A stretch of 64,000 bases of DNA from positions 7,846,798-7,910,797 of the forward strand of contig JASSKH010000025.1 in NCBI GenBank assembly GCA_031763025.1, in the 5' to 3' direction. The notes beneath the pieces are model-generated. The model had not been told where the DNA came from and did not search any database. It saw only the letters and a program-made list of their open reading frames with translations. Each line of letters begins with the position of its first letter. Position 1 is the first letter of the stretch. Below are positions 1-64,000 of the stretch, one piece after another. This DNA is from Macrocystis pyrifera. Lineage: Eukaryota > Sar > Phaeophyceae > Laminariales > Laminariaceae. The position numbers and the translations under genes were made by a program.

Positions 1-115
1 CTTCCCCCCATATATTTTTCAATGGGCTAATGAACGTATCGTGATTGATTCGACATTTTTTTTGTTCATCTCTGTATTGGGATTTTGAGGCGTCGGCGGG
101 GATGGGGATGCTCAC

Positions 116-322
116 ATGTCTCTCCTTCCTCGCGTTAGTCGGCTTCGGCTTGGGCTGGGCTGGTTTGCAGGTGTCATTGCCAGCATGGTCCCTTGCGCGC
201 ACGATGGGTGAGGTGGCGTCGACATCCTCCATGACGAATATCACGTCCCTGACCGCCAGGGTAACTGGGAGGTCCTGCTCGATCACGGGAAAGCTCTCGT
301 CGAACATGATGTCCATCAGGTC
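116..322 (-). CDS. Walker B exon of the AAA-ATPase
   Basis: The exon starts after GTGCAG at 322 and reads DLMDIMFDESFPVIEQDLP, then DVIFVMEDVDATSPIVRARD, followed by a lysine- and proline-rich linker. A GTGAG donor follows at 115. The pairing of RIKTNQ from the previous exon with DLMDIMFDE matches the family's usual continuous segment. The Walker B acidic pair is present, so the ATPase core looks intact as far as it can be seen. Confidence 0.82.
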
Positions 323-3300
323 CTGCACCCAGATCACGGAAATTTACAAGGGCATAGGATGGCACCGATGACGAAAGAAGAAACCCACATTACACCGACC
401 GCGGGAGGGATCAGCATATTTTTACTTCCTACCACGCAAAGATCGGCATCGACTACGAGATGATAAGCGTATTGCACCGACCGCGACAGGAATCATAATA
501 TTTTTATCACCCGCGAAACAATCGGCACCGACGACGAACGGATCGGCATATCGCACTGACCTCGACAGGTATATGCATACTTGCGCGGACTACCACGTAA
601 GGATCGGTATACTTTATTGTTTTCAGCATTCCTCCTCATTGAATACCGTCGACAACGGGACACGCGGACGACAGGGATCGACAATTTGTTTTTGTCGGAA
701 TTTCACCGCCATTGCACGTCGTGGTTATCATGGGAAAACGAACGAACGCCTGTTGCAGTAGAGTCGTGTTGTGTCCCTGAATTCCTGAATTCCGCACCGC
801 TGATGTGCATTTGCCTGGTCATTGTCGGAAAGCGAGTGAAAGAGGCGTGTGAACGTATTGTGCCATCATAGCGAGACATCCCTCTGAGACGACCCCATGT
901 TACTCTTTTGCTGTCACTACCTCTGTCGCCGCGGCAGAGCACAACACATGGAGGAGCAGACAACAACGAAAGCAGCGTCGGTATCGCTCAGAGCACAAAA
1001 CACAACCGCTGGCCGCGCGTGGTTTCATGCAGATGCCCTTCCGAACCCCCCTTCCCTCTGCCCACTTTGGCAGAGACAATTATCCGCATTGGGGCTCTTA
1101 CATGAATACTACTACGGCAAACGGGTGCTATGTCTCTGGTAAGAGCGGTGAAGAATACGCGATGATGCATGCTGCGATGATAAGAATGCACCTATTGACT
1201 TGACATTTCTGAATCAAAATAATGACTGTCAGAATATTGAGAATTGCGATCCGATGAGCACCGCCATGGCCTGCCTACACAGGTATATTTTGAAATACAA
1301 TAGTGTAAAGCCCAAAATGGAATTCCGGCAATACCTTGCGACTCTTCGGGCTAGGACCTCCGCGTCGGTCACATCTGGCCCAACCGTTCTACTACCACAT
1401 ACATGCCCAACAACCATTTTAACCCTTTTAGGACTGCAGTCCGGTTTTGGGGACAAACCGTCTCGATTACAAGTGGTCTGTCCTCCAAACGGGACTGCAG
1501 TCCTAAACGAGTTACACAAAAAGATCTTGCTGTGGGCCAGGCTCTAACTTATTGTATGAAGCCGTGCATCCTCTACACTAAGGTGAACTAAAAAGAAAAA
1601 ACCATGTCCTGTTGTTTGCTTTGTCCTAAATTCGAGCCAACCGTCCCTTTCTATACCAGCCCTTAATTGCTCAAGTGCTGGGCGACGTAAGATTACCTTA
1701 CCACGAAGACTAAGTAGAATTGTCGCGTGGAAGACAAGTCGGCCAAAACTGATAGGACTTCATCGCGGCGGAGGGAGGCAATCGTTAACAACCCGATGGG
1801 AATTCTGAATAAAACGCCGACGTACGAGGGCGGGAACGTTCCGGCCCAAACATTCCTAGACGGTGAGGCCTTCCCCAGCGAAGAACTACCCACTACATTT
1901 GCCATGTTTACGTCAAGCACGTGCACTAACTGTAGACCTATGCCATACGCTTGTGCCAACGCATTCCACGCCTCTGAGAAGTCGTCGGTTTCTCATCTCA
2001 ACGATGTAGATATTTCAGGTTCGGCTATACCTCCTGACCTGTACGCTCTAGCATGGCATGGCGTTGTCGCGTGGTACGCGGCCGTATAGCATTCTGCATG
2101 ACCTGGGACAGGTTTTCCTTGGCTGGATACTCTGCTGTACAGATCCTGCGCTACATCATATAGTACTGGCAGCCTAGGATCTCAACGGTTCTAGTAGGGC
2201 AGAAGCCTTGATTTTTCCGACGTGTGACCTATTCTCCACTAGTCAAGTTTACGGTTTTTGAGCAACGACACCCTGACCGGAGAATATGATTCCCGTTCAG
2301 AATCTGATGTCGACTTTGTGTCCGGTGCGAGAGGTAACACTGAACTAAATGTTTTCTGAATGACGGGGCTCCTTCACCCAGAGCCGTCGGAATGCCGTCC
2401 TTACTTATCAAACAAATATTTTCGTATACCTAGGCCATGGGATTACTTACCAATCCGGTTGCACTATGAATTTTCCTCATATCGGTTATGGGTGACCAAC
2501 TAATGATTTGCTATTAGTAGAGCTCCTCAAGCGGAGAGCCTTAGCAAAACTAATTGGTGCATCTGTACTACTGTAGCATGCGTCGTGACGAAAAGTACGG
2601 GTCTTTTTTATGAACTATTGACATCGAAACTACCATAGATTAATGGGTAGGGTGGTATGAACATCAGTAGGAATTCATAATCCCAGCAGGATTGGTGGTA
2701 TCATATATTCAACTTAACACTCAGGCAGACGCACATCTTTTATACCGCGGAGTTCTTCTTCCACTCGAGCCCACGCGCGCACCTGGTTAGTCTTGATCCG
2801 CGCGAGGGGAACGTCTATGACGTGGCGTTCCGTGTGAAGCGCAAGTGCCTTGATCAGGGAGGACTTGCCCGTCCCCGGCGGGCCGTGCAGCAGAAGCCCA
2901 AGCTTGTGAGGGTAGCCCTTGATGCCGTACTTCCCTGGGAATGTGTGGCGATTGGGAGGTGGGGGAGTGATGCTACGAGAAAGAATCGCTGATACCCTTA
3001 TACGATGTCTTCGAGGCTGGTGTGTGTCGCTTTTCTGTGCAACAGCCGGGGAACGGTGAAGGATGGAAGCTCACGGTGAGCAAAACTTCACGTCCACGCT
3101 CGTGTATCGAAGGATGCCTTGCCTGCACAATTGACAACGTGATACAGGGAACACACTTCGGGATTAAAAATATAAATGATCAGTACAACTGGCGCTTGCG
3201 CTGCTACCGTTACTGTTACTGCTGCCGTTGCTGCTTCCGCAGGTAGTGGGTGTCAAAGTTGTTGATATTCGACGTTTGCCCTGGACTAGAAGTGATCAGC

Positions 3301-6300
3301 GGCAAACATCCATGTGGGCTATTACTCCTGCTACTCCTGCTCATACCGGAACTGTTCGTTCTTGAGAGTAGGTACTTTTTTTTCTCGCTAAAGGCGACCT
3401 GTTGCCAGAGGTGGCACGCTCACAGCTGTGCTCCTGTGCAGATATACCTCCCAGACTCAAGCCGGTCTGAATTTTGTCTCAACGCTGCACTGAGCCGCAA
3501 GACATATTAACGCTGGAATGGTCGGAACACATTTACGCAAAACCCAATCAACGTATACTGAACGGCGCTACTGCGAAGGAGACTCGGGGGATGTCGCTGA
3601 CCGGTCTTGTGGTGGAAGTTATCAAGTATCTTCAGCAGGAGTTCCTTCTCAGGAAAGAAGAGCGTGTCAAAGGCTTTGTCGTTCCCGAGGCGGTACCTCT
3701 TGTACCTGCAACGGCAAAGGTGGTGTTGGTGACGGCACGATGACACCGTGGCCGGAGATTAAGTTGAACACGCACGGGGTGTATGTGCGGTTCGGGTGTC
3801 GATGGACAACGAACGAGCGGCCGGGAAATGTTCAACCCACCCGGACATTTCAGCACGGAGGCCAGGCACGGGCTTTCATACCGTTGAAGGCAATTGGTAC
3901 ACCGTCCGGAAAAAGTGCCTGATCTCCTTCTTGGTGCATGCTTGTGTGTAGTTGGCCGTTTTGGCGGAATATTACGGGTCCCCGGCGCGAGATTTCAGCG
4001 AAGTTGGTCCTGTTCTTATGTTTGTGATATTATAGCGCTATTGACGACCCAACAAACCCATGAGAACGACACCTACAACTACAACAACGACAAAAGCAAA
4101 AAAACGACAGCGACAGCACCAAGGGTACAAAACAGCGACGATACATATCAGGTACGAGTATGAGGCGTACCACCACCTGAACGAGAAACACCCTCGCCCC
4201 TGTAAAGACAACAGCATCATTGCATGCACGCAACCCGCCTTTGTGCTCCCCGCGCATCAGGAGGGGTCTTCGGCCGACCGTGTTGCAGAGGCCTAGACGG
4301 CGTGAAATCCACCCCACCCTCCTCCGAGGCTTGCAAAGCCTTGGCTCCCCCGCCTCCCGGGTTGAGGGGAGTGTAGTAGTACCGATAGTGGTCCTCGGTG
4401 GATTCCATGGCCTTGCAGTACCAGAGGAATGCCTTGTTTAGGAACGCTTCGATCCGCAGGTCCCCGTCCGATTCAGAGCTTGCGAATGTGAAGATCACCT
4501 GAAACGGGGTGACGCTCACGTCAAAGCCTCATGCGCTACACAGGTAGATTCGTCTGGAATAACGGGGGGACCCATGCCATGCTAGAGATGGCCCCTACAT
4601 CGTTCTATACAGGACGCCCTCGACTTGAGGAGCCGTGCGCTTGTATACCTCACCCGACGACGGTCGTTGTTTTGTCAAACAAAACTATTTTGCGCGAAGC
4701 CCGGACGTACAATGCCAATGGCTGCCGTAGGCATCATCAAAAACAAAGCTGCAAAAAACAGATCCATCGTTGTTCATCCTTGTTGAACCTCTGGGAACTT
4801 CACAATCGTAACTTGACGAGAACAACTACAACCACAGCAACGGGCACTTCGCGATGACGGGGGGGGGGGGGGGGGGGGGGGGGGGGGTGATACAGATTGA
4901 TAACCGAGTTGGCATGTCAAGACGTCGTATGGTGGGGGCATAAACATGTTCCTACTCGCACTGGTTGGCGCTCCCGATGCTCTTTAGCAGACGGGCGAAA
5001 ACACCGAAATTATCGTCGTTTTGGTAATTATCTCGGGGTGCCAAAGGAGTAAACGGGCGTAGATCACCAGTCCAAGGGCTCCATCCGTCAACGGCAAACA
5101 TTTCGCACCTCGGACAAACCATCGATTCTCATTTCATGATCTAGATTTTTCAAGGCAGATTTATTCTCGACATTTTATGATCTAGCTCATGTTGATCTAC
5201 TTTACGTTTGCCGGACGGCACCTGCGAAATCTGCATGATATTCCAACATTTTCCCCGGTTGGGATCTGAAGTATGCTGGATACTGCACAACTCTGACCAC
5301 GGTAGCTGAGCAACTGAACGATCTAGATATGTTGATCTACCTCACGTTTGCCGGACGGAACCCGTGAAATCTGCATGATCTTGCACATGTTTCCTGGTTT
5401 GGATATGAAGTATGCAGGATACTGCACAACTCTGACGACGGTAGGTGAGGAACTGAGTGATATACTGTAGATCGTCATCGGTTTCAGGTGTGGTTGTTCG
5501 GCCAAGAAGCAATGAAAACGCCTGCAGTAGCATGGCTCACGGGCGTGACAGCACGGCAACCGTATCACACGGGTGACGAGACAACATCCCCCCTCTGAGA
5601 CGAATTGTCGAGCCGGATTTCCCTGAGTCCAGGGGAGCACACACACAACTAAAGTCGTGGCTTTGCAAACAAACCCGACGAGAAGTTTCAGAAGGCGAAA
5701 TCGCTTGGAGATTTGCATACTTCCCCGTTGTCGAGACCATCAAGGTTCGCAAGTCGTCACAGGGGGTGTGTATCGTATCAAACGTCTTTTATTTGCTACG
5801 TTGCGGTATGGGCTGTACACGGTTGGGCCCGAAATATTCTGACTATCTGGGCGGGGGGGGAGGGGGGATGAATCCTCAACAGTCAACCTACTCATATCCC
5901 TCGTTGTCCGGTTGTTTTGTTCAACCTGTCATGCTCGCTTTATGATCTCATGCATGGCAACATGTGTCGCGCGCTGTATGCCGTGTTTCACCAATGTCCG
6001 GGTTTTGGTGCGGTTTTGATAAAGAGCTCTTAAAGGAGGTGGAAACTCGATAAGGTGCACTCTGTCCCCTCGACCAGAGTAAGACTCTGCAACTTTCAAC
6101 ACTTCCGTGACAGCTCACGGCCCATCTAGTTGGCGTGAAAAGAGCAGGCGGAGTCATCATCTGCACAATGTAGTTTTACGGCACCCACCGTCGTCTTCCT
6201 TTCACGAGAAGCGTGTTTTCTCTCGTCGTCCGATTCCTTGATGCTATGCTTGTGTGGCGGCAGGTGATGAGAGAGACAAAAGCAAAAGGGGGGAAGGATG

Positions 6301-9300
6301 AACCGCAAAGGGGTTATTTGAAGCGGGGTGCTTGCGTTTACCTGCGGAGTCCAATGTGTCGCATGGACAAAGAGGGACATGGCATGTTAAGAGGGGGTGG
6401 GTTCGACGGGCATGGCTTCGATACTGCATTAGATGAACTGCGGGGTACGAAAGAAAAACAAATCGCGAGGAAAAACTAAAATCTAACCACACCAGAATGG
6501 AGAATTAGATCCTGTCAGCTGTGTCCGTCGGTCCTTAAAACTCATACACTACTCCATTCAACGCAAATGTGACTCCCAGTCTACTGTGGCTGCCCACGCG
6601 ATAGATATACTATGCCAGATACACGACATGCGGTGGGATGGGTACTATTTTCCGTCGGTTATTTTTCGATTTGGTACGCGGCATACAATTGCACTTGTGG
6701 AGCCCACAGTTGTCTGACAGGGTGGGGATCCACAACTAAGGAACTTCGCAATATTTCTTAGAATTATCCCAGTGTATCAGTCAGCACCAAGGGATTGTGT
6801 TGATTGGGTTGCGAGTTCATCGTTCCTCAGAGGCAATTGTGGGGTGAACTATTGAGCTCCTTAGGTGAAGGGCATCAGAAGCAACAGGCGCACCTATACC
6901 GAAGCATGAGCAACGGCAGCAGAGATTATCAGGCGTTCCGTTCGTTCCCTGTCACACAACGTTGCAACCAACGGAAAATCAGCACTCGAATGTACGATAG
7001 AATTGTAAAGTTTTACCCAATCGGAGATGGCTACAACATTATAGCAGCGCGCCTGCTGCGTGATGGTACGAGGCCCACGCGATAGCACGAAACCATGCGT
7101 CACAATTGCCGCCGGGAGCAGCATATTCGTCAAAAACATGGACACCAGAGGTCGGTATCTGTTTGGTTAAACGCGCTGATGTGACATGTTGAATCAATAC
7201 TAGATAATAGATCATTGCTACGTTGCTACGTATTGGTAGTATGTGTCATATATCATATCGCACGATTGTGATATGCCATATATCACATGATTGCCCTACG
7301 TGTATCTTATGACATATTCTACCTCTCTCTGGTGCCATATACAGCAGTGATACGATAATCGCTATTGATTTGTGTACAGAGTACTTGTAATCGACGGATT
7401 ATACCATGCCACACCATGTTCGTGTTGTATCACATGACGTCACACTATATCAGCACGATATGATATTTCAACAATTGCCTTTTTTCTTTTGATTTAATCG
7501 GGACACATCCCATCATGTATCACATGAACACATCAAGATTCGTACCATGCAGACACCGACCTCTAGCAGACACATCTGTAACAGAAAACAATTGATACCT
7601 CCCTCCGCGGCGCATCGAATATACCGGCCACGGGTGGGCGGTGTTGAATCACATCCAACATGGGATTTCCACAAACCACGGACAGGGTAGTAACGGCATA
7701 TTGCCCACCCATGAACACCGTCTTCTTGGCATTTTCCACCGGTGCGACATCTCGGCCTGCCTTGATTTTCACCTGACAGAAAAAAACATCACTTCCGACG
7801 GGTACCCAATCTCTCTTGGGAGGGGTGATGTTGACGCTATAGGCCTTGAGCTGCTCCGCCGTTCCCCCGTACACCTAAGAATGGGTTTGAATCGCCACCG
7901 CCGCCGTTGGCTGTCACACAAAAGATCCCTGCGGGCATGTACGTTGGGCTGATTGACAGGGGTACTAGATCGAGAAACGACGCCACCAAGCCTTTGCAAA
8001 CCCCTTTGGGATATGCAGTACATATGTAGAGTTTGGACTGTCATACAGTCGCGATATATTATTAGTAGATGCATATCAAGTAGCGCGTATGCTCTTTCTC
8101 GAAATCGTTTTTTAGGTTTGATTCATCATTTCGAGGAACACTATGCTGTTTATCCACAACTGCTCCGTCTCGAAAAGAATGCGTGGTCAATGGCCTAATG
8201 TCTAAGTCAAGCAACAAATCAGTACCCCGCCCCGATCGGCACAAGCCGCTTTCACTTCCTACTCCAGATGTGTGCTACATTAGGGGTAGCACGTTTTGTC
8301 CACAACGTTTATGACTGACGGGTCTTCTCAACCGTGTATCGTATTTTTTCTTATTTTTCGGATAAAGACCTTGTATGTAGATCATGGGGTTGGTTGCTTT
8401 TCGGATAAATCACACACGTTTCCTAAAAGGCCGGATTCAGGTGATATGTCAGAGACCGCCACAAGTATGGAAGGAGCCTCATACAATACTACTCAATCAG
8501 TAAGTGCACCCCGCCAATCTATCGTAGCATGTCTCCTATGTTTCCCGCCTCTCTCACCTTTTTCGGGCGGTAAGGTGTACTTTCGTCGAGCGTCACCTTT
8601 TCCTTCACCGCCGACAAGAGAACTTGGGCCCGGGAGTAGCGCAAGTTTAGCTCCTGCAACGAAACACCAAGAGGTTCCCATCTTAAGGTGGTGGTGCGCC
8701 AGACCCACACTGGCGCCTTCTGTGGCAAACAGTCTTGTCCGCTAGTAGGGCGGCCACTGCCTTGTAAAGGGTTTGGTCGCGACAAGTAATTTTTCTCGCC
8801 CATAATAGTGGGATACCACCTTATCACTGTAGTACTACCATCGTGCATGTGGACCCCTCCTGTAGCGGAAGCATGGAATTCATACCCCTCTCACGTCGCC
8901 ACGCCCCCCCCCCCCCCCCGCTCCGAGATCAAACAAAAACAGTTAGGCGCGCTGTTAATTTGTCTCCTGATACCGTCTATAAAAAACCCGCCAGCAGGCA
9001 TCGTTAGCTCAAACGAACAGCTCTCACCGAAACATTCGCAAGCGATTGACTGGTGTCTTTTCAGGGTGAAAAATTGTGGCATCAAACCGCGGATCGATTT
9101 GACGATAAAACCCTACGCTGTTTCCCAGCGGCAGTGCCTCTGCCTGGCCGTCAGGCACGCCGTGGAAAAGGCATGCCGAAAGGCTCACTTTCTCTCTTTC
9201 CCCTATTCTCCTGCAGAATGGGAGACTGCCACACGGACAGTGGGCAAAGGCTGCAAGCTATGAATAGAGTCAAAACACGAAGCCCCTGTACCGCGCCGGG

Positions 9301-10826
9301 CCCGCCCAGCCCAGCCCGCGCACCTGTCCCATGTACAGCAGGATGGCTTTGTGAAGGATGTTGTTGCGCTGGCACTCGTCCGTCTCGTCATCCTCGCCTA
9401 GGATTAGCGAAATCATTTTCTGCGATTCAAACACAAATTTGGTCGAAACCAAGAGGCGCCGTACGTCCATACCAAAGTGGATGATTCAACGAGACAGAGA
9501 CGTGAGCAAGTTAGGTCGTTGAAATATCGCCAGATGTGATCCCGTGGCAGGAGGGGGGGTCGGATAGGAGGGGGGCGTACTAACTTGTCCCTTGCCTCAA
9601 TCATTTGACCATTGACCACGCAGGGGTGTGGTGTCGAATATGTGACAAGTAAATCCACGCGGTTTGGGAGCTTTGTTGGCATCGGTTTGGAAATTATTCT
9701 CGGTGGCGAAAGGGTGAAAGCGCGGTTGCGTCCGTTGGACGAGCACCAAGAGATCGATCCTAGAGGCCTTCGCGGTTGAGTCGCCTGCGCACCCATATTC
9801 CCTAGGTGAGTGAAAACGTAGAGGATGGTGTGCTCTCTTCCATGCCACCGGGTGTCCCGGTGAGCCAATATTCACCATCGATGTCACAACTTTCGTGATT
9901 GTTCTGTGATGCGTGTCTCCATCGTTATTACGCACGCATGAAGGGATTGACAAACCGCACTCTACATGCGCAAAAGACATCGGTGTCCGAAAATGGCTAA
10001 GAGGTCTAAAACTCGTAAGTACAAAATGAAGGCAACTAAAACCAGCGAAATGATGGCATGAAGTGTTCTGATGAAGAGGTGGTCTGCGATCAGTCCGGCA
10101 ATCGACCGACCAAGAGGAAATTCAGATAGCGGACACGGGAATGCATCATGAACAAAGTTTTTCGGATGCGTTTCAACAGGCAATGCTTAGCTAGGCGTCC
10201 CACGCTGGGTGTTCTGGGCTTTCAGAGATCACTTCTGTTTATAATCTTTAGTCGGATGACCGTGTTGGAATCTTTCGGCAGCATTCGTTGCGCTGTTATT
10301 CGGTTTGCGCGTGCGTGCATGCCAGCGAACGAAACCTGACCAGAAAGCGTCAACCCGTTCGGAGTCCGGGCAAACGACAAAAGCATAGGAAAGTCGTACC
10401 GAATTGCGATTGAAAAAGACGGTTTCTTCATGTTTCGTTGACAGCCGAGCCAAACGTTTCACGTTCCGTTTTCTTCGTGAGTGCTTGCGCAAATGTTTTC
10501 TGTGTTGAGGAGGATCTCCCAACTCAGCTCAACCGCTCAACACACGACATACTCACTGTCAACGCGCGGGTTTGAATCAACAACAGCCCCCAAAACAAAC
10601 GTCCCTGTGCAACCGTAAACTCCATTCGACTCGCCTTTTCGTACTCGATCGTCCGCACAAACTTGGGCCTCCACCCCCACCGCATCCAGTTTGTGAAGAA
10701 GTCGAATATTCTAGGATGCACCCTGCGCCACTCCATAGCCACGCCGCTGATGATCATCGGGACAGCGGCGGCGAAGAGCATGTCCAGCATGAGCTCGCTG
10801 GTTCCCTTGGATTTAAGGACCCGCAT
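116..10826 (-). CDS. BCS1-like AAA-ATPase, multi-exon, C-terminus off the window
   Basis: Exons read by eye on the minus strand, in transcript order: 10826-10635, 9419-9324, 8653-8558, 7874-7719, 4498-about 4230, 3705-3602, 2934-2783 and 322-116. Together they give about 424 residues and the phases join. Exon 1 holds a hydrophobic stretch (LMLDMLFAAAVPMIISG) that is a likely membrane anchor. Exons 2-5 resemble the N-terminal domain of stramenopile BCS1-like ATPases (RNNILHKAILLYMG, EQLKAYSVN, AFLWYCKAMESTEDHYRYYY). Exon 6 has KRYRLGNDKAFDTLFFPEK. Exon 7 carries Walker A (GPPGTGKSS) and exon 8 the Walker B-type VIFVMEDVDA, with the ED order typical of this family. Members are membrane-anchored AAA+ machines; yeast Bcs1 inserts Rieske protein in mitochondria, but location here is not shown. 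Intron 1 seems to use a GC donor. The end of exon 5 is the weakest join. The ATG at 10826 follows CAACAG, so an upstream exon is possible. Sensor and arginine-finger motifs lie off the left edge. Confidence 0.8.
1427..1507. mobile_element. Short hairpin MITE, copy 1 (AGGACTGCAGTCC ends)
   Basis: The ends are inverted copies of TTTAGGACTGCAGTCC followed by GG(T/A)GGACA-like sequence, separated by about 25 bp. The whole 81-bp unit can fold into a near-complete hairpin. It lies in the last visible intron of the AAA-ATPase gene. A second copy is at 21577-21667. Confidence 0.6.
2783..2934 (-). CDS. Walker A exon of the AAA-ATPase
   Basis: This 152-bp exon encodes KYGIKGYPHKLGLLLHGPP followed by GTGKSSLIKALA, the P-loop that binds ATP phosphates. 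The acceptor is TTCCCAG before 2934. The donor is CAG/GTGCGC after 2783. The preceding exon ends in ACCG at 3602, so the split codon rebuilds a glycine and gives HHKTGKYGIKGY across the junction, as in the family. It ends in phase 0 with RIKTNQ. Confidence 0.85.
4859..4887. repeat. Poly-G tract (29 G)
   Basis: An uninterrupted run of 29 G residues in intron 4 of the AAA-ATPase gene. Such runs are prone to assembly or sequencing length error. Confidence 0.9.
5181..5460. repeat. Tandem duplication, about 140-bp unit, two copies
   Basis: The anchor GTTGATCTAC recurs at 5191 and 5331, a 140-bp period. Each unit contains TTTGCCGGACGG, AATCTGCATGAT, GAAGTATGC and GGATACTGCACAACTCTGAC in the same order. 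The copies have diverged by scattered substitutions. The duplication sits in intron 4 of the AAA-ATPase gene and shows no coding signal. Confidence 0.85.
5461..7700. other. Rest of intron 4, nothing recognised
   Basis: This is intronic under the AAA-ATPase model. I see only short open frames without family resemblance, some AT-rich sequence near 7200-7450 (repeated TATCACATGA-like words) and no convincing exon. Confidence 0.5.
8904..8919. repeat. Poly-C tract (16 C)
   Basis: A homopolymer run in intron 2 of the AAA-ATPase gene. Confidence 0.85.
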
Positions 10827-11160
10827 CTGTTGGGTAGTGCAGGGGTTTGCGCCCGTAAGACGTTGGTACGGCAGTGCCGGTTGAGTATTGCCGGTTGCCC
10901 GCTATAGTCCATGTGGAATCGCGTGCCACATATGGGATTTGTCTGTATGGTGGTGTCAGGAGTACTGCTGGTTGCCGCATTAGTGGCGGTATTACTGGCT
11001 GGCGAATACCGGGCACTATGGACGGTACACTAAAGTGTCGTACACTATTCCGTAGATGGAGAGGAGGAAGCAGGATGAGACCAGCACCCGTCGTACCGTA
11101 TGGCGCGCGTGAAATAGCTCACCCCATGAGATAAATTTCGAGGCTGGTTTTCGCATTATG

Positions 11161-11345
11161 TTCGAATGTGCCTGTTCAGTATTTGACGTATTCGGTATAT
11201 TGGCGTATTATGAGATTATTTAGTGATTACTTCTGTGGGTGTACGTGATACCCACACCAGGGTCACTTCCATCTGTATCTACTCTGCCGGAAGAATAGTA
11301 CTACAACCTGAAACATTACCTTTCTTCGCCTTGGAGTTATCAACA
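11161..11345. mobile_element. Left LTR remnant of a copia-type element
   Basis: The segment matches 14270-14463 in the same orientation, with shared words such as TGTGCCTGTTCAGTATTTGAC, TTCTGTGGGTGTACGTGATACC and CTTTCTTCGCCT. Similarity stops just after ATCAACA. Gag begins about 35 bp downstream, as expected for the inner end of a 5' LTR. The outer part of this LTR is missing or too diverged to see. Confidence 0.7.
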
Positions 11346-11379
11346 CTCGAAAGTTTTTCAACGTTGGCAAGCTAGGCTC

Positions 11380-12560
11380 ATGGGTGACGAAGTAGAAGAT
11401 CTTCGGGCTATGGTATTAGAGTAGGGACTCGCCCTCGAGGGGCTACAGCAGGCGGCTGCCGACGCAGACGAGCGTCGAAAGGCGAATCACGCCGAGATCC
11501 TCGAGATGATGGCGCAGATGGGGTCCGGTAGACAGCACCAGCTATCTACCGCAGTAGGAGCAGGGAGAGATGCTTCAACGCCAGCGTCGGAACACTCCGA
11601 CGTTGGCAACGGGAGCCGGGAAGGTGAACGCGTTCCCGAGGGAGCTGGCCACTTCGGCGGAAGAAGGGAGGACTAGGGTAATAACCCCGCAGGTGAGCGG
11701 CCCTCTAACGTGTCGTGTGGACTTCGAGGACGGGCGTTTTTGGGACAGCCCAAAATCGCGATCCCTGTGCTGAAAGGCATGGAGGATTTTGAAGTTTTCT
11801 GTAAACAGATGAAGATCTACACGAAGCTCCACGGCTTCGAGACTGTCTTGGACAGCAACGTCGAGGTTGGGGCCGAGGGGAACTACAAGAAATCCCTCAT
11901 GGCCCAGGCAGTGTCAGCCTCAACGTATGAGAAGCAGCTTGTGGCATGTTTGGAGTCGAACGCTGACAGAGCTAGATTCCACCGAAGTACGTCCCCAAGG
12001 AGGTGCTGGGAGAAGGTCCATGATTGGTATGACACCAAAACAAATGCCCAAAAGGGTACATGTACGAGGGAGCTTTACAACTTCAGGATTGGCAAGCAGG
12101 ATGACCCCGTAGAAAAGTTCTACGAGATTGAAGATCTTCGGGTAAAGTTGCTACATGCTGGAATGACAGTGGACGATGTCACCCTCTACTCCTGTTTCGA
12201 ATCTGCTCTCCCCTCTCCCGAGTGCGCACTTGAGTATGCTGGACCTGGTACGGAACCAATACGAAACGCTACTTCCAAATTTTGGCAAGGGCAAGGGCAG
12301 CAACAGCCTTGCGCTTGTCAGCAAGGGAGGGCGTGGACATGGTGGTAAAGGAGGACTGGGAGGAGGTCGGGGAAAGGGAGGGAAGAAGAAGGATTGGGTG
12401 AAGTGCTGGCGATGCAGGGCTACAGGCCACTACAGCGACAACTGCACCACCAAACTTTGTGAAAGGTGCGGTGGAAGGGGGCACGACAGTAGCTGCACCC
12501 GGCCACCCATGTGGCATGGTCGGGAAAGCCGCGTACGTGATGCGCGCACTACACTACGGT
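11380..12560 (+). pseudogene. Ty1/copia-type Gag fragment, frameshifted
   Basis: Gag packages retrotransposon RNA. A degraded start at 11380 (MGDEVEDLRAMVLE, then a stop) leads into the best-preserved part at 11740-12230, which reads IAIPVLKGMEDFEVFCKQMK, later CWEKVHDWYDTKTNAQKG and RIGKQDDPVEKFYEIEDLR. This is the arrangement of copia Gag (UBN2-type) domains. A frameshift near 12230 moves the frame. The second frame gives GGRGKGGKKKDW and a CX2CX4HX4C zinc knuckle (CWRCRATGHYSDNC, about 12404-12445), then a second, shorter knuckle. No protease, integrase or reverse transcriptase follows before the right LTR, so this is a dead or non-autonomous copy. Confidence 0.8.
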
Positions 12561-12684
12561 GTGGTAGTGGTCGAGGGAGCGGACGTGGGGGGGATCGGGT
12601 GCTGCTGCAGCGGTACTAGCAACGAAGGAAGGCACGTCTGTATCGGCAGCAAGTCGCGTGACACAGCAGTAGTCACGTGCACAC

Positions 12685-12785
12685 GAAGACAGCAGCAGCA
12701 ACAGCAGCAGCGGGAGGTCAGGAACAGCAGCAGCAGCAGCAGCGGAAGGTCAGCAGCAGCAGCAGCACAGCAGCAGCGGGAGGTC
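12685..12785. repeat. CAG-rich minisatellite, about 30-45-bp units
   Basis: Runs of CAG are punctuated by CGGGAGGTC or CGGAAGGTC at least three times. It lies just after the Gag zinc knuckles. In one frame it reads poly-Gln or poly-Ser, but I see no supporting gene. Confidence 0.75.
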
Positions 12786-13341
12786 GTGGATGGGGCAGGC
12801 GTGGTTGCATCGTCCGCTGGATTTTTTTGTGTCCGGCAACAAGCGGGGCGATGGGGTATCTTTTGTACTCGTAACGGTAGATCTTCGATCCGCTGTTACA
12901 TTTTGAAGTTCTTTGTTTCTTTTTGCGACGACGGTTAAATTCGAGAATTGATTCGTAGTACATACAAATACGAGTATGAAATGTGTGGTATAATGAGACT
13001 CATACTGGATCGTACGTACGAGCACGCAATATGTGGGCTTTTTCTGCATGACATACGTTAATAACCCCCCCACCCCCACCTGGTAATTGAAATGTCGTAT
13101 TTTAGAGTTTTTGGATAGAATGTTACTGCCCTATACGTCATCCACTGCGCTTTGTTGCGCTCTATATTTGATGTGGGCAGGCCCAGAAGAGCATCTGGAC
13201 AAATACCATATATATATAATACCGCTTATTTTAATGGTTTGGAGAGAGTACGGGTTAAAGGGTGTATTTACGTTATGCGGTGTTGGTGGTACTGATTTTA
13301 TTGGGTCTTGCAGGAAATTGTCTTCGTGCTGTCGAGCCCGC

Positions 13342-13672
13342 GTCCCCGGTGGCTTGGTAGGTGGTCCGCGTGCCTGTCAAGATCAATTTCGTGGGTTCAA
13401 GTCCCACTGAGTGCATGCTCACGGGGACTTTTTCTTGCATAAAAAATTGATAAGCGGAAAGCGCGAAAGCGTGAGTTGGCTACATTCGATGAAAATCGAC
13501 GAGCAGTGGGAATGCTGAACCCTATGCGCGACAAAAAATAAAGGCACGTACCGGGGGGGAGAAGGGACGACACCTGTGACCACGGCTTGTCCAGAAGATC
13601 GTCGAGGGTAAAATCTCCTACGAGTGGGCTGGGAAGTAAAAGTGATGGATCAAAAAAGTAAATAAAAAAAAA
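13342..13672 (+). mobile_element. tRNA-headed SINE-like repeat, copy 1
   Basis: The 5' head (13342-13428) is tRNA-like. It has acceptor strands GTCCCCG and CGGGGAC, an A-box-like TGGCTTGGTAGG and a B-box GGTTCAAGTCC inside a perfect 5-bp T-stem (GTGGG/CCCAC). About 240 bp of unrelated body and an A-rich tail (about 13651-13672) follow. An inverted copy sits at 17173-17513. The head, body and poly(A) structure fits a Pol III SINE moved by a LINE. I found no clear target duplication. Confidence 0.7.
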
Positions 13673-14269
13673 GTGGTGGTGGCAGAACAAGGGAGGGTAT
13701 GCATATTCACGATTGGTTGTTCTATCAACATTGTTTTTCCGAACTTGATGGGAGATGGAAATCTTGTTCGCGAGTTGGGAGCTGAAATATTGCGGTTATG
13801 ATTATTCAATATTGAGGGCGACGGAAATCTCGGTACACGGGTGGGAAGGTGAAGTATTTCAGGGAACAAGGATAGCTAGTGAACTGAACCAGAAACAGGG
13901 AGTGTTTTTTCTTTTTTGTTCTGACACGAACGGATATATTGCTTCGGGCGCCGGGCAAAAGCTCTTCAGGGAAAGATATTTGGTATCTCGCGTTGTTATC
14001 GCTACGATCTGAGAATTTATGGCGGGAGCAGGGGGCAACGGGGTTCCTCGCGAGCTCTATCATTTATATATCGCTTTAGTTTTTTGTTTTTACGGATTGA
14101 GCTGGTGCAAAGGAGATCTGCACTAGTTTCGTACGGGAGGGAGAGGTTTTTGCTTGTAAGGTACAGGTTTCCTCTTGAGTTATTTTAGTTGATTTTTGAA
14201 CGTGGAGATGAGTTTTGTTCTGTTATTTTGAATTGTCATTGCTGTTATGCTGAAAAAGCAGGGAGTGTG

Positions 14270-14463
14270 TTCAAATGTGCCTGTTCAGTATTTGACGGTT
14301 TCATGAGTATTCGGCATATTGGGTTTTTATGAGATTACTTGGTGGTTACTTCTGTGGGTGTACGTGATACCCACCAGGGTTATTTCCATCTGCATCTACT
14401 CTGCCGGGAGATTGATACTAAAACCTGAAACATCATCTTTCTTCGCCTGGGACTCATCAACAC
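14270..14463. mobile_element. Right LTR (inner-matching part) of the copia-type element
   Basis: It matches 11161-11345 with small indels (for example an extra GGTTTCATGAG-like segment). Sequence just upstream, 13975-14100, carries a GGCGGGAGCAGGGGGCAACGG block that also occurs near 24455 and, inverted, near 39390. That block may be part of the same or a related LTR. Confidence 0.6.
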
Positions 14464-17170
14464 ATTAATTTTCTCGGGGAGATCAAACGCCCAGCGATGC
14501 GCTTATGGAAATATTTCGTCGAGACATATCCAAAGCCAGATTTTTCGCTGTGCGTACGCGGATTCCTTCGAAGATCCGGCTCGAAAACTCGTGCCAGTGT
14601 GTGCTGTCTGGGGTGCTACACTGCCCGCCAATATAGTATCCGTTCCTATTTTGAATATTCACTTAAAGGAGGTTATCTTATCGGTTATAGTGGTCTACGA
14701 GTACGACACAAAACCAGACATCAAGAACAGAGCTTGTGTGGTTAATTGTTCGGAACAAAGTTGCGATATACGCGTACTATACAGCCTGATAGACTGCTAC
14801 TGCTGTAGTCCCGATGGCGGGTTGCTCGGAAAGCACAATTCGGAAAATGGGCATTGGGTCAGAGGGTCTATGCCGCCAGGTTGTGGCTGTGTCGCGATAA
14901 AAAAAAGTATTAACGAATCTACTGTAGTACCTGGCTGTTCACCTCTACACCATACATCGTACTGGCTGCCAGCCTGTACCCAGCCTGTACCCAGTCCTAA
15001 GCATTTAGGGATTGTGTTTCGCAGGGCTCCTCGATTTACAGGCAATTCATAATTCGCACTTGCGCGATAAATAAATCTACAGAAACAAGCGCTCGTGAGA
15101 CAAAACACGCCGGGGCCATGACTCGCAGCACACAAGACAACCGCCATCCAGGTGCAACAGGTAGCTTATCCATTGCGACAGTCTATCCGTTGCCTCACTC
15201 TTACTAATGTTTTTACGAATGAACATCCAATGTTCAGAGTCCCTTGCACTGATTCCACGCACGACTACCGTGGTACCGAAATATGTGCATGGAGTTCTTA
15301 ACCCGAGGCCGAAAAATGGAGGGGAATCAATATCATACGTAGTTTGTCGTACAATAACATCAGTGTAACATATTTCGGCGATGCCAACTCTTCGATGTTG
15401 TGTATTTCGTTCCGAGACTCCGAATCCGAATAAAACACTATTACCAATATAAGTAGCCTTATTGCCGAGTAAATTACGGCGGGCGACAAGAGCCCTGATT
15501 GCCATACCCGAGCACTAATCGCCAGACGCCCAGTAGTCGAGGGGTCTATTACGCAACTTGCAAAGTCGAGTATCAACCATTTAATCAGTCGAACTCACAG
15601 CTGACGTATTTCAAAAATTATAAAATATATACAAGTCGCTTCCCTCCGCGGGCGGCCTACGCCGCCCGCTACGCTCGCTCAAGAAGGAAAAGTATATCAA
15701 ATTATGCGAAGCGGACAGAGGTCCATGATTAAACATACTGTAGTATTTTTCATGATTGTAGTTGCAAAATGGCGACTTGATAATGCCAAGAGTCCCGCCG
15801 CCACACGCTTCAGGATCAAACAGCTCGGACGCCACATACGCCTCGCGTCGCGGGCGGTTTTCCGCTACGCTCGCTGACATGTCGTACGTACGCACATATT
15901 CTTCTTTTGATATGATCTATGTTCTGTAGTCGAATGTACGAAAGAGAGAGTACAGCACGGCACAGCAGCACCGCAAAAACAGTGAAAATGAAACCGCAAA
16001 TTTCGGAAAAAACAAAATCCCCGTCCCTCTCGTGTAATAATTTCCTGCCTGATTAGAACACTTTACACCGGTCAAACCGAAAAAAAGAAAACTCAAACAG
16101 CAGAGCTTCTCTCTCAGCCTCGTACGCCGCCCGCTCCTCTCGCGACCATCTCGCGACCGATTCGGTCCGGGTCAAGCTTTCTTCCCACAGTGAGCCCCGT
16201 CGCCCGCCTCGCGTGAAGCCCGGTGCTAAACGTAGACCTCGTTCGCCAGCTCGACAATATTGGTGCTCAGACTGTGTAGTTCTCTCGGTGAAGTTCAGAA
16301 TGGTCGCGAAAATAAGCACCGCTTGAATTTTATTTTGCTTATAAAAACGGCCATTATATACTCGTGCATAGTATAACCGGAACCATACCAGGAGGCCAGA
16401 CAGAGCCCATTCATGCTTGCCTCGTGTCTCCAGGCACACGCAACGCCTAGGCACGAAAACAGCGGCCGCGCTCCTTGCAACCCCCCCTCTACCCGCCAGC
16501 ACCCGCTGACACCCGCGACGGCGCCGGGCTCGCCCGCGGTGCAATGCTCCGAGTACACGCACGCACACGAAGAGAAAGAAGAAAAAAGAAAAAAAGAACC
16601 GAAAGTGCCAAGAGAAATGGTGAAAACAAAGACCCGCTGGAGAAGTCCGGCAAGTAATAAAGGAGGCGATTTCCAAGTGGGAGCTCTGAATGGCCAGGGA
16701 TGTACCAACCGAGAACGCTCAGAGAGTGAGATATCTGTAAGTAGTTCTATAGTACTTACACCCCGTACACGTCGTTATAAAGTTAACAGGCAAAACACAG
16801 CCGCGATTATTGTACTTGTACTTGAGTGTAGTCAGATGCCGATTGATTCGTTCGATTAAACCGGACGAACTTCTCCAAAAATGAACCTACTACGTACTGC
16901 TGTAAAAATGATTAGCCAGTTATTCAAAACAGGATCGAGTGTACGCATGTTTCCGCTTCTTTGTCCAATAGCAAACGGCACAGCAGCTGAGCTATGTTTG
17001 CGACACAGATGCCCGTGATTCGTGATTTACGGCACCGCGCTATGCTCGCGCCGCACACATCCCGTATAGCCCGGCACCGAAACAGGCTGTGAGCGCATGA
17101 TGTTGCAAAAACCACAGGCCACGATTTCCATATTTTCATTATGTCTTGCGTACGTTTCGGATAGAGGCAG
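14464..17170. other. No recognised gene
   Basis: Open frames here (for example 16053-16676 minus) are low-complexity or arginine/phenylalanine-rich and show no family motif. One hairpin is noted at 15648-15669. Nothing else can be supported. Confidence 0.5.
15648..15669. other. Perfect 9-bp GC hairpin
   Basis: GCGGGCGGC, loop CTAC, then GCCGCCCGC. TACGCTCGCTC follows. A related CGCGGGCGG and CGCTACGCTCGCT pair occurs again near 15848-15880. No gene is adjacent, so a terminator role cannot be assigned. Confidence 0.6.
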
Positions 17171-17171
17171 C

Positions 17172-17172
<1 letters not shown>

Positions 17173-17204
<32 letters not shown>

Positions 17205-17513
17205 CCATCACTTTTACTTTCCAGCCCACTCGTAGGAGGTTTTACCCTCCACGATCTTCTGGACAAAGCCGTGGTCACAGGTGTCGTCCCTTCTCCCCCC
17301 CGGTACGTGCCTTTATTTTTTGTCGCGCATAGGGTTCAGCATTCCCACTGCTCGTCGATTTTCATCGAATGTAGCCAACTCACGCGTTCGCGCTTTCCGC
17401 TTGTCAATTTTTTTATGCAAGAAAAAGTCCCCATGAGCATGCACTCAGTGAGACTTGAACCCACGAAATTGATCTTGACAGGCACGCGGACCACCTACCA
17501 AGCCACCGGGGAC
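17173..17513 (-). mobile_element. tRNA-headed SINE-like repeat, copy 2
   Basis: A minus-strand copy of 13342-13672. The tRNA-like head is at 17513-17427 and the body is nearly the same. A 29-base poly(T), which is poly(A) on the element strand, closes it at 17174-17202. The long pure tail suggests this copy is younger than the one at 13.3 kb. Confidence 0.7.
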
Positions 17514-17732
17514 GCCGATGTTATAGAGACTGAAGATACGTCACTGCCGTCACACTGCTGCATCTTGAAGATTGGAGAGACTCCAATACGGCAGTAGTAG
17601 ACACGTACGTCACTGCTGTTTGCCACTTTGCAACCTGCCACTCGTACAGCATGCATGCATGACCTACATGCTGTCACACAACTGCAACCCAAAGCATGAA
17701 CTACTACTACTACGTATGTTTTGATTTTTTCC

Positions 17733-18255
17733 CTTCTTATCCCTATGAAAGAAGTACTACATAGTGGGTGGGTGACGAGCGTATTTTGGCCCACTCACTA
17801 TTGCTCTTTTTACTTAGTTAAGTGTTCACCGGGATGCATAGTCCCCTTTTTCCTTCTCGTATCTTTCCCCTTGCACGTCCCTTTTGGCTCATGCTCGGGG
17901 TAAGTATGTATGTGTCTGAGCTTTGGCTTCCCATTTTATTTATTTATTTGGGATTCTTCTCCTTTTCTTTTTCTTTTTCTTTTTCTTGTTCTTTTTCGGT
18001 TTGGTTTTTTCGTTGCTTCTCTTTCTTTATGGTGTATTTTGGTTGCTGGCGTATGTATGTATGTGGTGTCGGCCGCACCTAGTGCGAAGGCATGGTATTA
18101 CGTAGGCTATTAATGCATTACGGTGTGTTATATCTGTGTCGTAGTCTGTGACCACAGAGCTCGTATCTTTCTAGGGTGAAGAATCAGCACGGACACTGGG
18201 CTTGCTGGATGTCGACGAGTAGAAGAACGGTTTAATGTGAAGAACACACATGTCG
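17733..18255 (+). repeat. Left arm of a 0.5-kb inverted repeat pair
   Basis: It is nearly identical to the reverse complement of 29205-29730. Both contain GTGGGTGGGTGACGAGCG, CCTTGCACGTCCCTTTTGGC, a (TTTTTC)n stretch, GTATGTATGTATG, GGCCGCACCTAGTGCGAAGG and end in the GTGACCACAGAG...AATGTGAAGAACACAC terminal motif. The open frames here are poly-Phe artefacts of T-rich sequence. Confidence 0.85.
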
Positions 18256-19492
18256 CTGGTTGTAAAAGTACGTACTATTATATTAATAGTTGGTGCGTGG
18301 TTGATAATATACCTCGATTCTCCCTCTCTTTTACGCTTGATCTTTTCTTTCGTCACTTTCAGTTATTTCGTTTCATTCTTTTCTTTCGGAACGTCACTCT
18401 TTTCACTTTTTGACTTTCTTCGCACTTAGCATGACAAACTGACAAAGCCTTCCCGGAGCAAAGATGCCAGGAGACATGTCAAGCGAGGTAAAACTCGCGC
18501 TGTCAAGGCTGTAGGGCCGACTTTTCGCATTAAAACCTATTAATAGTACCGTTGGTGTCAGACTGGTCATAGGGGTGAGAGTGCAATGAATTTCCTGACA
18601 TCGCTCCCGCGGAGATAAAAGGAAGCAGCGAGTACCAAGTGACACACCACTGCTGTTATACGCACATGGTAGAGAACACGCTGCTGAAGTACCTGATACC
18701 TGGCACTTGGTATTAATAGTGATGGCTACTGCTGCTTGTGTTACTACCTACGAGTACATATACGAATAGGAGAGTGCTCTTCATATACGAGTAGTACCGT
18801 CCTGTCTATCTTGGACATCCATGTTCGTGCCGATTAGCCGGCATTAAATTTTGCTGCACTGCTGTATGTTTCGGTGCAAAACTAAATCCAAGACAGACAT
18901 AATAGCAACAGGGACAAGGCACGGGAGAGAAGGGCCACGTATCATCTCCAAACTTATACCGTACCACCAGCAATTGATTGTTTTCGAGCGTGCGTGCTGG
19001 AGACAATACAAATTGTTGTGATGGCATGCTTCTAGAGTAGACTCCAGTAGCGTTTGGCGGGGGAGAGGGCCCCAGAGATCACTTAACAGCAGTAAGTCGA
19101 CGGGGTTCCAAAATGTCTCGAACATATTGCCACGCGCTCCACACTGCATGGATCGCGCTCGACCAATGAGTCTGGGCGGGCTTTCCGTGTCGACTACATG
19201 GCGCTTCGCCAAAAAAGTGCTCGTACGAAGTACGAAGGGGTCGTACGAATGTTCGAGTACATAGTACGATAGGTTTTTATGCATACCACATGTCCTATTA
19301 ACTATGGACCCCCCGTAATAGTACCTGCTATTACTAGGAGACCCACTCACTCGGCGTTGACCCAGTTGTTGTTGTTGTTGTTTTCTTCACATTAAACCGT
19401 TCTTTCTACGCGTCGACATCCAGCACAACCAGTGTCCGTGCCGATTCTTCAAACCTAGAGAGATACAAGTTCTGTGGTCACAAAGCTATACG
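18141..19492. mobile_element. DNA-transposon-like element with about 110-bp terminal inverted repeats
   Basis: The left end (18141-18250) and right end (19384-19492) are inverted copies of a sequence running GTGACCACAGAGCTCGTATC, CACGGACACTGG, GGATGTCGACG and GGTTTAATGTGAAG. The 1.1 kb between them has no recognisable transposase. It contains half of a TTACGGGGGTCC MITE at 19272-19318. The same terminal sequence recurs at 29.2, 47.5, 49.7, 60.9, 61.2 and 62.6 kb. Confidence 0.6.
19272..19318. mobile_element. Half MITE of the TTACGGGGGTCC family
   Basis: Only the right end survives (CCTATTAACTATGGACC...CCCCGTAA), preceded by TTTTTATGCATACCACATG as in the centre of copy 1. It lies inside the element at 18141-19492. 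Confidence 0.65.
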
Positions 19493-19889
19493 CCACAGAG
19501 ATACTACGTTGCCACGTATGTAATGCAATGCCATGTCATCATACTGCGTACGACAGGCACGACATACACATTCCATGACCTAGAGAAACAAAAACGAAAC
19601 AAAGAGAAAAAAACAAAAACAAAAACAAAGACAATTCGAAAGAGAAAAGAAACAAAAAAAAGAAACTAAAATATACCTGGTATATGTATATACTTCAGTA
19701 TAGCAGCAAATCATCGTACCCCCACGTAGGGGACGTGGCAGACACTTGAAAAGAACGAGCTGGAAAAAAAAAGAAAAAGAAGAAAACACCACTAGTCGTC
19801 AACAGAGTAAGACTAAGAACCAAGGTAAAAATAACAGTCAAACCAAACAAAGCACAAGGCCTCCAGGTAGCGGCAGCAGTTTATGGTAC

Positions 19890-19965
19890 GAGTAGCACAG
19901 CCAGGGTCTCCCTGCTGGCCCGCCTGGTACCTTGCTACCCTGTCTGCCACCATCGTCCAGCGTTC
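19890..19965 (-). pseudogene. Fragment of a repeated coding-like segment (ADRVARYQA)
   Basis: The minus strand reads MVADRVARYQAG next to a GTACGAGTAGC-type flank. The same end is found at about 20225-20300 (KEMADRVARYRAD) and 29787-29860 (RETADRVARYQAD). The shared peptide and flank show one multicopy coding-like segment. I do not recognise the protein. Confidence 0.45.
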
Positions 19966-20224
19966 GTCAACTATGCCCGGCCCCTCGGCGTCAGACAGTA
20001 CGAAACAAGCAGAGCAGGCTCGTCATCCACCCACGCCACACGACTCCTTCAATAAGGCTTATCAATCGGAGAAAGGAAGAGAAATGAAAATCACATAGGG
20101 TCACCGCAAAGAAGACAATAAAATGAAATAAAAATAAACAAAAACAACAGGAAGACAAAGGAAGACCACGTTCGAACCAGCTGCACCAGTTGGTGGTACG
20201 AGTAGTATAGGCATGTTCTACTTC

Positions 20225-20330
20225 TTAGTCTGCCCGGTACCTGGCTACCCTATCTGCCATCTCCTTCCTACTTTCGTCCACTGCAGTTTCCCTGCTACTC
20301 CTCCTCCCCCCCCTCTCCGCATTCCCTTGG
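20225..20330 (-). pseudogene. Second fragment of the ADRVARY coding-like segment
   Basis: The minus strand reads GGRRSSRETAVDESRKEMADRVARYRAD to a stop, aligning with the end of the frame at 29787-30167. The shared part covers about 30 residues and upstream sequence is unrelated. Confidence 0.5.
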
Positions 20331-20814
20331 TCGGGTTTTCTGCTACTCCTCTTGTGATCTACCAGGGTAGCAGGTATTAATAGTACTACCGTACAGCAAT
20401 CAATTCGACAGCTGCAGAGGTACTTGGATTGGCAACATACCTGCGTAGCTCTTACTGGCTGGTATACAATCTTATTTGGAATCGAGGTTACAGTTAAACT
20501 ATTGAGCTTCAACTGCTGTCCTTGCACTTCCGTCCAAGCGCTGCTCAGAACAGAGCTATTAGAGCTGTTAGAGCAGTAGCTCTACGGGTGCAGTGCTACT
20601 ACTGCATTTGCCTGCAATTTGCAGGTTCGGAGACTTGCCATTAACATGTTTGCAGCCAACTCACCGTGGCTGCTGTCGTGCGATACATGTTTGCCTGAAC
20701 AGCAAGCAGCATTCATGGTAGTTCTTGGGCACACACCTGAGACGAGAATGGCCTTGTGATGTTGTTTATCTCTCCCAAAGCTACAAGAAGTCGTCGTGCA
20801 CGTCGTCTATACAG

Positions 20815-20945
20815 GAGCAGGTGTAGCTGTAGCTGTGGCTGCTGTGGCTGTAGCTGTAGCTGATGTTGCTGTGGCTGAAGCTCTAGCTCTAGCTCTAGCT
20901 CTTCTATTTATAGCCGTGGTTGTTGTTCCTGCTATGGCTGTTGTT
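20815..20945. repeat. GCTGTAGCTGTGGCT low-complexity repeat
   Basis: Imperfect tandem GCTGTA, GCTGTG and TAGCTC hexamers over about 130 bp. In translation this gives Ala/Thr or Arg/Ala repeats without a gene context. Confidence 0.8.
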
Positions 20946-21576
20946 TGTGCTGCTATTATATAGCTTATGCTCCGGGTGTACCGGTACACAAATACCAGGT
21001 ACCAGGTAGCTGCGTCAGAAATAAACTAATGGGACTCTGGAGAAACGGAGAACTAACTGCTGTTCCAGAAAGCCTTCGGAAAACTGCGGGGAGCACTCAT
21101 CTAAGGAGTCAACCGGTGGTTTCTGAATGTCCCGTCGACAAAACGTTTGTCTTCTATATTCGGCCTGACAACTCAGTTCCTGGAGCCCAAAAAATATTCT
21201 CCCAAAATATTACAGCACAGCAGCAGTTGTAGTTCCAAGATGCAACCAAAAGAAGCGAGAAGAACTGACCATTGTTATATATTTGCTTATTTGTTATTAC
21301 CAATACACTTCGTACTACAGATAGTGCGTCAATTACATGATGCGGGCTGGATTTATTCTTCGAGAATGGGTGCGCTTTACACTACAACTGCAGTGACTTC
21401 AGTATAAAATACTCCCCCGCGAATACATTTTTTCTGCAAATTTCAGCCTCCTTTTCTCGGTTGTGCTCGTTTCCTGTTCAAGAAAATTATTGAAAATTAC
21501 CGTCCTGTGCATCAGTATATTTCAGTCGGTGCTACTATTAATATTAATAATAATAGGCAGGGTTAGGGTCAACCCT

Positions 21577-21667
21577 TTTAGAACTGCAGTCCCGTTAGGT
21601 GGACAAACCGCCCAATTTTCAGCAAGTAGTTTATTCCCAAATCGGGACTTCTGACTGCAGTCCTAAA
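21577..21667. mobile_element. Short hairpin MITE, copy 2
   Basis: It has the same inverted ends (TTTAGAACTGCAGTCC and GACTGCAGTCCTAAA) and the internal GGACAAACCG motif seen at 1427-1507. The spacer has diverged. It lies beside an ATTAATAAT-rich stretch. Confidence 0.58.
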
Positions 21668-21884
21668 TATATACTATAATAGGGTGACAAGCACCGCCGA
21701 CACTGCTGACTGAATGTGTGTACTACTGCTTATGGATGCTGAATGTCGGTGGATGGTCTTATGGAATGGGTGGATTGAACGGTTGAACAACGTATGGACG
21801 ACACATTGTACTCACAACTGTCCTGTTGCCCCTCCTCCTCCTGCTCTGTGTAGCTTTGTTCGGGATATTTTGCCTCCTCCTCCT

Positions 21885-22278
21885 TGAAGGAATGATGCGT
21901 GTCGAGGCTCTGTCTTCTATGAGAAGAGATGCAGAGGCGGCACCGAAGTGTCTGTGAAGATCACTTGTGATGAAGAAAAGAGAATGTTTGGAAAAGGCGC
22001 TTATGTGGCCAAATGTGGAAAGAAAGAAGAGTGAGCGAGGTGGGGCATGCCATCACCTGATCACGAGACAATGCCCATGCTACGGGCAGGTGTATTCTAC
22101 AGCAGCCCGTCAAGGTTCCCTGAACCGTTCCTAGTAATGTCCCTGCAACGTTCTGCATAGCAAACTCGTGACGTTCTATGCAACGTTACCTGATACTTAT
22201 GGTGGTAAGCTAGGCTACCCTGTATTACGATCAGTATGATAGAGGTAAGTTGAATACAGTGCGTCGGCAAGAAGAAAC
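21885..22278 (-). mobile_element. 3' LTR of the minus-strand copia element
   Basis: It matches 27575-27968 with no indels and about six substitutions over the first 386 bp. The outer boundary begins TGAAGG on the plus strand. It bounds the copia element on the left. I see no clear target duplication. Confidence 0.88.
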
Positions 22279-22282
22279 TACT

Positions 22283-22760
22283 CAAATCGCAGCAAGCATA
22301 TCGCCATCCGCTATGCGGCACTCAGAGACTGGATCAAATAAAAAAAGATCATCATCGACTTTGTTTCTTCGAAAGATGAAATAAGTGATGTCTTGACCAA
22401 ATTCTGCGAAAAGCTCACCTTCAGCAACATCTGCATCAAAATTCGTGAAGTCGTTCGCTTCCAGAGATGTGATGCCGTTGTCGATGTTGTGGTAGTCATC
22501 CACGAAATCGGTGTCCTTGTCCGACTCGAAATTGGAAATCTCTGTTTCTATTCCCCCCGAGGCGTCTGTCGTTGGGAAAACGGCAGGCGGCTCAGGCTGA
22601 TCCGTGTACTTTGCCATGTAGCTGTGCCCCCCAATAGCTTTGGATGTGACTGGCCCTAGCAGATCTGTACTGACTAATTTCAGACGTTCACTGGTTGGGT
22701 CAGGGCGCGCTGTCTTAGGGTGATTTTGTTGAGTGCTTTTGTTGATTTTACACGTATCAC
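22283..22760 (-). pseudogene. Rest of copia pol: integrase start, then internal deletion
   Basis: Beyond the nested element the minus strand continues the integrase zinc region and core start (CKINKSTQQNHPKTARPD, LVSTDLLGPVTSKAIGGHSY). After MAKYTD the sequence changes to an acidic linker (SNFESDKDTDFVDDYHNID) and ends at the 3' LTR. No DDE core remainder, reverse transcriptase or RNase H is present. The element had therefore lost most of pol and must be non-autonomous or dead. Confidence 0.8.
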
Positions 22761-23234
22761 TGTTACGGTGGTAATCCAAGGATCCGAGGGGTTTCCAAAA
22801 GTAGACACGGCATTTAGGCAAAACGGGAAATGCGAATTGAACCCGGAGACTGGGGGGATGTGAGCAGACAGTCACAACCCTTTTCCACCCCTTCAGCTTC
22901 TTATATAGCTCATCTTGCCGCCGGCAGTGCCCCCCTACACCAGAGGAGTACCGACTGAGACAACTAGGAGATGGCTCAGGCGTATGTTCCGCAAGCGGGG
23001 TGGAACGACGGGAATGCAGGTGGCAGTCTTTGCATCGAACTGAAAGAGCTTGAGTGTGTGCATGTGGGACGGACGGCCCAACGGCCCTATTTGTTCTGGG
23101 AACGAATTAATACATGATGTTTTGGAGGTGGGTATATCTGAGCAGCTTTTCGAGGAATGTAAGCTATCTCGGCCGGAGAGCCTGACGAGATTACACCATC
23201 ATGCATGACACGCGCACCGCTCGACTCTATAACA
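22761..23234 (+). repeat. 5' LTR of the nested element
   Basis: 474 bp, TG...CA ends. A TATATAG at about 22900 (CTTCTTATATAGCTC) could be its TATA box. Almost identical to 24859-25332. Confidence 0.92.
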
Positions 23235-23265
23235 TGGTGTCCAATCCGAGAATCGAACTCGGGTC
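23235..23265 (+). promoter_or_regulatory. Extended tRNA-complementary primer-binding site
   Basis: The sequence starts TGGTGTCCAATCCGAG right after the LTR. Its reverse complement is a tRNA 3' end: CCA, discriminator A, a 7-nt acceptor strand (ATTGGAC) and a complete T-arm with stem CCGAG/CTCGG and loop TTCGATT. Complementarity thus covers about 29-31 nt rather than the usual 12-18. Confidence 0.8.
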
Positions 23266-23518
23266 GACACGGGCGTGCGCGCCGTCCGTGTAGCCCCGAC
23301 CACGTGACTCGAGTAGTGCGGGCACCTCGGGCGGTGGCCCCGGCCCCTCTTTTCCGCACGGCGTCGGCGCGTTCGCTGTCGACGGTGGTGGACGGGCAGC
23401 GTCCAAGAGGGGGCGGCGGTGCAGAGAAGCAGAAATCGTCAGCGGTGTCGCCAATGGGCCGTGGGATGACCACGGCAGTACCCTGGGGTAGCTCGTTTGG
23501 ACCCCCCAGTTCGCGCAG

Positions 23519-24217
23519 ATGGCGTGGGGAGCGGACCTGGGGCTCGGAGGGCACTCGACTATAGCAGCACCAATCAATGTACACGCTACTAGACAGGAGG
23601 GTGGTCAGCGCTACCGAGGTCGCGAGATGGGGGTACCGCGGCGGGTACCTCGACGGGGAGGCGTCACTGGGTCTCGGAGGCGGAGTCACTGGTCAGGAGG
23701 GTGGTCAAAGCTACCGGGATCGCGAGATCGGGGTACCGCGGCGGGTACCTCGACGGGGAGGCGTCACTGGGTCTCGGAGGCGGAGTCACTGGACAAGCTT
23801 CACTCCGCCGCAGTTGGACACGTTTCACGCGTGGTGGAACTTGTACGATCCGAGCAGCGAGCGGAGCCGCCCCGCAGCCCGAGACGAGGGGGCGAGAAGA
23901 CGCCCCACGCTGAGGAGAAAGGAGGCGCCGAGAAAGTTCGCGATCGGCACGAAAGTCAGCCGGTCGAGGGCGGAAAGGGGCGCGCGGGGCAACTCGGGCA
24001 GGTCTACGACTTTACTCGCCGTATTGGCGTGTCCCATGAGGGGATTCGGAGTGAGAAGGCGAGGGTGGGGCCGCGGGCGCGCCGTTCCGAAGATCGAGCA
24101 GCTCGTCTGGGGTCCATCTTCAAGTACAGCCGCGCGCAACACCGGCTAACCTGTCTTGGTGGTGTCGGCTTCGGAGCTTCGGGGGGGTTGATGGACGAGG
24201 AGCGTCTTACACTATAG
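23519..24217 (+). CDS. Uncharacterised frame inside the nested element
   Basis: A 232-codon open frame, very rich in Arg, Gly and Ser, overlapped by another frame at 23577-24149. Both arise partly because a GC-rich 100-bp segment is tandemly duplicated. The second frame contains SFTPPQLDTFHAWWNLYDPS, which looks more protein-like than the rest. No Gag, zinc-knuckle or protease motif is seen. It may be non-coding. Confidence 0.2.
   Translation: MAWGADLGLGGHSTIAAPINVHATRQEGGQRYRGREMGVPRRVPRRGGVTGSRRRSHWSGGWSKLPGSRDRGTAAGTSTGRRHWVSEAESLDKLHSAAVGHVSRVVELVRSEQRAEPPRSPRRGGEKTPHAEEKGGAEKVRDRHESQPVEGGKGRAGQLGQVYDFTRRIGVSHEGIRSEKARVGPRARRSEDRAARLGSIFKYSRAQHRLTCLGGVGFGASGGLMDEERLTL
23594..23793. repeat. 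Exact 100-bp tandem duplication in the nested element
   Basis: CAGGAGGGTGGTCA starts at 23594 and again at 23694. The copies differ by a few bases. Since 100 is not a multiple of three, the same peptide (VPRRVPRRGGVTGSRRRSHW) appears in two frames. Confidence 0.9.
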
Positions 24218-24850
24218 CTCCGGGGGGGCGATTCTGAGAGCGCTTGTTCTAAGCGGGGGAGGATGAGCGGGATGCCGCTGGGGGGCGTTGTTCTAGGCCA
24301 GCGGCACTTTGGAAAAACCACGCCATTTAGCTCGGCAACAGCACTACGAATTTGCAGGAGTTCATTTTTGAGTTATTTGTTTGGTAGGCGCCAGGTGATT
24401 ACTATGTTGAAGTCATGCAAAAAAGACCCTGTCATCTCGCATTACCGTCGCGATCTGTGTATCTATGGCGGGAGTAGGGGGCAATAGGAGACTATTGTCC
24501 GAAGGAACGGGGTTCCTTGCGATCTCTGACATTCTGTTTTTGCCTAGTTTTCACCTCGGAGGCGCGACGATTGTGATCTTTCTTATCGATTGGCACAATT
24601 GTGTTTAGGGGGAACTGTAGGGAGTTTAGGAGTCAAGGGAGCATTCAGGAACGTAGTTGGAGGGGACGTAACAGGGTACGCCGCGTTAAGACAACAAGGC
24701 GACGCATGTAGTGTGCGTATTGGGGGAAGGCCTTCCCTATCGGAAAAAAAAAAAATAGCCGGGTTTGCTTCCCTCGTTTGGCGGGCATAGAATACCTTGG
24801 GCCCACCGTCTAGGATATCGCATGGCTTGCCTTATCCGGCTAAACCAGCT

Positions 24851-24858
24851 GGGGAGGA
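24851..24858 (+). promoter_or_regulatory. Polypurine tract of the nested element
   Basis: GGGGAGGA directly abuts the TG of the 3' LTR, the expected place for plus-strand priming. Confidence 0.8.
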
Positions 24859-25332
24859 TGTTACGGTGGTAATCCAAGGATCCGAGGGGTTTCCAAAAGT
24901 AGACACGGCATTTAGGCAAAACGGGAAATGCGAATTGAACCCGGAGACTGGGGGGATGTGAGCAGACAGTCACAACCCTTTTCCACCCCTTCAGCTTCTT
25001 ATATAGCTCATCTTGCCGCCGGCAGTGCCCCCCTACACCAGAGGAGTACCGACTGAGACAACTAGGAGATGGCTCAGGCGTATGTTCCGCAAGCGGGGTG
25101 GAACGACGGGAATGCAGGTGGCAGTCTTTGCATCGAACTGAAAGAGCTTGAGTGTGTGCATGTGGGACGGACGGCCCAACGGCCCTATTTGTTCTGGGAA
25201 CGAATTAATACATGATGTTTTGGAGGTGGGTATATCTGAGCAGCTTTTCGAGGAATGTAAGATATCTCGGCCGGAGAGCCCGACGAGATTACACCATCAT
25301 GCATGACACGCGCACCGCTCGACTCTAAAACA
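24859..25332 (+). repeat. 3' LTR of the nested element
   Basis: 474 bp. The differences from the 5' LTR that I see are near 25262 (GATATCTC against GCTATCTC), 25281 (CCCGACG against CCTGACG) and the terminal CTCTAAAACA. Confidence 0.92.
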
Positions 25333-27386
25333 TCACACGCCGAGAAAGAGTCGGTAAATTTAACCCCACTCTCCGCGATGTTTTTCACCTTAGCCATAAC
25401 TTGCCCGTTAGGATGTCCCAGCCTCTTATGCCAGATGTTAGTTCCAACTGTTGCAGAGAGAGCAGTAGGAGCTACTTGAGCAGCCAAAACAGTTTCCGGC
25501 TTGAAGTTGTTGCCCGACAGGGTCGGAAAAGCCGTCTCAGTTGCTTGGCTTACCGCTGCTGTGGTAAGATCAAGATGATCCAGAGTAGAGCAGTGGCTAT
25601 CCTTGCGTAGTGGCACGGTGAAGTCGCCCGGGTCCAGATAAGAATGCTTGGCGATGACCATGTTGACTCCCTTCGCCGCTGCTGTTCCCCCCAAAAATAG
25701 GTGCCGGCCCAGCCCGGATACGATCGTAACAGGAAGCTGCACGGAGTGATTGGAGCCTAGATGGTCCAATACGTTGACTACCAAAACCCCTTTGCAAATA
25801 CCGAAAAGGCGGTGGTTTCCAGCGACATCAATTGTCACAGGAGGGTCTAGGTGTACGTACTCTACCATTTTACTTTCGATGCCTTCTAAAAGCTTGTTAT
25901 CGATGAAGTGGCTGGAGGCGCCGCTGTCAGAAGTCATGGAGAAGTCGATGGACTTGGTAGTGATGTCGGTTGAAGGTGCTGCTTTGAAAGAGTAGCCGAT
26001 GTCGTCAGGAGGTGTTGATGGCGTAGATGAAGAGGAAGGAGTCGTGGTGGATGTAGAAGTAGCTGTAGTTGTTGCAGCAGTAGTAGTAGCAGATGGAGCA
26101 TATGTAGCGGGGCTGTAAGCTGCCACTTGCGTTGTTGAACTTGGAGTGATGGCGGTGTTGGCGTGAGCGCCACTGTTGTTGCGTTGGCCGTTTTGTTGAC
26201 TAGGGCGAAAGCTACGGCTTCTGTTGCCGCTTTCACGCTCCCGCTTTTGCACTAAACAGTCGCTATTATCATGGCGATCCGTGTGATGCAGGCTACACCA
26301 AGAATGTTTTCGTGGTGTATGGGCAGGTTTTGTCCCATTCATCGATTTTTTGCGTGCAAAACAATTTTGAAACCGATGGCCTGCCTTTTTGCAGTGTGAA
26401 CAGGTCACGACTGCTGACGACGTCGCTGTAGTTATCATTGCTGATTCACGCCCCTTCGCTTTGCGCGAAGGCCCGTGGCGCATAACTTGATTAGCGTACA
26501 TGTTACGCATGGTAATCACTGCTTGATCAAGAGACAAGTCATTGTCTGCTTCAGCGCTGTACTTGATTTGTGCAAAATCATCCGTGAGTCCCTCTAATAC
26601 TATATCCAGTATGCTGTCATCATTTATCACCTCGCCCATGTACACCAGCTCATCTCTTAAATAGTTTACTTCATTAATGAATATGTCCGGGTCTTGCCCC
26701 TCTGACATAACCATTTTTGAGAGTTGAGATTTTAGTATGCGCTTGCGTTGGCGAGTAGAATTTTGGTACTTATTTACCAAACCATCCCAAGCGGCCTTTC
26801 CATTCGCGAGTTCACCTTGTTTTGGCTTAAATTGAAGAAGAAAGCTCGCCGCTGCTCCCGAAGTGCTCAGAAACAGGAAGTCGTATAGAAGTCGATTGTC
26901 ACGGTGCCAGGTTTGGATATCTTCGATATTGGAGATGTTGTCATGCGTAGACCACAGAACTGATGTCGAGGCCGGAATCGAGGAAACTGAATACGATGAT
27001 GGTGCCGCAGGCTGTATGTCGGCTCCTTGTACAGTTGGTATATGTGGAGATGGTGCTCCTGTATCTGCATGAGGTGTGGCTCCCGTTCCAGATGGTGTAC
27101 CGACGGGAGATGTTTCCCCCGTGGTGTGCTGAGTAGATTCATCAACGGCCTGGCTGCGTGTTACTGCACGTGAAGGTCTTCTCGTCGTAGATGATGGATG
27201 AGGATGAATATAATCGGGTTCGGGGCACGGACGTCCTTCCAGGATGTCCGAGATGCCCGAATGACGCATGCTTATGACGGACTGGGCCGTGCGCTTCCAT
27301 ACGTCGTACTTGAGTCCCGTGAATTTGCCGCCGACCGCTCTAACGAGCTTGTCCACCGCATCAGCTGCTTTCGTTGACTCTCCCAT
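25333..27386 (-). CDS. Ty1/copia Gag-protease-integrase N-terminus, interrupted
   Basis: About 685 codons open from the ATG at 27386. Residues about 190-310 are the Gag region (AAWDGLVNKYQNSTRQRKR, LDIVLEGLTDDFAQIKYSAE). A zinc knuckle CX2CX4HX4C (CSHCKKAGHRFQNC) lies near residues 328-341. A Ser/Thr-rich linker follows. The aspartic protease motif DSGASSHF is near residue 484. The pre-integrase segment IWHKRLGHPNGQV then runs to FSACD. The frame is cut there by the right LTR of a nested element; the open frame continues about 50 codons into that LTR, which is not native sequence. The remaining integrase piece is at 22283-22760. Confidence 0.9.
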
Positions 27387-27561
27387 GATGATGTTGATGC
27401 TGATGCTGTAGTCGGGGCTTGATTGTTATTTGTTTTTGGAAACAATTCCTCCGCAATGGAGAAAGTGAGATCTTTTCTTGAGCTTCTTGGAAGAACTTGA
27501 CGAACTCAGCGGGACGTCGAAGCGTGGTGCCAGTCGATGCGTTGCAGGTAGACTAGAAGTC

Positions 27562-27574
27562 GAGGCTCATAACC
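27562..27574 (-). promoter_or_regulatory. Primer-binding site, probably half-tRNA (initiator Met type)
   Basis: Directly after the 5' LTR, the element strand reads GGTTATGAGCC. Its complement, GGCTCATAACC, looks like the anticodon loop of initiator tRNA-Met (CAT anticodon). Drosophila copia is known to prime from an internal fragment of initiator tRNA-Met. That this element does the same is inferred. Confidence 0.55.
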
Positions 27575-27968
27575 TGAAGGAATGATGCGTGTCGAGGCTC
27601 TGTCTTCTATGAGAAGAGATGCAGAGGCGGCACCGAAGTGTCTGTGAAGATCACTTGTGATGAAGAAAAGAGAATGTTTGGAAAAGGCGCTTATGTGACC
27701 AAATGTCGAAAGAAAGAAGAGTGAGCGAGGTGGGGCATGCCATCACCTGATCACGAGACAATGCCCATGCTACGGGCAGGTGTATTCTACAGCAGCCCGT
27801 CAAGGTTCCCTGAACCGTTCCTAGCAATGTCCCTGCAACGTTCTGCATAGCAAACTCGTAACGTTCTATGCAACGTTACCTGATACATATGGTGGTAAGC
27901 TAGGCTACCCTGTATTACGATCAGTATGATAAAGGTAAGTTGAATACAGTGCGTCGGCAAGAAGGAAC
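27575..27968 (-). mobile_element. 5' LTR of the minus-strand copia element
   Basis: Partner of 21885-22278. On the element strand it starts TGTTCCTTCTTGCC and ends TTCCTTCA, next to GGTTATGAGCC, a likely primer-binding site. Gag starts about 190 bp further on. Confidence 0.88.
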
Positions 27969-28085
27969 AAACTCAAGTCTCGCCGCATATCGTATTTCTC
28001 CGCATCTATCATAAGATGCATAGTATGCTGGTATGAAGTGACTGCACATCAACATAGATATGGATCTCAACGTCCATATTTCAAT

Positions 28086-28106
28086 ACTCTCCTCCTCCTC
28101 CTCCTC
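28086..28106. repeat. (CTC)n microsatellite
   Basis: About seven CTC triplets beside the 5' LTR of the copia element. Confidence 0.8.
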
Positions 28107-28468
28107 CTTTGTCACCACGTGACCACGCCCCTTGGAGAGTTACTTCGTGTATTGCCGCTCGTGAGAAAAGTCCAAAGAAGGAAGTGTTGGCAAAAGTTTA
28201 ACCTGTTCTACGAATGTATACCGGGTGAATCCTCAGACGTCATTGAGTAGCCGCACCCACGTAACGACTCTTCTCCGGGTGGTGATACTGCCTGCTCTCC
28301 ACTGCACTGGTCCAACATCACAAAAACACAGGATGTTGATCTCGAAATTTCAAAAATACGAAAAGTACACGTCACGTACATACATACTTGTACCTGCTCA
28401 GGGATCAGGGAGTACCGGAAGAACAACGCAACATACATCCTGCTCGCTCGTATAAAAAAAAAAGATCA

Positions 28469-28677
28469 TTGGCCAAAATCGGGTATACCCGATGCCTTTG
28501 TAGCCAAAGTCGGGTACCTTTCTATTTTAGTGACCGCGAAGGCCCCAGGACACCATCTCATTGGTCAACGCCGGCGACCACCCGAGGCTGGCGGCATTTG
28601 CACCGGGTATACCCGATTTTGGCTACTTACCCAAAGAGGCACCCGATTATGGTACCCACCTACCCGAAAATGGCCAG
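28469..28677. mobile_element. MITE-like unit with TTGGCCAAAATCGGGTA ends
   Basis: The left end TTGGCCAAAATCGGGTA is matched by the inverted right end TACCCGAAAATGGCCA. Internal GTACCC- and ACCCGAT-type words repeat the motif. A related, AT-richer unit lies at 30670-30860. Confidence 0.5.
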
Positions 28678-29014
28678 ACCATTCGACCACGACGACCAAC
28701 CAACACCTCGGGGCACATTCCTTCCACACTCTGGACAATGGACACAACAACAATAAATAGTATATTGCTTCGACAATAGACGAGGGGTGACTCTATCAAT
28801 CAGTGTATTTTGTCTGCAGCAAGCGCCAGCCTTGTCCTCGAGACTTGCCCTGCGCCCTGAGCACATGTTTGGTTCCTTTTTCTTTTTTTTTTTCCCCTTT
28901 CTTTCTTTATTTTTTGTTTGGGGCAAACGCCATAATCAGGTATTTATACCTGATCCGTTTGAGCCAAAAAATCAGGTACAACCTGAAAACAAGTAAAAAA
29001 CGCTCGACACGAGC

Positions 29015-29146
29015 GGTATTGTGTCCATGAAATTCCGGGAAAAAAAGGAATGCGCCTAAAGCGCTAAAAGCGCGACACATGGTATTGTGTCCATGAAATT
29101 CCGGGAAAAAAAAGAATGCGCCTAAAGCGCTAAAAGCGTGACACAT
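29015..29146. repeat. 66-bp tandem duplication, two copies
   Basis: GGTATTGTGTCCATGAAATT begins at 29015 and 29081. Both units end with CGACACATGG-like sequence after CGCCTAAAGCGCTAAAAGCG. The copies are nearly identical. The first bases resemble the CGACACGAGCGG just upstream. Confidence 0.9.
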
Positions 29147-29204
29147 GGCCTCCAAAATCTGAACCATGTTTTTGTTTTCTTTAGGGTGTACCAGTGTGTG
29201 TGTG

Positions 29205-29730
29205 TGTGTTCTTCACATTAAACCGTTCTTCTACTCGTCGACATCCAGCAAGCCCAGTGTCCGTGCTGATTCTTCACCCTAGAAAGATACGAGCTCTGTG
29301 GTCACAGACTACGACACAGAGATAACACACCGTAATGCATTAATAGCCTACGCAATACCATGCCTTCGCACTAGGTGCGGCCGACACAACATACATACAT
29401 ACGCCAGCAACCAAAATACACCATAAAGAAAGAAAAGCAACGAAGAAACCAAACCGAAAAAGAACAAGAAAAGAAAAAGAAAAGGAGAAGAATCCCAAAT
29501 AAATAAATAAAATGGGAAGCCAAAGCTCAGACACATACATACTTACCCCGAGCATGAGCCAAAAGGGACGTGCAAGGGGAAAGATACGAGAAGGAAAAAG
29601 GGGACTATGCATCCCGGTGAAGACTTAACTAAGTAAAAAGAGCAATAGTGAATGGGCCAAAATACGCTCGTCACCCACCCACTATGTAGTACTTCTGTCA
29701 TACGGATAAGAAGGGAAAAAAATCAAAATG
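29205..29730 (-). repeat. Right arm of a 0.5-kb inverted repeat pair
   Basis: The reverse complement of 17733-18255 with small length changes in the T-rich part. The two arms are about 11 kb apart and could be the ends of one compound element or two independent insertions in opposite orientation. Confidence 0.85.
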
Positions 29731-29786
29731 CTTACCCAACGGCCGCAGCAGTTGGCGGTACGAGTAGCGAAGAAAAGTCCAACCTA

Positions 29787-30167
29787 TTAGTCGGCCTGGT
29801 ACCTTGCTACCCTATCTGCGGTCTCTCTGATACTCTCTTCTACCGCGGTTTCCCTTCTACTCCTCCTGTTCCCCCCCCTGCCCCCATACACTTGTACGGT
29901 GTTCCTTCTACCCCTCCTGCTATTACCCGTCCCCCCATTCCCTCTAACACTACCTGCAGCGGATGCACGGCGCTGTCTACTCAGCTTTGCCTCAGCCTCG
30001 TGCCACCTGCCCATGAACTGTTCAGCTGCTTCGAGGATTCCCCGATACCACTTTCCCGTCTGTTTTGCTGCAGTGGGCCGCAGTGAGGTCCCAACTCCAA
30101 AGACTAAGGGGGAGTCTTCCGTTGATCCCTCGGTGGCTTTGAACCAGGTAGGTACCACGGGCTCCAC
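29787..30167 (-). pseudogene. Longest copy of the ADRVARY coding-like segment
   Basis: A 126-residue open frame with WYRGILEAAEQFMGRWHEAE near its middle, then glycine- and arginine-rich sequence and the shared end RETADRVARYQAD. It abuts the right arm of the 0.5-kb inverted repeat, so it is probably internal transposon sequence. No known domain is recognised. A trihelix-like character is only a guess. Confidence 0.4.
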
Positions 30168-30669
30168 TTGGACCTGCAGAGAGTTACTATTAATATTAAT
30201 AATATGCTTCGCTTGTTTCGCCCTGGCGGGAGCGCCAACAGTGTTTACTCTGGCGCCCTCCCCCCCCGTTGACGGCTGTTAAAGTTTCAGGATTTTACAC
30301 CGCCCTCGCGGAACCGCCTGCTCGGCACGAAATTATCTTGCCGTACCAAGCCTGAAACGACCTCGACGCGGGGTGGTGCAGACGAAATGCCGTGTGACCA
30401 TGGTACAGACTGCTGTGACCATAGAAAACAACAGAGTACACATCGCGACAAGTGTTAATAACTGAAGCACATCGCACACCACAAAGATAGAGGAAAAAGT
30501 GAAATCAGCGTACGCATGTATTCATGTATGCATGTATAAATAAGTATTTTTACGTACGACGTACGAGTACAGAGTTTATACGTCAATACAGAAGAGTTCA
30601 ACCGAGGGAGGGCAGACGCATACGGAGAGAAAAAACGGTGTACGCATAGCCTCTCTGATTGGTTTAAAG

Positions 30670-30860
30670 TTGGCCAAAATCAGTTGAAAGCTAGTCTGAG
30701 TAGAAAAAGTCAGGGATACCTTGGCCTTTTCGAGCTAAAATCAGTTAATATGTCAGCCTGGACAATAGGGAGCAGGGCTCCTGGAGTGTGTTTAGTACTT
30801 GTCTTTAGTATGTTACTGATTTTGCTCGAAAAGTGGCCAGGCATACCTAATTTTGGCTAA
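30670..30860. mobile_element. MITE-like unit with TTGGCCAAAATCAG ends
   Basis: It starts TTGGCCAAAATCAG and ends CTAATTTTGGCTAA. An inner inverted pair (CTTGGCCTTTTCGAGCTAAA and TTTTGCTCGAAAAGTGGCCAG) strengthens the fold. It is related in its ends to 28469-28677. Confidence 0.45.
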
Positions 30861-30869
30861 AACCCTTTT

Positions 30870-33140
30870 ATTTATGTTTTGTTTTTTAACCCTCTTCGTG
30901 TCTTTCTTTTTGTATCTTTTTGTATTTTTTTGAGTGTACGAATGTACATCGTATAACACAACGGATATTTTCCTGGTGTTTCTTTGTTACGAGTGAAAGG
31001 GGATTGTATACCACAGCTCGTCGATACCGTTTCCCTTGCGAAATGGTATGATAATGCTGTGCGCGCTATTTCTTACCAGGGTTCTTGACAATAATGTTTG
31101 TTTTGTTCCATCGGGATGCGTTTTTTTTTTACAGCCCGTTTCGTGGCCACAGGCAGGATTTCAGATAAGTGAGCTATTAAAAATGTGAGAACACCATCAT
31201 CATCATCATCATTACTACAAAAATATTAAAAAGGGCACAGATAAGTGGGTGTTGATGCTGAATAGATAACGAACGGCGATCAATTCAATGTTTGCGGTGT
31301 AAATCTAAGTACACCAAAGTTGCGTGAGGTCGAGCCAGCCGAGTAAACACAGCGTTAGGCGTAAGCAGTATGGGCCTAGTGACCGGCTGCTGTTGGCAGG
31401 TGTGCCTCTGGCTTTGCTCTGGTCTCTCACACAAGGTGCTCGAAGATTTTGGAAGTTATAGACTCTTGTATTAGTTCCTGTCTGCCTCGAGGGGTGTCTC
31501 CTGAAAGCATTCATCGGTCAGAAAGTATGATAAGGGGACACTTGCTACAAATCAAAACGCCGCAACAGGGGATTCGGCATACCATATCACTAGCCCAGCC
31601 TGAAAAGTCGCATAAGCAGATTCATAGAATCAGGCCAGAACCAAACCCATCCGGAGAATGTGGAGATTGGATCGAAAATGCGGCGCTTCACAACCCACTG
31701 CCACGCCTTTATTTTATAATACTGAAGCCGATCACACGTACTGCTCCGAATCAGACAGTACCAACCACTTTGTATAGGCTGGGCCAAGCCTTAAGTCGTT
31801 TACAGACTGCTGTTGATTCAGGCACTATCAACACCAGAAGATGAAAAGCACGGCGACACCAGACGGTATCGCTGGCACGGTGCGAAGGTGACAGCGAAAC
31901 CTTTTAGGCAGCAGGTTGACATGATATGGGGGGAGGGTACTGCTCCTCGATACGGCTTTGTTCTCTCGGTTTGACGGTGGAGGAGAGGGCATCACCCTAC
32001 GACCCCCTCACTCCCTCTCGATACTGCTGTATTCTCTCGTTTGACGGTGGAGTGGAGGGTGTGTTTCCTCTGTGTGGAGAGAGTATCGGCGTTGGATTTC
32101 GTTGGTGCGGAAGCTCCCACGTATAAAAAAATATCACTACGAGTCCGAAAATACGGGTACGCCAAAGTAGGCAAAACTAGCTAGAACTACCCGGAGGCAA
32201 AATCGAGGAACAAAACTCGAAAAAGTGGAGTCGCTCACGTAACCAGGAGCGAAATGCTATTGGCTGGCTGAGAGTACCTGAGAGCGAAACAGGAAGGAGC
32301 AAATATGTATATACCTATTACACTACCCCCTGCAAAGGCACGGGGTGCTTCGAAGATATGACAAACAAACGGGGGGTAACGTAACGGAGCATGTACCGGC
32401 ACGACGGAGGTCACTCGAACAGTGAGAACAGTGTAAAAAAAAAAAGAATTCGCGCCATGAGAGAACCCAAGGCAGTCAAGACCTGATCTCACAGAAAGGG
32501 CGGAAAGGACGCGTGCGAGAAATCACCGACACTGAGCGAACTACAACACAAAGCATGCAAAGAACGGACATGGGTACGGCCTATGCGATATCGCGCGGGA
32601 GAGGGCAGAGGGCTAACTGTCGCTGAGGAACTACATCTAGTACCTCGACCTGCTTAGGGATAGTAAGAAGACCGAAGGGGGGACGCAGGAATGGCAGAGG
32701 TGGTCAGACCTGAATCTAGGGCAAAACACAACATGCGAATAGTACGGCTCAAGAACATGGCCTATGGAAAAGCAGCGAAGGGACAAGAAAAAGCAACAAA
32801 TAACGGGTACGACTGATCACGCTGGTCCTAAACAATCGAAACAGGTCGTGAGAAAGATTAACGAAGCGAACGAACGTTTGCGCTGATCTCGAAAAGGGAG
32901 CAATCGTAGATAGAGAACGTAAGAGACACGTGACCGAATGGCTAGGAGGAGAGAGATAAGGCAGTCGGATGCCCAATCGGCACATCAACCCAGCAGCCGG
33001 TAGCCGTGAAAGCAGGGAAACGACTGGAGAATTCGCGGACAATCAAACAAACAGTACAACTACCATCACAACAGTGACACCCAGCCCCAGCAACTGCAGA
33101 AGATACGCATGCAGAAACTAACATTGGCTACGGGGACGTG
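30870..33140. other. No recognised gene
   Basis: AT-rich at the left and GC-neutral at the right, with a CATCAT microsatellite near 31193-31212. Open frames at 31449-31844 (plus) and 32749-33042 (minus) have no family features. The right part may be a decayed LTR or untranslated end of the adjacent Ty3/gypsy element, but I could not pair it with a second copy. Confidence 0.45.
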
Positions 33141-33177
33141 CTCAAGTTGGCAGAGCCAGCTCATTCAACTCCGCGGA

Positions 33178-34130
33178 ACTCGTCTACTTTGGGCACTATA
33201 CAATGCATAAGGGATCTTCCTTGATGCACTTCCGGACACAACGAGACGCAAACGGCTTCAGGAGCCGTAATGTACCAAGCGGACAATAGCGCGAGATTGA
33301 CCGGTCAGGGGTCGTCCAAGAAGCGAACTACCTACTGTCCAGGAGTTGAGGTGGGCGCGGAAATGTGTCCGATCCACGTAATATAATCTTGACCCTTGCA
33401 CCAGAGGTAGGTGTCGATAGGCATGATGGTGCCGCTGAACCGGTCAATCCACGGTTGCTGATCGACGTAGCTATCTATAACCAGGAGGCAAAAAGCCGGC
33501 GCGCCTTTCGCGGGCGAGCTCGCGTTGAACGGCACCCACGCGCATACGGCGGTATGCCTTGTTCGACTGCCGAAGTTGAAGGACGCGAAGGCCCAGTAGT
33601 TGAGAATGCATTGGCGAGAGTGAAGGAGGTCCGATTCACGTTCCGAAGACGTATGCAGAAGGCCTTTCCAGTGTGTTTCTTGGAGAACGGCAATGGCTCC
33701 GCCCCGGCCTCTTACCAGACCGGTGGCTGGAAGCCCCGTCGACTTCGAAACGCTCAATGGGTACGGAAACGCCGCCGGCAGGGACGTGTAGGGGAGGTGT
33801 TGTTTTTGAGGACGTATTTCCTTAGTCCAGCGGGAAGGTATCCGGGGAGGTTGCTTGTACCGTGTGACTTGGAGCAAGGTTTGTAACGGGCTACCGACAC
33901 GCGACAGTGGGCGTCAACGCCCGGCATGTCGGTCCAAGTATAGAAGGTAGGTCGCCAAAAGATACCCGTCAGGCGTGGAGTCGGAGGGTGCGGGGCCGCC
34001 GTCTAATCTTAGGACAGGACCCGTCCAGTTGAGCGATATCGTCGCCTTGAGAACCTAAGCTTCTCCGCCAGATTTGGCACCCTGGTGAATGGTGGCAGAG
34101 GTGTTGTAAATCCATATCCAATCACCGATA
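33178..34130 (-). pseudogene. C-terminal domain of the Ty3/gypsy polyprotein
   Basis: The minus strand reads GDWIWIYNTSATIHQGAKSG, LNWTGPVLRL, GPAPSDSTPDGYLLATYLL, MPGVDAHCRVSVARYKPC, then VRGRGGAIAVLQETHWKGLL and, after a shift, VVRFLDDP. These match the post-integrase end of the stramenopile Ty3/gypsy family. The 173-codon plus-strand frame at 33365-33886 is its antisense shadow. Confidence 0.7.
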
Positions 34131-34169
34131 GTGTAGGTGCGGCGTTGCCTTCATGCGTCCTAGAGTACT

Positions 34170-35000
34170 AAGGTTCGGCGCTCCACCCTAGAGATCATGA
34201 AAGTGTGCTGTTCACGCCCCAGCCCATACGCACGTCGTTGGCGGTCGGTGGCGAGGTCGTAGTATTTCAGTTGGTCGCGGGCGAGGCTTTTGTGGCCCCG
34301 GGTGTGGCGTTGTTCGAATATGATTAGGGGAAGGCGAGAAAGGCGGTTCGTGTGCACCTCATTGGGGGCCGAACCGGTGGCGGCGAGTTATCAGCAAACT
34401 CTACCTGCGATAAATGGACGTCCCAGTCATCTTGTCTTTCGTTGCAGACCATCGTTAGCATCTGAATCATGGTGTGATTGACGCGCTCGACGCCGCCGTT
34501 GCCTCTGAGATGAAAGGCGCTTGTGGTGATGTTTCACATGCCCAGCAGTTTGTACAGGGCATGTTAGTGCTTGGACCAGTGGTGCAGTCCATTGTCGGAG
34601 AGGAGACTGACGGGACACCCCCTAACAGGTATGCAATTATTCCTACGATATCGGCGGTGTTTTGAATCCGTGAATTCCGCAGCCGATATGGGGTACAGAT
34701 TAGCTCGCTGACTGGACATATCCGCGAAGAGAATAGTGTAGCAGTTGCCCCGAGGCGTGGCGTGGAGGGGGCCAAAGTAGTCGACGGTTTCCGCAACGCC
34801 ACGGCCGCACTGCTAGGGGAGGGAGAAAATGGGCCAACGTACCGTCTGTTTGGAAGACGTTCGCGCCTGGCATTCTAGACAACGACGAAGCCACCACCAC
34901 CGTGTAGATGCTCTAGCCAACCCATCAAGAAAATCATTCGAGTATAAAGGGCGTTCAAACAGCGCCGAGATCACAGAAGGCGTTAGCATGGTAGGCTTTC
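34170..35000 (-). pseudogene. Ty3/gypsy integrase core
   Basis: The minus strand shows VDYFGPLHATPRGNCYTILF (first Asp of the DDE triad), then PVSLLSDNGLHHWSKH (second Asp) and GNGGVERVNHTMIQML with the third acidic residue nearby. Stops interrupt before and after. Downstream, WDVHLSQVEFADNS and MHTNRLSRLPLIIFEQRHTR are family-typical. Confidence 0.8.
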
Positions 35001-36399
35001 ATAATCCTCGGACGCATAAGCAGGGAGACGTAGATTCACGTAGATTCGTCGTCCAAGAAGCGGGCAGCGCGTCCGCCAAAATTGTCGAGACAAACTGGAG
35101 CGCGGGAGATGAACTTCGTCACGGGCAGGAGGATGCCATCGTCGTGTGTGTAAATGCGTCTTTTACTGGCTAACGAGCGCACGTCGGACAACGGAGGCGA
35201 TTGTGAGGCGCCAGGTGGAGGCTTTAATCGTTGGGGACGACCGAGGGATTGCCAAGAAGAAAATACCGAATGACGACGTCGCAGACCGATTCAGCTCGTT
35301 GTTCACGTGGACAATCGGAGTGCGAGTATCGCTCGACAAATTCGAGGATTTCGATTTTGGCCGGTGAATGTATATGAGGGAGAGCGGCTGAGGCGCTGGC
35401 ACGCCAAGGAACATCTCGAAGGAGTGTACCAAGCAAAGGCGGGACGGGTGTGGCCGCATCGGTGATGGGACGAATCGGCACAGCCGGAACAAGGTCGACG
35501 GGGGGCCGGCGAGAACCCTCTGAGGGTGAGGTGGTCCGAGGCAGGCGCGGCGGACGCGCCGTGACGGTTGGTCGTGGGACGGTGGGTGGAGTAGGATGCG
35601 AACAAGCGAACTCATAGTCCACGGCAGCCATAGGCTTGCCAACAACGGCAGCTCGACGACGGCGGGCCCGACACGAAGTGAGCCCCGACGGAGGAAGGGA
35701 CGGCAGAGTCGTCTTTGAGGATGAAGGCAACAGAGGCGCAGCCGAGGGCACAACCGGGACTTGATCACGGTCGGTCCGGGCGACACCCGAGGCTGAATGA
35801 GGCACCCCAGAAGGACTCAGAGGACCTGAATCCGTTCGTTGCTCTACTGAGTCGTGCTGATTAGAGACAGTAGAGAGGAGTGTTTCCGATGCTGATTTAT
35901 CAAGAGCGACCGTGGATGAGACGGGGACCGCTACCGAGCAGAGTTCAGTGCGTTGCCGTCGTTGGGTGGCGAGGAAGGTTCGGAGGGAGTAGTGCGTTGG
36001 CCGAGGTTCCAGATGCAACAGGAACTGCCAGCAAAGAAGCGGCGAGAGAATCGCTGGCACACGTGTTGGCAGAAAGTGCCCAGTTAGCAGCACGGGCAAC
36101 GAATTCTCTAGATGGTGCATCGAGGTCGTCAACTCTCATTCGGTGTCCGTGTTGGCGAAATCACGGAAATCGTGTGGGGAGAGCGGGAGCCCAGCCACGC
36201 CGCCTGAGTCTGGATCGTAGGTCACCAGCCCACCCTAACCGACACGCACGGCGGAGGGTCCACCAAGGAGTAAACCGTGAGAGCGGATGAGAAAGACTCG
36301 TTCTTCGTCGGACGGAGTGATACAGCGGGAGTCGTCGCGGTTGCACTCCGTCGGAGGCAAGGGCAGGCGAGAGCGGACTTCGCATTGAACAGTCTTCGC

Positions 36400-36814
36400 G
36401 ATATTCCGGATTGTAGTTGTAGACAGTGATGAATCCTAGCCACTGCTGTATCTGCGGGTTGTGATCTGCTATCATGTTGAGGCTTTCGAGTGCCTTGTGG
36501 TCCGAAAGCAATCGGAATTTCATACCCTAAAGGTAACCGCGAAGTCGCTTGATACTCCAGACGATCCTTCCCGCTACCAGATCGAGCTGAGTCCAGAGCC
36601 TTTCGGACTCGATGGTAGCGCGACTGATGAACACGATGGGGCGAATGGTAAGGCCTTCCTGTTCTTGTTCGAGGGTTGCACCGAACCCGTCCACATTGGC
36701 GTCGCAGCATAGGAGGAAAGGGCGAGAGTTGTCGGTGACGGCGTCCCAGTTGCGGTAGACTAGGACCAGGGGCATGATCAACTCGGCCAGACGTTTCCGC
36801 ACGATGGCTTCCAT
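36400..36814 (-). pseudogene. Ty3/gypsy RNase H
   Basis: The minus-strand frame reads RPFLLCCDANVDGFGATLEQ, then ESERLWTQLDLVAGRIVWSI and, after a break, FRLLSDHKALESLNMIADHN and YNYNPEYR. The acidic residues of CDA and SDHKA correspond to the RNase H catalytic positions. A stop near 36526 (ahead of MKFRLLSDH) and a frame change separate the halves. Confidence 0.82.
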
Positions 36815-36849
36815 TGCTGGAGTATGGACGACCTTGACGCCTTTTTCCG

Positions 36850-37800
36850 AAGGGAAGAGATGGTCCGTACGCGCTTTGCCATATCACGCAATATTTGTTT
36901 GTAATAAGCAAGTGCGCCGAAAAGGGAGCAAACCTGTTTCAGGTGTTTCGTCCTGGCGATTTTCATTGGCGCTTCCACCTTTTGTACGTTCACCATGACG
37001 CCGGCGGGAACGATTGAGTGACCGAGGAAATCCGCATATGTGGCGCCGATGCTAGCCTTTGAAGGGGACAGCTTAAGGTTGTGCTTTGGCGATCGCAACA
37101 GCAACTTCGTCATATTGGCGAATTGAAGGGACGGATCGACGCCGAAGACGATGACGTCGTCGAGTTAGGCAACGACGCGGTCGAGGCCGTTTATGACCTG
37201 GTTGATGACATTGACGAGACACCCTGAAGCAGCCCGGCTTCCTTGAGACACAACCAGCCATTCGAAGAATCGCGCGGGTGTGCAGAAAGCAGTGAGAAGT
37301 AACATGTCCTTGTGCACTATTTCCTGATGAAAAGACGAGACGAAATCGAAGAGTGAGAAAGTTCGGCCGCAGCCTAGTTTGACGAGAACCTCATAGACGC
37401 GGAGAACGAGGAGCTGGCCAAGGATGCTAAGTTTATAGTGTGTTTTGTACTTCACCGTGATGCGGATGCCACCGGATTCCTTCGCTATGACAACCACTGG
37501 GCTCGCCATGGACATTTGGAGTGTTGGATGAGGCTGGCTCCGAGGGATTGGTCCAAGGTCGCTTCCACTTGCTTTGTGATCGGGGGAATGGTGCAGTAGG
37601 GCCGAGACGTGATAGGCGAGCTGTTTGTGGAAACGGTTAATTTGAAGGAGAGCAGGAAGCAGGAGAGAATATTGGTGGCGGACTTCGATAACACATCGGA
37701 GACTTCAGCCAGGACATCACCCCACTGGATGATGACGGGCGGCGTCCAACCGAGAGCGTGCAATATTAATTCGATTTCGCGCATATGCGATCGTAAGCGG
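36850..37800 (-). pseudogene. Ty3/gypsy reverse transcriptase, inactive
   Basis: Readable pieces are TPPVIIQWGDVLAEVSDVLS, VTSRPYxxxP-like lead-in at about 37600, SPVVVIAKESGGIRITVKYK, GCGRTFSLFDFVSSFHQE and VNVINQVINGLDRVVA. The catalytic YLDD box is reached in frame at 37165-37167, where the tyrosine codon has become TAA, followed by LDDVIVFG. The thumb/connection continues as KHNLKLSPSKASIGATYADF and LGHSIVPAG. With the active-site stop and other breaks this copy cannot make enzyme. Confidence 0.88.
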
Positions 37801-38299
37801 TTATATGTTAGTAGAAAGCTCGTGCGCTGGAAGGTGCTCAATCGTTCGAGAAGGGCAGATCGAGGAGAACGATTGGCAGGAAGAGTCGAAGAAGCCGCGG
37901 ATTCTTCGCGTCTCGGAGCTGTCTCGTCGCGTAGAGTGTGGACAAAGGCATCCAGGCACTGTGGCGTTGAGCGCTGGTCTACGTCCATGGAATGAGTGGA
38001 GACTGGGCCGGGGACTGAGGAGTGGTGGGCGTTAGTGTCGTAAGGACATAAAGACGAGGCCGGAGCATCGGACAAGGCAGGCTACAGGAGACGCTTATCA
38101 GCGGGCTAGAGGAGATGCTGAGCAAGGCACCTAGGTCCAGGTCAACGACGCCGGTCAATGGTATGAGCTGGTGGCCATTTCCCACAAAGCGTTCTTCCGC
38201 AGAAACATCAGTGGCCGCGCGCACCATGTTGATCGGGTAATAACCGGCAAGGGCAGCGGCACCGTGACTGCGAAACAAAATCGACACGACCAGTCGATG

Positions 38300-39830
38300 T
38301 TCGCGTAATAAGGTGATGCCGGTTTCACTCCCATAGAACAGGGGGGAGCTTTAAGGGTGAGCCGAAGAATACTGATCAACGCTGTTGCGCTCCGTATTCC
38401 TGGAAGCGATAGCTTGCGCTCGCCGAGAACCCGATCGTTCGTCGGGCAGGCAGCCAGCGTACGGTGCGACCGATCCTGGAGCCGCATCCAGCTGTAGTGT
38501 CCGATTAGACATCGGTAGACGCACACATGAACCCGATACCCTAATGCTCTAATACTTGAATACCTCTCCAGCATGGAATTCCCCAATCGGCGATGGATAT
38601 TATGTCTCGTGTTCCTGAGTACCTCCCTTTTTATTATACACGAGCATACCAATATCACCCCTTGTTCCTGTGCATGACAAGGTACGACATCGCAGCGTTG
38701 ATATATCGCAATATCATAACAAGCTTATATCAGACTGAGAAAATAGAAAAATCAGCATGCAAAACTACAACCTAGAATCAACACTTCAATCATTGAATCC
38801 GCAGTATCTCTGCTGGAAATACCTAAAACGTTCGAAATCCAATGACAGGTGAAAACGGCATTATTCTCGGATTTAGCCTGGTACAAAAGGCGTATTCCGC
38901 GGGATCGTGCCCAATATGTTCGTTCGTCCTGGAGAACGAAAGCATAAACCCTCCCTAAATGCCCTCGATTACCTGTAGATATTATTACCCAGTATGGGGC
39001 CTAGCTGAACCCGGGAATCTTTACCTTCACAGTACATGAACCGCAGAATTTCCATTCACGTGCTACCAGATTAATCACTTCAAGAATAGGTCAAATGCTG
39101 TTCGACAAACGTGTAACAAACGCACTGAACGGGTATTCACCAAAACCCAAAATAAACAATATCCAATCCGGACCGTGCGCGCCCCCTGGATTTTCACAGT
39201 CTCTTCAATCCTACTAGAGCAAAATCCTCTCCCTCTATTCCATACAAAATAGGTACAAAATAGGTACAAACCATGGAGAATATCACAGTAATCATGTCAA
39301 TCTAAACATATACAAAGGCAAGAAAATATAGTGATAGAGATCCCAAGGAACCTCGTTCCTCCGGCCAAAAGACTCATTTTATCCCCTACTCCCGCCAGGG
39401 TAATGCGGGATGGCATACATTCCGTTTCACATTAATTGTACTTGACGTCGAAACTACTTGAAGAATTTTTCATCGCGCTGAAATCGCTACTCTCGACGTA
39501 ATACAAGTCGACCAGGCGCACAATTCAAAACCACAAACAGTAAAATCATGCTTGCAGAATCGCAGGCTGCGACATTTCATTCAAAACCACCCCAATGCCT
39601 CAACTACTACTGCTGTTTCCTCCGCCACGATTGCCCCTTCTTGTGGTTTCATGAGTCGCCGCAGCTCAGGTCATCCAGCTTATCCTCCTCGGTGAAATCA
39701 GATATCGCCTCCGCAGCATTGACACGACACACACAAGGGATGGGGCCTGCAATCGAGCGACTAGGTCCGCATTGAGTATTTTCCTTTTGTCGTGCATTTA
39801 CAACTTGCAATCTCCTCCTCACGACTATAG
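38300..39830. other. No gene; possible LTR-derived remnant
   Basis: 39340-39420, read on the minus strand, carries TGGCGGGAGTAGGGG and GGAACGAGGTTCC, resembling blocks at 24455-24520 and 14018-14050. The rest holds short frames only. Confidence 0.45.
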
Positions 39831-39837
39831 TTCAACT

Positions 39838-41135
39838 TCCGGTACCGCGGTAATGAGATCGCAGTATCGAGAACTCGACACGGGATGTCCGTTGTGCATA
39901 CATGGTGGAGCTTGAAGGTTAGCAGCATCAGGAAAACGAGGAACATAGGCGGTGTACCTCGTCGTATTTCTGGGTCGTGGTGTTACTTGTATTGTGTCTT
40001 CGTGTGTAGTGCCAGGTAGGGCCCTTGGCCTGAGCTCTCATCGAGTCGGCCGCTTGACGCCTGCTCGTTGGTCGGATTGGTATAATATTACGTTGTACCT
40101 GGTATGAATGAACTACAATATGCTGTTGCCCCGACAGTCCAGTGGAGAATATCGCAATGAAATACTTGACACGATACGTTTTGTGTATGTAGTGAAGCAT
40201 ATATATGAAAATGCAGAGCTATCCAGCTCTTTATCACACGACAAGAGTTGTCACACCGTGGACGTTTGTTTGTCGATAAATCGACTGACCATCCAACAGA
40301 CACCCTGCTGCAGCTCTGAGCCGCATGTTGTCGCGTGTAGCATGTGGTGATATACACGTTTACGTTCATGTCGAGTCAAACTTGCCGTTCTTTCAATCAC
40401 CATGTTGCCTTTATGTTTTGAAACACGATGTCGCGGCTCTAATCTGCCGCGGGTTGCTCTATTTCATTATCTCCTCGCAGCACCTTCAACACTCCGTAAG
40501 GGGTTTTTCATTGGTTGTCGAGTTGCCGAACTATTGACGGGGCAGTAGGTCTATTGCTGGCGATTTTTGGAGATATTACGTTGTCGTGTCGAAGGCCTAT
40601 TGTTCCAACTATTTTCCTGTTGTTCTCCGTTCCTTAACCCCAGCGGTGACGGTAGTAGTCGGCTTCCTTACTTCAGCTTCCAGATATTCAATATAGCGAA
40701 CAACCTGGCCACACCTGAGGTACAGACAGAAAGGAAGCGCATCCTGGTGTGCCTCAGATTGGTCCTACGATCGATCGTGAACATTTTTCAGCGGTGGTTG
40801 ATCAAGTGGACCTCAAACCGACAGCAGGGCCATCACTTGAATCGCGTAGCGGTGGCCGACGTCATTCAGAGGAGAAATCCCTTTCCTCAATGTATCTCCC
40901 ATCCGTCTTGCCCCGCTGCGCACCACACCCAAATGTGACACAGCAGGCGCGCTTGGACGAAGATTAGTTCTGGCGAAATCTGACCCATACAAAAGGGGAA
41001 TGATGAAGCGATTCCCCTGGAGGAGGAGCAAGAACAATGGCTACCAGCTCCACGTGGGGGACGACGAGATGGAGATCTGTCTTGGAGAGAAGACTGTGTG
41101 GAGGGATACAACTGACGAGATGATGAGATGATGGG
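39838..41135 (+). pseudogene. Left tandem copy, 3' remnant (exons 4 and 6)
   Basis: Homologous to the 3' part of the 47.0-54.3 kb gene. Exon 4 survives as GGTACCGCGGTAATGAGATC onward near 39840, but its donor GTGAGTATGC has become GTTGTGCATA. Exon 6 starts after CGACAGCAG at about 40830 (GHHLNRVAVADVIQRR), then frameshifts and meets a stop. The end (SDPYKRGMMKRFPWRR-like, then TGTVWRDTTDEMM-like) is still readable. About 1 kb containing exon 5 is absent: sequence jumps from the match to 52.75 kb straight to the match to 53.77 kb. Exons 1-3 are not found upstream. Confidence 0.8.
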
Positions 41136-42536
41136 ATGAACCCATGTATATTTCAGAGTGTCGTGTACTATACGTGGTGTGTTGTGCATGGCACGGTACG
41201 GGGTGGGGAGGAGAGGTCCACCGCAGGCGAACGTGCAGCGGCTACATGTCGTAAAGGTGTTCGTAGAACATCGGATCCGATACCACAAATATTATAGTTT
41301 TGTTTAGAGCACTGAAGATCTACAATACGGTAGTGTCGAGTCTCTACTTCTCTCTTGGAAGGCAGGGTCTCACCGTCTAAAACTAGTTTGGGTGGCCTCG
41401 CCCCGAGAGATGACATATGAGGGGCAGGACTGTTCCGCTGGTCTATCAGCTCGCAAAGCGGTCCGCGTACCACGTCAGTCAGTTGATTCTCAAACGGCAT
41501 CGTCGGTAGCCCTGTGCTAACCGTACGGTACGCGTTTCCAGTACAAACGTAGATTGAAGCAAGTTGGTAGTTCCGGGTTGGCTTCCTATCTCTTTTGGAC
41601 CAGATATGTGTAGCTCACGACTGCACCTAGACTAAATACCTAAATTTTCAGGAGTCGGGCGGGGTTATTGTGATGAATAGTGGGGGCTGGCAGTGTGTTC
41701 ATTACGGTGTGCAAGATTAGTGTGCAATAGTACAGGGCAACCTCTTCAAGAGGCATGCTGTGATAGGGCACGTCTGCGGCGATATATCTTCTGAATGTGT
41801 GGCCTCATTAGCAAAGAGTAACTACCCAATACGCCATGCCTTGCCACATCGTTGTATACCTACCTTAAGCCATGAGAATATTAATCAGAACTTTATGCTT
41901 GAACGATTTTCCCACAAAGACGTTTTTTGAGTGAAGAGGTTTAGGATGTAAGGTAAAGAGTTCCTTAAGCAAGGAGTCTCAGAAACAATATATATCCCTA
42001 CCCTCTTACGGCTACCGTAGCACGCGTCTGAAGATCATCTCGGCCAACGTTGCCGTCAACTGCATCCATTGATGGCTCCACACTCGGTAGTGCACGGTAT
42101 TACCGCAGGCCGATCCTCGGCAGTGAATTCTTACTCGGGGTTGCCTACAGTAGTCACTCGTCCAATAATCACCTCAAATCGATCGTACCCCCTGTTGATG
42201 ACGGGCCCCCGCTTATGCTCTCCAACGCGCACGTCGCGGTCATCGAGTCAACCGAAGAACAGAACATTTGATGATCCACCACATACAAGCTTGTCCCCTT
42301 GTATCGCACGTAGCCCTTGCTTACACCTGTGGTTGTTGAGCGGGTTCGTACCGCACCAGTCTCCTGCTGTGCTTCCCTCCGCGCATCGCTCCACGGCTAT
42401 CGTTTCCCTCCGGAGAAGCAACGCCCAGCTGCAACGAGCTTGTCCCCTGCATCGTTCGCTCTTTCGTCGTGTCCGCCTATCTACCGGGACTACGAAAGCT
42501 ATCTCTAACATGCTGGCGGTTTTTTGTCTCACTCTC

Positions 42537-42601
42537 TGTCTGTCTGTCTGTCTGTCTGACTGCCTGTCTGTTCAGTCTGTCTGTATCTATGTCTGTATAT
42601 A

Positions 42602-42686
<85 letters not shown>

Positions 42687-42700
42687 GTCTGTATCTATGT
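42537..42700. repeat. (CTGT)n microsatellite, unit 1
   Basis: About 160 bp of CTGT repeats with a few interruptions. Open frames on both strands (Ser-Val-Cys-Leu; Arg-Gln-Thr-Asp) are artefacts of the repeat. Confidence 0.95.
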
Positions 42701-43387
42701 CTGTCTTCAGGTATGAATGTCTGTCCGTATGTGCTGATGAGGACGATGATGTTTTTCCAGTAGCTCACATCCCTGAAATCCTCCCTGTGGTCACCAAACA
42801 AGCTGTAACCAAACAGCATTTCGATCGGAAGAAACAAAGACGTACGAAATAGTGCGGAAGGCAGTACCAGTACCTAAAGGAAACGGTACTAATAAGCTGA
42901 GGTATACCATCCCGTATCCGGTGCAACCAAATAACATCAGGAACATATCCATGGTATTTTAAGTACACCCAAAAGAAAAGGAACAAATACACTCGAAGAG
43001 GGGTAAAAATGCTAAACAGGAGGAATGAAAGAAAGGAAGATAGAAAGGAAAAAAAATGAAATAAAACCGAAGCAAACATGCGCTCAGGGCGCCCGAAGAC
43101 AAGGTTGCAGTTTGCTGGTACGATCAGTCCTATGACGTGTCCAGCTGATGGGCCAATATAAGAACGCCACAAGAAGACCAGATGCAAGGCAATATCCCAA
43201 GAAACGAAAAACGAGCAGTCCTATGTCCAGCTGGTGCGTCAAGGACAACACAACAGACACTAAGAGGACAGAGACAGAGGGACCAAGGGGAGAAAAATGA
43301 AACGTCAAGAAAATCGGAGGGAAAAAGAAAAAGGAAAAATAGAAAAGGCACTCAACTATAGTGGTAAGGTGACGCAGCCGACGCAGG

Positions 43388-43427
43388 TGGGTTAGGGTTA
43401 GGGTTAGGGTTTGGGTTAGGTTAGGGT
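43388..43427. repeat. Interstitial telomere-type repeat (TTAGGG)
   Basis: About six tandem, slightly imperfect GGGTTA units: GGGTTAGGGTTAGGGTTAGG, then a GGGTTTGGG variant and GGTTAGGG. TTAGGG is, to my knowledge, the telomere motif reported for brown algae. An ACCCAAACCCTAACCC block recurs at about 48646-48662. Confidence 0.85.
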
Positions 43428-43520
43428 CCCATGGTATGCCATGGGGGTCCGTGGAAGGTTCCGTGGTATACCGTGGAAGATCCCGTGGAAGGTGGTGCCA
43501 CGGCATGCCACGGCATGTCG
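43428..43520. repeat. CCATGG/CCGTGG motif cluster, short
   Basis: CCATGG, CCATGGG, CCGTGG and GCCACGGCATGCCACGG recur about every 10 bp directly after the telomere-type repeat. The pattern is the same as in 47905-48870. Confidence 0.65.
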
Positions 43521-44254
43521 CGAAAAAAGACCATAATGTACATCCCCGCCTCGGGCTTCAGGCGTTCGTCGTTTTGCTATATGACCCTTCCCCTTAACGA
43601 AACAGCGTTTCATGTGTTGCTCTGCCGCTTCGTCAACCCGCCTGAACCGTTTGCCTAATTCGTCGCTGCTAGCGTCCACTGTTTCTCTCCGTTGGGCAAG
43701 TTAAACAGCGACAAGCCGTGGTCGGGACAACCCACCCAGTCCTGCGCTTGCCCTCCCAAGTAGCCCTTTCCCCTCTCCAGTTCCCCAAAACGTCACTCGT
43801 TTGTCCACCTGCCCGTTCGTATGGCCGTATGTCCGTCTGTAGGTATTTCTGTCTATCCACACGGAAGCACGATCCAATAGTCGATTGCGCTGCGGCGAGA
43901 TGGCAAGTCTTCAAGCAGCAGCACTAGAAGCAACCAGAAAAAAAGCAGAAAAAAAACAGAAGTATCAGCAGCAACAGAGGCGACAGCAGCCCAACCAGCA
44001 GTAGATAACAGCAGCAGTAGCAGTCGACAATCCCGAAGCATTCCCCGAGCCACCTACGAAACGCGAGCAGTCCTGCTTGCTTTGCATTTGGAAACACAAA
44101 CCGCGCATTCTAGTGGCCAATTACTAATTACATCCATTGTCTAAATCCCTGCCAGAGTCGGCTTGCTCTATCCAGAAGTTGGGTACGGAACGGGGATTAT
44201 TCCAGCGATAGAGCCAGTATGGGCGAGAGCCACAGTGTCCTATCCCCTAATTAT

Positions 44255-44910
44255 TGATCCTTCCATACGATGTACAACTCAACTCCAACCAACCCGGGAC
44301 TAAATCGGCACCCCACCGAGTCGACACCGTCCCACACCGAGTTGAAGCCCCAACGTCGTTGGACGATTGCTGGCTGGGGTTGGTGGAGCCAGCGCCACCC
44401 GACGGGCAGGATACGGTATCATCTCCATATAAGAACTACTTCCATACATCTACAACTCCAAACTGCCGGGTACGAAAATCGTTATCCCTGTGGAGATACC
44501 GCTCCGCACGATGTGGAAACCCCAACCCGACTGGTTCATCGCTGATTGGCTGGGATTCGTGGGGTCATCGCCACCCGGGGAGGACAATGTCCCCTCCACG
44601 CATCGCAACCCGTTCTATACATCTGCAACTCCCCTATACCGGGGACAAAAGCGGTCATATCTCAGATCGCCACCGCCCGGCACGATGTGGAAAACCCCAA
44701 TTCCACTGGATGATTTATGATGTGATTGGCTCGGGTTCGTGAGCCAGTGCCACCCAGGGAGGATACGGTCCCATACCCGGGTCCTATGTTCTCTAATATA
44801 TCTACAACTCTATCTAATCGGGGACAAAAACGGTGTGGTCCCCCAGGTCGACACCGCCCCGCACAGTGTGGAAACGTCAACTCCGGGTACACAATTACTG
44901 GCCAGGTTTC
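44255..44910. repeat. Roughly 170-180-bp tandem satellite, about four copies
   Basis: The anchor CATACATCTACAACTC (variants) recurs at about 44267, 44445, 44615 and 44797. Between anchors each unit has GGGACAAAAACGGT-like, CACCGCCCCGCAC...GTGTGGAAACCCCAA-like and GATTGGCTGGGATTCGTGG-like segments, in that order. The same satellite is at 56400-56890. Confidence 0.8.
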
Positions 44911-45339
44911 CAAAATCTGACGGTTCCCAACTATTGAAGGAAAGCAGGTTCAGGAAGTCCCTCGACACTGATCTACTGCACTAGACCTTATATGCATTGT
45001 GAAGTAGTAGTGTGTTCAGCATACTGTATATCACCCTCGAAAACGTTCGTTTAGCGAAGCCTCACTTTAAGCTTGTACACGACGTGCGTGTAGTAGGCAC
45101 AGCAGTGGGCGCAGTCGTTACGTACTGAACAACACCAAATACACCACCAGTAGTAGGAAATCTTAGGTGGTATACCTACGTACGTTCGGCAGTAGGCACA
45201 GTCGTAAACGCTGAAAGTACGCATGTACATCAACGTAGCAACGCAAGGCCAACGCCACAGGCTCAGCCGTGGTCGTACTGCTAGTAAAAATGACCCCCCT
45301 GGGGCAGCTTCCACGATATTACCGTAGGCCGAGGATGCA

Positions 45340-46550
45340 TGTTTTTCCTCGGAAAGCATTTTTCAACAGCGGATCCGATTTGGATGTAAGCCTTCTATTG
45401 GTCTACGGATCTATTCCGCCGCTCCATTGTTTTGGGGGTGGTGTTCGGAGCTAAGTTTCAGCTTTAAATATTTTTTTCCCAGGAATATGAGCAAACGCCA
45501 AACAGTGGGGATCCGCGGATGAGCGAGGAAACTCCTAAAATGAATATGTAGGCGAAAATCAAGCGAAATCAAACAAAAATTGTTCGAAATGTGCATACTG
45601 CTGTATGCGGCAGGCCTGTATCGCGAGACTGGTGGTATAGGGTGCACCTGCGACCGCATGCCCATGGTCTTACCCGGAGCCGGCATTTTTAATTGAATTG
45701 GCGACCTGCAAGTTGTTCTGTGTGATAGGTTGGCCTCCCACTGAGCTTAATAACTTGTTTAAATTGTGTACTCACTGCATTCGCGGGCAGCTATATTAGT
45801 GGTTGACTGCTGGGCTGAGGAGAGTGGCTACGTACACCCTTGTTACTTGTCTTTTGTGTATTTTGGCCTCAGCAGGACATACTCGTGTTCTACCGCACCC
45901 TCGCTTAATGAAAAGCGCGCGGTTGGTCAAGTTTTTTTGTGGTTGAACGATATTTACTTTCCAATCGATATCGACACTTTTCGTAGGCGTCGGGTTCATC
46001 ACCATGAGCGCTGTGTCGGATTCAAGAGCTCATTCGGACTCGTATGATACTAATAGTACTCCGTGCATCCGGTATACAATAGTTTATCGTTTCGAAATCG
46101 GTAACAGATTGCACAACTGCTTGCTGTGGGCAGGGCACAGCCTTGCTGCTGTGCTGCTGCGTGGGGGCGAGGGTAACAGCACACATAGAACAAGCAGGCA
46201 CGCCCAGAAAAGAGAGACAATTATTAAATAATACTTTGTAGTTGGATTTTCAATTTCCACAAACATCTTGAATACGGAAGCGGTTCCATTGTTTTATTTT
46301 CTGAAAGACACGAAGCATCAAAATTATCTACGCTGGGTCAGCCTGGTTGCGGGTTGATGTGATTTCGAAGCACAACAGATAGATGTCGTTCGTTGTGGTG
46401 CAACAGAGAAGCCGCGGACAATCTGCTCAATACTGTACCAAGGTACTACTGATACTACAGTGCCTGTATACATCACAATTTGCCTGTAACCAACAACACC
46501 AAGCAGGTGTTTTGTTGTTGTTGAAGCACAGAGGGTAGAACAATCATATA
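45340..46550. other. No recognised gene
   Basis: Upstream region of the middle tandem gene. Short frames only. Sequence similarity to unit 2 resumes at about 46560. Confidence 0.5.
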
Positions 46551-47034
46551 GACGCTACGATGATGACCAAAGGACTCAGTGAGCATTGCCATATTCAGTA
46601 CATCCAGCGGTGTGTGCCGTAGCGAACGAAGGGTACCCCATGATGTGCCCCTCGCTCTCCCTCTCTCTCCCTACCGTGTCGGCGGACATTTGTTGGCATC
46701 AAGAAATTGTATTTTGATAGGTGCTGTCCGTTTGCAGAGCTTCAAGACTCAAGAAATTGTTTCGAGAAGTTTATTGCCGGAAAAAAGGAGATCTTGACGT
46801 TTGTTTCGTGTATGCGGGTTTGATGTATGCGGTCCCCTTCTTTACGGCTGGATCTCATGCCGCCCCATGCGTCGTATTACCTCTGGGTGATTCGTGCCCA
46901 GCTTCCGTTGCTGCATAGCATTCTGCCCTTGCCCACACACACGCACGAGCTGCACTAGCCCACCTAGGATCAAGCACCCCTTTCCCTCCGAAGTCCTATC
47001 AAAGCGAGAGGCACCCTGTTCATCTTCTCTGGAG

Positions 47035-50000
47035 ATGTCGACGAAGACGATTGCCAAGGCCGCCCTTTTCTCGGCAGTCATGATCGCCGCCCTCAGCGGT
47101 GCCTCTGGCGCTGAGGCCCAAACGAGTCCATGTGACGATGACTTCCCAGGCACGGAGGGATGCAGGGCCAAGCGCAACTCTCTCTCCTCCGAGGAAGGGG
47201 GTGTTGCTTTGCCACGGACCATGACGGTCCTCAAGAGAATCACGTACGACGAGCCCACGGTGAGCGGTGTCTGGTTCGATTGTTATATTAGAGTGCTCCT
47301 TTTCTACAGTAGCAGCCTTTCTGATCTCCTTGCGTCGTTTATTCATATATGTTTCTTTTCATATTCCTTTGCATTGTCTTTTGTTCCTATTTTCCGGCCT
47401 TGCTTGTGTCGTTGTGTTCTCGTACCCGGTACGCTGGCATTTCACTTCTTGCTTGACCTATGAACTTTGCGGGGTTTGGTTTTTTGGTCTTCTTCCTCCG
47501 TCTTACAATCTGTGACCACAGAGTTGGTATCTCTCTAGGATAAGGAATCAGGACGGACACGTGGTGTAATGATGAAGCTCGGTAGAAAAGACAATTTATT
47601 GTGAAGACAATGCACACACATGCATCGTCGCGGTCACCTTTCCACATGCACGTACATAAGCATGTACAGCCAGCCACCGCTGCCTCGTTGGATGGGACTG
47701 CGGTTGCTCGTTCTTGTTGTTGTTGTTAATGGTCTCGCATTGCCAGCGAACAGCAGCTAGCTCATGAATACACACAAGGACTCCACCCACACGTATAGGC
47801 ACCAAATAAAACAAAACCACAGCTCGATAGGGGTCAGGTCAGTGTACTGCTGTAGCCCCGCGAATGGATGTATAGCTGCTCAACACTGATTGGACAGATC
47901 AGGGCGCACGCCATGGACCCAACCATGGATAACGGTTCACCATATTGTTTGTTCCACGGTTCAACCCCTGGACAAACCGTACCCCATGATATGGGCCTTG
48001 ATACAGCCCATATGGGTCCATGGTGTGTACCATGGACTGATATTTGAATGGCTTGCGGTCCAGTCCATCGTGAACCATGGAGTACGTTATGGTTGATTCC
48101 GTGGTGCCTGACGATACCATCGTGGATATTTCGTCCATGATTCGACCCACAAACATAATACGTCGGTGATATATGGTCACTCATGGCGCGTTCCACAAAA
48201 AACCGCCATGATATTTCCTATGGTTGGCCCCTTGATACATGTACCATGGTACACGCTCGGACACGAACCCGTCCATCGGGTGCACTATGGTATTTGTTCA
48301 TGCTCATCATATTCACGGGACGCCCCAAGGAAGGTCCCATGGATCGTTCTTGGGGACACACTGTGTGTGCTGTCCCTGATTGCCCCGTGGCACGTGCCAT
48401 CGAGACCCTTGATAAGATGCCCAATGCAAAGCCCATGGGCACTCCTTGAGCCCTCGGCACTCCATGTTATATGCGCACTAAACCATAGCATATACCACGG
48501 CCTTCCATGTTGTCTGCTGTAAAGTAGCGCACGTCATGGAAAACATCACGGTGTGTCGTAAAGCGTAGACCATGGCGTAACCCAAGGATATGGTAGAAGG
48601 CATGGTGCGTCCAGTGGGGCGTCTCCATGGTGAACGACTGTCCCCAACCCAAACCCTAACCCAATAATGGGGCATTTCGTGGTGTGTTCCATGGTAAAAC
48701 TATGGCACCGACCATGGGTCAGTCCGTGGGGTTTACCACATGGCGCACTTATCCGTGGCGTACCCCATGCGTTCATGTAAGAAATACCAGACTACTCCTT
48801 GAAATATGCCATGAGTCGGTGTCCGTGGGTTGTTTCGCGGTTTACCGTCGAATATACCATGGTTAACCATGGTCTGGGTCGTGGGCTATCCAAGGGACTT
48901 CGATTATTCCAGAAGGCCGTCAGATGGTGTATATGACCTGTCCTGTTGTTGTTGTACCCGGCCACATGCTTCCTCTCCTCTTGCGCCCTTCCGATACTGT
49001 ACAGTTGTTCGACTTGGAGGAGGATTTTGTGATAGAATCAAAGGAGACCATCTACAGCACCAACCTGCACTTTCACGTGCACAAGGGAGTCACGCTCACC
49101 TTCCGCGCGCCTGCCATCAAGATCGCCAGAGATGAGGTGATGCGACGCGTCACACACGCTGACAGTCCGTGCCAGCTATTACGGGGGTCCACAGTTAACG
49201 GGACCAAATTTTGGTAGTAATAATAGGTAAATATATATGTTTTTATGTATACCATAGGTCCTATTAACTATGGACCCCCGTAATAACAAGAACAGCTGTT
49301 TAGCTTTAGAGTTATTTATGGCTGCTTTTACCATTCTGATGAAAGTTGCCGAAGGAGGATCTTCAAACCCTTCTCGGCCCGATGGTATGGCACTGCTGTA
49401 TAAATGTGAAGTAGTACCAGGTACTCGTAAACTGTTGTAGTCTGGCAAAGGTATTAATCGAGGAATTCACGTTCCACGACCATCCACCAAGAGTTTTTTG
49501 GGGTTTTTTTGGTTCCTTTCCTCTCGTCCGTTCTTTTTGTTTTGCTTTGCTTCACATTTTTCTTTCTCTCTTCATTTCTTTATATTAATTTCGATATCCC
49601 CCTATCCTGATAGATTTCTGCCTTGCTGTGACTTGTGAGTGCGGCCTCATACACGTATACAAATTTCGTTTGGATTGTATTGTCTACGGTGGTATCGTCA
49701 CTACATCTTGCGACACATTGTATCAGGCTGGTACAGTAGTTTGCGACCACAAAGCTAGTTGCGGGTAACTCTTTGGGATGAAGATCCAACCCAAACACCA
49801 CGGCTGTATGTACTGCTGTAGATGTGCTCGATTTGGACGCATGGAGAGAACGGATTAAACATAAAGAACACGCACAAAGATACCACGGGGCATACCGCGG
49901 ATGACACACTACCGCTACTGGAATAATAACAGATATACAGCAGCACGAACATACACTATGAGAACAGGTAACGTAAGGATGCACACTGTAATGCTTCTAC

Positions 50001-53000
50001 ATGCACGGCACTTGGGCCAGAGTCGACCAAGGGAAGAAGGGAGTGACGTCTTCTGGCAATTCAAATCAGAGGCACGTACCGTAGCGGGGAAGACGGAGAG
50101 AGAAAACAAGGGCGAAGATAATAGTAAATAGGAAAAAACAAACAAACGAACAAACAAGCAGACAAACGGTGGATATATTTGAAGTACAAATTGGAACCAC
50201 ATCTCTCTGCTGTGCTGAAGTTATTGTACGAGGACCCACCCTACCTGCCACACAATACTACGGCACTGCAGTTCTAGCCTGACCCTAATGAAGAGTCCCT
50301 TCAATGGCGCCGCTTCGTGTGCGGTTCGAAAAATGTGTATTCGAGTCGGGCACTGAAATCCATAGATAAAGCACACAGCAAATTCGACAACATGAATGCC
50401 ATCACAGGCGACTCCATCATTAAGCTGAAGAAGATCGTAGTAAGACGTATGATACTCTTTTCGTGAAAGCACATGCTGCGACATCGACCCAGCCAGGCTT
50501 GTCGGTCCCGCCATTGTATTCAAGGAAGGCCTGTCGCTTTGCACCAAAAGCCTCCATGTGGGGTTATTGGTCACGTTGGGTCGTCGGACGTTGCCTTTAG
50601 TCCAACCACACATGACTCAATAACAAATGTACCGTTCAATTTAAAAATCGTCTACAGGGCACCAGGCATCCACTACTACTGTACAATTTTTGTCAAAGTG
50701 GTCAAGGGAGGGGGGTAATATTTCCGTTATTACGTATACTATTGATACAGTAGTAGCGCGTGAGGCTATCAGTGTGTACGTACAGCAGGGCAGACACATG
50801 AAAAACACATCGCTGTAGCGCACCCTTCCTTGTTGGGCAGATGGACTAAAGTTTGTCGCCCACCTCCACGGTTCCTCCCAACGGCAGGATTCATATTTGC
50901 CTCTCTTCGAATTGTCGGGAACGGTCAAATTCGAGGCTGTCGGTTCAGCTCCGCCCCTGCTTGGTGGCAGTCTGGTGAGTTCCATGTCGTGCTCGTGCTC
51001 AACCAGCTGCAGCGTAGTATGTACGTGGTTCTCCTGCGTTCATGAATTATGGTTGCATTTCTCGATCTTCAGTAGCTTCAACGAATTTTTCCATTTCGTC
51101 AATGAAACGTAGCCTCATTGGATCAGTCCGAAAGAATACCACTGCACAGTACAGTTGCAATCTCGAATCACCTCAACAGATTTGTTCCTTTTGTGAATGG
51201 AATATCTGCATTGAACCACTGAGAATACCGGGCTTTAACTTCACTGGCAGGAGAAGTATCGATATGTCTTTCTTTCTGTGGTTCTACAGTACTATAGCCG
51301 GTTTTGGGGTAAGTTAGAGTATCTTCTTGCCGCGATGTGGCACTGAACCGTGAACACACAGTTAACGATGCTCCTAGCCTCTAATACGTCGACAACATCA
51401 CAAAGTACTTCTCCCACTATTACGGGAGACCATAGTAAATGGGGCCACATTTTGTTAGTAAAAATAGGGAAATATATTGGTTTTGTGTGCTATTTTCTAT
51501 GGTCCTCCGTAATAGAGGCGTTCTACATTAGAGACTCACCCAATAATTTTCTGAGGCTCCTCACTTAAAAATTGATTTCAGCAAAACTCAAGTTGCATCC
51601 CGATGAATAATCCCATTGCTCAAGTATAAAAAAACGCCATCTTTCGAAACAAGCTTGGCATTCCGGTTCAGAAAGTCCGTCATTCAGAAAACATTTTGGG
51701 GGAAATGTGCTACCTCTATGGTAGAACGCGTCGCTACTGCACCTTCCCGGCGCACGACTCGTTCATTACGTTACAGAGGTACTCGGCCAGGCAAGATACT
51801 GCAATCCATATGTTTGATCGGTCCGTAGGCACGACCATGAATAACGCGTTTGTTATTATTTCTTAAATACTACGCGTGCTTGATGGCCGCGCGCAGGTGG
51901 ACGAGGGGGGGCTTCTTGAAGTGTGGGATGATAGCGCGGTGTTCATGTCTGGTCTACATTACGTTGTCCGGTACCACGGCAATGAGATCACAGTATCGAG
52001 GACGCAAGACACCGGAGGCCCGGTGAGTATGCATGATGGAGCTTTGAGGGGATAGCAACACAACGAAGATGAGGAGCCGGCGAAGTGTATACCGGCCGGA
52101 TTTCTGGGTGGTGGTGTTGCTTGTATTGCGGCTTTGGGTATGGTGCTAAGTATGGCCCTTGCTCTGAGCTCTCATGGAGTCGGCAGGATGACGGCTGCTT
52201 GTGGTTCGTATTGGTATCATATTGTGTTGTTAGAATGGACTGCAGTGTGTTGTTGCCCCGACGGTTTGGTGGAAAATATCGCAGTCCAACACTTGACACA
52301 GTATGCTGCGAAGAAATATATGGAAATGGAGAGTTGCCCAGATCTCTATCAAAAGACTAGTCACACCCTGGACGGCTGTCGATTAATCCACTTACCTTCA
52401 AAAAGACACCCTGCTGCGTCACTGCACTACATTTTGTTGCCTGTAGCATGTGGCGATAGACACGTTTAAGTTCGTTCGTCGTAGAACTTGCCACTCTTTC
52501 AATCACTCTGTTGCCGTTATGAGTTCAACCTCGATATCGCGGCTGCAATCTACTGCGGTCACGTTGCTCTATTTCAATATCTCCTCGCAGCACCAGCAAC
52601 ACTATGTGTAGTTTATTTTTATGTATTGATTGCCAAGTTTCCGAACTATTGTCAACGCAGTAGGTCTGTTACTGGCAATTTCCAGGCATGTTTCGCTGTC
52701 GTGTCAATGGCCCTTTGTTCCAACTATTTCTCCGTGTTTTCCGTTCCACAATAGTGCCATGACATGAATCATGCCGTTCGCTGATCGCTTGTAAAGTACC
52801 CTTCAACACACACAGACGATTGTCCAGTGCAGGATGTTATTCTAGTAAGTTGCCCCGCCGAAGGGCGTCTGCGATCACTTCGTTGTCGTATTAACACGAT
52901 ATTTGCATACCGAAATACATGCCAATACCTGATCGTCTAAAACTACTCTGGGTAAGCATCTATCCAGCGTTCACTCCAAAGGAAGACCACCCGTTATTGA

Positions 53001-54282
53001 GGCCAACTGCTGACTATACCGCCCTTCCTAGCTAACCGCTCACCCGTGTTCGCCCACACCTGTCCCGCTGTACATGATGTACGTGCACTGCCCTAACATA
53101 CAGGGTGGTGTACACGACAGAGATGCTGAGCCCGACCAGACTGCGTCGACGAACGAGCCGCCCACCCCAGCCGCTAGAGACCTGAATCCCTCGGTTTGGA
53201 GCCCTAAGCACGTGCTCACTGCGGGCGACAAGCTGACTGCTGAACCCTTGGTAGCGTCGACTGGCACGTCCGCCGTATGGGCCACCAAACACGGAGATAT
53301 CGTCTTCGCCATGGAAACTGCGAAATCGTCGGATGTATCAGGCCAGGAAACCTCCGGAAGCCTGCACACGTCTGTATTAGTTGCTGCCGACATCGCTAAA
53401 CTGAGGCGCGTGGTACGAGCCCGACAGGCTCTTCTGAAGGAATTGCAGGAGGGGGACTTGCCGGCCCACGAGAGCGGGAGGAGGAGTGCTTGGGGGTGGG
53501 TCCCCTTCCGCAGTCGACACCAGAAGGACGTAGATAGGGCGCGGAAACATCTCGGGGAAGTTGAGATGTCACTCAGCGACAGGGGATGCGTGGTGAGTCA
53601 GCCAGTAGTTGCCCCTTTGGTGTTTTGGGTATATAAACGACGACCGAGAGAGAATAGTAGTAGGGCTAACGTGCGTGTTTCATACACTACCAGAGGTAAT
53701 CTTGTTGTCCCCTTGCTTCGAAAAGGTAGTGGTGGATAGTTCACAGTATGAGTTTACGTCTGATAGCCATTCCGGTGACGGTGGTTAGAGGTTTCCTTCC
53801 TGCAGATGCAAAACCATTAAATAAATCGAACACTGCTGGAGTGAAGCCAAGAGTCTGACCACACTTGAGTTGCCGACAAAACAGAATTGAATCATGTTGT
53901 GCCTGAGATTAATACCACTATAGATCTTGATATTTTTCCGCAATGCTTTGATGAGTGTGTGTCGAAACGACAACAGGGCCATCGCTTGAACCGCATAGCG
54001 GTGGCCGACGTCATTCAGAGGAGGGGATCCCTTGCTTCACTTTACCTCGAACCCGTATTGCCTCGCCGAACTCCACACCGAACCGTCACCAAGGAGGTGA
54101 GCTTGGACGGAACATGCGTTCTGGCGAAATCCGGCCCATACAAAAGGGAGTGGATGAACCGATTTCCCTGGAGAAGGAGCAAGAGCAACGACTACCAGCT
54201 TCACGTGAAGGACGATGGAATGGAAGTCCGTCTAGGGGAGAGGATGGTGTGGGGGGTTACCGCTGACGAGATGATGGGATAA
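47035..54282 (+). CDS. Middle tandem gene: secreted protein of unknown family, six exons
   Basis: Exons: 47035-47259, 49005-49136, 50888-50974, 51897-52022, 53104-53592 and 53977-54282. The total is 1365 bp, 454 codons plus TAA. All five introns are phase 0 with GT/AG ends, mostly GTGAGN donors. Exon 1 gives a signal peptide (MSTKTIAKAALFSAVMIAAL, small residues before AEAQ) and two cysteines (SPCDDDFPGTEGC). Exons 2-4 are short, strand-like and alternate hydrophobic residues (STNLHFHVHKGVTLTFRAP; LFELSGTVKFEAVGSAP; VVRYHGNEITVS). Exon 5 has a Pro/Thr linker, LTAGDKLTAEPLVASTGTSA and a helical basic segment (LRRVVRARQALLKELQ). Exon 6 ends DYQLHVKDDGMEVRLGERMV. I do not recognise the family. 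Exons 2-4 could be a beta-sandwich or beta-helix, and exons 5-6 have a faint bulb-lectin look. Conservation of exons 1-4 in the right copy supports the model; exon 5 has no second copy here. Confidence 0.75.
47507..47624 (+). mobile_element. Single terminal repeat of the GTGACCACAGAG family, intron 1
   Basis: CTGTGACCACAGAGTTGGTATC, CTAGGATAAGGAATC and AATTTATTGTGAAGAC align with the ends of the element at 18141-19492. No inverted partner is seen nearby, so it is a solo or decayed copy. Confidence 0.5.
47905..48870. repeat. CCATGG-rich region, about 1 kb
   Basis: CCATGG and one-mismatch relatives (CCGTGG, CCATGA, TCATGG, CTATGG) recur every 10-25 bp for about 950 bp in intron 1 of the middle gene, without a fixed repeat unit. 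An ACCCAAACCCTAACCC block lies inside at about 48646-48662. It is not coding. Confidence 0.7.
49189..49283. mobile_element. MITE with TTACGGGGGTCC ends, copy 1 (intron 2)
   Basis: The ends TTACGGGGGTCCACAGTTAA and TTAACTATGGACCCCCGTAA are inverted repeats of about 27 bp around an AT-rich centre. TA flanks both sides, fitting a TA target duplication as made by Tc1/mariner-type transposases. Confidence 0.8.
49738..49878 (+). mobile_element. Terminal repeat of the GTGACCACAGAG family, intron 2
   Basis: TTGCGACCACAAAGCTAG, CTCTTTGGGATGAAGATCCA and CGGATTAAACATAAAGAACAC align with the family ends. An inverted partner is not obvious. It lies in intron 2 of the middle gene. Confidence 0.45.
51420..51512. 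mobile_element. MITE with TTACGG ends, copy 2 (intron 3)
   Basis: A diverged copy: TTACGGGAGACCATAGTAAA at the left and CTATGGTCCTCCGTAA at the right, again flanked by TA on both sides. It lies in intron 3 of the middle gene. Confidence 0.7.
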
Positions 54283-55379
54283 GCCCAATCATAGTTTACA
54301 GTGTGATGGAGTCTGCCCGGTGTGTTGTGTATGATTCGGTACGGGGCCGGGGGGGGGGTCAACCGCAGGTGAACGTACAGCAGCTGTATATCGTAGGAGG
54401 TTCGTATAACATCGGAACTGACACTTGGAATAGTGGTGGAGTGCGAAACATTGAGGTGGGGAGGCGGAGCTATTGTTTCATTGAGTGATGGGTGCTCACA
54501 ATGTGCAATTAGGTGCGAAACGCCAGTGTCCTTTACCCCCTTAATAAGCACGCTACCATAGGGGTGGCACGTCTTTGGCGAAATCATTTCTGACTGAGTT
54601 GGCTCCAAAGCCGAGAAGATCTACCCAAAAATGCCTGCCTGTCGTTGTATACCTGTTGTAGGTCATGGAATTATTCATCAGGTTTTTGTGGTTGAATGGT
54701 GTTCCCTCAAAATTCTGATTTTGGGAGAGGAGGTTTCTTGGGCGTGAGGTAGAGAGCTCCTTAAGCGAGGAATCTCATAAAAAAATTGAGTTGCTACCCC
54801 TATATCGCTACCGTAGCCCGTATCTGGAAAATATCGGCCAACGTTATTTCCAACTGCATCTGTTGATAATGCCTACCTCCGTAGTCACGGCATTTCGCAG
54901 GCGGATCATCGGCAGTGTATTCGTGGCGTGGAACGTTCTCCGAGTTGGGTTGGCTTTCACTAATCACTCCACTGATGGTCACCTGTAACCGGTCGTCTCT
55001 CCTGTCGATCACGGGCCCCCGTGTGCGCATTGCATAGCGCATGTCGTGGTAAGCGAGCCAACCGAACAAGCCAAATCACTGATGGTCCACCACAAAACAC
55101 ATACTTAACCCCGCATACCCCGTACGGCACTTGGTTGCGCTTGTGGCTGCGGAGAGGGTTCGTACCGAGCCAATCTCCTGCGACATCGTGTCCTATTCAC
55201 CTCGCTCCTTGGCTCTTCGCAAGAAACATAATGTTTCGTGCGGAGAAGCAACATCCAGCTGCGGTAGGCCTCCCCCCTGCATCGCTCGCTCTTGCGTCAT
55301 GCCCGCCCATCTACTGAGACTGCTTAACGTAAATATTTAATGTTGGTATAGTACGTATGTCTCTCCATCTGTTCTTTGC

Positions 55380-56035
<656 letters not shown>

Positions 56036-56399
56036 GGTTTTGATCCAGAGCGCTTCAGCCCCGCCTTGCCCAATAGGTACAGATACTGGGTTACATTGCC
56101 AGTGCAATACCGGGTCCCATGTCCCGCCGAGTCCTGGCCGTCGGGCGCAGAGCATTGCCGACAACCTCGAGGAGTCGCTTAAGCCAGCCATAAAAAGCCA
56201 GCTTTGCTGCTGCCTTACATTTGAAATACAAGCCGGATATCCTAGTGGTGGATTGCTATACTTCCTATTGCCTAAGTCCCTGCCAGGGGCGACTGGTGGT
56301 TTCTAGAAACTCGGTACGGAACAGGTAATATCCCAGCTATAGAGCCAGCATGAGACAGAGCCGCTCGGGGATGACAGGGTGCCATCCTCGGATCATGTT

Positions 56400-56890
56400 T
56401 ACTTTCATACACATACAGCTCAAACCCGGGACGAAAATTGGCGCCCCCCCTGGTCGATACCACCTTGCATGGAGTAGAAACCCCAAACCTACTGATTGAC
56501 TGGGTTTGGTAGAGCCAGCGCCACCCGGCGAGTAGGATAACGTTCCATTAATAAATAAGAAATACTTCCATACATCTACAACCCCAACACACCGGTGACG
56601 AAAACGGTTTTCCTCGCGTGAATATCGACCCGCACAGAGTGAAAACGCTAAACCTCCTGGCTCCTGGCTGACGGGCTGGGATCCGTGGGGTCACCGGCAC
56701 TAAGGGAGGGAAATGTCCCATCCCAGGATCAGTAACCCTTCCATACATCTGACGCTCCCACATACCGGAGACGAAAACGGTGATCTCCCGGATCGCTATC
56801 ACCCCGCAAGGTGTGGAAACCGTGGTCCCACTGGCTGATTGCCTTATTGGCTGGGGTTCGTGGAACCTGTGCTTCCCATGGAGGATACGG
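56400..56890. repeat. Roughly 170-bp tandem satellite, unit 2
   Basis: The anchor CATACATCTACAAC (variants) occurs at about 56407, 56567 and 56742, with the same internal segments as 44255-44910. The last repeat is split by the fold-back element at 56891. Confidence 0.78.
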
Positions 56891-57568
56891 CACCGGTGTT
56901 GCACTGCCCATAAAAAAATCCTGATATTGCCAAAACTCCTGACAACAAAGACACTGGAATCACGTCTGCCGCCGTTTTTTTTCTGAGGACTTTTCGTTTG
57001 TCTGCTTTAGCTTCGAGCGTGTCCATCGAGCAAATTTGTCAGGGCAGATATGAGCTCCTTGATGCACTCCCGCGAGTGTGCTGAAGCGATAACACTTTTC
57101 GTGTCCTCCTTCGGGGCGGACTTCGTCGATGAATTTGAAAATGTGGTTCCAGGCGCTTGAATTTTCGGTTTCTTGTACTTCAGTTGAGTTTTTTCTTTTC
57201 TGCTTTGAGAACGAGAAGGATGAACCCAGAAAACCAGTGAGTACGTTTCTCCTGCTCGTTCCACGCCAGAAAAACAAATACGTGGCTACAAGTACAAGAA
57301 ACCGAAAATTCAAGCGCCTGGAACCACATTTTCAAGCTTCAGCGACGAGGTCTGCCCCGAAGGAGTACTCGAAAAGTGCTGTCGGTTTGGCACACTCACG
57401 GGAGTGCATCAAGGAGCTCATACACGCCCTGTCAAACTTTGGCTTGATGGAAACGCTCGGAGCTAGAGCAGACAAACGAAAAGTCCTCAGGAAAAAACGG
57501 CGGCAGCCGTGATTCCAGTGTTTTTGTGGGACTTTTTTGGGGGTTTTTTAGGCAGTGCAACACAGGTG
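56891..57568. mobile_element. Fold-back transposon with 18-bp TIR and ACGG target duplication
   Basis: The ends CACCGGTGTTGCACTGCC and GGCAGTGCAACACAGGTG match as inverted repeats at 17 of 18 positions. ACGG stands on both sides (56887-56890, 57569-57572). The matching place in unit 1 (about 44760) reads GATACGGTCCCATA with a single ACGG, an intact pre-insertion site. Inside are two long inverted arms (about 56945-57180 and 57285-57525) around a loop of roughly 100 bp. Each arm, read outward, encodes a similar peptide (AHSRECIKEL, ADKRKVLRKK). No transposase fits in 678 bp. Confidence 0.85.
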
Positions 57569-57804
57569 ACGGTCCCATAGACGCGGATAAATCGCAGACG
57601 AAAAAGGTGGTGCGCTGGTTGACGCGGTCCCGCACGGTGTGGACACCTCAACTCCGCGTACACCATTGCTGGCTGGGATCCGTGAATCCGGCAGCTCTAG
57701 AGTTGCACCGCGCCTGGCTGAGAACCGGGTACCCTGTGGCGGATACCCGGAATCTTCGGAACCGGAACCGTTCCGGTCCAACTCACGGAATCGCGGGCAT
57801 TTGT

Positions 57805-57836
57805 ACCTCGGGTACCCGGGTACCCGGGTACCCGTC
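57805..57836. repeat. Palindromic GGGTACCC array, short
   Basis: Four overlapping GGGTACCC units make a self-complementary block (TCGGGTACCCGGGTACCCGG and on). It precedes the larger array at 58160-58500. Confidence 0.85.
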
Positions 57837-58159
57837 AATTGTTCTATACGGACGCCCCAAGACTGGGGTATACCTTGATTCATACATCAACTGCAGCAGC
57901 AGCTGTGCCCCTAGACTCTCGCCTCCCGCCCCTGCAGACTACAGACTGACAATAGAGAATACCCCTACCTGCGTTCGCACAACACGCTACACAAGAGTAC
58001 ACAGACGCACACGATACCCCTACCACAGCGTAGGTGGGCCTACTTTACCATGAACCACAGAAGATAGACCAATCCCGAGAAGTCCCAACCTTTCGATGTT
58101 CCTGTTCGTGGAGAGACCGATGTGATTGCGGCACTGAGATCGACCACCACATAAATAGT

Positions 58160-58500
58160 GTATATGGTAACCCGGGTACCCGGGTACCCGTGTCCGCCTT
58201 ACCATGCCACCGCTCAAACGCAAACAGGGGAGCAAATTGTATATGGTAACCCGGGCACCCGGGTACCCGTTTCCGCCTTACCGCGCCACCGCTCAAAAGC
58301 AAAGTAAGGGAGCAAATAGTGTATGGTAAACCGGGTACCCGGGTGCCCGGGTACCCGTGCCCCACTCAAAGCCTAAAAGGGGAGAAAATAATGTCTGATA
58401 ACCAGGGTACCCGGGTATCCGTGTCCGCCGGAGCCCCGGGTACCCGGTTCCGGTTCCGACTGGACCGCCCCCAACTCGGTCGGGTACCCGGTTCCAAATT
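58160..58500. repeat. About 80-bp minisatellite with ACCCGGGTACCC cores
   Basis: Four units, each TATGGTAA, then one to three overlapping ACCCGGGT palindromes, then GT(G/T)TCCGCCTTACC, a CACCGCTCAAA segment and GGGAGCAAAT. Cores start near 58170, 58249, 58330 and 58403. The palindromes can form GC-rich cruciforms. Confidence 0.85.
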
Positions 58501-58701
58501 TTGAGGTCGGGATGCAACTCTAGGCAGCTCCCACCCTTGAGGAAAAACAAGTTCAGCAAGTCTATGAACCCTTGTCTACTGTAGCCGACATTTTGCGTAG
58601 TGTAGTTGCGTATTCAAGATGGATCATCACCTTCGCCTCTAATTTCTTAGATTGTATACGACGTGGAGTAGGGACAGCAGTACGCGCGGTACCAGTAGTT
58701 G

Positions 58702-58806
58702 TTACGGGGGTCCATAGTTAATAGGACCAATGGTACACACAAAAACCTGTATATTTACCTATTTTTACCAGCAAACTTTGGTCCCATTAACTATGGACCC
58801 CCGTAA
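58702..58806. mobile_element. MITE with TTACGGGGGTCC ends, copy 3
   Basis: 105 bp with nearly perfect inverted ends (TTACGGGGGTCCATAGTTAA and TTAACTATGGACCCCCGTAA). The corresponding place in unit 1 (about 45118, CGTTACGTACTG) lacks it, so it inserted after the tandem duplication. The left TA flank is not preserved. Confidence 0.82.
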
Positions 58807-59617
58807 TACGTATTTTACATCGGCAGATACAGAAGGTAACCTTGTTGTAGGTGCTGTAGGTACTACGTTCAGCAGTAGACACAATAGTGGATGGAGAAAG
58901 TACATATGCACACGCGAGCATCAGCTGATGTACGTACACACGAAGCCGTAGCCACACTGCAATTATAGCAACGCAGGGCTAGCGCCACGGGCAAAATCGC
59001 GCCGCACCGCCATTCAACAGAAAAAAATCCCTGGGTACGAGTAATCGTTCATGATTGGGTACGGGGTGATGACATGGGATGTCTATTGTCGACAGAGAAG
59101 TTGGCCGTCTGCATTATTCTGCTACAGTAGTATACTATTGCTGCAGTACGTGGTAGCTATTTAGTAGCCAGCAGCAGGTGTTGACGCCACGATGACCGAA
59201 AGGCTCTGCTACAAACATACCGCAGGAAGCCAATGATGCTCTACGAGTACGCAGTCCCTCTCTCTCTCTCCCGCTGCCGGTGGTACATTCGTTTCTTCAA
59301 GAAAATGCTGTGATGGGTGCTGTACAGCTTAAAGAGTCAAGAAATTGATTGATAAAATTCGTTTTCTGAAATGAGAGAGCTCTCGACGCGATGCCTGATG
59401 TATGCTGTCACCTCTTTACGGATAAACCCAATGCAGCCCCATCGGCCATGTCCATGTGCTCTCAGCTTCCGTTCCCAAACGCCCATAGCCCTCTGCCCCT
59501 GCCCACACACACGCGCGCTGCGCTAGCCGGCACCTTTGGAAGCACACGCCCTCTTTTCCTCCTCCTGTCTAGCCAAAGCAAGAGGCGCCCGCCTGCATCT
59601 ATCCTCTGGAGGTATCC

Positions 59618-62600
59618 ATGATGAAGAATTTCGCCAAGGCTGCCCTCCTCTCCGCGACTATGCTCGCCGCCCTGAACGGTACCTCTGGTGCCCAGACGCA
59701 AAGGGGCCCATGTGAGGATGATGCTCCAGGCATGGAGGGATGCGGCAACAAGGGCAGCTCTGCCTCCTCCGACAAGGGAGGGGGTGCTACTACTAAAGCG
59801 CCACGGACCATGAGGGTCTTAAATACTATCGTGTACGACCAGGCTACGGTGAGCGGTGGTTACTCTGAGTGATAGTATTGGCACGCACCTGGCAGCATCC
59901 CACCAGCACACGCGGCCGCCGTTGCCTCGTCGGTTCGACTGCAGTGTTGTCCTTGTATTCTTGTTCTTGATGGTCCCACAACTCAGTACTGCACACAGGA
60001 CGCTACACAGTAATGAGAAACAGGATTGATGGTCAGGGGTAGATGGCTTATTTGAGGATGGGTGCATTCTACTGCTGCTGCAACTCCGCTGCCTTTCTTG
60101 TTGTTGTTTTATATTAGGAGAAGGCGCCCTGTACATTTTATAAATTTTGAAATACGTCAGCTGCATTTATAGCGCTCATTGCCTGCCCGCCGATGGTGAC
60201 GAAAAAACGCAAGGAACCCACAGCCAAACCTAAACTCAGTTTGGGTCAGTATCAACTGCTGTGGGTCCATGAATCAATGTATAGTAGCGGAAGGGCACCG
60301 GATGCGATGCAAACCTGTCCTGCTCGACCCTCCTCCCCTCGTGCGCTCTGCAGTTCCTCGACGTCAACGAGGACATGGTGTTCCTGTCGGACACGACCAT
60401 CGACAGCACGAATCTGCACTTCACCGTGCGCGCGGGAGCCACGCTTACCTTCCGCGCGCCAGCCATCAAGATCGCACGGGATGAGGTAATAAGTCGACGC
60501 AAATATGATCGCTGACTTGTCGTGACCGCGAGCAACAAACAGCTGCTATGAGTTTTAGCACTACTGCTACTGCAGAAATAGAGGAAATTGATCACAGGGA
60601 GATTTACTGTTCGTTCTATGACTGCGAGTATCCTCCATGAATACCTTTTCTTTCCTTTCGTTCTGTCTGCCACTACAGCGCAGTGTGATTCCTTTGATAA
60701 CGCTTTATTTTTTTCTGTACAATAGTATACTCGTATAGACTATACGTACAGTTACAGCAGTACAGTACTTCATTGTCTTCCTCTCCTTGCCACTTCTCTG
60801 GTTTGCTGTGGCTGGCTTGTGTGTTGCGCTTGGCGTGTAAAATGTTGCTTGTTCATCTGTGTAAAACGTTATCTGTTTTTTCTACGGTAGTCTCCTCGCT
60901 ACACATTGTGGCAATTTGTGTACGTCTCGTAGTATGTGACCACAGAGCTTGTATGCATCACAGGTACATCTCTGGGATGAAGAAACAGTTCGGACACTGC
61001 AGTACAGTAGTCATAGGTTTGCTGGATGTCGATGGGGGGAAAGGGCGGTTTACTGAAGAAGGACACACATAGGGCTACCACAGGCCAAGCCGTGCATATT
61101 ACATTACTATCAATACTAGACACCCGTACAGCAGCACGAGTACAGACTATGAGAACGGGTATACGCACGTTAGTATGGTACAGCGGTGGTGAGAGCAGTA
61201 GGTGCGGGTGCTACAGCAGTGTGTGTGCTCTTCATAATAAACCGTTATTTCTATCCGTCGACACCCAGCACAGCCAGTGTCCGTGCCGATTCTCCAATCC
61301 CAGAGAGATGCCTGTGCAAGCTCTGTGGTCACAACAATACGACACATAGAGAGAGATATATATGACATGGCTATGCATGTTGTAGGCAGATTATTATGGA
61401 CAATGCACTGCCGCAGTGTCATATCATCGTACAGGATACGACAGGCATGACATCATACTCTATGAAAGAGAAATATATATATACGTACTGTTTCCCTCTT
61501 CAACTACAGCAGTATTGCGATTGACGGCCACAGGCCTTCCTTATAAAAGGAAGGCCATTTATACCTCGTATCACTAAGCAACAGTAAGTATGTACTGCGG
61601 TTGGCAGGAGATATCGAGCAACTATTTTGTATCGCGCAATGTAACGGTGTATTTAGCTCTCTATGCACCTTAAGAGCACTTGTACTATAACACTGTTCGG
61701 CACTGTACCTCGCCACGACATCGACAGGGGGGGGCAGGTGTTAGGTGTGCGTACGAGCATTTGGTCCGCAATGATCTGAATCTCATCCTTTTAAATACAG
61801 GTTACGTACTGTGTCACGTCGAGGAAAACCATTTTGCGTTGTAGCTGGGATTTGGATAAAGGAAGCTCGACGTACGGTATACAGTTACAGCTGTACAGCA
61901 GAATGCGGGGGGGCACTACGGAAAAGTGGAGTTCAGGAATGTTGGCTTGATGTTGTATGAAACTAAAAATATATACCTGGTAGGTTGCTGCTGAAATGCG
62001 TACCCACCTTTCCTGCCATAATGTTGACTTTGGCCCGGCCGAAATTACGAATTTCTTGATTGGCGTCGCGTTATGTGTGGCTATGAATTGCGTACCCACC
62101 TTTCCTGCCATGTGACTTTGGCCCGGCCGAAATCAGGAATTTCTTGATTGCCGTCGCGTCATGCATGGCTATAACACGAATGTTCGAATTGGACCCTAAT
62201 AGCCACGGACAACGCAAACAGCAAAATTCAACAAAATTATTCCTACGAAAGAAGACTTTAGCACCATTCCGAACCTATCGTAAGGCGTGCTCCGCCGGTC
62301 AAACGCATGCCGTCACATTAACTCACGCTTGCCCGCCGCTATTACGTGCTTGTTTTATAGATTCCCGTCATATAGCGCCGACCCCTCCTCCATAGAGATG
62401 CAGCAGTGCCCGCAGTTGTTTCGGCGGGGCGTTGATTTCGGTCCAACCACGTCACACGCGCACAGCTATTCTCCACATGAGCCCAACCAAGTCGACTACG
62501 CCCACTTGGTGCACGTCACGCAGGCACTCAGGACTTTCACTCCGAATGTGTGTGTTTGTGTGAGCGTATTTTTTCTTCGCGTTTAATCGTTCTTTCCACC

Positions 62601-63862
62601 GATCGACATCCAGCAATTTCAGTGTCCGTGCTGATGCTTCACCCAAGATACATGCAAGCTCTGTGGCCACGAACTACGAAACACGGCTAATACATCGCAA
62701 AATGTAGTAGAAACCGTAGGCAATACAATGTCAGTGTGCTGGATCCAAAAGACAGAAGATACGCAAGCCATCAAAGTAGACACTACGAGCAGGAACACCA
62801 CTTTGTGATTCCATCTCACCAGTTCGAGTATCACTACGTACGACGCGATCGAAGCAGCGTACCTTATCATGCAAGTGATACCAGGGGGTAGAGAATAGCT
62901 GTTGGGGTAGATAAATCAACGTTTGCCGCCCACCCCCCCACACCCCGACTCCTCCTAACGGCAGACTTCCGTGTTGCCTCTGTTCGAGTTATCCGGCACG
63001 GTGAAGTTCGAGGCCGTCGGTTCGGCTCCGGTGCTGCTTGATGGCAATCTTGTGAGTCCCACGTCGGTCTTATTCTGGCTTAGATTAAAGCTACTGCTGC
63101 ATGTACGTGTATTTTCCCTTCGTGAGCGAAAGGCTGCAGCGTTGCATCACTCTACGGTATAGCCTTGCCCCCTGGTTCGCGGATAGGTTGTGGACTGACT
63201 GACAGATGCGGTGTCAATGTTTTTGCTTTTCGTTGTGGTGATATTGCTATTCCTATTATTTTTTTGTGAAGTTTCGCGTTCTCCCTATACGCTGCAGTAC
63301 AGGACGGCGTCCTTAGCATACTCTCGGTGTGTATCATCGTAACCACCATCGCGCGCAGCATGCATAGTACTCCTACAACACTACATTGTCGGTGCCAGGC
63401 TTGTCGGAGGGGAGGCGAGTAGGTCAGTAAAACACTATATCACTAACTAACACAACCATACCGTTTTGACTCATTACAAGAATAGTGGCAATGAGGAGCA
63501 TGGCAGTTGCTCCTATAAATATTCGGTCAAGCTCATGACAGATGCTCCAAAATGGTCAAGCTACTGACTGAATTATGCTACCGCGTCGGTGGTTCTTCTA
63601 CTGGACGTGCATGTTGCACGTGTTGAGCTTGGTCAGTTACGGACATCTGTCACGCTCCCACCATTCTTGTGTGCAGTGTGCCACACCTCTATAGTGCCCC
63701 CACCTTAGGCCTTTCATGCCTGGTGGCCCCGTGCAGGTGGACGAGGCGGGGCTTGTGCAGGTGGATGATCACAATGCTATATTCTTTTCCGATCGAGACA
63801 ACGTCGTCCGCTATCATGCTAGCGGAGTCACGGTGTCGAGGATGGACGACACGGAAAGCCTT
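59618..63862 (+). CDS. Right tandem gene, exons 1-4 (rest off the window)
   Basis: Exons: 59618-59848, 60354-60485, 62965-63051 and 63737-63862. Lengths of exons 2-4 (132, 87, 126 bp) and all phases equal those of the middle gene; exon 1 is two codons longer. Exon 1 has a signal peptide (MMKNFAKAALLSATMLAALN) and the same cysteine pair (GPCEDDAPGMEGC). By hand count exon 2 matches the middle copy at 30 of 44 residues, exon 3 at 24 of 29 and exon 4 at 21 of 42. Exon 4 ends with GTGAGTATGC, as in the middle copy. Exons 5 and 6 are expected beyond 64000. There is no stop or frameshift in the visible part, so it is probably a working gene that has diverged from its neighbour. Confidence 0.75.
60928..61345. 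mobile_element. MITE of the GTGACCACAGAG family (paired ends), intron 2
   Basis: The left end 60928-61072 (TATGTGACCACAGAGCTTG ... GGTTTACTGAAGAAGGACAC) and right end 61208-61345 (GTGTGCTCTTCATAATAAACC ... CTCTGTGGTCACAACA) are inverted copies about 135 bp long around a 135-bp centre. It lies in intron 2 of the right tandem gene. Confidence 0.65.
61997..62170. repeat. 92-bp tandem duplication
   Basis: TGCGTACCCACCTTTCCTGC starts at 61997 and 62089. Each unit contains GACTTTGGCCCGGCCGAAAT, ATTTCTTGATTG, CGTCGCGT and GGCTAT. The second copy has a short deletion after CTGCCAT. Confidence 0.9.
62568..62690 (-). mobile_element. Solo terminal repeat of the GTGACCACAGAG family
   Basis: CTTCGCGTTTAATCGTTC, GATCGACATCCAGCAA, CAGTGTCCGTGCTGATGC and GCTCTGTGGCCACGAAC follow the family end in reverse orientation. 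It lies in intron 2 of the right tandem gene. Confidence 0.55.
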
Positions 63863-64000
63863 GTGAGTATGCATGCTGGAGGTTTGGGTGATGGAACCAG
63901 TGGGGAAAAGGAACCCGGGAAGTGTGTAACGCAATAATCCTGTAGAGAACTTCTTGTGCTGTGACTTCATGCGTAGAGATATAGATATTGTATGCCCTCC

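Follow-up and report, generated by a model that had tools for sequence, protein, structure and literature searches.

Tandem copies of a probably secreted protein family with shared phase-0 exons in Macrocystis pyrifera

Two neighbouring genes in the DNA analysed here (a stretch of 64,000 nucleotides, hereafter the window) are tandem duplicates that share four exons in the same order and phase, and purifying selection guards these exons taken together. Part of a third, broken unit (copy 0), which the preliminary description had missed, lies upstream of both. The reading that we prefer for the locus, a tandem family of at least three units, the two better-kept of which encode secreted proteins that would bind a ligand in the extracellular matrix or on the surface, has in our estimate an even chance of being right as a whole; the description of the family is held with moderate confidence and the proposed role with low confidence.

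Results

Gene A and gene B share exons 1–4

Gene A spans 47035–54282, with exon 6 tentative, and gene B spans 59618–63862 within the window, its remainder presumably lying past the window end. The modelled features are as follows.

39838..44902, + strand: broken copy 0, from blastn, with relics of exon 4 (3' part) and exon 6, the beginning of intron 4, a TCTG repeat and flanking sequence downstream
46658..47034, + strand: upstream region of gene A, paired with 59255–59617 of gene B
47035..47259, + strand: gene A exon 1 (75 codons), with a Cys pair and a start resembling a signal peptide; A-type relative P0004, 55/76
49005..49136, + strand: gene A exon 2 (44 codons), phase 0; relative P0006, 40/44
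50888..50974, + strand: gene A exon 3 (29 codons), phase 0; tblastn against gene B and codon comparison
51897..52022, + strand: gene A exon 4 (42 codons), phase 0; relative P0007, 36/42
53104..53592, + strand: gene A exon 5 (163 codons), left border doubtful; 78% / 66% identity to P0001 / P0002
53977..54282, + strand: gene A candidate exon 6 (101 codons plus stop), tentative; open frame
59255..59617, + strand: upstream region of gene B, paired with 46658–47034 of gene A
59618..59848, + strand: gene B exon 1 (77 codons); B-type relative P0003, 69/80
60354..60485, + strand: gene B exon 2; tblastn match to gene A exon 2
62965..63051, + strand: gene B exon 3; tblastn match to gene A exon 3
63737..63862, + strand: gene B exon 4; tblastn match to gene A exon 4; relative P0008, 33/42

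The exons of gene A measure 225, 132, 87, 126, 489 and 306 bp, all in phase 0. Because the window ends, the comparison with gene B is limited to exons 1–4, which measure 225/231, 132, 87 and 126 bp in A/B with phase 0 at the common introns. These lengths, from which two neighbouring related genes had been proposed, were recovered on recomputation, and tblastn of gene A exons 1–4 against gene B gave E-values of 6e-23, 7e-16, 4e-11 and 1e-9, far above chance similarity. The claimed phase-0 architecture also held, as all eight modelled introns (five in A and three in B, 384–2479 bp) were of the GT..AG type and in phase 0, each with between 7 and 31 in-frame stops. In a blastn self-comparison of the window (E ≤ 1e-4), 46658–47269 paired with 59255–59858 (68.6% over 646 columns that include exon 1), and the A–B matches comprised exons 1, 2 and 4 with their near flanks and ~380 bases 5' of exon 1. 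The similarity of exon 3 was picked up by tblastn only, not by blastn, and no extended matching stretch was found between the introns of A and B at this threshold. The pairing of exons and of upstream sequence bears out the tandem family of the preliminary description.

The common exons are under purifying selection

Over 189 aligned codons, A and B differed by 45, 37 and 76 changes at codon positions 1, 2 and 3 (p = 0.0003); the overall dN/dS (Nei-Gojobori, 189 codons) was 0.37 and the synonymous distance 0.71. Reading-frame constraint between the copies, whose absence had been named as the case against these genes, is therefore present, and we conclude that purifying selection guards the part common to A and B, exons 1–4 taken together. 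For exons 1–4 singly, dN/dS was 0.55, 0.45, 0.17 and 0.21, with widely overlapping bootstrap ranges of pN/pS (0.41–0.99, 0.27–1.19, 0.06–0.67 and 0.25–0.69), and codon-position bias (p = 0.28, 0.11, 0.018 and 0.064) fell below 0.05 in exon 3 alone.

It had further been proposed that different parts evolve at different rates, from identities of 24/29 residues in exon 3 and 21/42 in exon 4. Both counts were exact on recount and the identities do differ (Fisher p = 0.006 for this pair, which was chosen after the fact; across all four exons the difference is weak, p = 0.03), but dN/dS stands at 0.17 vs 0.21. Silent change is also greater in exon 4 (pS 0.65, against 0.52 for exon 3), and its lower identity therefore does not establish that the two exons are unequally constrained.

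Tandem duplication, divergence of the copies and symmetrical exons would also suit a secreted defence or pathogen-response protein diversifying by duplication, as proposed for shuffled LRR/TPR receptors of brown algae. However, no sign of diversifying selection was seen, dN/dS being at most 0.55 in every exon, though with broad intervals in exons 1 and 2. Unlike LRR/TPR immune-receptor genes with their arrays of equal-length repeat exons, A and B have no repeat-type exons, and Pfam showed no LRR, TPR, ROC or NB-ARC domain in A exons 1–5 (353 aa), B exons 1–4 (192 aa) or the exon 6 frame. The ROCO (LRR-ROC-COR) genes of brown algae, as described in PMC11378527, likewise have many symmetrical exons and a changing copy number, but their LRR exons are 72 bp long, in phase 2 and under diversifying selection, whereas A and B have unique exons of several lengths in phase 0, a dN/dS of 0.37 and, in our scans, no LRR or GTPase domain. 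We consider a defence protein of this kind quite improbable, and retain the matrix or surface binding protein as the preferred reading.

A-type and B-type relatives occur outside the window

Protein searches returned eight relatives: two proteins at E ≤ 1 among 7217 candidates with gene A exons 1–5 (353 residues; P0001 and P0002), three of 215 candidates with the exon 1 pair (P0003, P0004 and P0005) and three of 52 candidates with the exons 2–4 pair (P0006, P0007 and P0008). In exon 1, P0003 matched B at 69/80 residues and P0004 matched A at 55/76, and P0005 was nearly equidistant from the two genes (40/75 and 39/75). The exon-1 tree of these five rows (A, B, P0003, P0004 and P0005) joined B with P0003 (96/98) and A with P0004 (90/87). 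Gene A exon 2 agreed with P0006 at 40/44 residues, and exon 4 agreed at 36/42 between gene A and P0007 and at 33/42 between gene B and P0008. Separate A and B types are seen among the relatives, and the tree indicates that both exist elsewhere than in the window. The relatives may be orthologues in another species or further copies of the same genome; if orthologous, they would make the A/B duplication older than the species split. All eight look like mechanical single-exon predictions that run into an intron. No relatives were found in viral_contigs (probed with exon 5, exon 1 and exons 2–4) or in genome_contigs (probed with exon 5 and exon 1), and since these are virus and prokaryote collections, respectively, the two nulls say little.

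The hydrophobic start of exon 1 suggests secretion

A hydrophobic core of 11 residues (mean hydropathy 2.1–2.9) was present in all five exon-1 sequences. This fits the signal peptide of the preliminary description and stops short of proof of secretion; judged from this start of exon 1, the products of the family are probably secreted. Beyond the N-terminus, the gene A model has no 19-residue stretch with a mean hydropathy above 0.9, and no N-glycosylation sequon occurs in the 454-residue model. The Cys pair described earlier was kept in four of the five exon-1 sequences, with its spacing one residue shorter in P0005, but its second Cys is absent from P0004.

Exon 5 is coding, and its join to exon 4 is insecure

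Exon 5 codes for protein, as indicated by two conserved outside relatives: identity is 78% to P0001 and 66% to P0002, and the match reaches the end of the exon. Past the common block both relatives go on with 'VS', the residues encoded by the GTGAGT donor. Before it stand ~135 residues in P0001 and ~170 in P0002 (44% mutual identity over 145 columns), for which no match was found within the window (best E 1.5), and the acceptor at 53103 of gene A is common to none of the relatives found. Because P0001 and P0002 carry a front part that is absent from the window, the exon 4–5 join and the 454-residue product are insecure. The earlier six-exon, 454-residue model was reproduced for gene A, but the left border of its exon 5 is doubtful and exon 6 is weakly supported. 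Compared with the broken copy, exon 6 had 63/304 changed sites vs 75/264 in the flanks (p = 0.04), and its changes (18/19/26 at the codon positions) gave no clear frame signal, which is expected where one partner would be a pseudogene and gives no support either. Structure prediction of exon 5 and of exon 6, each on its own, gave poor models (mean pLDDT 45.5 and 39.7). A kinase-like or PH-like reading of exons 5–6, made by eye, was dropped, as there was no match of any kind.

Exons 1–4 and exons 5–6 might instead belong to two genes, one for a short secreted protein and one for a P0001/P0002-type protein whose front part has been lost here. The unmatched front parts of P0001 and P0002 point in this direction, as does the search with gene A exons 1–5, which returned no protein with exon 4 and exon 5 joined. 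However, a GTGAGT donor closes exon 4 in A as well as in B and leads one to expect another exon downstream, and the phase 0 of the exon 4 end fits exon 5. Moreover, the 'VS' read-through suggests that P0001 and P0002 are mechanical predictions on intron-bearing DNA, in which case their start codons prove little. Two genes seem to us rather unlikely, and a single gene A running from exon 1 into exon 5 is preferred.

Copy 0 is collinear with gene A and lacks exon 5

Copy 0 (39838–44902) is collinear with 51967–57673 in five blastn pieces of 68–76% identity, corresponding points lying 12.1–12.8 kb apart. The match begins inside exon 4, and exons 1–3 were not detected in copy 0 by tblastn or blastn. 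Small gaps break the reading frame of its relics, a two-base gap in exon 4 and two single-base gaps plus an eight-base insertion in exon 6. The intron-4 distance between A and copy 0 was 0.29 (171/713 sites) against the A–B synonymous distance of 0.71, and the copy 0/A split is thus probably younger than that of A and B. TCTG microsatellites stand at corresponding places in copy 0 (42535–42706, ~170 bases) and gene A (55381–56030, ~650 bases); given these matching places, the repeat was probably carried by the duplication and changed in length afterwards.

Exon 5 is missing from copy 0: the stretch ~52748–53773 of A is absent, with the junction near 40633–40645. The ends of this stretch match at 6/7 positions by eye, which fits deletion with filler and insertion with target duplication equally well. 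Exon shuffling, which the preliminary description thought eased by phase-0 exons, was not adopted, since A and B agree in exon order and phase, and deletion explains the absence of exon 5 from copy 0 equally well. A new-fold secreted family might also gain and lose exon 5, its C-terminal module, as a phase-0 cassette, alone or together with a Ser/Thr-rich front part. This would cover the absence of the module in copy 0, its short form in A and its long form in P0001/P0002; we find it more doubtful still than a defence protein.

Gene A might itself be decaying, with the front of exon 5 and the true acceptor lost and no full protein made, and with B possibly intact. The missing front of exon 5 would agree with decay, as would the broken state of its nearest copy, copy 0. 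On the other hand, exons 1–4 of gene A are without stop or frameshift, exon 5 sits in a frame that is open for 235 codons, and exons 2 and 4 keep 40/44 and 36/42 residues in common with relatives. Decay of gene A is unlikely on this evidence.

Fold and possible role

Sequence searches of Pfam, NCBIfam, PADLOC and PDB gave no significant match for the family, in agreement with the earlier failure to name it. The best insignificant matches were those of P0002 in NCBIfam (E 0.06) and P0001 in Pfam (E 0.076), with a best E of 0.29 in the PDB, and for A and B Pfam returned nothing up to E 10 save DUF7447 in B (E 0.09, under its cut-off). To the eye, exons 2–4 have a beta-rich look that we take to resemble beta-helix rungs. 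Short hydrophobic strands alternate in them with Gly/Asp/Asn turns, as in right-handed beta-helix and chlamydial POMP-like proteins, but A and B differ in being without Pfam support for such a fold, and no beta-helix (pectin-lyase-like) profile matched in the Pfam and NCBIfam scans. The lack of a named relative in the searches made is shared with taxonomically restricted (orphan) genes of brown algae, as characterised in PMC6374913.

In the preferred reading, two or more rounds of duplication would have produced a tandem array of no fewer than three related units, the A/B duplication being the older and that of copy 0/A the younger, to go by the distances. An N-terminal signal peptide would direct the products of A and B into the secretory pathway. 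Exons 2–4 would form a beta-rich domain under purifying selection, followed in gene A by a charged C-terminal region from exon 5 and perhaps exon 6. The site of action of such a product would most likely be extracellular, either within the matrix or on the surface, where it would bind a matrix polysaccharide or another surface ligand, and the paralogues may have been retained for dosage or for slightly different ligands.

It is common for such genes to be duplicated in tandem and lost. What the locus adds is a family of probably exported proteins, unnamed by the searches made, in which purifying selection acts on two types of paralogue and a broken copy can be compared with the two better-kept genes. 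Its value lies in a testable fold and in the question whether the C-terminal module moves between copies.

Other sequence in the window

The window contains introns, ~50% G+C and fragments of copia-type gag and an AAA-type ATPase, and reads as eukaryotic nuclear DNA; Rfam (gathering scores) and a tRNA scan found nothing in it. The style of its genes would suit an alga-like stramenopile, perhaps a brown alga. An imperfect inverted-repeat element at 49177–49287, 51417–51489 and 58698–58808 (82–89% alike), with a partial further match at 19269–19320, looks like a small inverted-repeat transposon; two of its copies sit within gene A, in introns 2 and 3. A dispersed repeat of ~110–170 bases occurs in at least six places (18135–18250, 19379–19503, 29194–29362, 47509–47622, 61219–61350 and 62558–62730), three of which fall within introns of A or B. 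Between A and B lies an imperfect palindrome of ~700 bases (56888–57571, 79% self-complementary). The copia-type gag (25188–27425, minus strand) lies within 21885–27992, flanked by direct repeats of ~420 bases (21885–22303 and 27575–27992, 97% alike) that are perhaps LTRs; the same interval holds a 475-base direct repeat (22761–23235 and 24859–25333, 99% alike). The AAA ATPase fragment (2717–3070, minus strand) had first seemed BCS1-like, but AFG2 and CDC48 outrank BCS1 among its PDB matches.
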